This document shows positions 1-64,000 of a stretch of 64,000 nucleotides of DNA, one piece after another. The notes under the pieces were generated by a model. The model saw only the letters and a list, made by a program, of their open reading frames with translations, was not told the DNA's origin and did no database searches. The translations under genes were made by a program, and so were the position numbers. How positions within the stretch are numbered: position 1 is the stretch's first letter; every line of letters starts with the position of its first letter. The DNA comes from Aureimonas ureilytica. Its GTDB lineage: Bacteria > Pseudomonadota > Alphaproteobacteria > Rhizobiales > Rhizobiaceae. Where the stretch lies: assembly GCF_001475935.1 (NCBI RefSeq), contig NZ_LDQA01000040.1, positions 1 to 64,000 of the forward strand, written 5' to 3'.

Positions 1-552
1 CGCGCAGCCGAGCGCCCAAAGCTCACCGTGCTGCCCTTTCTCATGCTGGCGCTCGTGCGCGCCATCCGGGATCAGCCGGCGCTGAACGCCCATTTCGACG
101 ACGAGGCCGAACTGATCCGGGCCTTTTCTGCCGTTCATATCGGCATCGCCACGCAGACCGAAGGCGGGCTCATGGTGCCCGTGATCCGCCATTGCGAGCG
201 GCGTTCGATCTGGGACGCGGCGGCCGAACTCGCGCGGGTCGCCGAGGCCGCGCGAACAGGCACGGCGAGCCGCGACGAGCTGACCGGCTCCACCATCACC
301 ATTTCCTCGCTCGGTCCCTTGGGCGCGATCGCCACGACGCCGATTATCAATCACCCGGAGGTCGCGATCCTCGGCGTCAACCGCATGGAAATCCGCCCTC
401 GCTGGGACGGCGCGGGCTTCGTGCCGCGCAAGATGATGAACCTCTCCTCGAGCTTCGATCACCGCGTCGTCGACGGCTGGGACGCCGCCCTGTTCGTGAA
501 GCGCCTCAAGACGCTTCTGGAAACACCCGCCCTGATCTTCGTGGAGATGTGA
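1..552 (+). CDS. Dihydrolipoamide acyltransferase (E2) of a 2-oxoacid dehydrogenase complex, 3' part
   Basis: The reading frame is open from base 1, so the gene starts outside the window; 183 C-terminal residues are present. This is the catalytic acyltransferase domain, which transfers the acyl group from lipoyl-lysine to CoA in pyruvate, 2-oxoglutarate or branched-chain dehydrogenase complexes. The diagnostic catalytic segment DHRVVDG is visible at nucleotides 457-477, preceded by the usual SSSF stretch, and GLMVPVI earlier in the domain is also typical. The lipoyl and E1/E3-binding domains lie upstream and cannot be seen, so the complex cannot be assigned. It ends at a TGA and is followed by about 290 bp without a clear gene. 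Confidence 0.9.
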   Translation, partial: RAAERPKLTVLPFLMLALVRAIRDQPALNAHFDDEAELIRAFSAVHIGIATQTEGGLMVPVIRHCERRSIWDAAAELARVAEAARTGTASRDELTGSTITISSLGPLGAIATTPIINHPEVAILGVNRMEIRPRWDGAGFVPRKMMNLSSSFDHRVVDGWDAALFVKRLKTLLETPALIFVEM

Positions 553-846
553 GGGCCTGCCGGGTCAGGGCGGGCGACCCGATGCCGGCGAGCCGCGCGA
601 TGCGGCTGCGTTCGGGGTCTGCGCCCAGATCGTCATGTCGAGCGCGGTGGTCGGCTTGTCGGCGATCGGAAGCCAAGGGCCGGCAGGACAGGCCTCGCGC
701 ATCGCGAAGGCGCGCGAAATCCAGCATCCCGAACGCCTCGGCGCGCGCCGCCCCCATGCTGCCGATGAAGGGCGTGTCACCGATCCGGCCGGACGCCTGT
801 TGGTCATGCCGTGGGCGTCAGCGCGACCGCGCCGAATCTACGCGTC

Positions 847-1260
847 TCAGTTCGAAAGGAGGCTGGCTGCGGCCGGGATGCGGGCGATGACCTTGATTTC
901 GAAATCGAACCCAGCGAGCCAGTTGACGCCGATCGCGGTCCAGTTCGGATAGGGCGCTTGCGGGAACGCTTCGCGTTTCACGTCCATGATCGTCGGGAAC
1001 TGCTTTTCCGGATCGGTATGGAACGTCGTCACATCGACGATATCGTCGAATGTGCAGCCTGCGGCATCCAGCGTCTGGCGAAGATTGAAAAAAGCCTGGC
1101 GAACCTGCTGGCCGAAGTCGGGCTCGGGCGTGCCGTCCGAACGGCTTCCCACCTGCCCGGACACGAACAGAAGATCGCCGGAGCGGATGGCGGCTGAATA
1201 GCCGTGAGCCTCGTAGAGCGCGTGACGGTCGGCGGGAAACACGGCGTCGCGTTTCGTCAT
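847..1260 (-). CDS. RidA/YjgF family protein
   Basis: 137 residues, the normal length for RidA-type proteins, which hydrolyse reactive enamine/imine intermediates or act as related deaminases. Visible family features are the SGQV turn near residue 38, the segment from DFGQQVRQAFFNL onward, and DAAGCTFDDIVDVTTF. I chose the ATG at 1258-1260 because AAAAAGGA lies about 8 nt upstream; the open frame continues further but would run through the divergent promoter. The gene is divergent from a TetR regulator. A TTGACA box (1387-1392, minus strand) lies 16 nt from TAGTTT, with a 15-bp palindrome filling the spacer, so it is probably repressed by that regulator. The substrate is unknown. Confidence 0.88.
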   Translation of the reverse strand: MTKRDAVFPADRHALYEAHGYSAAIRSGDLLFVSGQVGSRSDGTPEPDFGQQVRQAFFNLRQTLDAAGCTFDDIVDVTTFHTDPEKQFPTIMDVKREAFPQAPYPNWTAIGVNWLAGFDFEIKVIARIPAAASLLSN

Positions 1261-1347
1261 GGGAAAATCCTTTTTCGGACGTGCTGCGTGGCGCACCGAC
1301 GACGAACCCGATGGGCGACGAGGCTTCGCGAATGGCTCGCGCAGTGA

Positions 1348-1362
1348 TATACGCGGTGTATG
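1348..1362. promoter_or_regulatory. Operator-like half-palindrome O1 of the ridA/tetR intergenic region
   Basis: TATACGCGGTGTATG matches the perfect palindrome at 1374-1388 at 12 of 15 positions. It lies downstream of the inferred ridA -10 box, near its transcription start. It is one of three related sites with centres 26 and 22 bp apart. Confidence 0.55.
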
Positions 1363-1364
1363 TG

Positions 1365-1392
1365 AAACTATCGCATACGCCGCGTATGTCAA
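1365..1392 (-). promoter_or_regulatory. Candidate promoter of the RidA-family gene
   Basis: On the minus strand TTGACA (1392-1387) is followed after 16 nt by TAGTTT (1370-1365). The spacer consists almost entirely of the palindromic operator O2, the classical layout for TetR-type repression. The -10 box is a weak match. Confidence 0.45.
1374..1388. promoter_or_regulatory. Perfect 15-bp palindromic operator O2
   Basis: CATACGCCGCGTATG is a perfect inverted repeat (7 bp arms around one central base). Its position between the divergent ridA and tetR genes, and the two imperfect copies on each side, make it the likely core binding site of the adjacent TetR regulator. Confidence 0.7.
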
Positions 1393-1395
1393 CGG

Positions 1396-1410
1396 CATGC
1401 GCGGCGTATG
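1396..1410. promoter_or_regulatory. Operator-like palindrome O3 overlapping the first ATG of the TetR gene
   Basis: CATGCGCGGCGTATG differs from O2 at one arm position and at the central base. Its last three bases are the ATG at 1408. If this site is a real operator, the true TetR start may be the downstream TTG at 1426, which has AGGCGAGG 5 nt upstream. Confidence 0.55.
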
Positions 1411-2031
1411 AAAGGCGAGGTCGATTTGGCAGGGAAGCGCCGGGCACAGACCATGGAGGAGAACCGGGCCAAACTGGTCTCGGCGGCCAGACGCGCCTTC
1501 GCTGAGATAGGGTTCGCGCAGGCGTCGATGGATGATCTGACGGCCGAGGTCGGGCTCACGCGCGGCGCCCTCTATCACAATTTCGGCGACAAGAAGGGGC
1601 TGCTCGCCGCCGTTGTCGCGCAGGTGGACGGCGAAATGGCCGAGAAGGCGCGAGCGGCGGCGGCCGGGGCGTCGAACGATTGGGATGCCCTGATATACGA
1701 GGGCGCAGCCTATATCGCTATGGCCCTCGACCCGGAGGTTCGGCGGATCGTTCTCCTGGACGGGCCCGCCTTTCTGGGCGATCCATCCTGCTGGCCAAGC
1801 CAGAACGCCTGTCTGGAAATGACGAAGCGCACGGTTGCCGGGCTGGTATCGGACAGGGTCTTGAAGCCCGTGGATGTCGAAGCTGCCGCGCGTCTCTTGA
1901 GCGGAGCGGCCTTGAACGCCGCTCTCTGGGTCGCGGCCAGCGACGAGCCCCAGTCTGCGCTGCCGAAGGCGGTGGAGGCCTTCGGCCTGATGGCGGCGGG
2001 GCTTCTAAGGGAAAAGCCGCCTGAGGGCTAG
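1408..2031 (+). CDS. TetR/AcrR family transcriptional regulator
   Basis: 207 residues, usual TetR size. The N-terminal helix-turn-helix is clear: AFAEIGFAQASMDDL, then GLTRGALYHNFGDKKGL at about residues 46-62. The C-terminal ligand domain resembles no family I can name. It is divergent from the RidA-type gene, and three related palindromes lie between them, so it most likely represses both. Start choice is open: the ATG at 1408 has no good ribosome-binding site and overlaps palindrome O3, whereas the in-frame TTG at 1426 has AGGCGAGG 5 nt upstream and would give 201 residues. The stop codon falls in the left end of an intergenic repeat element. Confidence 0.87.
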   Translation: MKGEVDLAGKRRAQTMEENRAKLVSAARRAFAEIGFAQASMDDLTAEVGLTRGALYHNFGDKKGLLAAVVAQVDGEMAEKARAAAAGASNDWDALIYEGAAYIAMALDPEVRRIVLLDGPAFLGDPSCWPSQNACLEMTKRTVAGLVSDRVLKPVDVEAAARLLSGAALNAALWVAASDEPQSALPKAVEAFGLMAAGLLREKPPEG

Positions 2032-2190
2032 AACCGGGGGCGGAACCCTTCGGGTCGGCCGACCGGGTTCTGTTCCCGCTGGGCATCGTTGCGGGCGCGC
2101 GTCCATGCGCTGCAGGACCTGCGCCCGGTGCCCCGCCGACAAAAACGATCTCTCGCTTCCCCGCCGCCGAATGGTTCTGTCCCCGTTCTC
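2029..2190. repeat. Intergenic palindromic repeat element, copy A
   Basis: The ends are complementary: GAACCGGGGGCGGAACC (2031-2047) pairs with GGTTCTGTCCCCGTTCTC (2173-2190), with few mismatches. The interior (about 2046-2125) aligns end to end with the reverse complement of the copy at 43814-43972, sharing CGGGTCGG, CGTTGC, ATGCGCTGCA and CTGCGC in the same order and spacing. It overlaps the TetR stop codon. Copies recur at 10777, 17354, 27762, 36996 and 43814. Confidence 0.7.
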
Positions 2191-2227
2191 AGGCTCCGGC
2201 AACGGCAGCGTTCCGAGTGGAGGGGTT

Positions 2228-2472
2228 GACGACACTCCCGAGTTCCCGGGTCGTCAGGGACCATCCCGTCCGCTCTTGGCCGCGATGGATTCGAGGAGCA
2301 GGTCGGCGAACGCCTCTGCGATGGGTGTTCGTATCGGCACCCGGTGCAGGACCGGCGCGCTCTCGGCGTCGATCTGCCGCTCGCGACCTATGTCGTGGTC
2401 GATGAGGTGCCGGCCGACGCCTGGGGGTACGCAGGAGTGACGCAGGAGGCTCGACGCATCGCGGCGGCGTGA
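2228..2472 (+). pseudogene. Tautomerase-family remnant (N-terminus lost)
   Basis: An open frame from an upstream stop near 2225 to TGA at 2470-2472 lacks any usable start codon. Its last part reads ALGVDLPLATYVVVDEVPAD then AWGYAGVTQEARR, which resembles the conserved C-terminal half of 4-oxalocrotonate-tautomerase-like proteins (VVIxEVPxExWGxGG). The upstream part (GRDGFEEQVGERL) may also be ancient coding sequence. The missing N-terminal catalytic proline segment argues for a dead gene rather than a short functional one. The family is assigned by motif recall only. Confidence 0.42.
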
Positions 2473-2607
2473 CCGCTGCGCTTGCCCTCGCAGGCGGATC
2501 GCGAATGTCCCGCTCGGGGATCGTCAGGAGCGATCGCCAGGCGGGCGCGCGATCTGCCGCATGTCGACGGGCGGGACTTCGGGGCCGGGGAGCACCATCT
2601 CACCTCC

Positions 2608-2970
2608 ATGTCGGAAGTGACGGTCTGGTTTGATGGCGCCTGCCCCCTGTGTCGACGAGAGATCGCGCTGATGCGCCGCCTCGATCGTCGAGGCGCGATC
2701 CGCTTCGTGGATGTCGGTCAGGCCGAGCCGGCCGCCTGTCCGCTCGACCGGGGCGAACTGCTCGCGCGTTTCCATGCGTCCGAAAACGGACGCCTGCTCA
2801 GCGGCGCGGCAGCCTTTGCCGCCATGTGGCGGGCGATCCCGCTTCTGCGCCCGCTCGGGCTGGCATTCCGGGGGCCGCTCGCGACGGCGTGGCTCGAACG
2901 GTTCTACCGGGCCTTCCTGCGAGCGCGCCCGATGCTGCAAAAGCTCGCCCTTCGCCTGGAGCGTTCATGA
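2608..2970 (+). CDS. DCC-type thiol-disulfide oxidoreductase family protein (DUF393)
   Basis: 120 residues. The N-terminal motif VWFDGACPLCRREI is the hallmark of the DUF393/DCC family, in which the CPLC pair is a thioredoxin-like redox motif. The frame is open further upstream, but the ATG at 2608 gives the canonical start just ahead of this motif. Its last codons overlap the start of the DUF427 gene by four bases (ATGA), so the two are probably translationally coupled, and a UbiB-like kinase follows 4 nt later. The partner or substrate in this operon is unknown. Confidence 0.85.
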   Translation: MSEVTVWFDGACPLCRREIALMRRLDRRGAIRFVDVGQAEPAACPLDRGELLARFHASENGRLLSGAAAFAAMWRAIPLLRPLGLAFRGPLATAWLERFYRAFLRARPMLQKLALRLERS

Positions 2971-3461
2971 GACCCAAGCCAGACCCCATTACAGAGGGCC
3001 AGGAAAGCGTCTGGTCCTTTCCACGGCCCGCCATCGCCCAGCCGACCAAGGCCCATATCGTCATCGAGCATCGGGGCCGCCGGATCGCCGACAGCCGCCG
3101 TGCGATCCGCACGCTCGAAACCAGTCATCCGCCCAGCTACTACATTCCTTCGGAGGATATCGAACCCGGCCTTCTGCGCCGGTCGCAAGGGCGTTCCGTC
3201 TGCGAATGGAAGGGCGAGGCGGTCTATTGGGACGTGGTAATGGAGGGCCAAACGCTCGAACGCGTTGGATGGAGCTATCCCGCGCCGACGCCCGCCTTCG
3301 CCATTCTGAAGGATTACATCGCCTTCTATGCGCGGCCCTTCGACCGCTGCTCGGTGGACGGCCAGATCGTGACGCCGCAGCCCGGCGGGTTCTACGGTGG
3401 CTGGATTACCGATGGGTTCGCAGGCCCGTTCAAGGGCGTGGCCGGCAGCGCGGGATGGTGA
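2967..3461 (+). CDS. DUF427 domain-containing protein
   Basis: 164 residues. It shows the DUF427 pattern: GRRIADSRRAI, then HPPSYYIPSEDI, CEWKGEAVYWDV, and GWSYPAPTPAF with a C-terminal YARPFD segment. The small beta-rich fold has no established enzymatic role that I know of. The start ATG overlaps the DCC gene stop (ATGA), fixing the start well. It is the middle gene of a three-gene operon (DCC, DUF427, UbiB-like), which suggests a shared membrane or redox function, but that is inference. Confidence 0.85.
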   Translation: MRPKPDPITEGQESVWSFPRPAIAQPTKAHIVIEHRGRRIADSRRAIRTLETSHPPSYYIPSEDIEPGLLRRSQGRSVCEWKGEAVYWDVVMEGQTLERVGWSYPAPTPAFAILKDYIAFYARPFDRCSVDGQIVTPQPGGFYGGWITDGFAGPFKGVAGSAGW

Positions 3462-3465
3462 GACG

Positions 3466-4803
3466 ATGAGCAAACCGGAGGACAGCGCCAGGGGGCGGCC
3501 GGTGCCGAGCGGTCGTCTGTCGCGGCTCGGGCAGTTCGGCCGCCTGGCCGGCGGGCTTGCGGGCGGTATGCTCGCCGAGGGGGCGCGGCGTCTGGCGGAG
3601 GGCGAGCGGCCGGCCATGCGCGACATGCTGCTCACGCCCGGCAATCTGCTTCGCGTTGCCGATCGCCTGTCGCATTTGCGCGGCGCGGCGATGAAGCTCG
3701 GGCAGATGATCTCGATGGATGCGGGCGACGCGCTGCCCACCGAACTCTCCCAGCTCATGGCCCGGCTTCGCGCCGAGGCCGATCCTATGCCGCCGGTCCA
3801 GCTGCAACGGGTGCTCGCGGCCGAATGGGGGCGCGAGTGGCGCATCCGCTTCCAACGGTTCGACGACAGGCCCATCGCGGCGGCCTCTATCGGGCAGGTC
3901 CACCGGGCTGTGGCGCTGGACGGTCGCGAACTGGCGATCAAGGTCCAGTATCCCGGCGTTCGCGGGAGCATCGACGCCGATGTCGAGAATGTCGCAACGC
4001 TTCTGCGCGTGTCCGGCCTCCTGCCGGCCGGTCTCGACATCGCTCCGCTGCTCGCCGAGGCGAAGGCCCAACTGCACGAGGAGACCGACTACCGGCGCGA
4101 GGGCCTCCAGTTGGAAGCCTATGGCCGCCTTCTGGCTGGCAGAGAGGCCTTCGTGGTGCCGTCCCCGGCGCCCGATTTCACGACCGACAACGTGCTCGCC
4201 ATGGGGTTCGTCGAGGGCGTGCCGATCGAGAGCATGGCGGGTGCTTCGCAGGCCGAGCGAGATCGCATCGCGGCTCGCCTGATGGGCCTCGTTCTCGACG
4301 AACTCTTCCGGTTCGGGATGATGCAGACCGATCCGAATTTCGCGAATTTCCGATACCAGCCTGCGACCGGAGCAATCATCCTTCTGGACTTCGGCGCGAC
4401 GCGAACGGTCTCGGCCGCGACCGCGCAGGCCTATCGAGGGCTGCTGGCCGCCGGGCTGTCGGGCGATGGCGAAGCGGTGAAGAAGGCCGCGCTGGACGCG
4501 GGTTTTCTGGGCGAGGCGGCCGTCCGGCGGCACGGGGATCTGATCGATCGCATGATCGGGCTCATCGTCAGCGAAGCCGCCCGCGCGGGTCCGGTCGATT
4601 TCGCCGACCGGCGCATCCTGGAGGCGATCCGCGATCAGGCCACCATCGTGGCGGGCGACCGCGAGGCCTGGCATGTCCCGCCGACCGACACGCTCTTCGT
4701 TCAGCGCAAGATCGGCGGCATCGCGCTTCTCGCGGCGCGCCTGAAAGCCCGGGTCGATCTTCGGCCAATGGTGGAGGCCCGTCTCGGCTTGGACACGGTC
4801 TGA
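3466..4803 (+). CDS. ABC1/UbiB-family atypical kinase
   Basis: 445 residues, typical of the ABC1/ADCK/UbiB family of atypical kinases linked to ubiquinone or isoprenoid-lipid homeostasis. Visible motifs: the family-specific KLGQMIS, the alanine-rich loop AAASIGQVHRA, the lysine in LAIKVQYPGV, the catalytic-loop region TDPNFANF (TDPHPGN in canonical members) and the metal-binding LLDFGAT. The start ATG at 3466 lies 4 nt after the DUF427 stop; an earlier in-frame ATG lies inside the previous gene. Unlike classical UbiB, I see no obvious C-terminal membrane-anchor pair. Its operon partners are a DCC redox protein and DUF427. Confidence 0.87.
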   Translation: MSKPEDSARGRPVPSGRLSRLGQFGRLAGGLAGGMLAEGARRLAEGERPAMRDMLLTPGNLLRVADRLSHLRGAAMKLGQMISMDAGDALPTELSQLMARLRAEADPMPPVQLQRVLAAEWGREWRIRFQRFDDRPIAAASIGQVHRAVALDGRELAIKVQYPGVRGSIDADVENVATLLRVSGLLPAGLDIAPLLAEAKAQLHEETDYRREGLQLEAYGRLLAGREAFVVPSPAPDFTTDNVLAMGFVEGVPIESMAGASQAERDRIAARLMGLVLDELFRFGMMQTDPNFANFRYQPATGAIILLDFGATRTVSAATAQAYRGLLAAGLSGDGEAVKKAALDAGFLGEAAVRRHGDLIDRMIGLIVSEAARAGPVDFADRRILEAIRDQATIVAGDREAWHVPPTDTLFVQRKIGGIALLAARLKARVDLRPMVEARLGLDTV

Positions 4804-5118
4804 CGATCGTGGCGCTCACGCGCCGCATCGTCTCTGCGCGCGCGGCGGGCTCTGGGTCCGTGAGGTGCAATCCGCCGCTACGGCTCCCGCTGGAGGCAGG
4901 ATCGGGCAATGGCGGGTTTCGGCCTGCGACCGCTCTCGGCAGATGGATCGATAGCCGTCGCCGCGTTTGTCCGGCTCACGCCGTCATGCGTCATCACGCC
5001 TTCCGCCAACTCCCCCGGATGATCCGTAACTCGGTCAGGTCGCCCGATCCTCATGAGGTTCCCGATCGATGCGGCGGCTCCCTTGCCCTTGCAAGCCGAT
5101 CCAGGGCATCCAATATAC

Positions 5119-5132
5119 CATCCACTTGGATG
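5119..5132. promoter_or_regulatory. Candidate operator upstream of the RHH regulator
   Basis: CATCCACTTGGATG is a perfect inverted repeat (6 bp arms, 2 bp centre) ending 9 nt before the ATG at 5141. Ribbon-helix-helix repressors usually bind such short inverted repeats at their own promoter, so autoregulation is plausible. Confidence 0.45.
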
Positions 5133-5140
5133 TTAAAGAG

Positions 5141-5566
5141 ATGGTGGATATGCCGAAGAAGGCGGGCGGGCAGGAGCGCGGCGGGGATAGCGAGAAGCTG
5201 ACGCTCAATCTCGGCTATGTCGATCTCGGACGGATCGACCTTCTGGTGCGTGAGGGCTTCTACGCCAATCGCAGCGACGTCATCCGGACCGCCATTCGCA
5301 AACATCTCGATGCGCACGATGCCGAGCTGCGCCGCTCCACGGAGCGCCTGACCCTCGATCTCGGCCTGCGCCGCTTCACCCGCGCGGACCTTGAAGCTGC
5401 CAAGGCGGCGGGCGAAATTCTCCATATCCGCGTCTTGGGTCTGGCCTCCCTGGACGATGACATTTCCGCCGATCTCGCGCGCGACACGATCGGGTCGATC
5501 ACCGTGCTCGGGGCCCTTCAGGCCAGCGCCGCCGTCAAGGCCGCCTTGGCCGACCGCATCCATTGA
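5141..5566 (+). CDS. CopG/ribbon-helix-helix family transcriptional regulator
   Basis: About 141 residues from the ATG at 5141 (or from the ATG at 5150). The RHH core is visible: EKLTLNLGYVDLGRIDLLV, then EGFYANRSDVIRTAIRKHL, which gives the beta strand followed by two helices. The C-terminal half has a second repeat-like stretch starting ERLTLDLGLRR and a segment that may bind a ligand. An upstream ATG at 5069 is less likely because a palindromic operator candidate would then be coding. The gene ends just before a PHB-depolymerase-type esterase, probably its regulatory target. Confidence 0.8.
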   Translation: MVDMPKKAGGQERGGDSEKLTLNLGYVDLGRIDLLVREGFYANRSDVIRTAIRKHLDAHDAELRRSTERLTLDLGLRRFTRADLEAAKAAGEILHIRVLGLASLDDDISADLARDTIGSITVLGALQASAAVKAALADRIH

Positions 5567-5610
5567 TCGACCCTTCGCCGCGCTTTTTCCGCTTTCGCAA
5601 GGAACCCACC

Positions 5611-6723
5611 ATGGTCCGTCCGCTCCCTTTCATGGCCGAAGCGCAACGCCTCGTCCTCTCGCAGCGCCTGTCGGAGGCGACGAGCCTGATCCAGGACCGG
5701 CTCAGTCTGCGCCGGCCCGCCGCCGCCAGCCCCGCGGATGCGTTCGACGGCCCGACGATCGAACTGCGTGCCGATACAACGGCGTCGGCCAGCCGGCCGA
5801 AGCCGCGCATCCGACCACGCTTCGCCACGCCTGCCCCGGCTCGCGCGCAATGGGCGAGCCGGCCTCAGCCGGCCATGCCTGAAGGGGCGCAGTTCCTGCG
5901 TCTCGACTATGAGGGACCGGCCGGTCGGCGCGCCTATCGGCTCTACGTGCCGGCGGCAGAGGCCGATGGGCCGCGCCCGCTCGTCCTGATGCTGCATGGC
6001 TGCACGCAGACACCGGAGGATTTTGCGGTGGGCACGCGGATGAACGCGGTCGCGGAAGACGCGAACGTCCTCGTCGCCTATCCCGAGCAGGACCGATCGG
6101 CCAATCCGCGCCTGTGCTGGAACTGGTTCGAGCCCGCGCACCAGGGAGGCCATGCGGGCGAGCCGGCGATCCTGGCCGGCATCGTCGAGGCTATCGCCGG
6201 GAGCCATGCCGTCGATCGCGGCCGGATCTTCGCCGCCGGGCTTTCGGCCGGAGGCGCGATGGCCGCCGTTCTGGGATCGACGCGGCCCGATCTCTTTTCG
6301 GCGGTCGGCATCCATTCGGGACTGCCGCACGCCAGCGCCCGCGATGTCGCGACGGCGCTCGCGGTCATGCGCAGCGGCCAGACCGCCGAACGCGGCGGCG
6401 TGCCGAGCGTGCCGGCCATCGTCTTCCACGGCACGCGGGACACGACCGTCCATCCCGCCAATGGCGATCGGATCGCCGGGCTCGGCATGGACCGGAAGAG
6501 GGCGGAGGAAACCGCCACCGGAACCGCGAACGGGCGCGCCTTCACGCGCACACGGCGCGCGTCCGGCGATGCGCGTTGCGCCATGGAGCATTGGCGGATC
6601 GAGGGATTGGGCCATGCCTGGTCCGGCGGCGACGCGGCCGGTTCCCATGCGGACCCAGCCGGCCCCGATGCCTCGCGCGAGATGCTCCGGTTCTTTCTGG
6701 GTGAGACGGCAACGCGCCGCTGA
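5611..6723 (+). CDS. PHB depolymerase family esterase
   Basis: 370 residues. The alpha/beta-hydrolase domain of the PHB-depolymerase type starts near residue 85: VLMLHGCTQTPEDFA supplies the oxyanion loop, GLSAGGAMAA the nucleophile elbow with the catalytic serine, GTRDTTVHPANG the likely aspartate and GLGHAWSGG the histidine. The first 80 residues are low in conservation and carry no clear signal peptide, so a cytoplasmic esterase acting on polyhydroxyalkanoate or related esters is likely. The ATG at 5611 has AAGGA 7 nt upstream; earlier in-frame TTG overlaps the regulator stop. It follows an RHH regulator, with which it probably forms an operon. Confidence 0.87.
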   Translation: MVRPLPFMAEAQRLVLSQRLSEATSLIQDRLSLRRPAAASPADAFDGPTIELRADTTASASRPKPRIRPRFATPAPARAQWASRPQPAMPEGAQFLRLDYEGPAGRRAYRLYVPAAEADGPRPLVLMLHGCTQTPEDFAVGTRMNAVAEDANVLVAYPEQDRSANPRLCWNWFEPAHQGGHAGEPAILAGIVEAIAGSHAVDRGRIFAAGLSAGGAMAAVLGSTRPDLFSAVGIHSGLPHASARDVATALAVMRSGQTAERGGVPSVPAIVFHGTRDTTVHPANGDRIAGLGMDRKRAEETATGTANGRAFTRTRRASGDARCAMEHWRIEGLGHAWSGGDAAGSHADPAGPDASREMLRFFLGETATRR

Positions 6724-6744
6724 TCTCCGGGGCGATGAGGCCTC

Positions 6745-6851
6745 CGCGACAAGGGCGAACCCGGCGGTTCGGAACCAGGCACAAAACCCTGCGGGGGGCC
6801 GCCGACCGCATTGCCTTCACGAGGGGAGGTGAGCCCGCCCCCTTGTCCGCG
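6745..6851. repeat. Possible degenerate copy of the intergenic palindromic repeat
   Basis: CGCGACAAGGGCG (6745-6757) is nearly complementary to CGCCCCCTTGTCCGCG (6836-6851). Between them AAAACCCTGCGGGG and GCCGCCGACCGC resemble the core of the copy at 10777-10837, and CTCTCAGG follows the right arm as in other copies. The match is weaker than for the other elements. It sits between the convergent esterase and winged-helix genes. Confidence 0.35.
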
Positions 6852-6912
6852 CTCTCAGGGAACGGCATGAAGCGATCGGCCTCGTGAGCGATATCGGCCG
6901 GCTCGCCGGATG

Positions 6913-7368
6913 TTAGCGCTTCTGCCGGAGCGCGCGCTTCATGTTGCGTTTGGCTTCGTTCAGAACGCTCTTGACGACTTCCAGCGTGTTGGTGCTCAGC
7001 CGGTCCGCGATGTCCTCGCCGACCATGCGGTAAACGGTCGAGATCTGCGAGCGGGTCGCGCTGCCGGACTCCGTCAACGTGACCGTGCCGCCATCGACCG
7101 TGACCAGATTCCGGATCGACAGCCGTTCATAGGCCTTCGCGGCGACGAGCGGGCGGACACCCAGTTCCTCCGCCGCCTCGTTGAGGTCGGTGGATGCGCG
7201 CGTGCTGAGCGCGAGCAGGTAATCGTCTTCGCCCGGCGACAGGGCGATGGTCGCCAAGTGCATGGCGAGCAAATCACGGGTCAGCTTCGAGACCTCGATC
7301 ATCGAGGCTGCCAGGGCTTCCTTCTCGGCGTCATCTGTACGGGTGGCTTCGATAACGGTCGGGACCAT
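6913..7368 (-). CDS. Hypothetical protein with winged-helix-like segment
   Basis: 151 residues, no recognised family. The middle part (ASTDLNEAAEELGVRPLVAAKAYERL) looks like a helix-turn-helix, and RNLVTVDGGTVTLTESG resembles a wing, so a MarR-like DNA-binding protein is possible. The C-terminus is basic and helical (NEAKRNMKRALRQKR). The ATG at 7368 is followed by MVPTVIEATRTDD. It stands alone, convergent with the esterase and divergent from the diguanylate cyclase. Function unknown. Confidence 0.6.
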   Translation of the reverse strand: MVPTVIEATRTDDAEKEALAASMIEVSKLTRDLLAMHLATIALSPGEDDYLLALSTRASTDLNEAAEELGVRPLVAAKAYERLSIRNLVTVDGGTVTLTESGSATRSQISTVYRMVGEDIADRLSTNTLEVVKSVLNEAKRNMKRALRQKR

Positions 7369-7705
7369 GACGTCACCTTTCGGGGAGAGTGCTTGGACAT
7401 GAGTGTGGGACGTTAAGCTGGCGTCGGGCTGGAGAGGCGTCGCAACCCACCGTTTTTAGGGATTGCATTGCCCGAACCAGCCTCTGCCGAGCGGCTCCAC
7501 GACGCTCCCGTCGGCCACATCCATCGCGGCGAGCGGAGCGGGCATCCGTGACGCCCGGGAAGGCCAAGCGGATTCACGCCGCCGCTGGCAGCATTTGTGC
7601 CGGAGGACAGCAGGCGCTGATCGGCGTGGAACGACTCGAGTGTTCAGACCTTCTTATCCCAGACGCAAGGGCGGCGATCGCGCTCGTGTTGGGGGACTAT
7701 CTGGC
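7369..7705. other. Intergenic region between divergent genes
   Basis: About 340 bp between the winged-helix-like gene (minus) and the PAS-GGDEF gene (plus). No convincing ORF or palindrome was seen. It must hold both promoters, but I could not identify -35/-10 boxes with confidence. Confidence 0.4.
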
Positions 7706-8653
7706 ATGAAACTCACCGTCGATCTCGATTGCGTTGGCGTTGCCATGAGCATCGTCGATGTCGAGTCGGAGGGGACATACCGCTTCGTCGGGGTCAATAC
7801 CGCCGCAGCTCTGGAGATCGGTATCGAGCAGGCTCGGGTCGCGGGTCGTCTGTTTCAGGAGTGCCTGCCGGCCGATTACGCGGCGCAGATGATCCAACGC
7901 TACGATCTGTGCGTGCGAACGCAGCGCGTGCAGGACATCGAGGAATGCGTCGTGCTGCGCGGGGAGCCGAAATGGTTCCGAACCACGCTCACTCCGATCC
8001 GGGACGAAGCCACGGGTGAGATCACGAGGGTTCTCGGCGTGTCGCAGAACATCAGCGGCGCCAAAAGACTTCAGGCCGAGCTTCAGCACTACGCCTATGT
8101 GGACCCTTTGACGGGGCTGCCGAACCGCCGTCGTTTCGACGAAGCCGTGATCAACGCCACCGAGCAGTCCGTCTACACCCATCGCGGTTTCTCGCTCGCG
8201 GTCGTCGATCTCGACCAGCTCAAATTCGTCAACGACGAATGGGGGCACCGGCTGGGGGATCGGATGATCCGGCACGCGGGCGAAGTGCTTCAGGCCATGA
8301 TCCGTCCGAACGAAGTCGTGGCCCGGGTCGGCGGCGACGAGTTCTACATCCTTCTCCAGGTCGAGGAGCGCGTTCTGCTGGATCGGCGGCTGGACGAGAT
8401 CAGGAGCGCCATCGACCGGGGGATCGTTCTGCCGGGAACCGACCTTCCCATCACGTTGAGCGTGGGCGCGGAGATTTGGAAGCCCGGCCAGGATGTGCGC
8501 GCCGTCCTGTCCGCGGCTGACAAGGCCATGTACGCCGAAAAGGCGATCCGCCGCCTGGTGCGACGGATCGAGGACAAGTATTGGGCCGATCCTCGGGACA
8601 CGTCTGCCACCCCCCCATCTGCTGCCAAGTCTGCCGCTAGGTCATGGCGGTGA
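7706..8653 (+). CDS. PAS-GGDEF diguanylate cyclase
   Basis: 315 residues. An N-terminal PAS/PAC-like sensor (about residues 1-125, ending ITRVLGVSQNISGAKR) is joined to a GGDEF domain starting at YVDPLTGLPNRRRFD. The active-site loop RVGGDEF is intact (nucleotides 8330-8344), so the protein should make cyclic di-GMP from two GTP. The allosteric inhibitory site, normally RxxD five residues upstream, reads RPNE, so product inhibition may be weak. No membrane segments are present. GGGGGAC 8 nt upstream supports the ATG at 7706. The signal sensed is unknown. Confidence 0.9.
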   Translation: MKLTVDLDCVGVAMSIVDVESEGTYRFVGVNTAAALEIGIEQARVAGRLFQECLPADYAAQMIQRYDLCVRTQRVQDIEECVVLRGEPKWFRTTLTPIRDEATGEITRVLGVSQNISGAKRLQAELQHYAYVDPLTGLPNRRRFDEAVINATEQSVYTHRGFSLAVVDLDQLKFVNDEWGHRLGDRMIRHAGEVLQAMIRPNEVVARVGGDEFYILLQVEERVLLDRRLDEIRSAIDRGIVLPGTDLPITLSVGAEIWKPGQDVRAVLSAADKAMYAEKAIRRLVRRIEDKYWADPRDTSATPPSAAKSAARSWR

Positions 8654-8849
8654 TGGCGGAGACTGGCCTCGTCGGGCTACACCGACAACCGGCTCTCTTG
8701 GCGTTCGGACCGATGGTCCGCGCCATTCGAGGGCTGGGCTGGGTTCCGCTTAGACGTCCATCCTTCCATGCTTTCGCCGAAACGTAGACCCGCCGCTATC
8801 GCCCGCAACCCGCCTCTGGCCGGTCCCGCTCCCAAGCCCGCGTCGGCGC

Positions 8850-9749
8850 TCACTCCTTCACCGCGCCCGTCATCGACGACACGTAGTAATCGACGAAGAA
8901 CGAGTAGAGGATCACCACCGGCAGCGAGCCGAGCAGCGCGCCGGCCATGAGCGAGCCCCACTCGTAGACGTCGCCGCGCACGAGTTCGGTGAGGACGCCC
9001 ACGGGGACCGTCTTGTTCTCCGACGACTGGATGAAGGTGAGCGCGTAGATGAACTCGTTCCAGGCCAGCGTGAAGGCGAAGATGCCGGCCGAGATCAGCC
9101 CCGGGACGGCGAGCGGCAGCACGACCCTGGTCAGGATCTGCCAGCGCGTCGCCCCGTCCACCAGCGCACTCTCTTCCAACTCGAACGGGATCGACCGGAA
9201 ATAGCCCATCAGAAGCCAGGTGCAGAACGGGATGAGGAAGGTCGGGTAGGTCAGGATCAGAGCCAACCGCGAGTCGAACATGCCGAGCTGGAACACGATG
9301 AAGGCCAGCGGGATGAAGAGGATCGACGGCGGGATGAGATAGGCGAGAAACACCATCAGGCCGGTGATCCGCGCGCCGGTGAAGCGCACGCGCTCGATGG
9401 CGTAGGCGGCGAAGACGGAAGCCGCCAGCGCGATGACCGTCGAGCAGACCGCGACGATCACCGTGTTCCAGAGCCAGCCGGGATAGGAGGTCTCGAACAG
9501 AAGATACTTGATGTGGTCGAGCGTCGGCCCGACGACCCAGAACGGGCTGTAGTTGGCGTAGTTGGTCAGCTGGTCGTTCGGCTTCACCGCCGTGATCGCC
9601 ATCCAGTAGAACGGAAACAGCAGCACGAACAGGAAGACGGCAAGCGGCAGGTAGATCACGAGGATCTTGCGCGCCAACGTGTCGTGATGGGACATGCCGA
9701 CGACGTCGTCGGTGAGATGGCCGGCAGTCTCGGTGGTGTTTGCGGTCAT
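8850..9749 (-). CDS. Carbohydrate ABC transporter permease (MalG-type)
   Basis: 299 residues with six predicted membrane segments and the EAA loop ESALVDGATRWQILTRVVLP that contacts the ATPase. The N-terminal extension (about 30 residues) is polar. GGAGACAAGC precedes the ATG, which overlaps the stop of the preceding permease gene by four bases (ATGA). It is the last gene of the minus-strand operon that also encodes a DenD-like dehydrogenase, an SDR, the ATPase, the binding protein and the partner permease, so it probably imports a sugar acid such as erythronate or threonate. Confidence 0.9.
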   Translation of the reverse strand: MTANTTETAGHLTDDVVGMSHHDTLARKILVIYLPLAVFLFVLLFPFYWMAITAVKPNDQLTNYANYSPFWVVGPTLDHIKYLLFETSYPGWLWNTVIVAVCSTVIALAASVFAAYAIERVRFTGARITGLMVFLAYLIPPSILFIPLAFIVFQLGMFDSRLALILTYPTFLIPFCTWLLMGYFRSIPFELEESALVDGATRWQILTRVVLPLAVPGLISAGIFAFTLAWNEFIYALTFIQSSENKTVPVGVLTELVRGDVYEWGSLMAGALLGSLPVVILYSFFVDYYVSSMTGAVKE

Positions 9750-10702
9750 CGCTTGTCTCCTAAATCCGATCCGCCCTGCTGCCACTTGCGGCGCTGCAGG
9801 CCGAAGAAGCTGAACAGGATCGCCGCCAGAAGGAACGGCACCATGGCCACCGCGATGGCCGCACCCTCGCCGAGCGCCCCGCCCGGAATGCCGCGCTGGA
9901 ACGACAGCGTGGCCATCAGGTGCGTGGCGTTGACCGGCCCGCCCTTGGTCAGGACGTAGATCAGCTGGAAGTCGGTGAAGGTGAACAGCACCGAGAAGGT
10001 CATCACCACCGCGATGATGGGGGTCAGCAGCGGCAAGGTGATGCGCCGGAACCGCTGCCAGGACGTCGCGCCGTCGAGCGCGGCCGCCTCGTGCAGGGAG
10101 GTCGGAATGGTCTGGAGGCCGGCCAGCAGCGAGATCGCGACGAAGGGAATGCCGCGCCAGACATTGGCCGCGATGACCGAAAGCCGCGCGTTGGTGGCGT
10201 CGCCCAAGAAGTTGATCGGCGTATCGATGATCCCCCACTGCATCAGCACCCAGGAGATGATCGAAAACTGGCTGTCGAAGATCCACCAGAAGGCCAAAGC
10301 AGAAAGAACGGTCGGCACGACCCAGGGCAGAAGGATCACGGCGCGAAAGAAGGTCTTGAAGGGCAGATGTTCGTTCAGAATGATCGCCAGCCACAGGCCC
10401 AGCGCGAACTTCAGGATCGAGGCGACGGCGGTGTAGACGATCGTGTTGAAGACCGAGAGCCAGAAAACCTTGTCTTCCATCAGGTACTGGTAGTTCTCCA
10501 GCCCGATGAAGATGCCGGGTCGGCCGATCCGCGTGTCGGTGAAGCCGAGCCAGACACCGAGGCCGAGCGGATAGGTCAGGAAGCAGAGAAGGAAGACGGC
10601 CGCCGGCAGCATGAACAGGAGGCCGAGCCCGTTCCGGCTCTGCGACAGCCGCTCGAAGAAGGACGGTTTGGACGGCATGGCGCCGGCCGTGGTTCTGGAC
10701 AT
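9746..10702 (-). CDS. Sugar ABC transporter permease (MalF/UgpA-type)
   Basis: 318 residues, six predicted membrane segments, the first at about residues 28-50. The EAA loop is HEAAALDGATSWQRFRRITL. It forms the membrane channel with the downstream MalG-type permease, whose start overlaps its stop. Upstream lies a 138-bp gap containing a strong hairpin (repeat copy at 10777-10837) that separates it from the binding-protein gene, an arrangement that usually lowers permease expression relative to binding protein. Confidence 0.9.
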   Translation of the reverse strand: MSRTTAGAMPSKPSFFERLSQSRNGLGLLFMLPAAVFLLCFLTYPLGLGVWLGFTDTRIGRPGIFIGLENYQYLMEDKVFWLSVFNTIVYTAVASILKFALGLWLAIILNEHLPFKTFFRAVILLPWVVPTVLSALAFWWIFDSQFSIISWVLMQWGIIDTPINFLGDATNARLSVIAANVWRGIPFVAISLLAGLQTIPTSLHEAAALDGATSWQRFRRITLPLLTPIIAVVMTFSVLFTFTDFQLIYVLTKGGPVNATHLMATLSFQRGIPGGALGEGAAIAVAMVPFLLAAILFSFFGLQRRKWQQGGSDLGDKR

Positions 10703-10776
10703 GGCGGGTCCCGATCGCGCGAGGGATGGAATGGCCGCGCCCGCAACAGTTCGGCGGGCGCGGCGTCGGCGATGGC

Positions 10777-10837
10777 GAGAGCCGGGGGGACCGAAAACTC
10801 CCGGCGGATCGACCGCAGGGTTCCGTCCCCGGCTCTC
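10777..10837. repeat. Intergenic palindromic repeat element, short copy E
   Basis: GAGAGCCGGGG (10777-10787) and CCCCGGCTCTC (10827-10837) form an 11-bp perfect outer stem. Inside, CCCGGCGGATCGACC then GCAGGG is nearly identical to the right end of the copy at 43814-43972. It lies 3 nt beyond the stop of the binding-protein gene and before its permeases. It could act as a transcription attenuator or an mRNA-stabilising 3' end. Confidence 0.7.
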
Positions 10838-10840
10838 AGG

Positions 10841-12154
10841 CTAGACGCGGTAGTAGCGGTTGGCCCGGCGCTCGGCGTTCTTGATCGCGTCCTCGGGCGA
10901 GGACTGGCCGGTCACGGCCTCGGCATACATATCGACGAGCACGTAGTCGGCCATCACGCCGGCCGAGGCCGCGCCCAGCGGGCCGGCATAGCCGTTCGGC
11001 CGCAGGCTCGCCGAGGCCTTGGCATAGGCGGCGTGGATCGGGTTCGCGGTCCAGACCGGGTTGTTCTCGAAGGCCTTGAGCGGCTGGCAGCAATAGGCGC
11101 TGGCGCCCTGGATCCAGGCGTTCATATTGTCCGGCTGGTACAGGAACTGGAGATAGGCCTTGGCGGCTTCCGGGAACTTCGTGTGCTTGAAGATCGAGAT
11201 GGTGGAGGCCTGGGCCAGTTCCACCGACTGGCCCACGGGGCCGATCGGCAGGTTCACCGAGCGCATGTCCTCGGCAATCTCCTTCATCGCCGGGTCCTTC
11301 AGCGCGGCGTAATAGACCGACACACCGTTGGCGGTCAGCGACACCTGACCGGCCAGGAAGGCGCGGTTGTTGTTGACGTCCTGCCAGCTCTCCGTGCCCG
11401 GAATGAAGGTCTTGTAGAGCTCCATCGCATATTTGACGGATTCCAGCGTCTCCGGGCTGTTGATGGTGACCTTGCCGCTCTCGTCCACCATCTTGCCGCC
11501 ATGGCTCCACAGCAGCCAGTGCGCGTAGTTGTTGCCATCGCCCACCGCCTTGCCGTGCGGGAAGCCGGCAGGCGTGCCCTTGGCCTTCAGCGCCTTGCAG
11601 AGTTCGAGGAAGCCGGCCGTGTCCTTCGGGAATTCCTGGAAGCCCGCCGCCTTCATGTGGCTGTCGCGATAGACCACGGCGTTGCCGATGGCGCAGAGCG
11701 GCAGGGCGATGAAGCGGTCGCCGCGCCGGGCATAGGATTCGAGGCCCGGATACCAGCCGCCATTGGCCGCGCCGATCGAGGTGCCGAGATCGGTCACATC
11801 CACCAGCTTGTCCGGATATTGCTGGGGATCGTCGAACCAGCTCATGACCATGTCCGGCCCGGAGCCGACATTGGCGGCCACCGCCGCCTTGGGGCGCACG
11901 TCCTCCCAGCTTTCCTTGTCGACGCGCACCTGGACGCCGGTCGCGTCGGTGAACTTCTTGGTGTTGGCAAGGAACGCCTCTTCCTCGGCCGGCACGAAGG
12001 GCACCCAGCGCAGGAGGCGCAAGGACGCGCCCGGCTCGGGCGTGAAGGTCGGCGCGCCTTGCGCGAAGGCTTCGCCCATCGAGAGACGGCCGCCGAGCGC
12101 TGCCCCGGTGATGATGCCGGCCGTGCCGGCGAGAACCTGTCTACGGTTGATCAC
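10841..12154 (-). CDS. Extracellular solute-binding protein of a sugar-type ABC importer
   Basis: 437 residues, family 1 solute-binding protein. The N-terminus (INRRQVLAGTAG, then a hydrophobic stretch to AFA at about residue 31) looks like a twin-arginine signal. The mature part starts near QGAPTFTPEP. The periplasmic receptor would deliver substrate to the two permeases encoded downstream. It lies between the ATPase gene and the permease genes. The operon also contains a DenD-like dehydrogenase, so a four-carbon sugar acid is the best guess for ligand. Confidence 0.88.
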   Translation of the reverse strand: MINRRQVLAGTAGIITGAALGGRLSMGEAFAQGAPTFTPEPGASLRLLRWVPFVPAEEEAFLANTKKFTDATGVQVRVDKESWEDVRPKAAVAANVGSGPDMVMSWFDDPQQYPDKLVDVTDLGTSIGAANGGWYPGLESYARRGDRFIALPLCAIGNAVVYRDSHMKAAGFQEFPKDTAGFLELCKALKAKGTPAGFPHGKAVGDGNNYAHWLLWSHGGKMVDESGKVTINSPETLESVKYAMELYKTFIPGTESWQDVNNNRAFLAGQVSLTANGVSVYYAALKDPAMKEIAEDMRSVNLPIGPVGQSVELAQASTISIFKHTKFPEAAKAYLQFLYQPDNMNAWIQGASAYCCQPLKAFENNPVWTANPIHAAYAKASASLRPNGYAGPLGAASAGVMADYVLVDMYAEAVTGQSSPEDAIKNAERRANRYYRV

Positions 12155-12244
12155 GGTGTTCCTCCCAAGGTCGGGGCGTCTTTTCGAGCTTTTCGCGCCG
12201 GTCGTGCCCCGTTGCCGCCAGCGCCCTACGCAAGTTCTACGAGG

Positions 12245-13303
<1,059 letters not shown>

Positions 13304-13438
13304 ATGGTTTCCTCCCCAAGGCCTCGGACGAAGGCCGGCTTGTCCCGCCGGTTTCCCTCGATCCTCCGCCTGTTCCCGTTGGCGGGCACTGACGCACCCG
13401 TTGAAGTCGGCGGCCCTCTCCCGAGGCCGCTTCGAAAC

Positions 13439-14209
13439 TCAGCCGCGCCCGACGAAGGGCATCTTTGTGGCCATCACCGTCATGGTCAGCACGTTCGCCT
13501 CCAAGGGCAGCGAGGCCATGTGGGCAACCGCGCGGCCGACATGCGCCGGGTCCATCGTGGGCTCGGACGCGATGCGCCCGTCCGCCTGCATCACGCCGGC
13601 CGACATGGCGGCGGTCATGTCGCTGGCGGCATTGCCGATATCGATCTGGCCGCAGGCGATGTCGTATTGGCGCCCGTCGAGCGCGGTGGATTTCGTCAGG
13701 CCCGCGATGGCGTGTTTGGTGGCCGTGTAGGGGGCCGAGTTCGGGCGCGGGGTCGTGGCCGAGATCGAGCCGTTGTTGATGATGCGCCCGCCGCGCGGCT
13801 CCTGCGCCTTCATCAGCTTGAACGCGGCTTGCGTGCAGAGAAACGCCCCGGTGAGGTTCGCCGAAACCACAATGTTCCACTGGTCGAAGCTGAGATCCTC
13901 CAGCGGAATCGCCGGTGCGACGGAGCCGGCATTGTTGACGAGGAGGTCGAGCCGCCCGAAGCGCTGCCGGATGCCCTCGAACAGCGCGGCGACCGAAGCG
14001 GGGTCGCCGATATCGGCCACGATGGGTACCGTGCCGCCGCCAAGCTCGCCCGCCGCCGTCTCCAGCACCTCCCGCCGGCGTCCGCAGATCACGACGGTCC
14101 ACCCGGCCGCGACCAGCGCCGTCGAGATCGCCTTGCCGACGCCTGTCCCGCCCCCCGTCACGAGCGCGATGCGGCTCCCTTCCTCCGACATGCCTCCTGC
14201 CTCCGTCAT
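13439..14209 (-). CDS. SDR family NAD(P)-dependent oxidoreductase
   Basis: 256 residues. Classical short-chain dehydrogenase features: cofactor loop [10 protein letters not shown], structural NNAG, catalytic serine in NGSIS and the active-site YTATK. The start overlaps the DenD-like gene stop by four bases (ATGA), so co-translation is likely. It has no assigned step in the known erythronate/threonate pathways, so it may widen the range of sugar acids used (for example epimerising or oxidising a related tetronate). That is inference from context only. Confidence 0.88.
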
Positions 14210-15195
14210 GCCTGCACGCTGCCGCCGAGTTCGTCGTCGATATGCGCGCGCACGATCTCCTCGAAGGAATCCTCCACCGTGAAACCGAGGTCGCGGGCGC
14301 GCTTGGCCTCGATATCCGGCGCCCAGCCGTCCACGATGCGGATGATCGTCTCGTCCGGCACGCGCTTGACCAGCGCGAGGGCCTTCTCGCCGGCCACCGC
14401 GCGCAGCGCCTCCAGCTCGTCGCCGACGGTCGCGGACAGGCCCGGCATGTTGAGATTGCGGCGCGGGCCGATAGGCCCCGTGTCCATCGTCGCGGCATGA
14501 AGGAAGAAGCCGACCGCCGCGCGCGGGCTGGCGAAATAGTGGCGCACCGTATCGGCCACCGGCAGCACAGCTGGCTTGCCGGACATGGGCTCGCGCAGGA
14601 TGTTGGAGAAGAAGCCGGACGCCGCCTTGTTGGGCGCGCCGGGCCGGACACAGATCGTCGGCAGTCGCAAGCCGACGCCGTCGAGGAAGCCGCGCCGCGT
14701 GTAGTCGGCCAGGAGCAGCTCGCCGATCGCCTTCTGCGTGCCGTAGCTCGTCAGCGGCGTCGGGGCGAAATCCTCGGGGACTTGGGTATCGAAGGGCGTA
14801 CCGAAGACCGCGATGGACGAAGCGAAGACGACGCGCGGACAGTATCCCGAGCGCAAGTGCTCCTGCCGGATCGCCTCGAACAGGTCGCGCGTGCCATCGA
14901 GATTGATGCGGTAGCCCTTGTCGAAATCGGCCTCGGCCTCGCCCGAAACGATGGCGGCCAAGTGGAACACGACGTCCGGCCGCTCCGCGATCAGCGGCTG
15001 GGTGGCATCAGGCGCCGACACGTCGATCGCCTGTGTGGCGACGTCGGCTATCTTGCCCTCCGGCGCCTTCGGCTCGACCACATCCACCATCACGAGACGA
15101 TCGACCGCCCTGCCTCCCAGGGCTCCGTCGGCCGCGATCCGCTCGGCGAGCTTCCGCCCGATCATCCCGGCCGCGCCGATGATGAGCACCTTCAT
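14206..15195 (-). CDS. denD: D-erythronate dehydrogenase-like NAD-dependent epimerase/dehydratase family protein
   Basis: 329 residues, extended SDR. The N-terminal Rossmann motif is [13 protein letters not shown], and the catalytic pair is in SYGTQK after FASSIAVFG. The segment [17 protein letters not shown] resembles DenD proteins, which oxidise D-erythronate to 2-oxo-tetronate. The neighbourhood supports it: divergent genes nearby encode the isomerase, kinase and decarboxylase needed to use that product. It is the first enzyme gene of the minus-strand importer operon, 155 bp after a FadR-type regulator gene. Confidence 0.8.
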
Positions 15196-15350
15196 GCGTC
15201 CCCTCCTCCCTTGTCGCCGGTCTCCGCCTCCTCGCGGCGACCGGCCCTAAGAGCACATCCAACGACCATAGGTTCGCCGGACCTGCTCTCGGCACGTGTG
15301 TCTCGCATTGTCCGGGCGCGAAAGCCGATCCGCCTTTCGCTGGACATGCT

Positions 15351-16127
15351 TCAGCCCGTCAGACGGGTCTTCTCAGCACGATGCGCGGCGGGCGGCAGGC
15401 CCATCACGCGCCGCGTGGTTTCGTAGATGCGCTGGATGTGCACGTCGAAGGCGCGCGCGGTCGCCTCGCGGTTCCGCCCCTCCAGCGAGCGCAGGATTTC
15501 GGCATGGTCGGCATGGCTGCGCGCGATCGCGCCCGGCTCCGACACCGCGCGATGGCGCTGCTGCATCATGTAGCCGAACAGGTCGCCCACGAACTCCGCC
15601 AGCACCGGATTGGCGCAGCGGCGGTAGATCGCCATGTGAAACTCGCGGTCCAGAACCAGAAAGCGCACCGGGTCCTCCAGCGCGCTTGCCTGCATCGCCA
15701 GAGACTGGCGCAGACCGCGCAGCGTTTCCTCGTCCATCCGCTCGGCGGCGTCGCCCACCACGATCCGCTCATTGACGAGCCGCGCCGCGTGCACGTCGTC
15801 CAGCTCGTAGGCGTTGATGAGCCGCGCCTCCCGCGCGCGCCGGAATTCCGGCCCCACCTCGTCCGAGCAAACCCGCGTGCGGGCGCCGTGCAGCACGGCG
15901 AGCAACCCCTTGGCCGCCAGGATCTGCACGCCCCCACGCACCGACTCGCGGCTCACTTGCAGCGCGGCCGCCAAATCCCGCTCGCTCGGCAGGTCGTTGC
16001 CGACCTGCAGGACGCCGGACGCGATCAGCATGGCAATCTTCTCGGCCACCACATCCCGAACGTTCCGGCGCACGATCGCCTCGCGCAGCTCGGGAGCGTT
16101 TTCCAGGATGAATTCGGATAGCGGCAT
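15351..16127 (-). CDS. GntR/FadR family transcriptional regulator (tetronate locus, minus strand)
   Basis: 258 residues from the ATG at 16127, chosen because AGGAGG lies 9 nt upstream; an earlier ATG at 16148 would add seven residues. The winged-helix domain includes LPSERDLAAALQVSRESVRG and the wing LAAKGLLAVLHGA. The C-terminal all-helical FCD domain shows the metal-site pattern around DREFHMAIYRR and HADHAEILRSL. It probably senses a sugar-acid intermediate and controls the downstream dehydrogenase/importer genes. CCACTGG...CCAGTGG (16145-16171) directly upstream is a candidate autoregulatory site. Confidence 0.88.
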   Translation of the reverse strand: MPLSEFILENAPELREAIVRRNVRDVVAEKIAMLIASGVLQVGNDLPSERDLAAALQVSRESVRGGVQILAAKGLLAVLHGARTRVCSDEVGPEFRRAREARLINAYELDDVHAARLVNERIVVGDAAERMDEETLRGLRQSLAMQASALEDPVRFLVLDREFHMAIYRRCANPVLAEFVGDLFGYMMQQRHRAVSEPGAIARSHADHAEILRSLEGRNREATARAFDVHIQRIYETTRRVMGLPPAAHRAEKTRLTG

Positions 16128-16634
16128 AGGATCTCGCCTCCTGACCACTGGCTCGACCAGCGGACCAGTGGAACTTTTCAGGCGATTTTCAGTCTGTCAA
16201 CCGGCCCGTTGTGTTGCGCTGCAATGTTGCGCGCCGGTTTCGGCCGGTAATTCGTAATCAATACTATAAAACACACGCCTATAGAGGTGGATGGAAAAAA
16301 CGTTGTGGAATCAAACTATGGCGTACGATCGTGCTCCGACATCTATTCGAGCTGAAACATCGAAATTCCAATATTGCGAGCGCGAAACGCCGTTTTCAGT
16401 CGCGGCTCAGAAGTGAAGACTCATCCGTATTGCGGTCGCGCTCCGAAGCCTTGGGCTTCAGACGCCGACACTCGTCTTACCCGCTTGGATAGCGGGGGAC
16501 GATGGCTTCGCGACGAAACGGTGCAACGCGCCTAAAAAGTTGTTTGACATATTTCGAGGATATCGCCAGCGTGAGCGGCGTAATGTTCGATATAGGCCGG
16601 ACACGTCCTGCTCGGCGTAGAGGTTTGAGGAAAC
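16128..16634. promoter_or_regulatory. Divergent regulatory region between two FadR-type regulators
   Basis: About 500 bp, clearly more AT-rich than its surroundings between 16250 and 16560. It contains the inverted repeat CCACTGG-N13-CCAGTGG (16145-16171) with the direct repeat GACCAG-CG-GACCAG inside it, a small hairpin GAAGCC-TTG-GGCTTC (16446-16460), a TTGACA-like box at about 16544, and ATATCG...CGATAT half-sites around 16560-16590. No plausible ORF was seen. It probably holds the promoters and operators of both tetronate operons. Confidence 0.5.
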
Positions 16635-17327
16635 TTGGCGTCGCCATCGGAAAATTTGTCAGTCTTCTTGAGGGATCGTATTCTCACCGGCGCGCTGCGC
16701 GCGGGCGAGAAACTGCCGACGGAAGCCGAACTGGCCGAGAGCTTCCAACTCAGCCGCCCGTCCGTTCGCGAGGCGATCGCCGTCCTGCGCGCAGAGGACC
16801 TCGTGGTGTCGCGCCGCGGTTCGGGCAGCTTCGTGTCGGCCACGCCCCGTTTCGAGATACGCCTACCGCTCCCCACCGCGTCATTGGAGGATGTGACGCG
16901 AATGATCGAACTGCGCCGCGCGATCGAGACCGAGGCCACACGCCTGGCCGCCGCGCGCCGCACGTCGGCGCAGCTCGAGGCCCTGCGCGAGGCCGAGCGC
17001 GCCCTGCTGCTCGCCGAAGCGGAAGGGCGTGACGGCGTTTGCGAAGACCTGCTCTTTCACCGCATCATCGCCGAGGCCACCGGCAACGACTACCTCCTCG
17101 ACGTTCACCTCGCCTGCCAACAGGTGCTCACGCAAGCGATGCGCGCGACCCGCGCCAACGAGCGACGGCGAGCCGCCTTCGTCGCGGAAGTCCATGCGGA
17201 GCACGCGCGCATCCTTCTGGCCATCGAGGCCGGGGAGGGTGCTTGGGCCGCGGATGCCATGGCGACGCATCTTCTGGGAGCCGAGCGCCGGCTGCGCGCG
17301 GCTCGGGCCGAGACGGTCGATGGCTGA
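16635..17327 (+). CDS. GntR/FadR family transcriptional regulator (tetronate locus, plus strand)
   Basis: 230 residues starting at TTG 16635; the in-frame TGA at 16626-16628 excludes longer forms, and GAGG lies 4 nt upstream. Winged helix: KLPTEAELAESFQLSRPSVR then EAIAVLRAEDLVVSRRGSGSFV. The FCD ligand domain follows (DLLFHRIIAEATGN, HAEHARILLAIEAG). It heads the LtnD-OtnK-OtnC-OtnI operon and most likely regulates it. It is divergent from the other FadR-type gene, so the two sugar-acid operons may be co-controlled. Confidence 0.87.
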   Translation: MASPSENLSVFLRDRILTGALRAGEKLPTEAELAESFQLSRPSVREAIAVLRAEDLVVSRRGSGSFVSATPRFEIRLPLPTASLEDVTRMIELRRAIETEATRLAAARRTSAQLEALREAERALLLAEAEGRDGVCEDLLFHRIIAEATGNDYLLDVHLACQQVLTQAMRATRANERRRAAFVAEVHAEHARILLAIEAGEGAWAADAMATHLLGAERRLRAARAETVDG

Positions 17328-17353
17328 CGCCTACAACCGATCCCGCCGCCGTC

Positions 17354-17460
17354 GGAACCTGTTTCGGAAGTCCCCGGTGGGGGATCGGCGAGGATCGGCA
17401 ACGATGGGGGCGACCGAAAGACCCATCGAGCCGACCCGGTGGACGTCTGAAACAGTCTCC
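17354..17460. repeat. Intergenic palindromic repeat element, copy D
   Basis: Left arm CTGTTTCGGAAGTCC (17359-17373) is complementary to GGACGTCTGAAACAG (17441-17455) at 13 of 15 positions, with weaker pairing outward to 17354 and 17460. The interior, read on the minus strand, has CGGGTCGGCTCGATGGG and then ATCGTTGCCGATCCTCG, matching the shared core of the family. It lies between the regulator and the LtnD gene, so it would be in the operon's mRNA. Confidence 0.65.
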
Positions 17461-17477
17461 AAGAAGGAAACCAGGCT

Positions 17478-18398
17478 TTGAACGCTCCCGATAGGCTCAT
17501 TCGCGCTGGTGTCATCGGTCTCGGCTCCATGGGGCTCGGCATGGCGGCGTCGCTCGTGCGCGCCGGGATCGAGACCTCCGGCTACGATCCCAATTCTGCG
17601 GCGCTGCGGGCCTTCACCGAAAAAGGCGGTCACGCGGCCGCCTCGCCCGCCGAAGTGGGCGCAGAGGCCGACGTCCTTTTCTGCGTGGTGGTCAACGCCG
17701 CGCAGGCGGAAGCCGCGCTCTTGGGGGAGGGCGGCGCGGTGGCCGCGATGAAGCCGGGTTCGGTGGTGGTGCAATGCGCCACCTGCGCGCCCGACAACGT
17801 GCGGGCTCTGAGCCGTCCGATCCTCGAGGCCGGTCTCCACTTCATCGACGGGCCGATTTCGGGCGGCGCGCTCAAGGCGGCGGCGGGCGAGATCACGGTG
17901 ATGGCCTCGGGCGCGCCGGAAGCGCTCGCCAAGGCGCGGCCAGCCTTGGACGCGGTGGCGGCCCGCGTCTTCGACCTCGGGCCGGAGATCGGTGCGGGCT
18001 CCCAGGTCAAGCTGGTGAACCAGCTTCTCGCCGGCGTGCATATCGCGGCCGCCGCCGAGGCCATGGCCTATGGCATTTCGGGCGGCTGCGACCCGAAGGC
18101 CTTGTTCGAGGTCATCACGACGAGCGCCGGCAATTCCTGGATGTTCGAGAACCGCGTGCCCCACATCCTCGACGACGACTACGCGCCGCGCTCGGCCGTG
18201 GACATTTTCGTCAAGGATCTCGGCCTCGTGCACGGCAGCGCCCACAATCGCAAGTTCCCGCTGCCGCTGACCGCGCAGGCCTTGCAGATGTTCACCCAGG
18301 CCTCCGCCATGGGGCTCGGCCGCGAGGACGACGCCGCGGTGATCAAGATTTTCCCCGGCGTCGAACTGCCCACCCGTGCCGCGAAGGATCAGGGCTGA
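17478..18398 (+). CDS. ltnD: L-threonate dehydrogenase-like protein (3-hydroxyisobutyrate dehydrogenase family)
   Basis: 306 residues. The NAD-binding motif GVIGLGSMGLGMA opens the protein, followed by the substrate-binding DGPISGGALKAAAGEI and the catalytic-lysine segment QVKLVNQLLAG, all typical of beta-hydroxyacid dehydrogenases. LtnD-type enzymes oxidise L-threonate to 2-oxo-tetronate. Translation appears to start at TTG 17478, with AAGGA about 9 nt upstream. The next gene starts directly after its stop. Context with OtnK/OtnC/OtnI makes the assignment strong. Confidence 0.87.
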   Translation: MNAPDRLIRAGVIGLGSMGLGMAASLVRAGIETSGYDPNSAALRAFTEKGGHAAASPAEVGAEADVLFCVVVNAAQAEAALLGEGGAVAAMKPGSVVVQCATCAPDNVRALSRPILEAGLHFIDGPISGGALKAAAGEITVMASGAPEALAKARPALDAVAARVFDLGPEIGAGSQVKLVNQLLAGVHIAAAAEAMAYGISGGCDPKALFEVITTSAGNSWMFENRVPHILDDDYAPRSAVDIFVKDLGLVHGSAHNRKFPLPLTAQALQMFTQASAMGLGREDDAAVIKIFPGVELPTRAAKDQG

Positions 18399-19667
18399 AT
18401 GGCCGCCGCGCGTCTTGGCTGCATCGCCGACGACTTCACCGGCGCGAGCGATCTCGCCAGCCAGCTTGTCTCGGCCGGAATGCGCGTCGTGCAGACGATC
18501 GGCGTGCCGGCCACCCCGCTCGAGACCGAGTGCGACGCAGTGGTCGTGTCGCTGAAATCGCGCACGGTCGCGCCCGGTGAGGCCGTCCGCCATTCGCTCC
18601 GGGCGCTGGAATGGCTGCGCGGCGCGGGCTGCGAGCGCTTCTTCTTCAAATATTGCTCGACCTTCGATTCCACGCCCGACGGCAATATCGGCCCCGTCGC
18701 CGACGCGCTTCTGGATGCGCTGGGCGAGGACTTCACGCTCGCCGTCCCGTCCCTGCCGGCCAACCGGCGCACCGTCTACAACGGCTATCTCTTCGCGGGC
18801 GATGTGCTCTTGAACGAAAGCGGTATGCAGGACCATCCGCTGACGCCGATGCGCGACGCCTTTCTGCCGCGCGTGCTCCAGCCGCAGACGCACCGGCCCG
18901 TCGGCCTCGTCAGCCATCATGCGCTGGCCGGAGGCGCGGCGGGCGTGCGCCGGCGGATCGCCGAGTTGCGGGCGAAGGGCGTCGGCATCGCCGTCTGCGA
19001 TACGCTGGATCACCGGGATCTCGTGTCCATCGCGGAAGGCTCCGCCGATCTGAGGCTTCTCACCGGCGGGTCCGGCCTCGGCCTCACCCTGCCGGCAACC
19101 TTCGCCGGCTTCGCACCGCGCGGCGATGCGGCGCGGCTCCACCCCGTGGGCGGCCGCGCCCTGGTGCTGGCCGGCAGTTGCTCGCGCGCCACCCTGGCGC
19201 AGATCGAACACGCCAAAGCGCGCATCCCGGCCAAATCCGTCGATGTGGACGCGCTGTTCACGGAGTTCGACGCGCATGTGGACGAGCTTGTCGCCTTCGC
19301 AGCATTGAACGCGGGCGAAGGCCCCGTGCTGATCCATGCCGGCATGGCGCCCGAGCGTCTTCGCGATGTCCAGACGCGCTACGGCACGGCGGCATCGGGC
19401 GAAAGGGTCGAGCGCGCACTGGCGACGGTCGCGCGGCGGCTGGTGCGCGAGGGCGGCGTGCGTCGCGTCCTGGTCGCGGGCGGCGAGACATCGGGCGCCG
19501 TGGTGGAAGTGCTCGGCGTGACGGGCCTGCGCATCGGGCCTTCGATCGATCCCGGCGTCCCCTGGACGCAGAGCGTCGGCACGCCGGAGCCGCTGGCGCT
19601 GGCGCTGAAATCCGGCAATTTCGGCGGAGACGACATCATGACCCGCGCCTTCGAGCTACTGCCATGA
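18399..19667 (+). CDS. otnK: 3-oxo-tetronate 4-kinase (DUF1537 four-carbon acid sugar kinase)
   Basis: 422 residues. The N-terminal GCIADDFTGASDLASQL is the signature of DUF1537 kinases, and the C-terminal GGETSGAVVEVLG is the nucleotide-binding region. In the characterised pathway it phosphorylates 3-oxo-tetronate on the 4-hydroxyl using ATP. It starts immediately after the LtnD stop and its own stop overlaps the next ATG (ATGA). The gene order dehydrogenase-kinase-aldolase/decarboxylase-isomerase matches known tetronate operons and favours OtnK over the D-threonate kinase DtnK, which usually neighbours a PdxA-like enzyme. Confidence 0.87.
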   Translation: MAAARLGCIADDFTGASDLASQLVSAGMRVVQTIGVPATPLETECDAVVVSLKSRTVAPGEAVRHSLRALEWLRGAGCERFFFKYCSTFDSTPDGNIGPVADALLDALGEDFTLAVPSLPANRRTVYNGYLFAGDVLLNESGMQDHPLTPMRDAFLPRVLQPQTHRPVGLVSHHALAGGAAGVRRRIAELRAKGVGIAVCDTLDHRDLVSIAEGSADLRLLTGGSGLGLTLPATFAGFAPRGDAARLHPVGGRALVLAGSCSRATLAQIEHAKARIPAKSVDVDALFTEFDAHVDELVAFAALNAGEGPVLIHAGMAPERLRDVQTRYGTAASGERVERALATVARRLVREGGVRRVLVAGGETSGAVVEVLGVTGLRIGPSIDPGVPWTQSVGTPEPLALALKSGNFGGDDIMTRAFELLP

Positions 19668-20314
19668 CGCTTTCCTTCGACGAAGCGCGCCTGCGCGACG
19701 AGATGGTGCGGACCGGCGCGGGGTTCCGCGCGCTGGGTCTGGCGCCCGGCACGTCGGGCAATCTCAGCGTCCGTCTGGAGGACGGCTGGCTGATGACGCC
19801 GACCAATGCGGGGCTCGGCGACCTCGAGCCCGAGCGCATCTCCAAGCTCGACTGGGACGGGAACCTCCTGTCCGGCGATCCGCCCACCAAGGAGTCGGTG
19901 CTGCACCGCGCCTTCTACGAAAACCGGCCCGGCACCGGGGCAGTGGTGCATCTCCATGCCCCGCACGCCGTGGCTCTGTCCTGCCTCGATGGTCTCGACA
20001 CGGAAAGCTGCATTCCGCCGATCACCCCCTATTTCGTGATGCGCGTCGGTCGCCTGCCGCTTCTGCCCTACTTCCGGCCCGGCGACCCCGCGATGGGCGC
20101 GGCGGTGGCGCGGGTGGCGAAGGAACGGGCGAGCGTGCTTCTCGCCAATCACGGCCCTGTGGTCTCCGGCCCCACGCTCAGCGCCGCGCGCGCCGCGATG
20201 GAGGAACTGGAGGAGACCGCGCGCATCGCTCTGCTTCTGCACGGCCGCCCGATCCGCGTGCTCGGAGAGGACGAAATCCAGCCGTTACGCGAGACGTTCG
20301 GCGCCGTCTGGTAG
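19664..20314 (+). CDS. otnC: 3-oxo-tetronate 4-phosphate decarboxylase (class II aldolase family)
   Basis: 216 residues, class II aldolase/adducin fold. GTSGNLSVR near residue 27 forms the phosphate-binding loop, and HLHAPHAVALS supplies the zinc-binding histidines; the third metal ligand is in LLANHGPVV. In the tetronate pathway it converts 3-oxo-tetronate 4-phosphate to dihydroxyacetone phosphate and CO2. The ATG overlaps the kinase gene stop (ATGA). A later in-frame start is not supported. Confidence 0.86.
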   Translation: MTLSFDEARLRDEMVRTGAGFRALGLAPGTSGNLSVRLEDGWLMTPTNAGLGDLEPERISKLDWDGNLLSGDPPTKESVLHRAFYENRPGTGAVVHLHAPHAVALSCLDGLDTESCIPPITPYFVMRVGRLPLLPYFRPGDPAMGAAVARVAKERASVLLANHGPVVSGPTLSAARAAMEELEETARIALLLHGRPIRVLGEDEIQPLRETFGAVW

Positions 20315-20344
20315 CGCCGGATCTCCTCCCTCAAGGACGCCGCC

Positions 20345-21136
20345 ATGCCGCGCTTTGCCGCAAATCTCACCATGATGTTCAACGAGGTGCCGTTTCTCGA
20401 CCGTTTCGAGGAGGCCGCCTCGGCTGGCTTTGCCGGCGTGGAGTTCCTGTTCCCCTACGAGTGGGAGGCCGAGGCCATCGCCGACCGGTTGCGGCGGTAC
20501 GGCCTGACTCAGGCGCTCTTCAACATGCCGCCGGGCGACTGGGCGGCGGGGGAACGGGGCCTCGCCTGCCTGCCGGGACGCGAGGCCGAGTTCGCTGCCG
20601 GCGTCGAGACCGCGCTCGCCTATGCCAGGGTGCTCGGCTGCGAGCGGCTTCACGCCATGGCCGGGCTTCTGCCGGCGGGGATGGAGCGCGAGCGGGCCCT
20701 CGACCTTTACCGACGCAACATCGCCTCCGCCGCCCGGCGCCTCGCCGACGAGGGGATGACCCTCCTGATCGAGCCGATCAACACGCGGGACATGCCGGGC
20801 TATCTCTTGAACCACCAGCGGGAGGGTCACGAGATCATAGCCGAGATCGGCCTGCCCAACCTCAAGGTTCAGATGGACTTCTACCACGCGCAGATCATGG
20901 ACGGGGACGTCTGGCGTCTGTTCGAAACCTACCGCTCGGCCGTGGGCCACATTCAGATCGCCTCGGTGCCGGAGCGCCACGAGCCGGACCGGGGCGAGCT
21001 CAACTACCCCTGGCTTTTCGGCCAGCTCGACGAGGCGGGCTATGACGGCTGGGTCGGCTGCGAGTACCGGCCGCGCGGGACCACGCAGGGCGGGCTCGGC
21101 TGGTTCTCGGCGCTCGCCGGGATGCAAACGGAATAG
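20345..21136 (+). CDS. otnI: 2-oxo-tetronate isomerase (hydroxypyruvate isomerase family)
   Basis: 263 residues, TIM-barrel of the hydroxypyruvate-isomerase type. Recognisable segments are the opening [33 protein letters not shown] with a metal-binding glutamate, and [13 protein letters not shown]. OtnI interconverts 2-oxo- and 3-oxo-tetronate, linking both dehydrogenases (LtnD and DenD) to the kinase. It is the last gene of the plus-strand operon, 30 nt after the decarboxylase gene, with AAGGA ahead of the ATG. Hydroxypyruvate isomerase activity itself cannot be excluded from sequence. Confidence 0.87.
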
Positions 21137-21169
21137 GTGGAAGAACGGCCGACACCCGATCGGGGGCTG

Positions 21170-21742
21170 TTATCGAGCCTGGACCCGTCGCTGCGGCAGC
21201 ATCCCATGAAGCGAGCCGGCATGGGGCCGGAAGGCGTGATAAGCCGCCGCGCTCGCATGGATCACGACGAGGGCTCCGGCCCCATAAGCCAGCCACACGT
21301 GAATGTTCGACCAGAACGCCTCGGCCGCGTCGGACACGTCCATCGGCAAGTTCGGCACCAGAACGAGATCGAAGGCGAAGCTCGGGATTTGAAGTGGCGA
21401 AGTGGAGGCGATCGCCCAACCTGTCAACGGCACGGCAAGCGTCAGGAGAAGCAACACGGCATGGGCCGTGCGGGCCAGCATCGCTCCGGCGCGGTGCGGC
21501 CCCGCCGCGTCCCTCGGCCTCGGATTGGCGAAGGACCAGAGAGCACGGATCGCGGCCAAGCTTAGCACGAGGAAGCCCATCGACTTGTGCCACTGGTAGA
21601 GCTGGAACTGAAGCGCCGGCTGGTCGGCCGTCGCCTGCGTCAGGAAGCCCAGCGGGATCTGCGCGACGAAGGCGAGGGCGATGGCCCAGTGCAGCACCCG
21701 GCTGACCGCCCCATAGCGTGCGGGCGTGTTGCGCCACCTCAT
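21170..21742 (-). CDS. Cytochrome b561 family membrane protein
   Basis: 190 residues with four predicted membrane helices. The N-terminus YGAVSRVLHWAIALAF carries the first haem-ligand histidine, WHKSMG a second, and HVWLAYGAGALVVIH two more, as in bacterial b561 proteins that shuttle electrons between quinones and periplasmic acceptors. It follows the anti-sigma gene with a gap of only 11 nt, so it may be the last gene of the ECF-sigma operon, and a YceI-family gene lies upstream; YceI and b561 proteins are often paired. Confidence 0.87.
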   Translation of the reverse strand: MRWRNTPARYGAVSRVLHWAIALAFVAQIPLGFLTQATADQPALQFQLYQWHKSMGFLVLSLAAIRALWSFANPRPRDAAGPHRAGAMLARTAHAVLLLLTLAVPLTGWAIASTSPLQIPSFAFDLVLVPNLPMDVSDAAEAFWSNIHVWLAYGAGALVVIHASAAAYHAFRPHAGSLHGMLPQRRVQAR

Positions 21743-21753
21743 GTCGGCCCCCC

Positions 21754-22530
21754 TCAGATCAGCTCGCCATAGGCGAGCTTGGCGATGGTCTGGAGACGCT
21801 CGCGCGGCAGGCCGCCGACCAGAACGCAGTGCACGTTCTCATCGCGCCAGGAGATCGCCTCGAGCCCGTCCAGCTTCGCATAGCGGAAGGCCGACTCCCC
21901 GCCCTCTTCGGTCGGCAGGACATAGAGCGTCAGGCGCTGACCGCCTGTGTCCTCGTACATGATCTGTGCCGCCGGCTCCCCGCCCGCGCCCGGCAGCAGC
22001 CGACCGCCGATGAGCGAAAGCCCCAGCGGTCGAAGGTCGGGGATGGACAGCTTCCGGTCGAGCCGCTTCGACAGCCAGGTCTGAAGATGGGCGCTGTCTT
22101 CGGCCTTCACCTCGACCGGATGCAGAACCTCGCTGGAATAAAGATCATGCGCCTCGACCGCCTGCGCCACCAGGGGCTCGCTCGCCCCGCCCTCGGGGGC
22201 GAGGAGGGCATGGCCGAACCAGCCGCTGCCCGCGCCCAGTGCGAGGAGCGCCAAGGCGGCGGCCAGCTGGCGCCAGGAGCCGGCGGCTCGGTCGCGGCGC
22301 GGACGCGTCATCAGATCCGGCCGAAGACGATCGGGCACAGGCTCGCGCGCGGCGGAGCCGTAGAGGGCCTCCAGCCGGCGGTTCTGCATCCGCCATTCCT
22401 CAACAAGGGCGGCGGCCACCGGATCGCTTTCCAGACGCCGTTCGACGCGCGCGCGCGCTGCTGCGTCCAGCTCCCCGTCCACATAGGCGAGCAGCTCGCT
22501 TTCGCTCATGTCCCGCGTTTCGCCGCTCAT
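21754..22530 (-). CDS. Anti-sigma factor (membrane-anchored)
   Basis: 258 residues. The N-terminal cytoplasmic part (MSESELLAYVDGELDAAARA) is the typical anti-sigma start that binds the ECF factor, followed by a single membrane segment at about residues 87-109 and a periplasmic domain of about 150 residues. No zinc-binding HxxxCxxC motif is seen, so it is not a ZAS-type. Its ATG overlaps the sigma-factor stop (ATGA). It likely holds the sigma factor inactive until an envelope or oxidative signal is sensed. Confidence 0.85.
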   Translation of the reverse strand: MSGETRDMSESELLAYVDGELDAAARARVERRLESDPVAAALVEEWRMQNRRLEALYGSAAREPVPDRLRPDLMTRPRRDRAAGSWRQLAAALALLALGAGSGWFGHALLAPEGGASEPLVAQAVEAHDLYSSEVLHPVEVKAEDSAHLQTWLSKRLDRKLSIPDLRPLGLSLIGGRLLPGAGGEPAAQIMYEDTGGQRLTLYVLPTEEGGESAFRYAKLDGLEAISWRDENVHCVLVGGLPRERLQTIAKLAYGELI

Positions 22531-23036
22531 TTGATCGCCTTCAAGATGGGTCTGCCGTTCTCGCTCGTCATCTGTCGCAGGGTCGCGCGCGCCCGGCCGA
22601 GCCGCGACATCAGGGTTCCCAAGGGAATATCGAGGATCGCCGCGGCTTCCGCGTAGCCCAGCCCCTCGACGGCCACGAGCAGCAACGCCTCGCGCTGCTC
22701 GCCCGGCAGGCGCTCCATCGCGCGCGCCGTCTCCGCCAGCGCCGCCCGCTCGAAAGCCGAGCCCGGCGCGGGCAGGATGTCGGCCAGCTCGTCCACCGGC
22801 GTGGTGGCGGGCCGGCGCCGGCGATCCCGCAGCGCGTTGCGGTGGAGATTCAGGAGAATGCGGAAGAGCCAGGGGCGGATCGGGCCGATCGGCCGCCACA
22901 GGGAGCGTTTGGCGATGGCCCGCTCCAGGCAGTCCTGAACGAGATCGTCGGCCCCGTCCGGGTCATGGGTCAGGGCGCGCGCGTAGCGGCGCAGGGCCGG
23001 CACGCAGTCCGCGATATCGTTCAGGACGTCGCCCAT
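22527..23036 (-). CDS. ECF (sigma-70 family) RNA polymerase sigma factor
   Basis: 169 residues with region 2 (YARALTHDPDGADDLVQDCL, then RPWLFRILLN) and region 4 (LPGEQREALLLVAVEGLGYA, then EAAAILDIPLGTLMSRLGRA). Spacing and size are standard for ECF factors. The anti-sigma gene overlaps its stop, and a secreted COG4315-type protein gene ends 5 nt upstream, so all three are probably co-transcribed. The upstream promoter candidate at 23483-23512 may be its own target. Confidence 0.92.
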   Translation of the reverse strand: MGDVLNDIADCVPALRRYARALTHDPDGADDLVQDCLERAIAKRSLWRPIGPIRPWLFRILLNLHRNALRDRRRRPATTPVDELADILPAPGSAFERAALAETARAMERLPGEQREALLLVAVEGLGYAEAAAILDIPLGTLMSRLGRARATLRQMTSENGRPILKAIK

Positions 23037-23041
23037 GCCGA

Positions 23042-23434
23042 TCAGTCCTTGGCGACGTGCCAGACGCCGCCGACGCCATCGCCCGTGACGTCGCCGGGCT
23101 TCTTGTCGTTCTGCCAGAGATAGAGCGGCATGCCTTCATGCGCCCATTGCAGCGCGCCGTCGCGGCGCTTGGCGAGCGTCAGTTCGCCCTCTTCCTTCGC
23201 GCCCTTGGCGGCGAGAAGCGGGGGCCATTTTTTCGCGCAATCGTCGTAGCAGGCCGAAACGCCGTTCTGGTCCTTGTCGAACGTATAGAGCGTCATGCCC
23301 TTGGCGTCGGCGAGAACCTCGCCCTTGGCGGTCTGCACCTCTTTAATAGCGCCGCCGGCCATGTCTTCGGCCTGCGCGGCGGGGGAGGCGAGCACGAAGA
23401 GCGCGCCGGCCAGCATCAGGAATGGCTTGGTCAT
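23042..23434 (-). CDS. Secreted protein with YxFxxD repeats (COG4315 type)
   Basis: 130 residues. A cleavable signal peptide is clear (hydrophobic stretch to ASPAAQA, residue 22). The mature protein has the conserved repeats LYTFDKD (about residues 49-55) and LYLWQND (about 105-111), plus CYDDCAKKWPPLLA with two cysteines. This family is widespread next to ECF sigma factors and has no confirmed biochemical role. It is 5 nt upstream of the sigma gene, suggesting it is part of the regulated envelope response. Confidence 0.85.
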   Translation of the reverse strand: MTKPFLMLAGALFVLASPAAQAEDMAGGAIKEVQTAKGEVLADAKGMTLYTFDKDQNGVSACYDDCAKKWPPLLAAKGAKEEGELTLAKRRDGALQWAHEGMPLYLWQNDKKPGDVTGDGVGGVWHVAKD

Positions 23435-23482
23435 CGATCATATCCTTGAACGGAGGAGACACGGACGAGCCGCCCGCCAACA

Positions 23483-23512
23483 GAAGAACACCCCGCGGCC
23501 GGGTTTCATCCC
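23483..23512 (-). promoter_or_regulatory. Candidate ECF-type promoter
   Basis: On the minus strand GGGATGAAACCC is followed after about 11 nt by GTTCTTC, roughly an ECF -35/-10 layout, about 50 nt upstream of the COG4315-type gene. Such promoters are often recognised by the sigma factor encoded in the same operon. The assignment is tentative. Confidence 0.28.
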
Positions 23513-23548
23513 GCCACGCGCGCTTTTTTTGCCGACTGGCGAAAGAGC

Positions 23549-24118
23549 TCAGCGCACGCCCTCCAGCTGCATGTCGAAGCTCACGACATTGGAATAGATC
23601 GGCGTGCCGACGCCCATGCCATAGGGCGTGCGGAAGACGTCGCCGGTCACGTGGAAGGCCAGCCGGTCCGCGCCTTCCTCGGCGAGCGTCGCCTGGAATT
23701 TCTCGTTGCGCGACTGGCCCCGCGCGGTCAGGACGCCCTCGATGGTCGCGCTTTTGGGGCCGGTCGGAATGACGCGCGTGGAGCGGAAGGTGATGTCGGG
23801 ATGCGCTTCGGCGTCGAACACCGCGCCCGAGCGCAGGAAGGCGTCGATCCGCGCCTGGCCGGTCGTGACGCTGGCCGGGCGCAGTTCGACCTCGACCGTC
23901 GAGCGCGAGAGATCGCGGCGGTCGATGCTGAAGCGGCCGGACACCGCCGGAATGGTGCCCGAAATTCCGCCGCCGCCGACCTGCCCGACATGAAAGCCGA
24001 TATGCGAGGCCGGGTCGATCCGGAAGCGCCCGCCGGTGGGCGCGGGCGCGGCCGCCAGCGCGGGCGCGACGATGGCCAGAGCCAGAAGTGTGGCAAGGCG
24101 GGGAGAAAGGCCGATCAT
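23549..24118 (-). CDS. YceI family periplasmic protein
   Basis: 189 residues from the ATG at 24118 (GAGGGATC upstream). A signal peptide runs to about residue 23 (APALAAA). The lipocalin-like YceI domain follows: FRIDPASHIGFHVGQVGGGG, then ISGTIPAVSGRFSID, AHPDITFRSTRVIP, GVLTARGQSR and a C-terminal GMGVGTPIYSNVVSFDMQLE. YceI proteins bind isoprenoid quinone-like lipids in the periplasm. A cytochrome b561 gene lies in the same cluster. The longer open frame upstream lacks a signal peptide and is unlikely. Confidence 0.88.
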   Translation of the reverse strand: MIGLSPRLATLLALAIVAPALAAAPAPTGGRFRIDPASHIGFHVGQVGGGGISGTIPAVSGRFSIDRRDLSRSTVEVELRPASVTTGQARIDAFLRSGAVFDAEAHPDITFRSTRVIPTGPKSATIEGVLTARGQSRNEKFQATLAEEGADRLAFHVTGDVFRTPYGMGVGTPIYSNVVSFDMQLEGVR

Positions 24119-24359
24119 GATGTGAGATCCCTCGATGTGAACGGCGCGTGGCGTCCGATACAGGGTCAACACCCCGGGGAGCGCTTTAATCCCATCCTTC
24201 GCGCATGGGATCGCAGGACCCACAGGGCGCTCCGGTTCGCGCTTCGACCCGAGAGCCCGTCAGCGCGGAACGGCGGTCGAGGCGGATGGGCTCGGTCCGG
24301 GGGCCTCGCCGCGCGGCGGCAAGGCGCAGGCAGCCGTCGCCGCCGTTCGCGACCCAGCC

Positions 24360-25037
24360 TCAAACCAGGCGATAGCCGATGCCCGGCTCGGTCAGGATCA
24401 GGCGGGGGGTGGCGGGGTCGTCTTCCAGCTTCTGCCGGATCTGCCCGACATAGACCCTGAGATATTGCGCATTTCCGTCGGTGGCCGGTCCCCAGACCTC
24501 GCGCAGAAGATGGGAATGGGTGACGACCTTGCCGGCTTGGCGCAGGAGCACCACAAGCACCTCGAACTCGCGCCGCGTCAGCTTGACCTCGCGGCCCGCC
24601 TTGCGCACGACATGCGCCGCCAGATCGACCTCGACATCGCCCGCCACGAGCATCGTGTCGTCCCGCGAGGGCCGGGCATGGCGCAGGGCGGCTCGCAGGC
24701 GCGCCATCAGCTCGCCGACGCCGAAGGGTTTCTCGACATAATCGTCGGCTCCCAGATCGAGCGCGCGGACCTTTTCGGACTCGCGGTCGCGGGCCGAGAG
24801 GATGACGATGGGCACCTGCGAGGTCCGGCGCAGGCGCTGGATCACTTCCTTGCCGTCGAGATCGGGCAGGCCGAGATCGAGAACGATGGCGTCGGGGCGG
24901 ATTTCCGGCGCGAGCGTCAGCGCCTCAGCCCCGGTCATCGCCTGAACCACCCGGTAGCCCTCCGCCATCAGGGCGGGTTTCAGAAAGCGATGAATGGCGC
25001 GTTCGTCATCCACGACGAGAATGGTCGGCTGGGTCAT
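24360..25037 (-). CDS. kdpE: Response regulator KdpE
   Basis: 225 residues, OmpR/PhoB type. Receiver domain: acidic pair in VVDDERAIHRFL, phosphoacceptor aspartate in IVLDLGLPDLDG, and the conserved lysine in VEKPFG. The C-terminal winged helix contains LTRREFEVLVVLL and HLLREVWGPATDGNAQYLRVY, the latter characteristic of KdpE. The ATG overlaps the kdpD stop (ATGA). It should activate kdpFABC when KdpD senses potassium limitation or osmotic stress. Confidence 0.95.
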   Translation of the reverse strand: MTQPTILVVDDERAIHRFLKPALMAEGYRVVQAMTGAEALTLAPEIRPDAIVLDLGLPDLDGKEVIQRLRRTSQVPIVILSARDRESEKVRALDLGADDYVEKPFGVGELMARLRAALRHARPSRDDTMLVAGDVEVDLAAHVVRKAGREVKLTRREFEVLVVLLRQAGKVVTHSHLLREVWGPATDGNAQYLRVYVGQIRQKLEDDPATPRLILTEPGIGYRLV

Positions 25038-27709
25038 GCCTTTGCCTCGGGCTGAGAGGGCAATCGTATCAGAAAGCGCGCGCCTTGCGGCCCCGCCCCG
25101 CCGGGAGGCAGCAGTTCCACCGTGCCGCCATGGGCTTCCACGATGCCGCGCGTAATCGCAAGGCCAAGGCCCGCGCTGTCGCCGCCATCGGCCGCCGAGC
25201 TGCGGTGCCGCGTGAACTTCTCGAAGACATGGGCACGCAGCGGCTCGGGAATGCCCGGCCCGTCATCGGCGATCTCGATGGTTACGCCATCGGCCTCCTT
25301 CATGGCACCGAGCCGGATCGAGGCCTCCGCGCCCGCATGTTTGACCGCATTGCCGATCACGTTGCCCACCGCCTGATCCAGAAGCGTGCTGTCGGCAAAG
25401 GCGAGGAGGGGCTCGCCGGGCAGATCGAGGGCGAAGCGCTGGGTCGCGCCGCGCCTGACGGCTTGATCCACCAGCCGGTTCAGCATCTCGCCGATATCCA
25501 CCCAGTCCCGCGCGATCTCCAGCGCGCCGGCTTCGAGCCGCGTCATCGACAGGAGATTGCGCACCATCTGGTCGAGATGGCGCGCTTCGTCACGCACTTG
25601 CGCCAGAAGATCGTCGCGCGCGGCGTCGTCCAGACGCTCGCGATATTCGATCAGCGTCGTCGCCGAGCCGAGAATGGAGGCGAGCGGCGTTCGAAAATCG
25701 TGGCTGATCGAGGCCAGCAGAATGTTGCGGACGCGCTCCGTTTCGGCTGCCGTGCGCGCGCTGCGAACCTCGGTGGAGAGCGTCGCGCGTTGCAGGGCGA
25801 CGGCGGTCTGCTCGCCCAGAGCCGACAGAAGCGCGCGGGATTCGGCGTCCAGCGGATCGGCCTGGGGCGGGCGCTCGATCCCGAGTACGCCGATCCGGCT
25901 TTCCTGAACGGCGAGGGGAAGAAACGTCCAGCCGCTGGAAGGCAGGGTCTGCGTGCCCGCGCCCGCCGTCTCGCCATGCTCGTGCGCCCAGCGCGCGGCG
26001 GTGCGGGCGGGCACGTCCAGACGGTCGTCCGGCGGCCAGGCGGACGCGATGGCCAGATCCGCCCCCTCGGGCCGCAGGATCGTCACCGCCCGGCCGATCG
26101 CGGCGTGGATTTCGCTCGCGGCGGCATCCGCCACGGCATCCGCGTCGGGCAGGCCCGAGAGCGTGCGGGTGAACTCGTAGAGCCGGCGCGCGGCGCGGGT
26201 GCGCCGGGCCGAGGCGTGCATCTGCTCGCGCGCCTGACCCGCCACGGCCGAGATGGTGACGGCGATGATCAGGAAGATGGCGAGCGCCAGAAGCTCGTGC
26301 GGCCGGGCGATGGTGAAGGTGAAGGTCGGCTCGATGAAGAAGAAATTATAGGCCGCGAAGGACAGGAACGAGGCGAGGATCGCGGGCCAGACGCCATAGA
26401 GCAGCGCGGGCGCGAGCACGGCCAGGAGATAGAGCATGGAGATATTGGGCAGCGACACGAAGCGCACCAGCTCGGAGCCCACCGCCGAGGCGAGGCCGAC
26501 GCTGGCGAGCGCCGCGACATAGCCGGTCCAGCGGCCGGGCTCGGGCCAGCGCCAGGGGCGCGCGGGCGCGGCATCGCTTTCGGTGAGCACGAGAACCGAA
26601 ACGCCGCTCGCGCGCCGCACGATCGCGTCCGCCAGCGTTCCTTCGGAGAAGGGCCATTTCACGCGGCGCGGCCGGGCCTTGCCGACCACGATCCGCGTCA
26701 CGTTCTCGAAGCGCGAGAAGCGCAGGATTTCCGCCGGCAGGTCGTTGGCGACGAGGCTGTGCGTTTCGGCCCCGAGGCTCTTGGCCAGTTGGAGCGCCGC
26801 GTCGAGGCGGGAGGCCGCCCCGGCGTCGGGCGTCACGCCCGGCCGCTCCACCGTGACGGCGAACCAGGGCGCATCGAGAAGCTCGGCCACGCGCTTGCCC
26901 TCGCGCACCAGCCGCTCGGCCTGCGCGTCCGGCCCGATGCAGACGAGCAGCCGCTCGCCCGCCGCCCAAGGCCCTTCGATCGCCCCGCCCTGCATCCGCT
27001 CCACCAGATCGGAATCGACCTGCGCCGCCACCTGCCGCAGCGCCAGTTCGCGCAGCGCGGTGAGGTTGGAGGGCTTGAAGAAATTCTGCGTGGCGCGGGT
27101 CGCCGTGTCCTCGATATAGACCTTGCCCTCCGCCAGCCGGCGGATCAGCTCGTCCGAGGGCAGGTCCACCAGCACGATCTCGTCGGCCAGTTCCAGCGTG
27201 GTGTCGGGCACGGTCTCGCGTACGCGCACGCCCGTGATGCGCTGAACCACGTCGTTGAGGCTCTCGACATGCTGGACGTTCATCGTGGTCCAGACGTCGA
27301 TCCCCGCGCGCAGGCATTCGGCGACATCCTGCCAGCGCTTGGCGTGACGCGAGCCCTCGACATTGGAATGGGCGTATTCATCCACGAGCAGGAGCGAGGG
27401 GCGGCGCGCGAGCGCGGCGTCGAGATCGAATTCCGGCACGAGCCGCCCCTTGTAGGGCACGAGGCGGCGCGGCATGAGATCGTGCCCCGCGACCATGGCC
27501 TCCGTCTCGGCGCGGCCATGGGTTTCCACGATGCCGACCAGCACCTCGCGCCCGCCGGCCTTTGCGGCGCGCGCGGCCTGGAGCATGGCATAGGTCTTGC
27601 CGACGCCCGGCGCCGCGCCCAGAAACAGGCGCAGCTTGCCCCGCCCCTCGCGCTCGGCCTGGCCGAGCAGGGCATCGGGAGAAGCGCGCGGCGCATCGTC
27701 CGACATCAT
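25034..27709 (-). CDS. kdpD: Sensor histidine kinase KdpD
   Basis: 891 residues, the normal full length. An N-terminal KdpD domain with Walker A GAAPGVGKTY (about residues 31-40) and VDEYAHSN is followed by a universal-stress-protein-like segment, four membrane helices (about 400-500), a GAF-like region, the histidine box SISHDFRTPLASIL (about residue 668) and the ATPase motifs NVIGNAVKHA, DDGPGIP and GLGLAI. It phosphorylates KdpE. Its gene lies between kdpC and kdpE, separated from kdpC by a 270-bp gap holding a repeat element. Confidence 0.95.
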   Translation of the reverse strand: MMSDDAPRASPDALLGQAEREGRGKLRLFLGAAPGVGKTYAMLQAARAAKAGGREVLVGIVETHGRAETEAMVAGHDLMPRRLVPYKGRLVPEFDLDAALARRPSLLLVDEYAHSNVEGSRHAKRWQDVAECLRAGIDVWTTMNVQHVESLNDVVQRITGVRVRETVPDTTLELADEIVLVDLPSDELIRRLAEGKVYIEDTATRATQNFFKPSNLTALRELALRQVAAQVDSDLVERMQGGAIEGPWAAGERLLVCIGPDAQAERLVREGKRVAELLDAPWFAVTVERPGVTPDAGAASRLDAALQLAKSLGAETHSLVANDLPAEILRFSRFENVTRIVVGKARPRRVKWPFSEGTLADAIVRRASGVSVLVLTESDAAPARPWRWPEPGRWTGYVAALASVGLASAVGSELVRFVSLPNISMLYLLAVLAPALLYGVWPAILASFLSFAAYNFFFIEPTFTFTIARPHELLALAIFLIIAVTISAVAGQAREQMHASARRTRAARRLYEFTRTLSGLPDADAVADAAASEIHAAIGRAVTILRPEGADLAIASAWPPDDRLDVPARTAARWAHEHGETAGAGTQTLPSSGWTFLPLAVQESRIGVLGIERPPQADPLDAESRALLSALGEQTAVALQRATLSTEVRSARTAAETERVRNILLASISHDFRTPLASILGSATTLIEYRERLDDAARDDLLAQVRDEARHLDQMVRNLLSMTRLEAGALEIARDWVDIGEMLNRLVDQAVRRGATQRFALDLPGEPLLAFADSTLLDQAVGNVIGNAVKHAGAEASIRLGAMKEADGVTIEIADDGPGIPEPLRAHVFEKFTRHRSSAADGGDSAGLGLAITRGIVEAHGGTVELLPPGGAGPQGARFLIRLPSQPEAKA

Positions 27710-27761
27710 GGCGTGTCTCCGTCCGGGTCGTGAGAGGCATGGCGGATTGCCGGTTCAACTT

Positions 27762-27925
27762 AGAGCGCCTAACTAAAATCTCGCGGGGTCGGCTGGTCGG
27801 GACATTTCGCCATGGCCTTCGTCGCGAATGCTCGCCGATGCCACCGGCATCGACTGCGCTTCGCTTCTCGTCCATAACGAAAATCCCTCGACCATCCTCC
27901 GCCCGGAGATTTTGTTAGGCGCTCT
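27762..27925. repeat. MITE-like copy G of the intergenic repeat family
   Basis: The 20-bp ends GAGCGCCTAACTAAAATCTC (27763-27782) and its near-perfect complement ending GTTAGGCGCTC (27906-27924) are flanked by TTA on both sides, like a 3-bp target duplication. The interior shares CGGGGTCGGCTGG, GAATGCTCGCCGATGC and GACTGCGC in the order seen in the copies at 2029 and 43814. No coding capacity. It separates kdpC from kdpD. Confidence 0.7.
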
Positions 27926-27978
27926 TAAAGAGGCGCCCTGCCGGACGCCTCCTGATTTCCAGAGATGACGCCCGCCGA

Positions 27979-28557
27979 TCAGCCCTTGGGCGCCAGCGCG
28001 TCCAATGCGAGATTGACGGCCAGCACATTGACGCGCGGCTCGCCCAGAAAGCCGAAGGTGCGCCCCGTCGTGTTCTGCGCGATCACGCGGCGGATCTCGG
28101 CCTCGGGCAGGGTGCGCGCCCCCGCGATGCGGGCCACCTGAAGCTCGGCATAGGCGGGCGAGACGTCGGGATCGAGGCCGCTGCCCGACGTCGTGATCGC
28201 GTCGGCGGGCAGGACACTCGCGCCTGTGGCGGAGCGCATCGCCTCGCCATCCGTCTTCAGGCGGTCGGCGAGCTTGGCGCTGGTCGGCCCGAGATTGCTG
28301 CCCGACGACGAGGACGCGTCATATCCGTTGCCTGTTCCGGCCGCGGAGGGGCGCGGCTGGAGATAGCGGGCTTGCGTAAAGCTCTGGCCGATGAGCGAGG
28401 AGCCGACCGCCTGTCCGTCCCGCATCACGACGCTGCCATGGGCCTGGGCGGGAAAGACAGCGCCGGCGATCGACGTCATGGTGAGCGGATAGAGGAGGCC
28501 GAGCAGGAGGGTGAAGCTTCCCAGAAGCGTCACGGCCGGGCGGAGTTGCGAAAGCAT
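27979..28557 (-). CDS. kdpC: Potassium-transporting ATPase subunit KdpC
   Basis: 192 residues. One N-terminal membrane helix (about residues 9-31) is followed by the KdpC domain with conserved GSSLIGQSF, YLQPRPSA, GSNLGPTSAKL, AITTSGSGLDPDVSP and the C-terminal VNVLAVNLAL. KdpC is thought to assist nucleotide binding by KdpB in the KdpFABC complex. It starts 20 nt after kdpB. Confidence 0.95.
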   Translation of the reverse strand: MLSQLRPAVTLLGSFTLLLGLLYPLTMTSIAGAVFPAQAHGSVVMRDGQAVGSSLIGQSFTQARYLQPRPSAAGTGNGYDASSSSGSNLGPTSAKLADRLKTDGEAMRSATGASVLPADAITTSGSGLDPDVSPAYAELQVARIAGARTLPEAEIRRVIAQNTTGRTFGFLGEPRVNVLAVNLALDALAPKG

Positions 28558-28577
28558 GGTTGAATCTCCTTCTGATC

Positions 28578-30632
28578 TCAGGCGAGGCCGAGGGCCGCGA
28601 CGGCCATGTCGATGAGCTTGATGCCGACGAAGGGCACCAGGATTCCCCCCAGGCCGTAGATCGCGAGGTTGCGGCGCAGGACGCTGGCCGCGTCCATCGC
28701 CCGGTAGGGCACGCCGCGCAGCGCCAGCGGGATCAGCGCCACGATCACCAGAGCGTTGAAGATCACCGCCGAGAGAATCGCGCTTTCGGGCGTCGCCAGA
28801 TTCATGACGTTGAGCACGCCGAGTTCGGGGATCGCGGCGATGAAGAGCGCGGGAATGATGGCGAAATATTTCGCGACATCATTGGCGATGGAGAAGGTGG
28901 TGAGCGAGCCGCGCGTCATCAGAAGCTGCTTGCCGATGCCCACGATCTCGATGAGCTTGGTCGGATCGCTGTCGAGATCCACCATGTTGCCCGCCTCGCG
29001 CGCGGCCTGCGTGCCCGTCTGCATGGCGACGCCGACATCGGCCTGGGCGAGGGCCGGCGCGTCGTTGGTGCCGTCGCCGCACATGGCGACCAGACGGCCC
29101 TGGCGCTGCTCGTTTCTGATGTAGTTCAGCTTGTCCTGGGGCGTGGCTTCCGCGATGAAATCATCGACGCCGGCCTCGCCCGCGATGGCGGCGGCCGTCA
29201 CCGGATTGTCGCCCGTCACCATGACGGTGCGAATCCCCATGCGGCGCAGCTCGGCGAAGCGCTCCTTGATGTCGGGCTTCACCACGTCCTTGAGATGGAT
29301 CACGCCGATGAAGCGGCCGTTTTCGGCCAGCCCCAGCGGCGTGCCGCCGGACTTGGCGATACGCTCCACCGCCTGACGGAACGCCTCCGGCTCCGCGACT
29401 TCGCGCCCCGCCGTTTCGCGCACGAAGCGCCTGATAGCGTCCACCGCGCCCTTGCGGATGACGCGCGTGCCGAGATCCACGCCCGACAGGCGCGTCGAGG
29501 CCGAGAAGGGGATGAACTCGGCCCCTTCGGGCTGCACCTCGGGAACGGCGACGCGATAGCTCTCACGCGCCAGAACCAGAATGGAGCGCCCTTCGGCCGT
29601 CTCGTCCGCCAGCGAGGCCAGAACCGCGATCTCGGCGGCTTCGGTCTCCGAAATGCCCTGCACCGCGACGAATTCCGAGGCCATGCGATTGCCGAAGGTG
29701 ATGGTGCCCGTCTTGTCGAGAAGCAGCGTATCGACATCGCCCGCCGCTTCCACCGCCTTGCCGGACATGGCCAGCACATTGTGGCGGATCAGGCGGTCCA
29801 TGCCGGCAATGCCGATGGCCGACAGGAGGCCGCCGATCGTGGTCGGGATCAGCGTGACCAGAAGCGCCACCAGGATCGGCACGGACACGGCCGCGCCGGA
29901 ATAGGCCGACAGGCCCGTCAGCGTCACCACCGCGATCAGGAAGATCAGCGTCATGCCGACCAGAAGGATGGTGAGCGCCAGCTCGTTCGGCGTCTTCTGC
30001 CGCTCCGCCCCTTCCACGAGCGCGATCATCCGATCGAGAAAGGACGAGCCGGGCGCGGCGGTGATGCGCACCACCAGCCAGTCGGACACGACCGTCGTGC
30101 CGCCGGTGACGGCCGAGCGGTCGCCGCCCGCCTCGCGGATCACGGGCGCGGACTCGCCCGTCACGGCCGCTTCGTTGACCGACGCGATGCCCTCGACGAT
30201 CTCGCCGTCGCCCGGCACGAGATCGCCGGTCTCGACCAGCACGAAGTCGCCGACCTTGAGGTCCAGCGCCGAGACGGGGGAGAGGGTCGTGCGGTCGGTG
30301 CGCGAGGCCATGCGCTTGGCCACCGTGTCCGTGCGGGCGCGACGCAGACTGTCGGCCTGCGCGCGCCCCCGCCCTTCGGCGATGGCTTCGGCGAAATTGG
30401 CGAACAGAACGGTGAACCAGAGCCAGGCCATGATCTGGCCGGTGAAGGCGAGCGGGTTGCCCGCCACGAGATCGCGCACGAACAGGACCGTCACCACGGC
30501 GGCGACGATTTCGGTCACGAAAATCACGGGGTTGCGCAGGAGGGCTGCGGGATTGAGCTTCTTGAAAGCGTCGATCGTGGCCCGGCCGATCAGATCGGGC
30601 CGGAAGGTGGAGGTTGCGGCTTTGGCAGCCAT
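28578..30632 (-). CDS. kdpB: Potassium-transporting ATPase ATP-binding subunit KdpB
   Basis: 684 residues, P-type ATPase. The phosphorylation site is [10 protein letters not shown], the actuator motif TGES is in [11 protein letters not shown], and the hinge [19 protein letters not shown] is intact. The transmembrane segments match KdpB. It couples ATP hydrolysis to potassium entry through KdpA. It follows kdpA after 113 bp that contain a long palindrome and a tandem duplication. Confidence 0.96.
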
Positions 30633-30694
30633 GGAACGGATTCCTTGTGGTCGGCCCTTTGCGGAACCGACGAAGAATGGAGGACGGATCGGGG

Positions 30695-30720
30695 GGCGGC
30701 CCGGTTCGAACGGGGCCGCC
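30695..30720. repeat. Palindrome between kdpA and kdpB
   Basis: GGCGGCCC (30695-30702) and GGGCCGCC (30713-30720) flank GTTCGAAC, giving an almost perfect 26-bp palindrome. In the kdp mRNA it would form a strong hairpin just upstream of kdpB. No T-run follows, so it may stabilise the mRNA or attenuate rather than terminate. Confidence 0.5.
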
Positions 30721-30723
30721 TTG

Positions 30724-30757
30724 GCCAGTCAGAAGGTCTTGCCAGTCAGAACGTCTT
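30724..30757. repeat. 17-bp tandem duplication at the 3' end of kdpA
   Basis: GCCAGTCAGAAGGTCTT (30724-30740) is directly followed by GCCAGTCAGAACGTCTT (30741-30757), one mismatch. The second copy contains the kdpA stop and last codons; the first is a non-coding duplicate beyond it. It looks like a local slippage duplication. Confidence 0.7.
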
Positions 30758-32455
30758 GCCGGCGAGCATCTGCACCTGTTCGGCAATCGGGCCGAGGGCG
30801 AGGGCGGGGAAGAACTGGAGCCCGCCGAGGATCAGGATGATGCCGGCCAGAAGCCCGACGAAGAGCGGCCCATGGGTCGGGAAGGTGCCGGACGAGGGCG
30901 CGAGCTTGGGCTTGGCCGCGAGCGAGCCGGCAATGGCCAGCACCGGCACGATATAGGCGAAGCGGCCGAGCAGCATGGTGAGACCCAGCGTCGTGTTCCA
31001 CCAGGGCGAGTTCGCCGACAGGCCGCCGAAGGCCGAGCCGTTGTTGCCCGCGGCCGACGTATAGGCATAGTAGATTTCCGACAGGCCATGCGGGCCGGCA
31101 TTGCCGAGGCCGGCGAGCGCGGCAGGCAGAACGGCGGCCACGGCGGAAAAGCCGAGGATCGCGACGGGCAGGATCAGAATGGCGAGCATCGCCATTTTCA
31201 TTTCCTTGGCCTCGATCTTCTTGCCGAGATATTCGGGCGTGCGCCCGACCATGAGCCCGGCGATGAAGACGGAGATCACCGCGATCACCAGAATGCCGTA
31301 GAGGCCCGAGCCGACGCCGCCCGGCAGAACCTCGCCGAGCATGATGAGGACCATCGGCACCATGCCGCCGATCGGCGTGAAGGAGCCATGCATGGCGTTC
31401 ACCGCGCCGTCCGACAGGCCCGTGGTGACGGCGGCGAAGAGGCTGGAGGCGGCGATGCCGAAGCGGACTTCCTTGCCCTCCATGTTGCCGCCCGAGGGAT
31501 CGAGACCTGCCACGGAGAGAACCGGCGTTCCCTTCGCTTCCGCCCAGTAGCAGACGGCGGTGGCCGTCACGAGCAGGAGCCCCATCACCGACAGGATCGC
31601 GACGGCCTGCCTCCTGTCTGAGATCAGCCGGCCGAAGGCGAAGACGAGCGCCACCGAGACCACCAGCATCTGCCAGATGGTGAGCGCGTTGGAGAGCGGC
31701 GAGGGATTTTCGTAAGGGTGCGCCGAATTGGCATTGTAATAGCCGCCGCCATTGGTGCCGAGCTGCTTGATGGCGAGCTGCGAGGCGACGGGTCCGAGGG
31801 CGAGGGTCTGGTCGGCGCCTTCCAGCGTGCGCACCGTGGCGGTGGTTTCAAAGGTCTGCGGCGTTCCCATCGCGACCTGCGCGAGGCCGGTGACGATCGC
31901 GAGCGGCAGAAGCACGTAAAGAACGGCCCGCGTCGTATCGACGAAGAAGTTGCCGACCATCGCCGCGCCCGAGCGCGCGAAGGCGCGCACTAGCGCGAGC
32001 GCCACCGCGATGCCCATCGCGGCGGACAGGAAGTTCTGCACGGTCAAGCCGGCCATCTGGCTGAAGGGGCTGAGCGTCGTCTCGCCGCCATAGCTCTGCC
32101 AGTTGGTGTTGGTGACGAAGGAGACGGCGGTGTTGAAGGCCAGATCCGCCGACATGCCGGGAAAGCCCAGCGGGTTCAGCGGCAGAAAGGCCTGCGCGCG
32201 CAGGATGGCGTAAAGGAGCGCGAAGCCGCCCGCGTTGAAAGCCAGCATGGCGAGGCAATAGGCGAGCCAGCCCTGCTCCCTGGCCGGATCGATGCCGGCG
32301 AGGCGATACAGCCCGTGCTCGACAGGGCGCAGGATGGGCGAGAGAGGCGTGCGATCGCCCGCAAACACCTTGGACATATAGGTGCCGAGCGGAATCGCGA
32401 AGGCGACCACGGCCGCCAGAATGAAGAGGATTTGCAGCCAGCCGATAACGGTCAT
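30746..32455 (-). CDS. kdpA: Potassium-transporting ATPase potassium-binding subunit KdpA
   Basis: 569 residues with about ten membrane helices. Filter-related segments are visible: [21 protein letters not shown] and [13 protein letters not shown], plus [13 protein letters not shown], matching the four pore loops of KdpA. It forms the channel-like pore of KdpFABC. It lies 28 nt after kdpF. The last codons are duplicated as a 17-bp tandem repeat. Confidence 0.96.
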
Positions 32456-32483
32456 GGCACCTGCCTTTGAAGGATCGGACGGG

Positions 32484-32570
32484 TCAGAACCGCTCGGGAT
32501 GAACCAGAGCGAAGACGAGATAGAGAGCCAGCGCCAGCGCGACCGCGCCGCCCAGAACGAGGTCGAACAT
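32484..32570 (-). CDS. kdpF: K(+)-transporting ATPase subunit KdpF
   Basis: 28 residues, one membrane helix, [14 protein letters not shown] then [14 protein letters not shown]; the ending LxxPERF is typical of KdpF. KdpF is a small hydrophobic subunit that stabilises the Kdp complex. Its ATG lies 2 nt after the stop of a second tiny membrane ORF (TGACGATG), so the two are likely translationally coupled. Confidence 0.92.
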
Positions 32571-32572
32571 CG

Positions 32573-32656
32573 TCAGGCCTGCCCGGCCCAGCGCGCATAG
32601 GCGCTCATCACGGCAAAGAAGCCCAGCCCCACGGCCAGGTAGAGAAGATCGAACAT
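32573..32656 (-). CDS. Tiny membrane protein ahead of kdpF
   Basis: 27 residues, MFDLLYLAVGLGFFAVMSAY followed by ARWAGQA. It has one hydrophobic helix and a short basic tail. An excellent ribosome-binding site, AAGGAGGG, lies 5 nt before the ATG, stronger than that of kdpF itself. It is the first ORF of the kdp operon. Similar tiny ORFs occur before kdpF in other bacteria to my recollection, but I know no assigned name or role. It may be an additional subunit or a leader controlling kdpF translation. Confidence 0.7.
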   Translation of the reverse strand: MFDLLYLAVGLGFFAVMSAYARWAGQA

Positions 32657-32951
32657 GCGAGCCCTCCTTTCGGGATCGCCGCTCAATTGGACCCGATCGG
32701 CATAAAGGCGCCATACGAATTTTCGGGCGGGGGCTCGGCCTGCCGTGTCCTATCGATGGGAGATACCGCCAGCTGAGGGAGCCCGCGAGAGGACATGGCA
32801 GGCTCGCGATCTCGCGCGGTCTGGCCGTCCCAGCCATGAGTTCGAAGGTCCGTGAAGCGGACCCGGAACGGCTCGGCACAGTATGCCGCGCCCACGCAAC
32901 GGGCGTCCGGTCCATGGTATGGACGTGGTGTCGAGGACAGGGGGAAACGGA
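32657..32951. promoter_or_regulatory. Divergent region with the kdp promoter
   Basis: 295 bp between the kdp operon (minus) and the ParB-like gene (plus). The KdpE-activated promoter should lie here, within the slightly AT-richer part at 32690-32720, but I could not identify a confident KdpE site or -10 box. Confidence 0.35.
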
Positions 32952-33689
32952 ATGTCGCGCATGAAGGGAATGGTCGTTTGGGGCGCGGTGCTGGCCGGTC
33001 TCGTCTTGCCGGCGCGGGCGGACGAGCCGCCTTGCTCGTCGCGCACGGCGGCGGGCCAAACCTGTGCCTGCGACGTGCGCGCGCTGCACCCCCTGCAGGG
33101 CGCCATCGGGAGGGACGAGGTCCGGCACAAGGCGGAGAAGATCCGCGACAAGCCGAACAAGGCGCGGCGCGAGCTGGAGGACGATCCGATCAAGATCGTC
33201 CGTGGCCCTGGTGATGAGTTCTATATCACCGATCATCACCATGGCGCGGCGGCCATGGCCTTGGCGGGCCAAAACATCGCCTCCTGCTCGGTCGTCCCGC
33301 GCCCCGCCTTCTCAACGCCCGAGGCCTTCTGGCGGGACCTGGCGCGGGATCATCTCGTCTGGCTGGAGGATCAGGACGGCCGTGCCATCACGCCCGCTGA
33401 TCTGCCGACATCGCTGGCCGACATGCCCGACGATCCCTATCGCAGCCTCGCGTGGCGTCTGCGCAAGGAGGGCGGCTATTGCCGCGCCGCGATGCGCCAG
33501 AAGGAATTCGCCGAGTTCCTCTGGGCCGACTGGCTGCGCCGGCAGCCCACGCTGCCCATCGACAAGGTGCGCCGCTCATCCAAAGCGATGGTGGACGAGG
33601 CCCTCGCTCTCGCGCGCAGCCCGGCCGCCCGCGCCCTGCCGGGCTTTATTGGCGACGAGCCAAATTCCTTTTCCTGCCCGGATGACTAA
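32952..33689 (+). CDS. Secreted ParB-like nuclease domain protein (PF08857 type)
   Basis: 245 residues. A signal peptide is evident (MVVWGAVLAGLVLPARA, about residues 7-23), so the protein is exported. The domain then reads VRALHPLQGAIGRDEVRHKA and later GDEFYITDHHHGAAAMALAG, matching the putative ParB-like nuclease family PF08857, which includes the family's HHH cluster. Two cysteines early in the mature part (CSS...CACD) might form a disulfide. GGGGGAAACGGA precedes the ATG. It stands alone between kdp and the monooxygenase operon. Function unknown. Confidence 0.75.
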   Translation: MSRMKGMVVWGAVLAGLVLPARADEPPCSSRTAAGQTCACDVRALHPLQGAIGRDEVRHKAEKIRDKPNKARRELEDDPIKIVRGPGDEFYITDHHHGAAAMALAGQNIASCSVVPRPAFSTPEAFWRDLARDHLVWLEDQDGRAITPADLPTSLADMPDDPYRSLAWRLRKEGGYCRAAMRQKEFAEFLWADWLRRQPTLPIDKVRRSSKAMVDEALALARSPAARALPGFIGDEPNSFSCPDD

Positions 33690-33727
33690 GCGCGCCTGAC
33701 GCAGCAGTCGCGACAGGCGCCCTTGGC

Positions 33728-35065
33728 TCAAGCGCCAAACGCCTTGCGTCGGTCGCCCAACCCGAACAGCTTATGGCGCAGCGTGCCCTCGCCATAGGCG
33801 GTCTTGTAGCGGCCGCGCGCCTGCAAGGCCGGCACGACGAAGCGGGTGAAATCGTGCCAGCATTCGGGCGCGACGGTGCGTGTCAGATTGAACCCGTCGA
33901 TCTCGCCCTCGTCGATCCAGCGGATCATCTCCTCGGCGACCGTGTCTCCCGAGCCGACCAGCAGGGGATAGCGCCCGCCGAGCTTCAGCCCATCGAGAAG
34001 TTGTCGCTTGGTGAGGCCCTTGCGCCGGGCTGCGGCGGTGGTGGATTGGATCGCGTTGGTCGGGCCATAGCTGATCTCGTCGTCCAGCCCATAGACCGAG
34101 AAGTCGATGCCGCTGCCGGCGGCGAAATGCGCGAGCCCCGCTTCCGGGCTGGCGTGGCTGACATAATCCTCCAGGAGGTCTTGCGCCTCGCCGTCCGTCG
34201 CGCCGGTCACCACGCTGAGGCCGACGAAAATCTTGATGTCGTCGGCGCGCCGACCGGCCGCGACAACGGCGGCGCGCAACTCCCGCGAGATGCGCCGGGC
34301 GGCGTCCGGGTCGGCGGCCGAGATGAAGACGCATTCGGCATGGCGCGCGGCGAAGCGCTGCCCGCGCCCCGAGCTACCGGCCTGAAACAGAACGGGCGTG
34401 CGCTGGGGCGAGGGCTCGCTGAGATGGGTGCCGCGCCCCTGGTAATACGGCCCGTCATGCTGGATTTCGTGGATCGCGCCGGGGTCGGCATAAACGCGCC
34501 CGGCCTTGTCTCGCCGAACCGCGCCGTCCTCCCAGCTCGTTTCCCAGAGCTTGGTGAGAAAGGCGAGATAGTCGTCGGCGCGGTCGTAGCGCTCGTCATG
34601 CTCGGCCATGGCGTCGCGGCCGACGGCGCGCGCCGCGCTGTCGAGATAGCCCGTCACGATGTTCCAGCCGATGCGCCCGTCCGTCAGATGGTCCAGCGTC
34701 GAGACGCGCCGCGCGAACGTATAGGGATGCTCCACCGCCGTGTTGACGGTGACGCCGAAGCCCAGATGCTGCGTCACCGCCGCCATCGCCGGCACGAGCA
34801 GCGTCGGGTCGTTGACGGGAAGCTGGATCGTCTCGCGCGCGGTGAGGTCGATCGAGCCCCCATAGACATCGTAGACGCCGACGATATCGGCGATGAACAC
34901 GGCGTCGAAGAGGCCCGCTTCCAGCGTTCGGGCGAGGTCCGTCCAGTGCGAAAGTTTGGTGTAGTCGGCCGAGCGGTCGCGCGGATGGGTCCAGAGCCCG
35001 TGATTGATATGCCCCACGCAGTTCATGGTGAAGGCGTTGAGAAGAATGGGCTTGGCGGCCGTCAT
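33728..35065 (-). CDS. NtaA/SnaA/DszA family FMN-dependent monooxygenase (first copy)
   Basis: 445 residues from the ATG at 35065 (GAGAAAG upstream). The luciferase-like TIM barrel shows the family opening LNAFTMNCVGHINHGLWTHP then FDAVFIADIVGVYDVY, the central VEHPYTFARRVSTLDHLTDG, RIGWNIVTGYLDSAARAVG and QRTPVLFQAGSSGRGQRFAA, which line the FMN and substrate pocket. Relatives need reduced FMN from a separate reductase, but none is encoded nearby. It is the last gene of an operon with a MetNIQ-type importer and is a paralogue of the divergent gene at 38272. Confidence 0.9.
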   Translation of the reverse strand: MTAAKPILLNAFTMNCVGHINHGLWTHPRDRSADYTKLSHWTDLARTLEAGLFDAVFIADIVGVYDVYGGSIDLTARETIQLPVNDPTLLVPAMAAVTQHLGFGVTVNTAVEHPYTFARRVSTLDHLTDGRIGWNIVTGYLDSAARAVGRDAMAEHDERYDRADDYLAFLTKLWETSWEDGAVRRDKAGRVYADPGAIHEIQHDGPYYQGRGTHLSEPSPQRTPVLFQAGSSGRGQRFAARHAECVFISAADPDAARRISRELRAAVVAAGRRADDIKIFVGLSVVTGATDGEAQDLLEDYVSHASPEAGLAHFAAGSGIDFSVYGLDDEISYGPTNAIQSTTAAARRKGLTKRQLLDGLKLGGRYPLLVGSGDTVAEEMIRWIDEGEIDGFNLTRTVAPECWHDFTRFVVPALQARGRYKTAYGEGTLRHKLFGLGDRRKAFGA

Positions 35066-35159
35066 GTCAGGCTTTCTCGGATCGCGCCGCGAGGGCGCGG
35101 CGGATGATCGGGCCATCCGCCTTGGTTCGTTTCGGGTGGGGAGTCGGCTTCGAAATGCG

Positions 35160-35813
35160 TCAGCGCTCGCGCAGCCGTCGCACGGCCCGGTCGCCCACGA
35201 ACTGCACGGCCGAGACGAGGGCGACCAGCACCACGATGACGACGAGCATCAAGGTCGTGTCGAAGCGCTGGTAGCCATAGCGGATGGCGAGATCGCCGAG
35301 CCCACCGGCCCCGACCGCGCCCGCCATGGCGGACGCGCCGATCATGGTGACGAGCGTCACCGTGAACCCGCCGACGAGGCCGGGCAGGGCTTCGGGCAGA
35401 AGCACGTGGCGGATGATGTGACGGCGGCGGCATCCCATCGCCTGCGCCGCTTCGATGAGGCCCGCATCCACCTCGCGCAGCGACACTTCCGCGATCCGCG
35501 CGAAAAAGGGCGTGGCGGAAATCGACAGCGGCACGATCGCCGCCCAGACGCCGATCGTGGTGCCCGTCAGAAACCGCGTCAGCGGCAGAAGCGCCACCAG
35601 AAGCACGATGAAAGGCGTCGCGCGGAAACCGTTGACGAGGGCCGAGAGGACGCGGTGCGTGAGCGGCGCGGAGACGATGCCGCCCGGCGCGGAGAGAACC
35701 AGAAACAGCGCCAGCGGAATGCCGGCGAGCAGCGCGATCGCGGCAGAGATGCCGACCATGGAGATCGTGTCGATCAGCGCCTGCTGAAGGCGGGCGATCA
35801 CGGCGTCAGACAT
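35160..35813 (-). CDS. metI: MetI-type ABC transporter permease
   Basis: 217 residues with five predicted membrane helices. Diagnostic MetI segments are [20 protein letters not shown], the EAA-like loop [20 protein letters not shown] and the C-terminal [19 protein letters not shown]. The start overlaps the MetN-type gene by 8 bp. Canonical MetI imports methionine, but the operon link to a flavin monooxygenase suggests another sulfur- or nitrogen-containing substrate. Confidence 0.88.
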
Positions 35814-36954
35814 ATCCGAGAACTTTCGTGTGGAGATCGGGGGTCTGGAGGTCGGGAAGGGTGATCGGCTCCCCCTCGCCCTCGTCGCCGAGCGTGGCCG
35901 CGACAAGGAGCCGGCCCTGGCTGTGCCCGCCGATCCGGTCGAGCGAGGCGTCCAGAAGGCGAAGGCCCTTCGGGAAATGGCGTGCGAGCAAGGCGAGGTC
36001 CGGCTCGGCGGTGCCGGCATAGCGCAGCTCGATGAGGGCTTGCGTGGTTTCGCCCCGGCGCGGCGCGGGCCGCAGAGACGCCGCCAGATCGTCCGGCAGC
36101 TGGCGCAGGAGCGGCTCCAGAAGCGCTTGGGTGGCGGGATGGCTGGGGCTTCCGAAAACCTGCCAGACGGGGCCGGTCTCGGCGACCTCGCCGCGCTCCA
36201 GCACCAGAACGCGGTCGCAGATCTCGCGGATGACGCTCATCTCATGGGTGATCAGGATGATGGTGAGCCCGAGGCGGCGGTTGATGTCCTTGAGCAGCGC
36301 CAGAATCTGAAGCGTCGTTTCGGGATCGAGCGCCGAGGTCGCTTCGTCGCAGAGCAGGATTTCGGGTCCCGAGACCAGCGCGCGGGCAATGCCGACACGC
36401 TGTTTCTGGCCGCCCGACAGGCGCGAGGGATAGCTCGTCTCCTTGCCCTCCAGCCCGACCAGCGCCAGCACCTCGGCCACCCGCCGGTCGATCTCCGCGC
36501 GCCCGACGCCGGCGACCACAAGCGGCAGCGCGACGTTCTCGCGAACCGTCTTGGCGGAGAGAAGATTGAAATGCTGGAACACCATGCCGACGCGGCGGCG
36601 AAAAGCGACGAGCGCGTCCGTGCCCAGCGCGGCGATATCCTCGCCATCCACGAGAACGCGGCCCTCGGTCGGCGCTTCCAGCCGGTTGACGAGGCGCAGA
36701 AGGCTGGACTTGCCCGCCCCCGAGCGCCCGATGATGCCGAAGATCGATCCTTCGGGAATGTCGACGTCGATCCCGCTCAGCGCCTTCACCTCACCGGCGG
36801 CCGCGCGGTAGGTCTTGCCGATCTTCTCGAAGCGAACCGAGCCGGCGCGGCGCGGCGCAGCGACGCCTTCCCGCAGCTTGCGCGCGGGGCGAGCGGCCGC
36901 CTCTCTCGGCTCGGCGGTCAGCGAGCGAGCGAGGGGGAAGAACATGTCCGTCAT
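35806..36954 (-). CDS. metN: MetN-type ABC transporter ATP-binding protein
   Basis: 382 residues from the ATG at 36954. About 38 residues precede the ATPase core and are unusually long. Motifs: Walker [11 protein letters not shown]-loop VFQHFNLL, signature [10 protein letters not shown], Walker [14 protein letters not shown]-loop ITHEMS. The C-terminal NIL domain (about 290-382) is the regulatory domain of MetN. Together with MetI and MetQ it powers import of methionine-like molecules. A hairpin repeat lies between it and the metQ gene. Confidence 0.9.
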
Positions 36955-36995
36955 GTCAGCGGCTCCGAACGAGAGGGGCATCCAACCGGCTGTCG

Positions 36996-37046
36996 GAGCC
37001 GGGGCCGAAACCTCGCGGGGTCGGCTGGAGGTTTCGTCCCCGGCTC
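36996..37046. repeat. Intergenic palindromic repeat element, short copy F (hairpin)
   Basis: GAGCCGGGGCCGAAACCTC (36996-37014) pairs with GAGGTTTCGTCCCCGGCTC (37028-37046), 18 of 19 positions, around the loop GCGGGGTCGGCTG. The loop matches the core of the copy at 27762. It begins 7 nt after the MetQ stop, between the binding-protein gene and the ATPase gene. Confidence 0.75.
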
Positions 37047-37053
37047 TCAAGCC

Positions 37054-37857
37054 TCATTTCTCCCAGGCGATCGTGTAGAGCTTGGGATCGTTGGCGAAGG
37101 CCGTGCCGATGGCGGAGCGCACCTTCGGAGAGGTCTGGTAGATCTGGATGAATTTCGCGATGTCGGGATTGTCGGCATTGTCCTTGCGGGTAACGAAGCG
37201 GATGGCGAACTGCTTGTCGTCGATGCCGGAATAGATGAGGCCGCCGGCCGGATCGAAGGCCTTGGCCGCCACGATGAAATGCGGATAGCCGAGCGCCAGA
37301 TCGACATCGCCGGTGACGCGCACGAGCTGCGGCCCTTCCACTTCGGTGAAGCTCAGGTTCTTCGGGTTCTCCACGATGTCGTCCAGCGTGCCCTGAAATC
37401 CGACGCCGTCCTTCAGCTTGATTAGCCCGGCCTTTTGCAGGAGCAGGAGGCCACGCCCCTGGTTGACCGGGTCGTTGGCGATGGCCACCGTTCCGTTCTG
37501 CGGGATCTCGTCGAAGCTCTTATGCTTCAGGGAATAGAGGCCGATATTGGCGAGCGTCCCGGTGCCGACATCGGCGAACTCGTAGCCGCGCTCCTTCACG
37601 GCATTGGCCAGAAACGGCTTGTGCTGGAAATAGTTGAGGTCGATGTCCCCGGCGGCCAGCGCGATATTGGGCGTCGTCCAGTCCGAGAATTCCACCACCT
37701 CGACATCGAGACCCTGCGCCTTGGCCTCCTCGGCCGCCGCCGCCACGGAATCGGCATAGGCGCCGGGCGTCACGCCGACCTTCAGCGCCCCCGCATGGGC
37801 CAGCGAGGCGAAGGACAGAAGGGTCGTGGCGAGACCGGCGAGAAGCAGTGTCTTCAT
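37054..37857 (-). CDS. metQ: MetQ/NlpA family substrate-binding protein
   Basis: 267 residues from the ATG at 37857 (AGGA about 7 nt upstream). The signal peptide LLLAGLATTLLSFASLAHA is of the ordinary type; no lipobox cysteine is present, unlike most NlpA lipoproteins. The mature protein starts GALKVGVTPGAYADS and has the family patterns DIDLNYFQHKPFL, TGTLANIGLYSLKHKS, AIANDPVNQGRGLLLLQKAG and LALGYPHFIVAAKAF. It is the receptor for the MetNI-type permease, first gene of the minus-strand operon. Confidence 0.9.
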   Translation of the reverse strand: MKTLLLAGLATTLLSFASLAHAGALKVGVTPGAYADSVAAAAEEAKAQGLDVEVVEFSDWTTPNIALAAGDIDLNYFQHKPFLANAVKERGYEFADVGTGTLANIGLYSLKHKSFDEIPQNGTVAIANDPVNQGRGLLLLQKAGLIKLKDGVGFQGTLDDIVENPKNLSFTEVEGPQLVRVTGDVDLALGYPHFIVAAKAFDPAGGLIYSGIDDKQFAIRFVTRKDNADNPDIAKFIQIYQTSPKVRSAIGTAFANDPKLYTIAWEK

Positions 37858-38271
37858 GGCAAATCCTGGGGTCTGAAAGGGCGCGAAAGGCGGGAAGCGG
37901 CGCGATCGGCGGGGATCGGCTGCGGAATGCCCGAAGCGTAAAACCTGACAGTCTACAAACAAAGTATATTATTCTGTTTGCGGAATGCCGCGCGGATTCC
38001 TTTTTCGAGCTGGGAACTTAGCCGAGCGGCGCGGCCGAACGATCTGCGGGATTCGCCCCGCGCAGCCGAACCCGGCGGCGGATGCGCGCCGCGCCGTTCC
38101 GCGTCCGACGAAAAACCGGCTTCTTCTGCGCCGGCCCGCATTCGCTGAAACAAGAGTTTCCTTATCAGTCCATAAAAAGAATGGAATAACTGCACTGATG
38201 GAGATCGGTTCCCTACCCTTGGCTTCGTCCGGCGCCGCTGCCGCCCGGTCGCCGACGCCAAGGAGAGGGGA
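37858..38271. promoter_or_regulatory. Divergent promoter region of the two monooxygenase operons
   Basis: About 410 bp. CAAACA-N13-TGTTTG (37956-37980) is a 6-bp-arm inverted repeat near the metQ side, set in an AT-rich patch. On the other side, TTAT-N6-ATAA (38162-38175) lies just before the plus-strand operon and resembles LysR-type (CysB-like) half sites. No ORF was seen. AAGGAGAGGGG immediately precedes the ATG at 38272. Confidence 0.5.
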
Positions 38272-39675
38272 ATGACCCGCCATATTCGTTTCAACGCTTT
38301 CGACATGAACTGCGTGGGCCATCAGTCGCCCGGCCTCTGGGCGCATCCGCGCGACCGGTCCTGGACCTACAAGGATCTCGACTATTGGCAGGATGTCGCC
38401 CGCATTCTGGAGCGCGGCATTTTCGACGGCATCTTCATCGCCGACGTGATCGGCTATTACGACGTCTACAAGGGCTCGAACTTCCACGCGCTGCATCAGG
38501 GCGCGCAGATCCCGGTCAACGATCCGCTGCAACTCGCAGCCCCCATCGCCCTAGCGACCGAGCATCTGGGCATCGGCATCACGGCCTCCACCTCCTTCGA
38601 GCACCCGTACACTTTCGCCCGCCGCCTTTCGACCGCCGACCACCACACCAAGGGCCGCGTCGGCTGGAACATCGTCACCTCCTATCTGGAAAGCGGGGCG
38701 AAGAATGTCGGCCAGGGCGGGCTGAAGGCGCATGACAATCGCTACGAGATCGCCGCCGAATATGTCGAGGTGCTCTACAAACTCTTCGAGGGAAGCTGGG
38801 AAGAGGGCGCGGTTCTGCGTGACCGCGAGCGGCGCATCTTCGCCGATCCGGCCAAGGTCCACGAGATCGGCCACAAGGGTCCGTTCTTCGACGTGCCGGG
38901 ATACCATCTCTGTGAGCCTTCGCCGCAGCGCACGCCCGTTCTCTATCAGGCAGGCGCGTCCGGCCCCGGCAAGAATTTCGCCGCCGCCCATGCCGAATGC
39001 GTCTTCGTGGCCGCGCCCACCAAGAGCCTCCTGAAAGCCTATGTCGCCGACATCCGGGCGCGGGCGGCCGCCGCCGGGCGCGATCCGCGCAAGCTCTATA
39101 TCTACAATCTGACCACCGTCATCGTGGACGAGACGGACGCCAAGGCCGAGGCTCGCTTCGAGGATTACCGCAGCTATTCCTCCTATGACGGCTCGCTGGT
39201 GTTCCTGTCCGGCTGGAGCGGCATCGACTTCGGCCAATATGCGCCGAGCGACCTGATCCGGAAGGTCGAGACCAATGCCATCGTCTCCATGGTCGAGACC
39301 TTCACCGGCAAGGACCGGGCCTGGACCATCGAGGAACTGGCCCGCTGGGGCGGCGTCGGCGGGCTCGGCCCCGTCTTCGTCGGCTCGCCTTCCACCGTCG
39401 CCGACATCCTGCAGGAATGGCAGGAGGAAACCGATGTCGATGGGTTCAACCTCGCCTATGCGGTGACGCCCGAAACCTTCGAGGGGGTCGTGGACCTTCT
39501 CGTTCCCGAGCTTCAGAAGCGCGGGGCCTACCCCACGGCCTATCGCCCCGGCACGCTGCGCGAGAAGCTCTTCGGCGAAGGGCCCTACCTGCCCAAGACC
39601 CACCCGGCCGACCTCTATCGCGACATCGAGGCGGTGAAGGCGCGTCAGGCCGCGCATCGGGAGGCGGCGGAATGA
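38272..39675 (+). CDS. NtaA/SnaA/DszA family FMN-dependent monooxygenase (second copy)
   Basis: 467 residues. It is clearly paralogous to the gene at 33728: FNAFDMNCVGHQSPGLWAHP, then FDGIFIADVIGYYDVYKGS, FEHPYTFARRLSTADHHTKG, RVGWNIVTSYLESGAKNVG and QRTPVLYQAGASGPGKNFAA. Family members hydroxylate or desulfurise organic N- and S-compounds using FMNH2. Strong Shine-Dalgarno sequence and the start of an operon with Liv-type importer genes; its stop overlaps the next ATG (ATGA). Confidence 0.91.
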   Translation: MTRHIRFNAFDMNCVGHQSPGLWAHPRDRSWTYKDLDYWQDVARILERGIFDGIFIADVIGYYDVYKGSNFHALHQGAQIPVNDPLQLAAPIALATEHLGIGITASTSFEHPYTFARRLSTADHHTKGRVGWNIVTSYLESGAKNVGQGGLKAHDNRYEIAAEYVEVLYKLFEGSWEEGAVLRDRERRIFADPAKVHEIGHKGPFFDVPGYHLCEPSPQRTPVLYQAGASGPGKNFAAAHAECVFVAAPTKSLLKAYVADIRARAAAAGRDPRKLYIYNLTTVIVDETDAKAEARFEDYRSYSSYDGSLVFLSGWSGIDFGQYAPSDLIRKVETNAIVSMVETFTGKDRAWTIEELARWGGVGGLGPVFVGSPSTVADILQEWQEETDVDGFNLAYAVTPETFEGVVDLLVPELQKRGAYPTAYRPGTLREKLFGEGPYLPKTHPADLYRDIEAVKARQAAHREAAE

Positions 39676-40445
39676 GCGGCGCGCCCCTTCTCAGCCTCGA
39701 CGGGGTGTCCCTGTCGTTTCGCGGCGTCACGGCGTTGAACGCACTGAGCTTCGATGTCGCGCCCGGCGAAATCTGCGCCCTGATCGGCCCGAACGGCGCG
39801 GGCAAGAGCTCGCTTCTCAACGTCATCAACGGCGTCTATCGCGCCGATGCCGGAGAGGTGCGCTTTGCCGGGGAGCGCTTGGCGGCCCAGCGCCGGGGGG
39901 ATGCCGCGCATCTGGGCATCGGTCGCACCTTTCAGCACAACGCCCTGTTCGCTCGTCTGAGCGTGGTCGAGAACGTCATGGCGGGCCTGTCGCGCGAGGG
40001 GAGGGCAGGCTTCTTCGAGGCGGTTTTCCACCTCGGCCGGGACCGCGAGGAGCGTCGGCGCTTCCGCGAGAGGGCCGAGCGCGCGCTGGCCTTTCTCGGC
40101 CTCTCGGGCGAGGCCGAACGCGTGGTCTCGACGCTCTCCTACGGCACGCAGAAGCGCGTCGATCTCGCCCGCGCGCTCGTGGCTGAGCCCCGGTTGTTGC
40201 TGCTGGACGAGCCCATGGCCGGCATGAACGCCGAGGAAAAGCACGCGATGAGCCGCGCCATCGCGGCTGTGAACCGGCAGTTCGGAACCACGATCGTGCT
40301 GATCGAGCATGATGTCGGCATCGTGCTCGGCCTCAGCCACCATGTCGTCGTGCTCGATTACGGGCGCAAGGTCGCGGACGGGCGGCCGGACGAGGTGCGC
40401 GCCGACCCTGCCGTCATCGCCGCCTATCTCGGCACGGTTCATTGA
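39672..40445 (+). CDS. LivG-type ABC transporter ATP-binding protein
   Basis: 257 residues. Walker A GPNGAGKSS, Q-loop FQHNALF, signature LSYGTQKRVDLA (the LSYG variant typical of LivG), Walker B LLLLDEPMAG and H-loop IEHDV. The C-terminal ASP-rich tail PAVIAAYLG is also LivG-like. Its ATG overlaps the monooxygenase stop, so expression is coupled. It belongs to the branched-chain-amino-acid type of importer (LivFGHMK), but the substrate is more likely linked to the monooxygenase. Confidence 0.9.
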   Translation: MSGAPLLSLDGVSLSFRGVTALNALSFDVAPGEICALIGPNGAGKSSLLNVINGVYRADAGEVRFAGERLAAQRRGDAAHLGIGRTFQHNALFARLSVVENVMAGLSREGRAGFFEAVFHLGRDREERRRFRERAERALAFLGLSGEAERVVSTLSYGTQKRVDLARALVAEPRLLLLDEPMAGMNAEEKHAMSRAIAAVNRQFGTTIVLIEHDVGIVLGLSHHVVVLDYGRKVADGRPDEVRADPAVIAAYLGTVH

Positions 40446-40455
40446 GGGCGCGGCC

Positions 40456-41337
40456 ATGAGCTTCTTTGTGGAAACCCTGGTCGGCGGCCTCTTCGCGGGC
40501 GTCATGTATGCGCTGGTCGCGATCGGCTTCGTCCTGATCTACAAGGCCTCCGGCGTCTTCAACTTCGCGCAAGGGGCGATGCTCCTCTTTGCCGCGCTCA
40601 CCTTCGTGACGCTGACGGAGCGCGGCGTGCCCTTCGCGCCCGCCTTCGGGCTCACCGCCCTCGTCATGGTCGTCATGGCCTGCGTGATCGAGCGGCTGGT
40701 GCTGCGTCCCTTGCGCAACCGCGACGCGCTAACCCTCTTCATGGCGACGCTCGGCCTCTCCTTCGTGGTCGAGGGCCTCGCCCAACTCCTGATGGGCACC
40801 GACGTCCATATGCTGGATCTCGGCATCGAGGATGTCGGCATCGAGATCGGCGGCATTCTGGTCAGCCAGTTCGACCTCACCGCCGCCGCCATCGCACTCA
40901 TCCTCGTCGCCGTGCTGTCCATCGTCTTCAGTCGCACCAGCATGGGCGTCGCGCTGCGGGCCGTGGCGGACGATACGCTGGCCGCGCAGTCCATCGGCAT
41001 CCGCCTGCCGCTGATCTGGCGCGTGGTCTGGAGCGTCGCGGGCCTCGTCGCCCTCGTCGCCGGGCTTCTCTGGGGCGCGCGGCAGGGCGTTCAGTATTCG
41101 CTCTCGCTGGTCACGCTGAAGGCTCTGCCGGTGCTGATCATCGGCGGCTTCTCCTCCATTCCCGGCGCGATCCTCGCCGGTCTCCTCGTCGGAGCGGCGG
41201 AAGCGCTGGCCGACATCTATCTCGGCCCGCTGGTCGGCGGCGCCGTCTCCCCCTGGTTCGCCTATGTCCTCGCGGTCGCCTTCCTTCTGGTGAGACCGGC
41301 CGGGCTCTTCGGCGATGAAGCCATCGAAAGGGTCTGA
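40456..41337 (+). CDS. LivH-type branched-chain ABC transporter permease
   Basis: 293 residues, about eight membrane helices. LivH features are GLFAGVMYALVAIGFVLIYK then ASGVFNFAQGAMLL, LRPLRNRDALTLFMATLGLS and the cytoplasmic loop TSMGVALRAVADDTLAAQSI. The ATG at 40456 is 10 nt after the LivG-type gene. Partner of the LivM-type permease downstream. Confidence 0.9.
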   Translation: MSFFVETLVGGLFAGVMYALVAIGFVLIYKASGVFNFAQGAMLLFAALTFVTLTERGVPFAPAFGLTALVMVVMACVIERLVLRPLRNRDALTLFMATLGLSFVVEGLAQLLMGTDVHMLDLGIEDVGIEIGGILVSQFDLTAAAIALILVAVLSIVFSRTSMGVALRAVADDTLAAQSIGIRLPLIWRVVWSVAGLVALVAGLLWGARQGVQYSLSLVTLKALPVLIIGGFSSIPGAILAGLLVGAAEALADIYLGPLVGGAVSPWFAYVLAVAFLLVRPAGLFGDEAIERV

Positions 41338-41342
41338 GCCTC

Positions 41343-42404
41343 ATGTCCGCGTCCGACACGATCTTCCCCGGCGAAGCCCGGCTCGACATCGGCCAGCGCC
41401 GCGTGGCGCTCCGGCTCGCGCTCCTGGCCGCTGCCCTCCTCGTCACCTTCGGCGCGGTGCCGGCGTTCGCCAGCGACTATTGGCTCAGCTCCATCATCAT
41501 CCCCGCCCTCGTCATGGGGCTGGCCGGGATCGGGCTGAACCTTCTGATGGGCTTTGCCGGCCTCGTTTCCATCGGCTCGGCAGCCTTCATGTCGGTCGGG
41601 GCCTTCGCGACCTACAATCTCTTGCTGCGCGCGCCCGGCCTGCCGCTGCCGGTCGTGCTGGTGCTGGCCGGGCTCTTCGCGGCCGCAGCCGGCACCCTGT
41701 TCGGCCTGCCGGCCCTGCGCATCAAGGGCTTCTATCTCGGGGCCTCGACGCTCGGCGCGCAGTTCTTCTTCGAATGGCTGTTCACCAACTATGCCTGGTT
41801 CTCCAATGACAGCCAGTCGCTGACCATCTCCGCGCCCCGGCTCGAACTCTTCGGGGCCGATCTCCAGTCCGCGACCGGGCGCTATCTGCTGGTGGCCGCT
41901 GTCGGCGTGGCGCTGATCGCGCTGGCCTTCGCGGTGACGCGCAGCCGGATCGGGCGTGACTGGGCCGCGATCCGCGACATGGAAACCGCCGCCGCCGTGA
42001 TCGGCGTGCCCGTCGCCCGTCGCAAGCTTCAGGCCTATGCCGTCTCGTCCTTCGTGCTCGGCATTGTCGGCGCGCTCTGGGCCTTCGCCTATCTCGGCAC
42101 GGCGGACGGCCACACGTTCAATCTCGACAAGTCCTTCCAGATTCTCTTCATCGTGCTGATCGGCGGCACGGCGACGATCTTCGGAAACTTCCTCGGCGCG
42201 GCCTTCATCGTGCTGACGCCCATCCTGCTGGATCGCCTCGGCGGAACCAGCGGCCTCGGCCTCCTGTCCGATCCCGGCGCGGCCGCCAATCTCCAGCACA
42301 TCATCTTCGGCGCGATCATCGTCTGGCTGCTCGTCAAGGAGCCGGACGGCCTCAGCGCTCTCCTGCGCCGGGCCACGCAAGCCCTCGCGCGCCGCGCCGC
42401 CTGA
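41343..42404 (+). CDS. LivM-type branched-chain ABC transporter permease
   Basis: 353 residues with about ten membrane helices. LivM motifs: LAGIGLNLLMGFAGLVSIGS then AAFMSVGAFATYNLL, LRIKGFYLGASTLGAQFFFE and the ATPase-contact loop GRDWAAIRDMETAAAVIGVP. Starts 5 nt after the LivH-type gene. A gene for the periplasmic binding protein follows after 37 bp. Confidence 0.9.
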   Translation: MSASDTIFPGEARLDIGQRRVALRLALLAAALLVTFGAVPAFASDYWLSSIIIPALVMGLAGIGLNLLMGFAGLVSIGSAAFMSVGAFATYNLLLRAPGLPLPVVLVLAGLFAAAAGTLFGLPALRIKGFYLGASTLGAQFFFEWLFTNYAWFSNDSQSLTISAPRLELFGADLQSATGRYLLVAAVGVALIALAFAVTRSRIGRDWAAIRDMETAAAVIGVPVARRKLQAYAVSSFVLGIVGALWAFAYLGTADGHTFNLDKSFQILFIVLIGGTATIFGNFLGAAFIVLTPILLDRLGGTSGLGLLSDPGAAANLQHIIFGAIIVWLLVKEPDGLSALLRRATQALARRAA

Positions 42405-42441
42405 CCCTTCCAGCCATCATCCTATCCAAGGGGGAATTCTC

Positions 42442-43779
42442 ATGTCCGTACTGAAGCACCTCGCCGGCCTTGCGGCGGGCATCAGCCTCGCCGCCGCGCT
42501 CGTGGCCAGCCCGGCCCGCGCCGAGGACGCCAAAGGAGAGCAGCTCTTCCCGCTCTTCTCCTATCGCACCGGGGCTTACGCGCCCTCGGGCATCCCGCAA
42601 TGGGCCGGCTATAACGACTATTTCAACTACATCAACGCCCATGGCGGCGTGAACGGGGTGAAGATCCGCCTGGAGGAATGCGAGACCGCCTATACGGTGG
42701 AGCGCGCCTTCGAGTGCTACGAGCGCTACAAGAACGGCAAGCCCGACGCTCCGCTCGCCGTGCTCTTCACCACCTCCAGCGGCTTCGACGCGGCGATCTC
42801 CGACAAGGCGCGCATCGACAAGGTGCCGATCATCTCGGTGGCCGGCGGGCGTGGCGACGCGGTGGACGGCAGCGTCTTCCCCTACCAGTTCCCGCTTCTC
42901 TTCGACTACTGGACCGAAGCCTCGATCGTGGTCGAGCACATCGCCAACACGCTCGGCGGCTTCGACAAGCTGAAGGGCCAGAAGATCGCGACGCTCTATC
43001 ACGACAGCGGCTATGGCCGCGAGACGATCCAGCCCATGGCGATCCTGGCCAAGAAATACGGCTTCGAGGATATCCAGATCCCCGTGCCCCATCCCGGCGA
43101 GCAGCAGCAGGCGCAATGGCAGCAGATCAAGCGCGCCGGGGCCGACTGGGTGTTCTTCCGCGCCTGGGGCGTCATGTCGCCGGTCGGCATCAAGACCGCC
43201 GCGCGCGTCGGCTTCCCGCGCGAGCGCATCATCGGCGACATCTGGACCGGCTCGGAGGAGGACGTGCGCCCGGCGGGGGCGTCGGCCAAGGGCTATCTCG
43301 CGGTCTCCGTCTTCCCGCCCGGCAGCGACTTCAAGATCAGCCAGACGCTGAAGAAGGAGATCGTCGATGCCGGCAAGAGCGATCTGAAGGACACCTCGAA
43401 ATTCGGCTCGGTCTATTACAATGCGGGTCTGGTGCAGGCGATCCTCTTCACCGAGATCCTGCGCACGGGGCAGGCGAAGTTCGGCAACCGCCCGCTGACC
43501 ACCGAAGAAGGCCACTGGGCCGCCGAGCATCTGGATCTCACGCCCGAGCGCATCGAGGAGATCGGCGCGACGGGGCTGCTCAGCCCGATCAAGATCACGC
43601 CCGAGGATCACGAAGGCCAGCCGGCGGCCAAGATCCAGCAATGGGACGGCGAGAAGTGGGTGCCGCTCACCGACTGGCTGAAGGGCGACCGGCCCCTCTT
43701 CAAGGACGCGATCTACGCCCGCGCCGCCGCCTACGCGAAGGAAAAGAACCTTCCCCCGCGCGAGCCGGTCACGAACTGA
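42442..43779 (+). CDS. Branched-chain-type ABC transporter substrate-binding protein
   Basis: 445 residues, longer than the LivK/LivJ norm (about 370). A signal peptide ends at SPARA (about residue 27). The mature part has the type-I periplasmic fold, with LFTTSSGFDAAISDKARIDK and PIISVAGGRGDAVDGSVFPY, and GQKIATLYHDSGYGRETIQP, all typical of LivK-like receptors. It should bind the small molecule imported for the monooxygenase. An intergenic-repeat copy lies just after its stop and inside the next gene. Confidence 0.9.
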   Translation: MSVLKHLAGLAAGISLAAALVASPARAEDAKGEQLFPLFSYRTGAYAPSGIPQWAGYNDYFNYINAHGGVNGVKIRLEECETAYTVERAFECYERYKNGKPDAPLAVLFTTSSGFDAAISDKARIDKVPIISVAGGRGDAVDGSVFPYQFPLLFDYWTEASIVVEHIANTLGGFDKLKGQKIATLYHDSGYGRETIQPMAILAKKYGFEDIQIPVPHPGEQQQAQWQQIKRAGADWVFFRAWGVMSPVGIKTAARVGFPRERIIGDIWTGSEEDVRPAGASAKGYLAVSVFPPGSDFKISQTLKKEIVDAGKSDLKDTSKFGSVYYNAGLVQAILFTEILRTGQAKFGNRPLTTEEGHWAAEHLDLTPERIEEIGATGLLSPIKITPEDHEGQPAAKIQQWDGEKWVPLTDWLKGDRPLFKDAIYARAAAYAKEKNLPPREPVTN

Positions 43780-43796
43780 CAAGCTGGGAGAGCATC

Positions 43797-44732
43797 ATGA
43801 GCCAGACGAAAAAGGGCCGGGGGCAGACCCCTGCGGCGGAGAGCCGGCGAGGGATGTCCGTTCCCGGCGAGGCGACGAGCGCAGGCGATGCAGCGCATCG
43901 TCGAGCATCGGCAACGACGATCGGGGACGGAGAGACCCGGCGGATCGACCCGCAGGGGGCTGCCCCCGGCCCTCAGGGCCTTCTGGAGGTCCAGAATATC
44001 GAGGCGCTCTATGGCGGGGCAGTTCTCGCCGTGCGGGACGTCTCGCTGAAAGTGGGGAAGGGCGCGATCGTCGCCCTTCTCGGCGCCAATGGCGCGGGCA
44101 AGACCACGGTCCTGAAGGCCATCTCGAACCTTCTCGGCCCCGAGCGCGGCGCGGTGAGCCGGGGCGCGATCCGCTGGGACGGGGAGGCGGTCGACCGGCT
44201 TTCGGCGGCCGATCTCGTCGGGCGCGGCGTGGTGCAGGTCCTGGAAGGACGGCGCGTCTTTCCCCAGCTCACCGTCGAGGAAAACATCCTCGCCGGCTCC
44301 TATGGCCGCCGGCCCGGCGCGGCCGAGCGGCGGCGCGATCTCGAACAGGTCTATAGCTGGTTTCCGCGCCTGCGCGACAAGCGCGGCACCAAGGCGGGCC
44401 TGACCTCGGGGGGCGAGCAGCAGATGGTCGCGATCTCGCGCGCCTTGATGACCAAGCCCCGGCTCGTGCTTCTGGACGAGCCCTCGATGGGGCTGGCTCC
44501 CATCGTGGTGCAGGAGATTTTCGAGATCGTCCGCAGCCTCAACACGCAATCGGGCGCGAGCTTTCTCGTGGCCGAACAGAACGCCAACCTCGCGCTGCGC
44601 TACGCCGCCTATGCCTATGTGCTCGAAACCGGGCGCGTCGCGGCCGAGGGAACGGCGGCCGATCTCCTGTCGCGCGGCGACATTCACGACCTCTATTTCG
44701 GCGGAAGCTCCGGCTCCGTCGCCCTTCATTGA
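43797..44732 (+). CDS. LivF-type ABC transporter ATP-binding protein with repeat-encoded N-terminal extension
   Basis: 311 residues; typical LivF proteins have about 235-240. The normal start region LLEVQNIEALYGGAVLA begins at residue 62. Residues about 6-59 are encoded by a repeat element (43814-43972) and are rich in Arg, Ala, Gly and Pro, with no predicted fold. Core motifs are intact: Walker A GANGAGKTT (96-104), signature TSGGEQQM, Walker B LVLLDEPSMGLAP, H-loop AEQNANLA. GGGAG lies 6 nt before the ATG at 43797. A later start after the repeat is not obvious, since no ATG or GTG with a ribosome site precedes residue 62. Confidence 0.85.
   Translation: MSQTKKGRGQTPAAESRRGMSVPGEATSAGDAAHRRASATTIGDGETRRIDPQGAAPGPQGLLEVQNIEALYGGAVLAVRDVSLKVGKGAIVALLGANGAGKTTVLKAISNLLGPERGAVSRGAIRWDGEAVDRLSAADLVGRGVVQVLEGRRVFPQLTVEENILAGSYGRRPGAAERRRDLEQVYSWFPRLRDKRGTKAGLTSGGEQQMVAISRALMTKPRLVLLDEPSMGLAPIVVQEIFEIVRSLNTQSGASFLVAEQNANLALRYAAYAYVLETGRVAAEGTAADLLSRGDIHDLYFGGSSGSVALH
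43814..43972. repeat. Intergenic repeat element, long copy B, inserted in frame in the LivF-type gene
   Basis: The 22-nt arms, GGGCCGGGGGCAG at the left (43814-43826) and its complement ending CCCCCGGCCC at the right (43963-43972), differ by one mismatch over 22 positions. The interior, on the minus strand, aligns along about 78 nt with the copy at 2029-2190. The element is 159 bp, exactly 53 codons, and contains no stop in the LivF frame. Confidence 0.8.
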
Positions 44733-44754
44733 ACCATCGGGAGCCGCGACGGCC

Positions 44755-46011
44755 ATGTTTCATTCCACCATCGAAAGCCCGACCAGCCAGACCGACCTCG
44801 GCTGGGGGCAGGGCCCGAGCCCCGACTACGAGGCGCTCGCCACGCCCTTCCGCCCGATCTTCGCGCGCATTCGCGCGGGCGCGGTGGAGCGGGAGCTGAA
44901 CCGCACGCTGCCCACGCAGGAGATCGGCTGGCTGAAGGAAGCGCGCTTCGGCGCGGTGCGCCTGCCCCGAGCCGAGGGCGGACAGGGGGCGAGCCTGCCC
45001 GATTTCATCAATCTCCTGATCGAACTGTCGGAGGCCGATTCCAACATCACGCAGGCCCTGCGCGGCCATTTCGGCTTCGTGGAAAGCGTCGTGAACTTAG
45101 GCACCGGCCCTTTTCGCGAGCGCTGGGCCGCGCGCATCGCGGCCGGAGATACCGCCGGCAATGCCTGGACGGAGATCGGCGCGGCCTCGATCGAGGGTTT
45201 CTCGACCCATCTCGCCCGCAAGGGCGACGACCTCGTGCTCAATGGCGAGAAATACTACACGACCGGCTCGCTCTTCGCCGACTGGATCGACACCGGAGCC
45301 CGGCGCGAGGACGGCGAGGGCGGCACGGTTCTGGTGCCCCGCCACGCGCCGGGCGTCCATGTGGTGGACGATTGGGACGGGTTCGGCCAGACGCTGACGG
45401 CCAGCGGCACCACCACCTTCACCGATGTCGTGATCGACCCGCTGGATGTCCTCAGCGACGAGGAGAAATTCCGCTACAGCGCGGCCTTCTACCAGATCGT
45501 GCATCTGGCGACGCTGGCCGGCATCGGGCGCGCGCTCGCGGGCGATGCGGCCGCCGCCGTGGGCGCGCGCCGGCGCACCTATACGCACGCCGCCGCCGCG
45601 CGCTCGTCCGAAGACCCGCAGGTGCTTCAGGTGGTCGGGCGCATTCGCGGCGCGGCCTATGCGGCGGGCGCCATCACCCTGCAAGCCGCCCGCGCGCTGG
45701 AGCGCGCCCATGCCGCGCATTTCGGGGGGGATGCGGAAGCCGAAGAGCGCGCCAACAGTCTGGCCGAGCTAGAAACCGCGCAGGCGCAGACGGTGGTCTC
45801 GAACCTCGTTCTCGAGGCCTCGACCATCGTGTTCGACGCGCTGGGGGCCTCGGCCATCCGCAAGCCCGCCGGGCTCGACCGCCATTGGCGCAACGCGCGC
45901 ACGCTGTCCTCGCACAATCCGCGCATCTACAAGGACCGGATCGTCGGCGACTACGCCGTCAACGGCACCCCGCCGCCCTACCAGTGGCGCATCGGCCTGC
46001 CCACGGGCTGA
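44755..46011 (+). CDS. Acyl-CoA dehydrogenase-fold monooxygenase (DszC/SfnB-like)
   Basis: 418 residues. An acyl-CoA dehydrogenase fold: N-terminal helices with LPRAEGGQGASLPDFINLLI, middle beta domain GNAWTEIGAASIEGF then LNGEKYYTTGSLFADWI, and C-terminal GRIRGAAYAAGAITL...LSSHNPRIYKDRIVGDYAVNG. The last segment, and the lack of a clear catalytic glutamate, fit flavin-dependent hydroxylases such as DszC or SfnB rather than true dehydrogenases. It is the last gene of the NtaA-Liv operon, so it may act on the same S- or N-containing substrate before or after the first monooxygenase. Confidence 0.85.
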   Translation: MFHSTIESPTSQTDLGWGQGPSPDYEALATPFRPIFARIRAGAVERELNRTLPTQEIGWLKEARFGAVRLPRAEGGQGASLPDFINLLIELSEADSNITQALRGHFGFVESVVNLGTGPFRERWAARIAAGDTAGNAWTEIGAASIEGFSTHLARKGDDLVLNGEKYYTTGSLFADWIDTGARREDGEGGTVLVPRHAPGVHVVDDWDGFGQTLTASGTTTFTDVVIDPLDVLSDEEKFRYSAAFYQIVHLATLAGIGRALAGDAAAAVGARRRTYTHAAAARSSEDPQVLQVVGRIRGAAYAAGAITLQAARALERAHAAHFGGDAEAEERANSLAELETAQAQTVVSNLVLEASTIVFDALGASAIRKPAGLDRHWRNARTLSSHNPRIYKDRIVGDYAVNGTPPPYQWRIGLPTG

Positions 46012-46050
46012 TCCGTCGGCAATGGGCGTTCGCAGACCGGCTCGCTCTTG

Positions 46051-46668
46051 TCAGCCGGTCTGCTTGTTCGCCGCCATCACCTCGGCCAGCTGCGGATGGC
46101 GACGCATGAGCATGGCGGCGGCGTAGAACTTTGGCGTGTTCGCTTCGAACCAGGGTGTCCCCGGCCACCACCCCACCATCGCGGCGGCGTAGCAATCCAG
46201 CGCCGACGGCTGCTCGCCCAGAAGATAGGGCCCGGTGATCTCCGCCTCTAGCTGGAGATACAAACGCTTGCGATAGGCGTCCGTCGCCGCCTTCAGCTCG
46301 TCGGGCGCGGAGGGGCACCAGCGATCCGGAACATCGCCATAGGTGAAGGTCGGATAGACATTGGCGACCAGCCAGATCAGCCATCGCAGAAAGCGGCGAT
46401 GCTCCGCCGTGCCTCGTGAGGGTGCGAGTTCGGGATGCTGCTCGGCGAGCCAAAGGGCGATGGCGGCGCTTTCCGTCAGAATGCCTCCATCGCCCAGAAC
46501 CAGCACCGGCACCTGCCGCAGCGGGTTGACGCGGGCGAGCCGCTCCTGCGCCTCGCCCGGCTGGTCGAAACCTTCCACATCGACGAACTCGTAAGGCTGC
46601 CGGACCAGAGCCAGCATGGCTTCGGTGATCGCCGAGCCCCAACCACGAACGCCGTAGAGCTTCATCAT
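46051..46668 (-). CDS. Glutathione S-transferase family protein
   Basis: 205 residues from the ATG at 46668; a GTG at 46680 with GGTCGAGG just upstream would add four residues. The thioredoxin-like N-terminal domain contains MKLYGVRGWGSAITEAMLAL then VNPLRQVPVLVLGDGGILTE with the cis-proline and the ESAAIALWL glutathione-binding segment. The C-terminal helical domain has PYLLGEQPSALDCYAAAMVG. The serine near residue 14 may be the glutathione-activating residue. Monocistronic, followed by an acidic small protein gene upstream on the same strand. Confidence 0.88.
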   Translation of the reverse strand: MMKLYGVRGWGSAITEAMLALVRQPYEFVDVEGFDQPGEAQERLARVNPLRQVPVLVLGDGGILTESAAIALWLAEQHPELAPSRGTAEHRRFLRWLIWLVANVYPTFTYGDVPDRWCPSAPDELKAATDAYRKRLYLQLEAEITGPYLLGEQPSALDCYAAAMVGWWPGTPWFEANTPKFYAAAMLMRRHPQLAEVMAANKQTG

Positions 46669-46749
46669 CGGTCTCGTCACCCTCGACCTTGAAATGCGCC
46701 GGACCGGATCGAGGCGCAGGCTGGCGCGCCCTCGACCCGGCTATTGGAC

Positions 46750-46768
46750 ACCGACCGAAGGGGTCGGT
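46750..46768 (-). terminator. Hairpin between the small acidic gene and the GST gene
   Basis: ACCGACC (46750-46756) pairs with GGTCGGT (46762-46768) around a 5-nt loop. It lies just after the stop of the small acidic protein gene (46775). No convincing T-tract follows, so termination efficiency is uncertain. Confidence 0.4.
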
Positions 46769-46774
46769 CGGTTC

Positions 46775-46966
46775 CTAAACCTCGTCCGCGTCTTCCGTGG
46801 AGTCCAGCATCTTGTCCAGCTCGTCCGCGATCAGATCGAGCTGTTCGCGGGTGGCGTTCAATTCCAGCGTCGCGCCGCTGTCGTCTTCGATATGCAACCG
46901 GGCGGACTGGCCGTCCTTGCCTGCCACGATGCGGAACTGAGCCAGAGTCTGTGTCGCGTTCGCCAT
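46775..46966 (-). CDS. Small acidic hypothetical protein
   Basis: 63 residues, MANATQTLAQFRIVAGKDGQ then SARLHIEDDSGATLELNATR and a strongly acidic tail ending DSTEDADEV. AGAGAGG upstream of the ATG is a good ribosome-binding site. It may form two beta strands and an amphipathic helix, but I do not recognise a family. The longer frame upstream crosses a region without coding character, so I chose this start. Confidence 0.68.
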   Translation of the reverse strand: MANATQTLAQFRIVAGKDGQSARLHIEDDSGATLELNATREQLDLIADELDKMLDSTEDADEV

Positions 46967-47522
46967 GAATGCCTCTCTTGATGGAAAGGCGGAACGCGCA
47001 ACATCGCTCATGGCTCCGGCGCTTCGCTCCGCCCGATGCCGTCCTGGCAAACGATCGAGCCGCCGCGAGCTTCGGCCCTGGATCGGACGGGGCTCTCGTT
47101 GGAATTGCGCGCTCGCGCGGGCTCCGTCCCGCCATTCAGCGCGCGTCCGGCAGATGCGCTTGGCCGCGCGCAGTCGCCCGGTGAGACGCTGAGACAAGTC
47201 TGCGATGTATCAGGCCGATCCGCTTTCCGCCACAATAAGGCGGGGTGAAGACCGGGAGGGCTTGGAAGCCGCGCGCCGAACAGGCGAGCGGCTCGGCGTG
47301 TCCGGACGATCCACCATCCCAAGCATGGAAAACCGCCGGCATTCAGGGATCGCGAGTGGCCAGTAGCATATCACGGACTGGCCGGGGGCCACGGTCCCGC
47401 ACGCGAGAGATGAAAGCGGGTGCGGCTGGGCTGCGCAGTCAAGCGGGCGACGCAGCGGGCTCGCTGATGGCTCGGGCGCGCGGGCTTGTTCGCTCGCCCC
47501 GGCTCTGAAGGCTGGCCCTGCC
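46967..47522. other. Non-coding gap of about 550 bp
   Basis: GC-rich, no ORF with coding character on either strand, no strong palindrome. It separates the small acidic gene (minus) from the MFS gene (plus) and must contain both promoters. I see no remnants of a recognisable gene. Confidence 0.4.
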
Positions 47523-49964
47523 ATGACCATCGCTCCCGCCATCCAAGCCGCACCCAGCGCCGGCCCGCGCTGGACGCTGCGCTTGCGCTTCGCGCTCGTG
47601 GCCCTGACCGTTCTGGTGCTCGCCCAGCTCCTGTCGGGCGTTCTCACCGTGTCGGCCATTCGCAAGACCGCCTTCGAGGGAACGGTCACGGCGGTGCGCA
47701 TCGTCGGGCATGACTGGTCCTTCCGCATCCAGAATTCGCTGCGCTTCGGCAAGCCCATCACCCAGATGTTCGGGCTGCCGGAAATGCTGGCCGGCATCCG
47801 TTCCGACCTGCCCTTCCTGTCCGCTGCTCTGGTGACCCTGCCCGATGGCGCGATGGTGGAAAGCAATCCGCCGGGCGGCCTGCCCGCCGGCCTAGGCCCG
47901 CTCGTCGCCGAAAAGCTCAAGGCTTCGGCGGCAAAGGGGCTGACACCGGCGAAGATCGGCGACACGCATGTCTTCGTCCTCCCCGTTTCGGGAGCCGGCA
48001 ACCGCCTGGCGGGGGCGCTGGTGATGCTGGTGCCGGAGGCCGCGATCGCACAGGCGACCGCCCGACCGGTGAGCGATGCCGTGACCTCGCTGATCGTCGC
48101 GAGTGCTGCGGGCGCGCTTGCGCTGTTTCTGGCGGCGAGCGTTCTGCCCATCGGCGCGGACGGCACGATCAGCCGCTGGAAGCTGCTCCTCGTGCCGGCG
48201 CTGGTTCTCGTTCTGGCGCAGGGCGGTGCGTCCTGGCACAATATCGTCACCTTCCGCGACGCCTATGTGTGGGCGGCGACTGAGAATGTGCAGCGCTCGG
48301 TGGATCGTCTGGGCACCGACCTGCAGCGCCTCGTGGACAAGGGCGTTCGGCTGGACCGCCTGTCCGATTATGCCGCGCCCTTCGGGCGCATGGCCGCCGA
48401 CATTCCCGAACTCGCCTCCGTCCAGCTTGTGGACGGCACGGGCCGCGCCATCGCCACCCTCGACGCCACGCACGAGGCGACCAGCAGCCGCCCGGCCATC
48501 GCCTATGAGATCGTGACGCCGGGCGACGCCCGCCCGGTCGCGCGCCTCAGCGCCAGCCTGTCCGACACCGCGATCGGGGAGGGCGTGCGCCACCGCGCGC
48601 TCGACGCCGGCACGGTGCTTCTGACCTCGGCCCTGTTCGGCTTCGAGCTTCTCGTCCTGTTCGGCATCCTGATGCGCCGGCTCGCCGCGCGCGCCGAGGG
48701 AACGGGCGCGGTGGACCGCGACGGGCATCATCTCCTCGCCCGACCCGCTTCGTTCCTCCTGGTCTTCGGCTGGGCGCTGCCCCTGTCCTTCGTGCCGCTC
48801 CAGATGGGCGCGCTCGCCGCCGAGCCATTGTTCGGCCTGTCGCGCGCCGTGACGCTCGCCCTGCCGATCTCGGCCGAAATGGGCTGCGCGCTCGTCACGG
48901 CGCTGATCGCGGGCGTGCTGACGGATCGGCGCGGCTGGCATATTCCCTTCGTGCTCGGCGGCCTCGTCTGCGCGGCAGGCGCGCTGGCGGGAACGCTCGC
49001 CACCGGCCCCCTGTCCTATATCGGCGCGCGCGCCGTGGTGGGCCTCGGATACGGCCTCGCCTGGATGGGCATTCAGGGCTATGTCTTCTCCTGGTCCAGC
49101 CCGCGCACCCGCACCCAGGCCATCGCCAATCTCGTCGCCGGCATTTTCGCGGGCCAGATCTGCGGCAATGTGACGGGCGCGATGCTCGCCGATCAGATCG
49201 GCTTTTCCTCGGTCTTCACCGTCGCGGCGCTTCTGGGCCTTGCGCCCGTGCTTTTCGCGTTTGCCTTCATGCGCGCCTATTTCGGCCGCCCGGTCACCAG
49301 CCCGAGCGCCCCGGCCGCCGCGCCCGTGCCCGTGCCCCTCGCGCCGGACGGGGGCTCGGCGCTGGGCGGGCTCTTGAAGGATCGCAACTTTCTCGCGCTG
49401 CTGCTGCTCAGCGTCGTGCCCTTCTCGGTCGCGCAGGTCGGGCTCCTCTACTACACGCTGCCGGTCTACCTGTCGCAGCAGGGGATCGAGCAGGGCAATA
49501 TCGGCCGCATCATGATGATCTACGGCCTGTCGGTCATCTATATCGCGCCGCTTCTCGGCCGCTGGGTGGACCGGCACGTGCGCAAGAAGCCCTTCATCGT
49601 CATGGGCGGGCTGCTCGGCGGTCTCGGCCTCGCTTTCACCTATCTCGACATCGGCCTCTTCGCGCTGGTCGCCTCGGTGTTCCTTCTGGGGCTGGCGAGC
49701 AGCCTAGGCGGCCCCGCGCAGTCGAGCTTCGCCTTGCATCTGCCGAGCGTCCAGCGCCTCGGCACGGGCCGCGCCATGGGCATCCAGCGAGCCGCCGACA
49801 AGCTCGGCCAGATGATTGGCCCTCTGGCCGTCGGCGCGCTGTTCACGTTTCTGGGCACACGCGACGGGCTCGCCGTCACCGGCCTCTACTATCTCGGCTC
49901 GACGCTTCTGTTCTTTCTGATCGCGCGCGACCATGCGAGCCCCGCTCGAAAGGGCGCCGCCTGA
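47523..49964 (+). CDS. MFS transporter with two N-terminal extracytoplasmic sensor-like domains
   Basis: 813 residues, twice the usual MFS size. Predicted architecture: helix 1 (about 22-45), an extracytoplasmic domain (about 46-185), helices 2 and 3 (about 186-236), a second extracytoplasmic domain (about 237-361), helix 4 (362-385), then a 12-helix MFS module from about residue 408. Typical MFS pieces are VVGLGYGLAWMGIQGYVFSW and the C-half loop LLGRWVDRHVRKKPFIV. The two extra domains resemble single-Cache ligand-binding domains in size and position. It is translationally coupled (TGATATG) to a glutamate-cysteine-ligase-like gene. Substrate unknown. Confidence 0.8.
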   Translation: MTIAPAIQAAPSAGPRWTLRLRFALVALTVLVLAQLLSGVLTVSAIRKTAFEGTVTAVRIVGHDWSFRIQNSLRFGKPITQMFGLPEMLAGIRSDLPFLSAALVTLPDGAMVESNPPGGLPAGLGPLVAEKLKASAAKGLTPAKIGDTHVFVLPVSGAGNRLAGALVMLVPEAAIAQATARPVSDAVTSLIVASAAGALALFLAASVLPIGADGTISRWKLLLVPALVLVLAQGGASWHNIVTFRDAYVWAATENVQRSVDRLGTDLQRLVDKGVRLDRLSDYAAPFGRMAADIPELASVQLVDGTGRAIATLDATHEATSSRPAIAYEIVTPGDARPVARLSASLSDTAIGEGVRHRALDAGTVLLTSALFGFELLVLFGILMRRLAARAEGTGAVDRDGHHLLARPASFLLVFGWALPLSFVPLQMGALAAEPLFGLSRAVTLALPISAEMGCALVTALIAGVLTDRRGWHIPFVLGGLVCAAGALAGTLATGPLSYIGARAVVGLGYGLAWMGIQGYVFSWSSPRTRTQAIANLVAGIFAGQICGNVTGAMLADQIGFSSVFTVAALLGLAPVLFAFAFMRAYFGRPVTSPSAPAAAPVPVPLAPDGGSALGGLLKDRNFLALLLLSVVPFSVAQVGLLYYTLPVYLSQQGIEQGNIGRIMMIYGLSVIYIAPLLGRWVDRHVRKKPFIVMGGLLGGLGLAFTYLDIGLFALVASVFLLGLASSLGGPAQSSFALHLPSVQRLGTGRAMGIQRAADKLGQMIGPLAVGALFTFLGTRDGLAVTGLYYLGSTLLFFLIARDHASPARKGAA

Positions 49965-49965
49965 T

Positions 49966-51531
49966 ATGGCCGACATGCGAACCCACCCGACGCTCGGCCT
50001 CGAACTGGAAATGCCGGTTGTGGATCTTGGCTCCGGCGCGAGCTTCGACGCGCGCGAGCTGTTTCCCCGTCTCTACGAGGCGCGTCGCCGGCGGGGCGAG
50101 GCGGTGACGCCGGTTCTGGCCTCGGGCAGCCTGATCGGCGTCGCGGGGCCATTGGTCGTGTCCTCGGTGGACAACGGGTTCAACAATCTGGAAAGCGCCA
50201 TCGGCATTGTCGGGGGGCCGGATCGGCCGGGCTCGAACCTCAACGATCTGGCTTGCCTCGTGCAGCGCGAGCTGAGCGAACTCGCCGCCACCCTCGGTGA
50301 ACTCGGCGCGGGCATCGCCAACCTCTCCGAACACCCTTCGACGCCGATCAGCGAAAGCTTCTACCGCGCGATGCGCGCTCCCAAGCCGATCTACGATTAC
50401 TGGCGCGGGGCGCGCGGCTGGCGGCACGAGGTCGGCATGGACGCCAAAGCCCAGAACGGGCCGACCACGGGCGTCGAGGCCACCCATGCGGTGGAGGCGC
50501 TGAATCTGGCGCTTCTGGCCGCGCCCGCCCTGATCGCGATCTTCGCCAACAGCCCGTTCGAGGCGGGCGAGCCGACCGGCTTCAAGGAAAACCGGCTGCA
50601 GATCTGGACGCGCATGTTCGCCGAGCCCAACTTCGCCGGCGACCGCACGACCCATCGCCCGCCCGTGCGGCCCTTCGAGGATCTGGCGCATTATGTTCGC
50701 TGGATGTTCGAGGGCAACCGCGCCATGCAGGCGCTGCCGCTGGGCAACAATTCCTACAAGGGCTTTGGCGAACTCGCCCGCATGGACGGCGATCCCGCGC
50801 TTCTGACCTTCCTGCGCGCGCCCTCCTGGGCGGGACGCCGGCTGCGCGACGGGAAGGTGGTGGAGGTCACGCCCAGCCTTCGCGATCTGGAAAGCCTTCA
50901 GTTCTCGCAGTTCCTCGACGCGCGCATCCGCTTCCGCTTCGACACGGAGCCGAGCGTGGACGCCTTCTTCGAGGCGCTGGACGCCGGGCGCATGGAAAAG
51001 CTGTTCGCGGATCATTGCCAATCCCTCTATATCGAGGGCCGGGCGGCGGGCGCGAACTTCCCCGACGCCGAGCTGTGCGACCACGACGATCCGCTCGTGC
51101 CGGCCTCGGTGGTGATGGCTCCTTCGGCGCTCCAGAAAGGGCTGCAAGCCAGTCCCGGCAGCCTGCGCCGCCTGTCCGATCTCTTGCCCTGGCGCGATCT
51201 GCGCCTCGCGCGGGAGGAGGCGATCCGCCACGGCCTGTCCGGGCGCGCCGGCCCCCTGTCGCTCGCGCGGTTCGCGCGGGCCGTTCTGGAGGAAGCGGAG
51301 GCGGGACTTGCCCCCAGCGAGCGCTGGATGCTGGCCTATGTCCGGCATGTGCTGGACACCGGCCGCAACGGGGCCGACCGCGCCATCGCCGCCTTCGAGC
51401 GCGGAACGGGGCCTCGCGCCGCGCGCCTCGATGATCTCGTCCAGGCGCGCACGATGCACCTCGTGCCGCCCGTGCCCTTTCCCCAGCGCGACCGGGCGCC
51501 GGAGAGCGCCGGGCTTGCCAAAAGCGCCTGA
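49966..51531 (+). CDS. Glutamate-cysteine ligase family protein (GCS2-type)
   Basis: 521 residues. The opening LGLELEMPVVDLGSG and the segments RRGEAVTPVLASGS, IANLSEHPSTPISESFYRAM and GWRHEVGMDAKAQNGPTTGV suggest the ATP-grasp-like GCS2 fold used by carboxylate-amine ligases such as EgtA-type glutamate-cysteine ligases. The NSPFEAGEPTGFKENRLQIW stretch is a typical GCS2 motif. It starts 1 nt after the MFS stop, so the two are co-expressed: the ligase may make or modify the compound exported or imported by the MFS protein. The exact amine partner is unknown. Confidence 0.8.
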   Translation: MADMRTHPTLGLELEMPVVDLGSGASFDARELFPRLYEARRRRGEAVTPVLASGSLIGVAGPLVVSSVDNGFNNLESAIGIVGGPDRPGSNLNDLACLVQRELSELAATLGELGAGIANLSEHPSTPISESFYRAMRAPKPIYDYWRGARGWRHEVGMDAKAQNGPTTGVEATHAVEALNLALLAAPALIAIFANSPFEAGEPTGFKENRLQIWTRMFAEPNFAGDRTTHRPPVRPFEDLAHYVRWMFEGNRAMQALPLGNNSYKGFGELARMDGDPALLTFLRAPSWAGRRLRDGKVVEVTPSLRDLESLQFSQFLDARIRFRFDTEPSVDAFFEALDAGRMEKLFADHCQSLYIEGRAAGANFPDAELCDHDDPLVPASVVMAPSALQKGLQASPGSLRRLSDLLPWRDLRLAREEAIRHGLSGRAGPLSLARFARAVLEEAEAGLAPSERWMLAYVRHVLDTGRNGADRAIAAFERGTGPRAARLDDLVQARTMHLVPPVPFPQRDRAPESAGLAKSA

Positions 51532-51575
51532 CGCGAGCTTCGGTCAGCCGATCCCGTGAGGTCTTGTCGGGCGCG

Positions 51576-52784
51576 TCAGGGCGCGCGTTGCGCGAGGTCC
51601 GTGCCGAAGATCTCGTCGCTCGCCAAGAGAATATCGACGGACGGATCGTAGCCGATCTCGCCGGCGGTGCGCAGATTGAGCGCGATCTTGGCGGGCGCCT
51701 GCCAGACCTGCGGCAGGTCGCGGGGCTTGGCGCCGTTGAAGATGCGCGCGATCGTCTCGGCGTGGAAGCGGCCGACATATAGAAAGTCGGATTGCGCGAC
51801 GCTCATCAGCGCGCCGAGCTTCACCTCCGACTCGCCCGCCATGGAGAAGGTCGGAAGGTCCCGGTCGATCAGCGGCGCGAGGCTTTTGGGTAGGCTCGCC
51901 TCGGTCAGGCCGCGATGAACGGTGAGATAGACCGCGTCCGCCTTGGCCGCGATCTCGCCGTAGCAGGCCTCGACCTTCGCCTCGGCCTCGGCCTGCGGGA
52001 CGTTGTTGAAGGGCGCGAAGCACGGCACGATCTCGAAGCCGCGCTCGCGCGCGATGCGCTCGATATCGTCCACGGCGGCGAAGGTGCGCCCTTCCGGGCT
52101 GTTCTCGTAGACGAGGCCGAGCTTCTTGAAGTGGAAGATGTCGTCGAACAGCTCCACCTGCCGGGCGTAGCGCTGCGGCTCCACCTTGGCGTTCAGATGG
52201 TCGTGGCCTGAATCGGTCTCGCTCTTGATGATCTTGGAGCCGATCGGGTCGCTGGTGGAGGCGACCACCACGGGCGTCGAGATCGCCTCCGTCGAGAGGT
52301 CCTGCCCGGCCCAGGTGCCGAGCGCCAGCATGAGGTCGATGTCGCCGCGCGTCGTCAGCCGGTCCAGAAGCTCGGCCTTCACGAGCGGGCGCTTCTCCTT
52401 GTCGAAATTGCCCGCCGCGTAATAGGCGTCGGCGGGAAACTCCACATAGTCGCTCGCCGCATGGGCCGAGAGCCAGCGCCAGAAACCGCCCGGCTCGGGA
52501 TTGTTGCCGACGGGCAGTTCGGTCGGCTTGATCCAGCCGATCGCCATGAGGCCGCGCACCGTGGATTTGAGGATCGTCTCGTAATCCTTGTACTGGCCGC
52601 CCTCGTAATAGCCGATGCGCCATTTCGTGCCGTCCGGCTTCAGGCGGGGCTCGGAGGGAAACACGCGCGCCTGCGCGGGCGCTGGGGCCGCCGCGTCCGG
52701 CGCGGGCGTCTGGGCCTCAGCCGCGACACTCGTCAAAAGGGCGAGGCCGAGCCAGATGGCCGTGAGGCGAAGCGAGCGGATCAT
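51576..52784 (-). CDS. ABC-type periplasmic substrate-binding protein (PF04392-like)
   Basis: 402 residues with a signal peptide (to about residue 24, SVAAEA). The mature protein contains WRIGYYEGGQYKDYETILKS and ILASDEIFGTD-like segments, plus LALGTWAGQDLSTEAISTPV and VVASTSDPIGSKI, the PF04392 pattern of two lobes linked by a hinge. There is no ABC permease or ATPase next to it; instead its ATG overlaps the stop of a SpoIIE phosphatase gene. It may act as a periplasmic sensor partner rather than a transporter receptor. Confidence 0.8.
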   Translation of the reverse strand: MIRSLRLTAIWLGLALLTSVAAEAQTPAPDAAAPAPAQARVFPSEPRLKPDGTKWRIGYYEGGQYKDYETILKSTVRGLMAIGWIKPTELPVGNNPEPGGFWRWLSAHAASDYVEFPADAYYAAGNFDKEKRPLVKAELLDRLTTRGDIDLMLALGTWAGQDLSTEAISTPVVVASTSDPIGSKIIKSETDSGHDHLNAKVEPQRYARQVELFDDIFHFKKLGLVYENSPEGRTFAAVDDIERIARERGFEIVPCFAPFNNVPQAEAEAKVEACYGEIAAKADAVYLTVHRGLTEASLPKSLAPLIDRDLPTFSMAGESEVKLGALMSVAQSDFLYVGRFHAETIARIFNGAKPRDLPQVWQAPAKIALNLRTAGEIGYDPSVDILLASDEIFGTDLAQRAP

Positions 52785-54850
52785 GACGACCTCTTGGACG
52801 GCTGGTGGAAGCGAAGGGCGACGAGCGTGATGTCGTCGGATTGCGGCGTGCCGCCGGCATGGGCCTGCACGTCGGCCATGATCCGCTGCACCAGCATTTC
52901 GGTCGGCAGGAACGGGTCCTGCGCCTCCAGAAGCTGAAGGAGGCGCTCGTCCTCGTACAGCTCGTCGCGCGCGTTCATCGCCTCCGTCACGCCGTCCGTG
53001 TAGAGAACCAGCGTCTCGCCGGGCTTGAGATGCGTGGCGAGCGGCTCGTAGTCCATGCCCTCGACCACGCCCAGCGCCGGGCCGCTGATCGGACGAAGGC
53101 ACTCGACGCGCCCGCCCTCGCGGATCACCAGCGGGGGATTGTGCCCGCCATTGGCATAGCGGATCTCGCCCGTCAGACAATCGAGAACGCCGATCAGGCT
53201 GGTGACGAAGATCGAATTGGGATTGTCGCTCGCCAGCGTGTCGTTGACGGCGGCCATCATCTGCCAGGGATCGGGGAAGCGGTCGGCCGCCGATTTGATC
53301 AGCGTCTTGGTGATCGCCATGAACAAGGCGGCCGGCACGCCCTTGCCCGCCACATCGCCGATCGTGAAGCAGAGATGGCGGTCGTCGATGAAGTAGAAAT
53401 CATAGAGATCGCCGCCGACCTCCTTGGCCGAGACGAGCGCGGCGTGAATGTCGATCTCGGAGCGGTCGGGAAAGGCGGGGAAGATCTTCGGCAGGAGACC
53501 GAGCTGAATATCGCGCGCGACGTTCAACTCGCCCTCGATGCGCTCGCGCTCCTGCGTGACGCGCATCACGGTCTGGACGTTGCGATAAAGCGAATCTTCC
53601 ATGAAGTGGAACGCGCTGGCGAGCCGCCCGATCTCGTCCCGCCCTTCGGGCCGTCGCTTGGCCAGAGCTTCGGGCGGGGCCTGCGTGAAGTCGGTCTGCG
53701 GCAGGGCGCGGGCCCGGTGCGTCAGCGCCACCAGGGGCCGGCTGATGCGCTGCGCCAGGAACCAGGCGAGAACCGCCGCCAGAAGACTGCCGCCGGCAAA
53801 GACGAGGCCCTGGCTCAGGATGAGGTCCTGCGCGGGCTCGGCCAGCGCGGCGGAGGAAACGATCGCGGCGACATACCAGTCGAGCGCCTTCAACCGGAAG
53901 ACCTGCGCTTCCGCGCCCTGTTCCGGCCCCGCCGAGGGCAGGGGGGCGAGGCGCGAGGGCGCGTCGCCATCGGAGGCCATGGCTTTCAGTTCGCTTAAGA
54001 CGGCAGGCGCCATCCAGCCGTCCTCGCCGCCCTTGGGCGCGACGACCGGCCGCCCGCTGCCGTCGAACACGAAGACGAAACCGTTGCCCGCCATCTGGAG
54101 CGAGCCGAGGCTGGAGCGCAGGCGCTCCACCAGCTCGGCGCGGCGCACATCCGTTTCGCGTTGGAGATCGGCGACATCGCCGACAATGCCGATCATCCAG
54201 CCCCAGCGGGGAAAGGGCACGAAGAGCCCGTATTTCGGCTCGGTCGCCTCGCCCTTCATCGCCTTCCAGGCATAGGTGAGGAAGCTGGAGCCGTAGAGTT
54301 CGCTGTCGCTCCAGGCGGTCTGCGTCACGCTTCGGCCGCGAATGTCGCGAAAGCCCGAGAGATCCTGGCCCACCATCGCGGCGTCGGGATAGACCACGGC
54401 GCGGCCCGCCCGGTCGAACACGAAACTGTATTCGCCCGCCACCGGCGAGAGGCCGGCCAGCCAGTCGAGCGCGTTGGCGCGCGCGGCCTCGTCGCTGGTT
54501 CTGGCGCGCTGCGCCTGGGCGGCCAGCGTGTCGAGCGTCGAGCGCACGGTCTGGCCGAATTGGCGGAAGGCAGCCTTGCGATCCTGGATCGTGCCGACCT
54601 TGTCCGACAGGAGTTGGAGATACTGGCTGCGGATGGCGAGTTCCGCCATCTGGAGGACATTCTCGACGGAGCGCTGTTCGGCATCCACCATGGCCGAGCG
54701 CACGGCGCGCTGCGAATAGGCCATGATGCCGCCCGCCATGAGCGCCAGAATGGCGATGACGCCGACGAAGATCTTGACCCTGAGGCTGTTCACGCACCGC
54801 ATCCAGAAGGGGAGACCCGTTCTTCTAGACGCAGCCGGACGAGAAAGCAT
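52781..54850 (-). CDS. SpoIIE-family PP2C phosphatase with cache and HAMP domains
   Basis: 689 residues. One membrane helix at about 27-46, a long periplasmic cache domain (about 50-340, with YSFVFDRAGRAVVYPD and NGFVFVFDGSGRPVV, a double-cache pattern), a second helix (about 350-372), HAMP and linker, and the PP2C domain (about 460-680). Catalytic metal ligands are in EVGGDLYDFYF, GDVAGKGVPAALFMA, LYTDGVTEA and SDDITLVAL. Such receptors dephosphorylate anti-sigma antagonists or relatives in response to a small ligand. An alternative ATG at 54802 is possible. Confidence 0.9.
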   Translation of the reverse strand: MLSRPAASRRTGLPFWMRCVNSLRVKIFVGVIAILALMAGGIMAYSQRAVRSAMVDAEQRSVENVLQMAELAIRSQYLQLLSDKVGTIQDRKAAFRQFGQTVRSTLDTLAAQAQRARTSDEAARANALDWLAGLSPVAGEYSFVFDRAGRAVVYPDAAMVGQDLSGFRDIRGRSVTQTAWSDSELYGSSFLTYAWKAMKGEATEPKYGLFVPFPRWGWMIGIVGDVADLQRETDVRRAELVERLRSSLGSLQMAGNGFVFVFDGSGRPVVAPKGGEDGWMAPAVLSELKAMASDGDAPSRLAPLPSAGPEQGAEAQVFRLKALDWYVAAIVSSAALAEPAQDLILSQGLVFAGGSLLAAVLAWFLAQRISRPLVALTHRARALPQTDFTQAPPEALAKRRPEGRDEIGRLASAFHFMEDSLYRNVQTVMRVTQERERIEGELNVARDIQLGLLPKIFPAFPDRSEIDIHAALVSAKEVGGDLYDFYFIDDRHLCFTIGDVAGKGVPAALFMAITKTLIKSAADRFPDPWQMMAAVNDTLASDNPNSIFVTSLIGVLDCLTGEIRYANGGHNPPLVIREGGRVECLRPISGPALGVVEGMDYEPLATHLKPGETLVLYTDGVTEAMNARDELYEDERLLQLLEAQDPFLPTEMLVQRIMADVQAHAGGTPQSDDITLVALRFHQPSKRSS

Positions 54851-54920
54851 TCCCGAAACGCCGGCAGAACTTGACCCTGCGTCTCACGGCGCGCGTTTTG
54901 CGGTGGGCGAGAGCGTGGGC

Positions 54921-56075
54921 CTACTGCCCCTGCATCCAGCGATTGAGCACGGAGCCGAGTTTGGGAACGGGTTTCGGCTGGCCGGGCTGCGGGCGATGGC
55001 GTGCGCGCAACTCGCTGGGCGAATAGCCGAACTCGCGGACGAAGGCGCGCCGGAAGCTGCGCAGATTGGGAATGCCCCAGCGCTGCGCGATCTCATCGAT
55101 CGTGCCGCCCGTCTGGGCGATGTCCTCATGCGCGCCTTGCAGGCGTTGCTGCCGGATGATCGCGGCGATGTTCATCTGGCTGCCCATCAGCCGATAGAGC
55201 TGGGATCGCGACAAGGCGAATTCCCGGCAGATCGCCGCCGGGTCGAGAGCGGGATCGCCGAGATGCTCGGTGATATACTGGCGCACCCGCAGTCCCTTGT
55301 CCTCGCGCTGCGCGGGGCGGAGCGGCGGCGGGCCGCCCCCGAAGCAGCTTGCAACGAAGCCGAGGCTGGTTCTGGCGATCTGCTCGGCGCGCCGGCCCGC
55401 CAGCGGTTCGGGCAGCGCCAGCATGGATCGCAGGCGATGGCCGAGCAGAACAGCCGGCACGGAGTCCGGTGCGAAGACCCGCCCGTTCAGCGTCTCGCGC
55501 CAGGCCTTGCAGCTCTCCAGGGCGGCGAGCGGAACGAGCAGCGCCAGCCAGTCCGCCCCGAGGATTGCAACATCCATCAGGCTGGTCAGCCGCGTGATGC
55601 AGACCGCGCCGGGCTCGACCTCGAACCGTCGGCCGTTCGCCGAGCCCGTGACATGGCCCTGCTCGATGAGATTGATCAGCGCGTAATCCGTCTCGATCCG
55701 CGCGGCCATGTCGGCGTCGCGGATCAGGCGGAAATCGCTGGCCGTGACGCGCAGCGTCATGAGGTCGCCGATCGCGCGCGACTGGAACCGGCCGGTGAAG
55801 GCCTCGCGATCCTCCGGTCGCACCTCGACGCGTCCGCTGCCCGACATCACCTCCTGCCAGGCCGCGATGCGCCACTCGGCATCCCCGCTGCTCCGGTCGA
55901 GCTGCAGGCGAATGTTCGATCCCTGGGCGGCTCTTTCCGGTCTGACACCCCCCTCGGGCGGACAGAACGTCTCAAAATGCGCCTCATGCGGGTACGCACT
56001 GTCCGATGCCGCACCGGCAAGATTGACCTTCTCTGCGCCGTCATGTTTTGTCGGTGTCACAGAATGTTTCGGCAC
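54921..56075 (-). CDS. AraC family transcriptional regulator
   Basis: 384 residues. The C-terminal double helix-turn-helix is clear: DPAAICREFALSRSQLYRLM then TIDEIAQRWGIPNLRSFRRA and FVREFGYSPSELRARHR. The N-terminal 250 residues would bind the inducer; the family AraC_binding_2-like segment starts WQEVMSGSGRVEVR. It faces the SpoIIE gene convergently but both are on the minus strand, with 70 bp between. A second AraC gene lies upstream on the other strand. Confidence 0.88.
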   Translation of the reverse strand: MPKHSVTPTKHDGAEKVNLAGAASDSAYPHEAHFETFCPPEGGVRPERAAQGSNIRLQLDRSSGDAEWRIAAWQEVMSGSGRVEVRPEDREAFTGRFQSRAIGDLMTLRVTASDFRLIRDADMAARIETDYALINLIEQGHVTGSANGRRFEVEPGAVCITRLTSLMDVAILGADWLALLVPLAALESCKAWRETLNGRVFAPDSVPAVLLGHRLRSMLALPEPLAGRRAEQIARTSLGFVASCFGGGPPPLRPAQREDKGLRVRQYITEHLGDPALDPAAICREFALSRSQLYRLMGSQMNIAAIIRQQRLQGAHEDIAQTGGTIDEIAQRWGIPNLRSFRRAFVREFGYSPSELRARHRPQPGQPKPVPKLGSVLNRWMQGQ

Positions 56076-56503
56076 GAATGTCTCGATTCTGAAGTAAACG
56101 ACAGAGAATTAAAACAAAGTCACGAATTCCTGGGAGGGATTCGGCTAAATCGCGATCAGTTTATCTTGGTCTAATCTCTATATATCAGAACAGGATATAT
56201 GTCGATCTGGCATGGCGCGAATTGTCTGGACGATCAACCAGCACAACACGCTTTCGTCTGCGGCATATTCGCATTCGATCAAGATGTCGATTTCCGTTCT
56301 GAACTGAACGCTGAGGAAACCTGGAGCGCGATAAATCAATAGGGGCGATCAATACGCGCCCTATTCAATAGTCAAAATGAGAAATTCTGTTTGCGGCTTG
56401 GCCGGGTTTGTCGTGCGTCTGTCCTCCGGCCTCGGCCGGATGCGCATGCCCTATCGAACCCGCCTGCGATTGGCCCGCACATGCCGGGGGAGTGCAGCGT
56501 TTC
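56076..56503. promoter_or_regulatory. AT-rich divergent region between two AraC regulators
   Basis: About 430 bp, markedly more AT-rich than the rest. AATAGGGGCG (56338-56347) pairs with CGCCCTATT (56357-56365), a near-perfect hairpin. TATATATC-like and GATATAT segments around 56179-56200 could include promoters. No ORF was seen. Confidence 0.45.
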
Positions 56504-57499
56504 ATGCGGTTCGACGAGTTTACGACCGGTCCCTTTTCGCCTCGCGAGCGATGCGATGCCTGGCAGAGACAGCCGTTTCCCTGCGTCGCGGGATTGATGG
56601 AGATCGATCCGGCCGACGGCGCGTTCTCCTCGCGCGCGCGAACCTTCGCCTTGGGATCGCTCTTTCTCAGCGACATCCATCATTCGGCGCGGACCTGCCG
56701 CCGAACCGACGAGGCGATCGGGTCGGACGGGTTCCATCCCGTCGTCCTTTCCGTGTGCCTCAGCGGGCGCTATGGCGGGCAGACACAGGCGGGCCGTTAT
56801 CGGGGCGGTCCGGGCTGTGTTCTCGTTCTGGATTTCGCGTCCGCCTTCCAGCACGTGTCCACCAACAGCCACAGCGTTCTTCTCGTCTTCGAGCGAAGCG
56901 AAATCCAGCGCCATATTCCCCGGATCGACGGGTTGCACGGCCTCGTACTGTCCCGCAAGGACGCCGAGCCTCTGGTTCGCCAAGTTGTCGGCCTGCTGCA
57001 GCAATTGCCCGGCATGAGCGACGAGGCGGGGGCGGAAGCCGGCGCGGCGCTGACGGACACGATTCTCTCCTCGCTCAACCAGACGGGTTCGCTGTCGGCG
57101 GCCGAAGACGCCCGTCTGTCCCAGCTGCGCGCCGACGCTCTCTGGATCATCCGGCAGCGTTACCGCGAGCCCGACCTCGATGTGGCGCGGGTCGCAGCGC
57201 TGGTGCGCGCCTCGCGCTCGACGCTCTACCGCGCCTTCGCGGAGGAGGAGGGCATTCTCGCCCATGTCACGAACCTGCGGATCGAGCAGGCGGCGATAGC
57301 CCTGCGGGACACGAAAGACAGACGGCTGATCCGCGAGATCGCGCTGGCGGTCGGCTTCGATCAGGTGAGCAGCTTCAACCGGGCCTTCCGCAAGCGACAC
57401 GATTGCACGCCGCGCGACTGGCGCGAACAGTTCCGCCGATCCGCGCCCGCCAGCCCCTACCCGTCGGTCTCGGACGAGCCGCAGCTCAGACGCGCCTGA
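56504..57499 (+). CDS. AraC family transcriptional regulator (second)
   Basis: 331 residues from the ATG at 56504; GGGGGAG lies about 13 nt upstream, and a longer open frame upstream is poorly supported. The double helix-turn-helix is visible as DVARVAALVRASRSTLYRAF then LIREIAL then AVGFDQVSSFNRAFRKRHDC. The N-terminal region contains AraC_binding_2-like CLSGRYGGQTQAGRYRGGPG then CVLVLDFASAFQHV. The divergent neighbour is also AraC-type, so the pair may cross-regulate. Confidence 0.87.
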   Translation: MRFDEFTTGPFSPRERCDAWQRQPFPCVAGLMEIDPADGAFSSRARTFALGSLFLSDIHHSARTCRRTDEAIGSDGFHPVVLSVCLSGRYGGQTQAGRYRGGPGCVLVLDFASAFQHVSTNSHSVLLVFERSEIQRHIPRIDGLHGLVLSRKDAEPLVRQVVGLLQQLPGMSDEAGAEAGAALTDTILSSLNQTGSLSAAEDARLSQLRADALWIIRQRYREPDLDVARVAALVRASRSTLYRAFAEEEGILAHVTNLRIEQAAIALRDTKDRRLIREIALAVGFDQVSSFNRAFRKRHDCTPRDWREQFRRSAPASPYPSVSDEPQLRRA

Positions 57500-57626
57500 C
57501 GCCCCGCTCGCGCACGCACATGTATGGGTCGAACCACGGGCGCGGAGAGACCAGTCAAGACGGCCTCACGCAGACGATAGCCTGACGCTTTTCCGACGCC
57601 GAAACGGCTCGCAGACGAGGATACGC

Positions 57627-58310
57627 ATGTCCGACAAGATCTACTACATGCCCTATGATCCCAGCCATCCCAGTTTCATCTGCGCCCAGTTCGAGTACGG
57701 GACGGCCGGTGGCGCGGACATGAACAAGCTCATGAAGGACGTCGATCACGAGGCGTCGAAGGGCAATATCGCCATTCCCGTCTGGTATCAGCCCGGTCGG
57801 CGCAACGCCTTCGTGATGTCGCTGGATCGGGAGAGCGTCTACATCCGGGGCCACGGGATGGCCGGCTTCCGGTCCATCGAGGGCGGCCGGGGAGGGGAGC
57901 GGATCGACTATGTCACGATGGTGGACCGGCTGATCGAAAGCGGTCTTCCGAAATCCTTCTCCGGAAAGATCAAGCTCTTCAACTGCCACAGCGCGGAGTC
58001 GGGTTTGGTGGGGTCCGACCCCGAATGCGTCGGGCATCCGTTCGCGCGCCTCGTGGCCGACGAGATGTACAAGCGGGGATACAGGGCCTGCACCTTCTAC
58101 GGCTATGTCGGCCGGATCGACTCCTTCGTCAAGGACGGCTCCGGCGGCAAGCACCACTATGTCCGCGATATCGTCAACGGCAAGATGGAGGAAATCGGGC
58201 GCGTGAGCCAGGGGCGCATCCAGTTCAAGCCCAACCCGATCCCGGTTTACAGCCCCGTTGCCTTGCTGGCGCCGAAGAAGCCTGGCGGCTTCCTCGCGCG
58301 CTTCCGGTGA
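57627..58310 (+). CDS. Caspase-fold (clan CD, C80-like) orphan protein
   Basis: 227 residues. VYIRGHGMAG (His76-Gly77) and KIKLFNCHSAESG (Cys120) have the spacing and flanking hydrophobic strands of the His-Gly / Ala-Cys dyad of caspase-fold peptidases; the region FARLVADEMYKRGYRACTF then YGYVGRIDSF follows as in RTX cysteine-protease (C80) domains. It has no signal peptide, no membrane segment and no toxin partner nearby. GAGGATACGC supports the ATG at 57627. Other clan-CD-like families (Stv-type adhesin domain, CHAT) are possible. Confidence 0.55.
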   Translation: MSDKIYYMPYDPSHPSFICAQFEYGTAGGADMNKLMKDVDHEASKGNIAIPVWYQPGRRNAFVMSLDRESVYIRGHGMAGFRSIEGGRGGERIDYVTMVDRLIESGLPKSFSGKIKLFNCHSAESGLVGSDPECVGHPFARLVADEMYKRGYRACTFYGYVGRIDSFVKDGSGGKHHYVRDIVNGKMEEIGRVSQGRIQFKPNPIPVYSPVALLAPKKPGGFLARFR

Positions 58311-58574
58311 CTGTGCGGACGCGTTCGCAGATCTGAGAACCCGTTCGCAAGCGCGGCCGGGTCGGCCTCGCAGGCCACCCCGCGCGGGCTTTCGCCCGGC
58401 GCCTCCATGGCCGAGGGGTTGGCCTGAGCCGCTTGCCCGCAGCGGGGACGCCTCGATGGTGCCAGGACGCCAGCGCCCCGGCAAAACGCGACATATGACG
58501 CGGCGGCCCCTTGCGCGGGGGGCATTGGGATGGTTTGAGGCGGCTTCCTCCTCGCATCGACCTGGAATTCCCTG
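58311..58574. other. GC-rich gap before the ABC-F gene
   Basis: 264 bp with no convincing ORF. CGGCCGGGTCGGCCTCGCAG near 58350 weakly recalls the repeat-family core, but arms are not evident. Promoter for the ABC-F gene expected here. Confidence 0.3.
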
Positions 58575-60197
58575 ATGATCCGCCTTGAAAACATCGGCAA
58601 GCAGAACGGCAAGCAGATTGTCTTCATCGAGGCGTCGGCGGCGCTCCAGCGCGGCGAGAAGATCGGTCTCGTCGGCCCCAACGGCGCGGGCAAGACGACG
58701 CTGTTTCGCATGATCACCGGCCAGGAACTGCCCGACGAAGGCCAGGTCTCGGTGGATCGCGGCGTGACCATCGGCTATTTCAGCCAGGATGTCGGCGACA
58801 TGACGGGCCGCAGCGCGGTGGTCGAGGTCATGGACGGCGTCGGGCCGGTCAGCACGCTGGCCGCCGAGATGGCCGAGCTGGAAGCGGCCATGGCCGACCC
58901 CGATCGCGCCGACGAGATGGACGAGATCGTCACCCGCTACGGCGAAGTGCAGGGACGCTACGACGAGCTGGACGGCTATGCGCTGGACGGGCGCGCCCGC
59001 GAGGTGCTGGATGGTCTGGGCTTCAGCCAGTCGATGATGGACGGCGATGTCGGCGCGCTGTCGGGCGGCTGGAAGATGCGCGTGGCGCTGGCAAAAATTC
59101 TGCTCATGCGCCCCGACATCATGCTTCTCGACGAGCCCTCGAACCATCTCGACATCGAAAGCCTGATCTGGCTGGAGAGCTTTCTCAAGGGCTTCGACGG
59201 CGCGGTCCTGATGACCTCGCACGATCGCGAGTTCATGAACCGTATCGTCACCAAGATCATCGAGATCGACGGCGGGGCGCTCACCTCCTATTCCGGCGAC
59301 TACGAATTCTATCGCGGGCAGCGCGCCATCGCCGAGGTTCAGCAGCAGGCGCAGTTCGAGCGCCAGCAGGCGATGCTGGCCAAGGAAGTCGCCTTCATCG
59401 AGCGCTTCAAGGCGCGCGCCAGCCACGCCGCGCAGGTGCAGAGCCGCGTCAAGAAGCTCGACAAGATCGAGCGCGTCGAGCCGCCCAAGCGTCAGCAGAC
59501 CGTGCGCTTCGAGTTTCAGCCCGCGCCGCGCTCGGGCGAGGACGTCGCCACCGTCAAGGGCGTTCACAAGCGCTATGGCGAGCGCGCCATCTACGAGGGC
59601 TTCGACTTCCAGGTGCGGCGGCGCGAGCGCTGGTGCATCATGGGCGTGAACGGAGCGGGCAAATCGACGCTTCTCAAGCTCATCGCCGGCGCTTCCGAGC
59701 CCGATGCCGGGACGGTCTCGCGCGGCCCGAGCGTCAAGATGGGCTATTTCGCGCAGCACTCGATGGAGGTGCTGGACGGCGAGCGCTCGGTTCTGCAATC
59801 GCTGGAAGACAACTTCCCGCAGGCGGGCCAAGCCCCCTTGCGCGCGCTCGCCGGCTGCTTCGGCTTCACGGGCGACGATGTGGAGAAGAAGTGCCGGGTG
59901 CTCTCGGGCGGCGAGAAGGCGCGTCTGGTCATGGCCCAGATGCTGTTCGACCCACCGAACTTCCTCGTGCTCGACGAGCCGACCAACCATCTCGATATCG
60001 CCACCAAGCAAATGCTGGTCGAGGCGCTTCAACGCTATGAGGGCGCGATGCTATTCGTCAGCCACGACCGCCACTTCCTGGCGGCGCTCTCCAACCGCGT
60101 CTTGGAGCTCACGCCCGAAGGCCCGCATCTCTATGGCGGCGGCTATTCCGAATATGTCGAGCGCACGGGTCAGGAAGCGCCGGGCCTGCGGAGCTGA
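58575..60197 (+). CDS. ABC-F family ATP-binding protein
   Basis: 540 residues with two ABC ATPase domains in one chain and no membrane segments. First domain: Walker A GPNGAGKTT, signature LSGGWKMRVA, Walker B IMLLDEPSNHLD. Second domain: Walker A GVNGAGKST, signature LSGGEKARLV, Walker B FLVLDEPTNHLD. The inter-domain linker (about 240-310) is basic, as in YbiT/EttA-like translation factors that act at the ribosomal E site. GGAATTCCCTG precedes the ATG at 58575. The gene is followed by a perfect hairpin (60208-60243). Confidence 0.92.
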   Translation: MIRLENIGKQNGKQIVFIEASAALQRGEKIGLVGPNGAGKTTLFRMITGQELPDEGQVSVDRGVTIGYFSQDVGDMTGRSAVVEVMDGVGPVSTLAAEMAELEAAMADPDRADEMDEIVTRYGEVQGRYDELDGYALDGRAREVLDGLGFSQSMMDGDVGALSGGWKMRVALAKILLMRPDIMLLDEPSNHLDIESLIWLESFLKGFDGAVLMTSHDREFMNRIVTKIIEIDGGALTSYSGDYEFYRGQRAIAEVQQQAQFERQQAMLAKEVAFIERFKARASHAAQVQSRVKKLDKIERVEPPKRQQTVRFEFQPAPRSGEDVATVKGVHKRYGERAIYEGFDFQVRRRERWCIMGVNGAGKSTLLKLIAGASEPDAGTVSRGPSVKMGYFAQHSMEVLDGERSVLQSLEDNFPQAGQAPLRALAGCFGFTGDDVEKKCRVLSGGEKARLVMAQMLFDPPNFLVLDEPTNHLDIATKQMLVEALQRYEGAMLFVSHDRHFLAALSNRVLELTPEGPHLYGGGYSEYVERTGQEAPGLRS

Positions 60198-60207
60198 GGA
60201 TTCAGGT

Positions 60208-60243
60208 CACGTCAGAGGCCCAGATCATCGGGCCTCTGACGTG
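60208..60243 (+). terminator. Perfect 14-bp hairpin after the ABC-F gene
   Basis: CACGTCAGAGGCCC (60208-60221) and GGGCCTCTGACGTG (60230-60243) are perfectly complementary around the 8-nt loop AGATCATC. It lies 10 nt after the stop and is likely the transcription end, though no T-run follows, as is common in alphaproteobacteria. Confidence 0.65.
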
Positions 60244-60278
60244 CGCAGCAGCGCGCTCCGTTCGGCTTGCCGCGCCCC

Positions 60279-60418
60279 CTAGAGGTGGTCGCGAGCGATG
60301 CGCTCGTCCCAAACCCGCCGATGCACTTCGAGGCCGTTCTCAAAGGCGACATGTTCACCGGTGAGATGGAAGGTCTCGCGGTCGGCGGCCGGCCCAATGC
60401 GGTTAGGCCAATGCGGCC
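60279..60418 (-). pseudogene. C-terminal remnant of a CocE/NonD-type hydrolase
   Basis: Read on the minus strand, an open frame ends with HVAFENGLEVHRRVWDERIA then RDHL and TAG (60279-60281). This is the typical C-terminus of S15-peptidase-like CocE/NonD hydrolases (WDERIPRDHL). It lacks any upstream enzyme sequence in the same frame, so only the tail remains. Family assigned from motif memory. Confidence 0.5.
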
Positions 60419-60429
60419 GTCACGCTTTC

Positions 60430-60720
60430 GACCCTCGGCAGCGACCCGCCGGCCTGATGAGGCACGCCCGTGCCCGACAGCGCGCCCTCGCGCTCGGCCA
60501 CAAGCCGGCGCTTGGCATCGCCTTGCCTTTGCGTGATGAGGCGGCCCAATTCGCCGGCTTCCATCAGCTCGCCACGGTGCAGCCCCATGAGCCGGTCGGC
60601 GACCCGCGCCACGACGGCGACATCATGGGTGACGCAGAGCGCAGCCGTGCGGTCGCGCAGAGAAGCCGCGAGTTCGGGACGGTGGAGGCGATCGCGCGCG
60701 AGCCGAACTGGCCATCCATC
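60430..60720 (-). pseudogene. Remnant of a peptide/nickel-type ABC ATPase
   Basis: The minus-strand frame contains RDRTAALCVTHDVAVVARVA then DRLMGLHRGELMEAGE, the H-loop region and C-terminal part of DppD/NikD-type ATP-binding proteins. No Walker A or signature segment is present upstream in any frame that I could find. Together with the neighbouring hydrolase tail it suggests a decayed peptide-uptake locus. Confidence 0.5.
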
Positions 60721-60974
60721 CGATCCGCCGTAAAGAGGCTGGGGGTCTGACCGGCGGCATAGCGGACGGCGCGGTCGGGTGTCGTGATCCACCGCGCCAC
60801 GCTGCGCCGCTGCGCGACTGACGACGATCGGCGCACCGCCCGGGAGCTCCCGGTGACCATCGGACACGTCGCTGCCGCTTGACCGAGCGCCATGCTCCGC
60901 CCCATCACTCGCCGCAGGAATGATGGGCCTTCAGCCGATGGAGCGCTCGCGGGTCGCAGGATAGGAATTGCTGG

Positions 60975-61301
60975 ATGGCACGCAAGAACCGGGACACGGA
61001 CTGGATCGCCGACGAGGCCGTGGAAGAGACGCCGGCGGAGCCCTGCTGGCTCTGCGGACGCCCGCTCGGGAAGACCGTGGATCGCTTTCACCCGATCCCT
61101 AAGAGCCGGGGCGGGCGCGACACCGTGCCCGTCCATCCGATCTGCCGGGAAACCATTGACGCCAATTTCTCGGCCAGCGAACTCGTCCGCCACGCGGAAA
61201 TGGGCATCGCGCTGACGAACAACGAGGCGGTCGCGCGTTTCGTCAAATGGGTTGCCAACAAGCCCGCCGATTTCCATTCCGCGACAAAGGGGGGCCGGTA
61301 G
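60975..61301 (+). CDS. HNH-like small nuclease domain protein
   Basis: 108 residues. CWLCGRPLG (Cys24, Cys27), then HPIPKSRGGRDTVPVHPIC (His39, His54, Cys57) gives a CxxC...H...HxxC zinc arrangement with the HNH-type core HxxPKSxGG. Relatives are annotated as HNH endonuclease family proteins; a homing or restriction role is not evident. AGGATAGGAATTGCTGG precedes the ATG. It sits between decayed genes and an agmatinase. Confidence 0.75.
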   Translation: MARKNRDTDWIADEAVEETPAEPCWLCGRPLGKTVDRFHPIPKSRGGRDTVPVHPICRETIDANFSASELVRHAEMGIALTNNEAVARFVKWVANKPADFHSATKGGR

Positions 61302-61422
61302 ACGCCTGGAGCGCTCGGCGGGAAGCTTAAGGCCCGGCCCGCCACCGTCCGCCGACTGTCTTCGAACCTGTCGCGCTTCGTCCCGCATGTGATCCTGGAC
61401 TGATCGCCCGCCCGATGCCGGA

Positions 61423-62382
61423 TCAGGGCTGGCCGCTCATGGCGCAGAGAAGTTCGAACATCATCGTCGCGCCGGTCAGCGCCGTCAGCCCGGTCGGATC
61501 GAGCGGCGGTGAGACTTCGACCAGATCGGCGCCCACAATGTCGAGCCCGGCGAGGCGGCGAACCATGGATTGCGCTTCGCGGGTCGTGAAGCCGCCGATC
61601 TCGGGCGTACCGGTGCCCGGCGCGAAGGACGGGTCGATCCCGTCGATGTCGAACGAGACATAGGTCGGGCGATCGCCCACAAGCTGGCGCGCCTCGTCCA
61701 TCACGGAGGCGACGCCGCGTTCGGCGAATTCCTCGATGAAGACGATGCGGATGCCGGCCTCACGGGCATAGTCGAAATTCGCCGCCGAGGAGATCGCGCC
61801 GCGAATGCCGATCTGGATCGAACGTCTGGGGTCGATCAAGCCTTCCTCGATCGCCCGCCGGAAGGGCGTCGCGTGATTGTAGCGCTGGCCGAAGAAGTCG
61901 TCGAACGTGTCGGAATGGGCGTCGAAATGGATGAGGCCGACCGGCTCGCCCCGGTGAAGGCCGCGCAGGATCGGGAGCGTGATCGAATGATCGCCCCCGG
62001 CGGTGAGCGGCCGCGCGCCCGCATCCGCGATCTCGCGGAAGAAGGCTTCGATCGAGGCGAAGCTCGCCATGAGATCGAGCGGGTTGACCGGCGCGTCGCC
62101 GCAATCGGCGATGCGCAAGGCATCGAAGGGCGAGAGGCCGGTGACGTGATGCACGGCCCGCACGAGGCTCGACTGATTGCGGATCTCGCGCGGCCCGTGG
62201 CGCGCACCCGTCCGGTTCGTCGCCCCGCCGTCGAAGGGCACGCCGACCAGCGCGATATCGACCTCGTCCGGCCGGGCCTGCGGCAGGCGCATGAAGGTCG
62301 CCGAACCCGCAAAGCGCGGCACGACGCCGGAATCGAGTGGCTTGAAACGCGTCTGTTCGGCTGGCGTCATCGCGGAACCCAT
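61423..62382 (-). CDS. speB: Agmatinase/guanidino-acid ureohydrolase
   Basis: 319 residues from the ATG at 62382 (GAGGACAAGG upstream; an ATG at 62370 is an alternative). Ureohydrolase motifs are complete: GGDHSIT, the metal-binding FDAHSDTFDDFF, and SFDIDGIDPSFAPGTGTPE. The opening FKPLDSGVVPRFAGSATFM is typical of agmatinase SpeB-like proteins in related bacteria, but guanidinobutyrase or guanidinopropionase activity is equally possible. Monocistronic. Confidence 0.87.
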   Translation of the reverse strand: MGSAMTPAEQTRFKPLDSGVVPRFAGSATFMRLPQARPDEVDIALVGVPFDGGATNRTGARHGPREIRNQSSLVRAVHHVTGLSPFDALRIADCGDAPVNPLDLMASFASIEAFFREIADAGARPLTAGGDHSITLPILRGLHRGEPVGLIHFDAHSDTFDDFFGQRYNHATPFRRAIEEGLIDPRRSIQIGIRGAISSAANFDYAREAGIRIVFIEEFAERGVASVMDEARQLVGDRPTYVSFDIDGIDPSFAPGTGTPEIGGFTTREAQSMVRRLAGLDIVGADLVEVSPPLDPTGLTALTGATMMFELLCAMSGQP

Positions 62383-62939
62383 CCTTGTCCTCGTCGCACG
62401 TCCGGTGCGAAACGGAGCGGTTCGCTCCCATCCCGAGCGAGACCTATGACCTTTGTCGGGAAGAGCGTGCGGGGATGCAAGGCTTCGGCGAGAGGGCGGT
62501 CGAGAAGATCGGGCCGAAGACGGGTGCTGGGTGAAGGACCCCAAGACCCAATAGCCCCAAGACGGCGCGACGGCTTGGCGCGTGCGCTCCGTAACCGCTG
62601 CGCAGCCGAAGGACCGCGCAACGCAGACGGCTCGATCGTCGCGAGCGGATGTACGCCTGCGTCCGGCGTCGAGCGGCCGTCGAGCCACCAAATCCGCCTC
62701 GTAGGTTCCATAACGCGTCTTACGAAACATCGGCGGGTCCGCGTCTGCGCCCCGATCATCCGGCGGTTCCCAGCCTCGCACAGGCGATGCGGCCGCCTGT
62801 CGCATTCGCAAATCCATTTCGGAAGTTTCGAATCAAATCGGCTTGATCGAATATTAATCCCAGCATGCGAAGCATATTGACGCTTCTTTTGCCACCCTGA
62901 AAATTAAGTCGACCGAAGTTTCATGAGGATCGCCAAAAA
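62383..62939. other. Gap of about 560 bp before the chemoreceptor gene
   Basis: No ORF with coding character. The last 120 bp (62820-62939) are AT-rich and probably hold the chemoreceptor promoter. A tiny ORF, MRIAKKCA (62923-62949), starts there and overlaps the receptor start. Confidence 0.4.
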
Positions 62940-64000
62940 ATGCGCATGACGATGAAGTTGAAGCTTGGCGTCAGCTTTGCAGCCATCTTGGCCTTGACTG
63001 CGGCTGTCGGCTATATCGGCGTGCAAAGCTTGAGCGACAGCAACGGAACGTTCAAACGTTTCGTGGAGGCGCCGTTTGCGTTGAACAGCCAGACCGGCGA
63101 TATGGCCAAGGCCTTGTCCGATATTCGTCGCTCCGTGCTTCTGACCTTGGCGACCGACGACGAGACATCCGCCAATCAGGCCAAGAGAGATTATCAAAGC
63201 GCCTGGCAGGCCATCGATCGAAACATGGATTCGGCGTTCTCCATCATGGATGAAGCGGGTCGCCGGGAGTTCGCCGATCTGCGCCCCTCTCTCGACGCGC
63301 TGCGGCAAATCTCAGACGAAACCATCGCCACCGGCCTGAAATACGATGCCGGAGGCGCCAAGACCGCCTTCCGGTCCACCAACGAGTCCGTCGAGGCCTT
63401 GAAGGCGCGCCTGACAGCGCTCGGGCAGAGCAGCGGCCGCTCCGGCTCGGCGGACTGGCAGATCACCGCTCAGACCATCTTCAGCCTCATGGATCGCGCG
63501 CGTTCGGACACGGTCGGTGCCCTGTTGCTCGACAAGCAAACCGAGCTCGACAACCTGAGCGCGGATCTCGACAAGACCAACGGCCAGCTTGCGCAGGCTT
63601 GGGCGAAGCTCGAAACCCTGCTGGGGTCTGCGTCATCGGCCGAGGTCGCGGGTTTGCGCAACGGCTGGAACACGGCCTTCGCGGATTTTCGCGCCCAGGC
63701 CGATATCGGGCTCCAGAATCTCGGAGCCAAGATGGCGGACCTGATCGCCGACAAACTGGTTCCCGGAACCGAAGCGGCCGCCGCGCGGATCGACGCCCTG
63801 GACACACGGGGCGATCAGATGACGCAGGCATTCCTGACGGATTCCGATACGAGCTATAGATCGACGCGCAACCTTCTCATTCTGATCGTCGGCGCGGCCG
63901 TCCTGGCCGGTACGGCTGCCGCGGTGTGGATGGCCCTGTCCGTGTCGCGGGGTCTGTCGCGGTCCATCCATGTGGCGAGGACGATCGGCTCCGGCGACCT
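62940..64000 (+). CDS. Methyl-accepting chemotaxis protein-like receptor, 5' part
   Basis: 353 residues are seen before the window ends. One N-terminal membrane helix (about residues 7-27: KLGVSFAAILALTAAVGYIG), a helical periplasmic domain (about 30-300), and a second helix (about 302-325: LLILIVGAAVLAGTAAAVWM) leading to SVSRGLSRSIHVARTIGSGD, a HAMP-like start. The layout fits a chemoreceptor of the 4-helix-bundle (4HB) ligand-binding type. GAGGA 10 nt upstream supports the ATG at 62940; ATG 62946 and 62952 are alternatives. A signalling domain would be beyond the window. Confidence 0.8.
   Translation, partial: MRMTMKLKLGVSFAAILALTAAVGYIGVQSLSDSNGTFKRFVEAPFALNSQTGDMAKALSDIRRSVLLTLATDDETSANQAKRDYQSAWQAIDRNMDSAFSIMDEAGRREFADLRPSLDALRQISDETIATGLKYDAGGAKTAFRSTNESVEALKARLTALGQSSGRSGSADWQITAQTIFSLMDRARSDTVGALLLDKQTELDNLSADLDKTNGQLAQAWAKLETLLGSASSAEVAGLRNGWNTAFADFRAQADIGLQNLGAKMADLIADKLVPGTEAAAARIDALDTRGDQMTQAFLTDSDTSYRSTRNLLILIVGAAVLAGTAAAVWMALSVSRGLSRSIHVARTIGSGD

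What the first reader, a model, noticed from the sequence alone, without database searches (positions are those of the whole stretch)
47523..54850. MFS fused to two extracytoplasmic domains, linked to a GCS2 ligase and facing an unusual binding protein-SpoIIE pair
The MFS protein has four extra membrane helices and two sensor-sized domains in front of the transporter. Its gene is coupled to a carboxylate-amine ligase. The convergent pair (3' ends 44 bp apart) encodes a periplasmic binding protein without any ABC transporter and a cache-HAMP-PP2C phosphatase. Together they could form a ligand-gated transport and signalling system not described to my knowledge.
Basis: partly seen in the sequence, partly recalled or inferred. 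Interest (0 to 1): 0.75.

Follow-up and report, generated by a model that had tools for sequence, protein, structure and literature searches.

The report
Conserved sensor-transporter, binding protein, phosphatase, ligase cluster
Four neighbouring genes in an Aureimonas-like bacterium (a small-molecule pump carrying two sensor domains, a ligand-catching protein, a signalling phosphatase and an amino-acid-joining enzyme) recur together in distant bacteria, so they probably form one undescribed circuit that senses and moves a small molecule.

Summary
In detail: MFS 47523-49964, GCS2 ligase 49966-51531, binding protein (SBP, ABC_sub_bind) 51576-52784, dCache-HAMP-SpoIIE phosphatase 52781-54850. 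Four loci have them in one order on one strand; in one metagenome assembly MFS and SpoIIE are a single 1505-aa ORF. Among Aureimonas, DNA similarity is confined almost entirely to the four genes. The MFS N-terminus is a duplicated TM-Cache-TM module.

More broadly, the near-invariant core is Cache-MFS plus SBP (73 of 80 loci; 15 of 15 in an order sample). The enzyme varies (GCS2, ATP-grasp, GNAT with or without alanine racemase, others), as does the output (SpoIIE, histidine kinase, GGDEF/EAL).

Best reading: a transport-plus-sensing circuit for an amino-acid-derived molecule, probably made by the ligase, exported by the MFS and read back by SBP and Cache domains. One unit: well supported. Ligand, direction and wiring: inferred. 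Ten searches of an open-access library found no description.

The parts
47523..49964 (+). Cache-MFS: two tandem TM-Cache-TM modules (residues ~16-207 and ~218-391) followed by an MFS core (~398-806)
   Evidence: MFS_1 E 6e-40; AlphaFold models; Cache/PDC fold of module 1, Z 13.8 to the WalK extracellular domain; the two modules are homologous, hhalign 98.9%, E 3e-17; core resembles VMAT, SLC37A4, OxlT, SotB
49966..51531 (+). GCS2-family carboxylate-amine ligase (521 aa); start 1 nt after the MFS stop
   Evidence: PF04107 60.6 bits vs cut-off 21; below all NCBIfam subfamily cut-offs listed; nearest solved relatives are plant glutamate-cysteine ligases
51532..51575 (.). 44-bp convergent intergenic gap
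51576..52784 (-). Periplasmic binding protein, ABC_sub_bind family, N-terminal signal-like sequence judged by eye (402 aa); the only member found in the genome
   Evidence: PF04392
52781..54850 (-). dCache-HAMP-SpoIIE (PP2C-type) phosphatase, 689 aa; motifs GGDLYD, GDVAGKG and DDIT present; overlaps the SBP gene by 4 nt (ATGA)

Best explanation
The four genes are one unit: a transport-and-sensing circuit for an amino-acid-derived small molecule. Proposed working: the cytoplasmic GCS2 ligase joins two amino-acid-like substrates (in sister systems an ATP-grasp or GNAT enzyme fills this slot, in part with an alanine racemase). The MFS core exports the product. The periplasmic SBP binds it outside, and loaded SBP and/or free ligand engages the two Cache modules on the MFS and the dCache of the phosphatase. 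The HAMP-linked PP2C domain then switches, dephosphorylating a STAS-type protein where RsbW/RsbV-like partners exist. Shown by computation: gene co-occurrence, discreteness of the block, fold of Cache module 1, duplication of that module, one MFS-SpoIIE fusion, exchangeable enzyme and output genes. Inferred: ligand identity, export rather than import, SBP docking, phosphatase target.
For: All four genes in 23 of 80 MFS-homologue loci; SBP within 7 kb in 73 of 80, and 6 of the 7 misses have a contig end within 1.7 kb of the MFS. Same-strand run GCS2-SpoIIE-SBP-MFS in L036, L037, L038, L040. Distance matrices of the four proteins correlate at r 0.94-0.97 over 20 loci, 0 of 2000 permutations as high for each pair. 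Aureimonas DNA similarity spans 47567-54804. MFS-dCache-HAMP-SpoIIE is one ORF in L039; SpoIIE is fused to HATPase_c_2 in L081. STAS and HATPase_c_2 genes lie within 7 kb in 35 and 34 of 80 loci. The SBP's only NCBIfam match is TrpX, below cut-off. MFS core: the best NCBIfam match is a multidrug-resistance model, below cut-off; fold neighbours include VMAT, SotB and NorA; a GNAT-type relative matches Tet efflux models, below cut-off. Enzymes of amide-forming or amino-acid-racemising families with unrelated folds occupy the enzyme slot.
Against: 10 of 14 Achromobacter loci (L052-L054, L056, L059-L061, L068, L071, L083) keep MFS, SBP, SpoIIE and racemase but show no GCS2 in the stretch held; 2 have it (L047, L057) and 2 are cut at the MFS. 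So the ligase is dispensable there or lies elsewhere. Some gammaproteobacterial loci carry a hydrolase and a histidine phosphatase, and one locus a ketopantoate-hydroxymethyltransferase-like gene, instead of a ligase. In the window's genome one RsbW-like query found nothing (which by itself shows little); all 20 HATPase_c_2 matches lie in open frames of 356 aa or more and the 3 STAS matches in frames of 496-552 aa, so no stand-alone partner is evident. MFS fold neighbours also include OxlT and the D-galactonate symporter, so direction is open. Correlated distances partly reflect shared ancestry of the genomes.
Confidence: 0.45

Rival explanations
1. Uptake or receptor model: the SBP delivers an external amino-acid derivative to the Cache-MFS, which imports it or acts as a transporter-like receptor (as UhpC does). 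The ligase and racemase then metabolise the imported compound, and SpoIIE reports its presence.
For: SBP with MFS is the most constant pair (73 of 80 and 15 of 15). The SBP's only NCBIfam match is an amino-acid (tryptophan) SBP. OxlT and the D-galactonate symporter are among the fold neighbours. A second Cache-MFS-like protein (Y, weak MFS match) occurs in the GNAT-type locus L018 and weaker matches in others.
Against: Sequence models score the core closest to efflux types, though below cut-off; a ligase is an unusual first catabolic step; no MFS known to me uses an SBP (recalled).
Confidence: 0.3
2. Protective response: an external toxic amino-acid analogue is sensed by SBP and Cache, glutamylated by the ligase and pumped out by the MFS, with SpoIIE inducing the response.
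For: Efflux-like MFS matches, conjugating enzymes, patchy accessory distribution: 4 of 21 genus genomes, own included, one copy on a plasmid.
Against: Linked STAS/HATPase_c_2 genes and, in sister loci, histidine kinase or GGDEF/EAL outputs suit regulation of more than one pump; racemases are not obviously needed for detoxification.
Confidence: 0.15
3. Chance neighbours: an ordinary MFS-ligase pair beside an ordinary SBP-phosphatase pair.
For: Only the convergent arrangement in this one window.
Against: only two SpoIIE matches and one ABC_sub_bind match exist in the 5.0-Mb genome.
Confidence: 0.02

Closest known systems
LuxP-LuxQ and similar SBP-coupled receptors (ChvE-VirA, TorT-TorS); recalled
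   Same: A periplasmic binding protein without its own transporter works with a membrane sensor that has a periplasmic sensor domain
   Different: Here the partners are an MFS protein and a PP2C phosphatase (or kinase, GGDEF/EAL), and an enzyme gene is included
UhpC (recalled) and SLC5-STAC sensor kinases (CbrA, CrbS, RpuS; abstract start of PMC9100948 seen in the listing)
   Same: Transporter fold tied to a signalling output
   Different: Here Cache modules lie in front of an MFS core, an SBP accompanies it, and the phosphatase is usually a separate gene
SiaA and RsbU/BtrU-type partner-switching phosphatases (RsbU, BtrU recalled)
   Same: SpoIIE phosphatase with HAMP and periplasmic sensor; STAS and HATPase_c_2 genes nearby in many relatives
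   Different: SiaA model 61.6 bits against a cut-off of 700; no linked STAS or RsbW-like gene found in the window
TRAP and TTT transporters (recalled)
   Same: SBP plus a secondary transporter
   Different: Unrelated transporter fold; here an MFS, and SBP dependence is untested
GCS2 ligases: EgtA, YbdK, plant-type glutamate-cysteine ligase
   Same: PF04107 domain; shared stretch with plant GCL structures 2gwc and 6gmo
   Different: Far below the NCBIfam subfamily cut-offs listed; a distinct subfamily tied to this cluster

Membership tests
ABC importer with ABC_sub_bind SBP (TrpXYZ type) | SBP with cognate permease and ATPase genes | tested here: not met
   None among the four genes and the three neighbours scanned with them; neighbours scanned in related loci gave no ABC domain (not every neighbour was scanned); the only ABC_sub_bind match in the genome is this one; the ABC genes at 39417-43776 have their own Peripla_BP_6 protein
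TrpX (NF041285) | Score above the equivalog cut-off | tested here: not met
   52.3 bits against 390
Major facilitator superfamily | MFS_1 domain and MFS fold | tested here: met
   137.7 bits against 33.4; Z 40.5, rmsd 3.1 over 376 residues to SLC37A4
A named MFS model in NCBIfam | Score above the cut-off | tested here: not met
   Best 41.6 bits against 131
Cache sensor domain (MFS N-terminal module 1) | Cache/PDC fold between two TM helices | tested here: met
   Z 13.8 to 4ywz over 133 residues, rmsd 3.0; DcuS, CitA and amino-acid chemoreceptor domains also listed
Cache sensor domain (MFS N-terminal module 2) | Cache/PDC fold between two TM helices | tested here: inconclusive
   Homologous to module 1 by profile (98.9%, E 3e-17), similar order of elements, but not folded and searched alone
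Pfam Cache families for the MFS modules | Score above the gathering cut-off | tested here: not met
   No Pfam match at E 1 for the first 449 residues
SpoIIE/PP2C phosphatase | PF07228 and catalytic Asp motifs (motifs recalled) | tested here: met
   177 bits against 25; GGDLYD, GDVAGKG, DDIT
SiaA | Score above the equivalog cut-off | tested here: not met
   61.6 against 700
Partner-switching system (RsbU-V-W) | STAS and HATPase_c_2 protein partners | tested here: inconclusive
   Within 7 kb in 35 and 34 of 80 related loci, none found in this window; own-genome searches gave no evident stand-alone partner; STAS_2 (PF13466) not searched in the genome
GCS2 ligase fold | PF04107 | tested here: met
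   60.6 bits against 21
EgtA or YbdK | Score above the NCBIfam cut-off | tested here: not met
   29.9 against 370.8 and 25.2 against 176.4
SBP-coupled receptor (LuxPQ-like) | Physical docking of SBP on the sensor | not testable with these tools
   No complex prediction is offered; none was run

The most novel reading that the evidence does not exclude
A previously unrecognised class of bacterial circuit in which an MFS protein works with a periplasmic binding protein: Cache modules on the MFS dock loaded SBP, so transport and sensing of one self-made amino-acid amide are coupled (a transceptor with its own autoinducer synthase). Enzyme and output cartridges are exchanged between lineages while the SBP and Cache-MFS core stays.
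Probability: 0.35. Interest if true: 0.92.

Novelty: new variant of a known kind. Interest (0 to 1): 0.74.

Why it matters
If right, it adds an MFS to the short list of transporters that work with binding proteins, and links amide-forming and racemase enzymes to dedicated periplasmic sensing with three kinds of output. It gives 'MFS transporter', 'ABC transporter substrate binding protein', 'SpoIIE family protein phosphatase' and 'glutamate-cysteine ligase family protein', each named as if standing alone in Aureimonas sp. AU20, a joint and testable hypothesis, and points to an unknown family of small molecules.

Tried and rejected
Chance adjacency was considered and rejected. A standard MFS subfamily was rejected. 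I first labelled a ~530-aa protein in Desulfobacterota loci 'GCSd' as if a GCS2 relative; alignment showed no likeness beyond 13-16% identity, and Pfam gives nothing for the one member scanned, so its function is unknown and I do not count it as a ligase. The profile used still held 7 such rows among 26. In some searches several scanned neighbours proved unrelated to the question (secretin, HEAT repeat, DUF748, sulfate permease) and were dropped. A strict regex for SpoIIE motifs was too narrow (15 of 63 ORFs with two motifs); a looser one found GGD..D in 56, DD.T in 55, GD[VAI]..[KH]G in only 34 and all three in 31 of 63 ORFs, so the middle motif varies between the layouts. Literature: ten searches showed no paper on this gene set; five returned nothing. 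I saw listings and abstract starts only. The amidoligase survey by Iyer et al. 2009 (recalled; 10.1039/b917682a) is not held and may mention parts of it. The fold search of the whole MFS model lists only the MFS core.

Dropped rows and dependence: the 80 loci are the best of 123 confirmed. Of the 23 four-gene loci, L042 and L079 have frame-broken genes and L055 only a SpoIIE fragment at its contig end. L042 and L079 were left out by hand; L039 (fused) and L055 did not pass its score limit. The SpoIIE of L039 was counted by hand as present.

Full report
What is in the window. Four genes occupy 47523-54850: an 813-aa MFS protein; a 521-aa GCS2-family ligase whose likely ATG (49966) follows the MFS stop by one base; and, on the other strand, a 402-aa periplasmic binding protein of the ABC_sub_bind family whose start overlaps by 4 nt the stop of a 689-aa dCache-HAMP-SpoIIE phosphatase. 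The GCS2 and SBP genes converge with 44 bp between stops. At E 0.001 the genome has one match to this MFS protein, one to ABC_sub_bind and two to SpoIIE, so meeting both here is unlikely by chance. Closest relatives are in Aureimonas (L032, A. ureilytica, 83% in the MFS; L033, A. pseudogalii).

Is it one unit? In three other Aureimonas loci (L032, L033, and L134, which is the AU20 plasmid) DNA similarity to the window runs from about 47567 to 54804 at 77-85% identity and stops at both ends, within the compared stretch 44001-60000; the only similarity outside is two short AraC-gene patches with L032. Four of 21 genus genomes, own included, hold the ligase, and 1 of 397 genomes of a phylum sample, the window's own, at E 1e-25. 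It is thus an accessory block; in Aureimonas sp. AU20 it lies on plasmid pAU20a, where the annotators call the genes MFS transporter, glutamate-cysteine ligase family protein, ABC transporter substrate binding protein and SpoIIE family protein phosphatase.

Distant relatives. A genome-collection scan with the MFS alignment gave 123 confirmed relatives, of which the best 80 were kept. With profiles built from the window and relatives and a 7-kb limit from the MFS, SBP was present in 73 of 80, SpoIIE in 54, GCS2 in 28, STAS in 35, HATPase_c_2 in 34, an alanine racemase in 26. Of the 7 without SBP, 6 have the MFS within 1.7 kb of a contig end; L106 is a true miss. All four genes occur in 23 of 80 loci: Aureimonas, Pseudothauera, a Burkholderiaceae MAG, Giesbergeria, a Competibacteraceae MAG, Telmatospirillum, Azospirillum, a MAG labelled Synechococcaceae, Verticiella, Achromobacter, Bordetella, an Alcaligenaceae bacterium, Desulfonatronum and Desulfonatronovibrio. 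Two of the 23 have frame-broken genes (L042, L079) and one a SpoIIE fragment cut by the contig end (L055). In L036, L037, L038 and L040 the order is GCS2-SpoIIE-SBP-MFS on one strand. Pairwise protein distances of the four genes over 20 loci (window included) correlate at r 0.94-0.97, with none of 2000 permutations as high for any pair; shared genome ancestry contributes to this. In 150 genomes drawn evenly from the window's order, 15 besides the own genome carry a Cache-MFS relative at E 1e-20; all 15 have an SBP within 7 kb and 10 a SpoIIE.

Fusions. In L039 (Ca. Competibacteraceae MAG) one open frame of 1505 aa carries MFS, dCache, HAMP and SpoIIE. It rests on one metagenome assembly; the related L042 has the two parts in order but in broken frames. 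In L081 the SpoIIE protein carries a HATPase_c_2 domain. Both fusions favour direct cooperation.

Modules that change. Three layouts share Cache-MFS and SBP. (1) GCS2 type, as here. (2) ATP-grasp type: a D-Ala-D-Ala-ligase-like enzyme, a two-Cache MFS, SBP, and a histidine kinase or a PAS-GGDEF-EAL protein (10 loci over both samples). (3) GNAT type: acetyltransferase, with an alanine racemase in 7 of 18 such loci, SBP, MFS with one Cache module, stand-alone sensor proteins, and in 17 of the 18 a SpoIIE, mostly with STAS and HATPase_c_2 (three of the 18 are repeats of one contig in both samples). In Desulfobacterota loci a diaminopimelate-epimerase-like gene and a ~530-aa protein of unknown family often take the enzyme place. 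Some gammaproteobacterial loci have an alpha/beta hydrolase and a histidine phosphatase. Ten of 14 Achromobacter loci show no GCS2 but keep the rest; two have it and two are cut at the MFS. So the core is SBP plus Cache-MFS; enzymes and outputs are exchangeable.

The N-terminal domains. AlphaFold models of the whole MFS protein (pLDDT 85.8) and of residues 1-394 (pLDDT 89.2) show two TM-helix, mixed alpha/beta, TM-helix units before the MFS core. Module 1 matches solved Cache/PDC sensor domains (WalK extracellular domain, Z 13.8, rmsd 3.0 over 133 residues; amino-acid chemoreceptor domains, CitA and DcuS follow). Foldseek alone gave these only at E 1e-3 or weaker, apart from an integrative WalK model. 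Profile comparison aligns module 1 with module 2 across TM helices and domain (98.9%, E 3e-17), and both with the stand-alone sensor Z of GNAT-type loci (98.0% and 97.8%). The window protein therefore looks like a duplicated sensor module fused to the transporter. Pfam has no match for it.

How it may work. The SBP profile matches three solved ABC_sub_bind-type structures (3lkv, 6hni, 3lft), none of which carries a ligand in its name, and its only NCBIfam match is the tryptophan SBP TrpX, far below that family's cut-off. The ligase's nearest solved relatives are plant glutamate-cysteine ligases over a short conserved stretch. The MFS core scores weakly on a multidrug-resistance model, and its fold neighbours include the exporters VMAT, SotB and NorA but also OxlT and the D-galactonate symporter. 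I favour export of a ligase product that is read back by SBP and Cache domains and passed on through the phosphatase; import or receptor function is the main rival. In many relatives the phosphatase has linked STAS and HATPase_c_2 genes, the usual parts of partner switching (recalled); in the window's genome no stand-alone partner is evident (STAS_2 not searched), so its target is unknown.

Known or new. Each part but the ~530-aa Desulfobacterota protein and the sensor modules falls in a named family; the combination was not found in ten searches (listed under Tried and rejected), and an important comparative paper was not readable. It works like SBP-coupled receptors and transporter-sensors but was not shown to meet the full definition of either. 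I file it as a new variant of a known kind, with a fair chance that the SBP-MFS partnership is a new class.

Noticed in passing
window 54921-56075 (-) and 56408-57499 (+): Two AraC-family regulators; the first ends 70 bp upstream of the SpoIIE gene on the same strand. AraC-type genes about 43% identical to one or the other flank the cluster on its MFS side in L032, L033 and L134, so an AraC regulator may belong to the Aureimonas version.
   Followed up: partly
L139 13984-19047 (same plasmid as L134), L135 765-4112; window genome L137 6378-10732: In Aureimonas sp. AU20 the cluster sits beside a hybrid histidine kinase, a receiver protein and a receiver-SpoIIE protein; A. ureilytica shows a similar set. 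In the window's genome a SpoIIE match with similar-looking neighbours (not Pfam-scanned) is on another contig.
   Followed up: partly
L138 6009-12094: Plasmid pDEVAL01 of Nitratidesulfovibrio vulgaris RCH1 carries an SBP overlapping a 1012-aa MFS protein with a ~590-residue N-terminal part lacking Pfam matches, and a 595-aa protein without Pfam match.
   Followed up: partly
L018 5309-7030 (-) and weaker equivalents: GNAT-type loci carry a second Cache-MFS-like protein (574 aa in L018) with only a weak MFS match, possibly a non-transporting receptor.
   Followed up: no
L045 11443-13050, L070 3666-5294, L080 10787-12403: A ~530-aa protein family (no Pfam match for the L045 member) with shared NHHG and ARG..C.GG stretches sits in the enzyme slot in Desulfobacterota and one gammaproteobacterial locus.
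   Followed up: partly
window 39417-43776: Branched-chain amino-acid type ABC transporter genes (ATPase, two permeases, Peripla_BP_6 protein) after a luciferase-like monooxygenase; not part of the conserved block.
   Followed up: no
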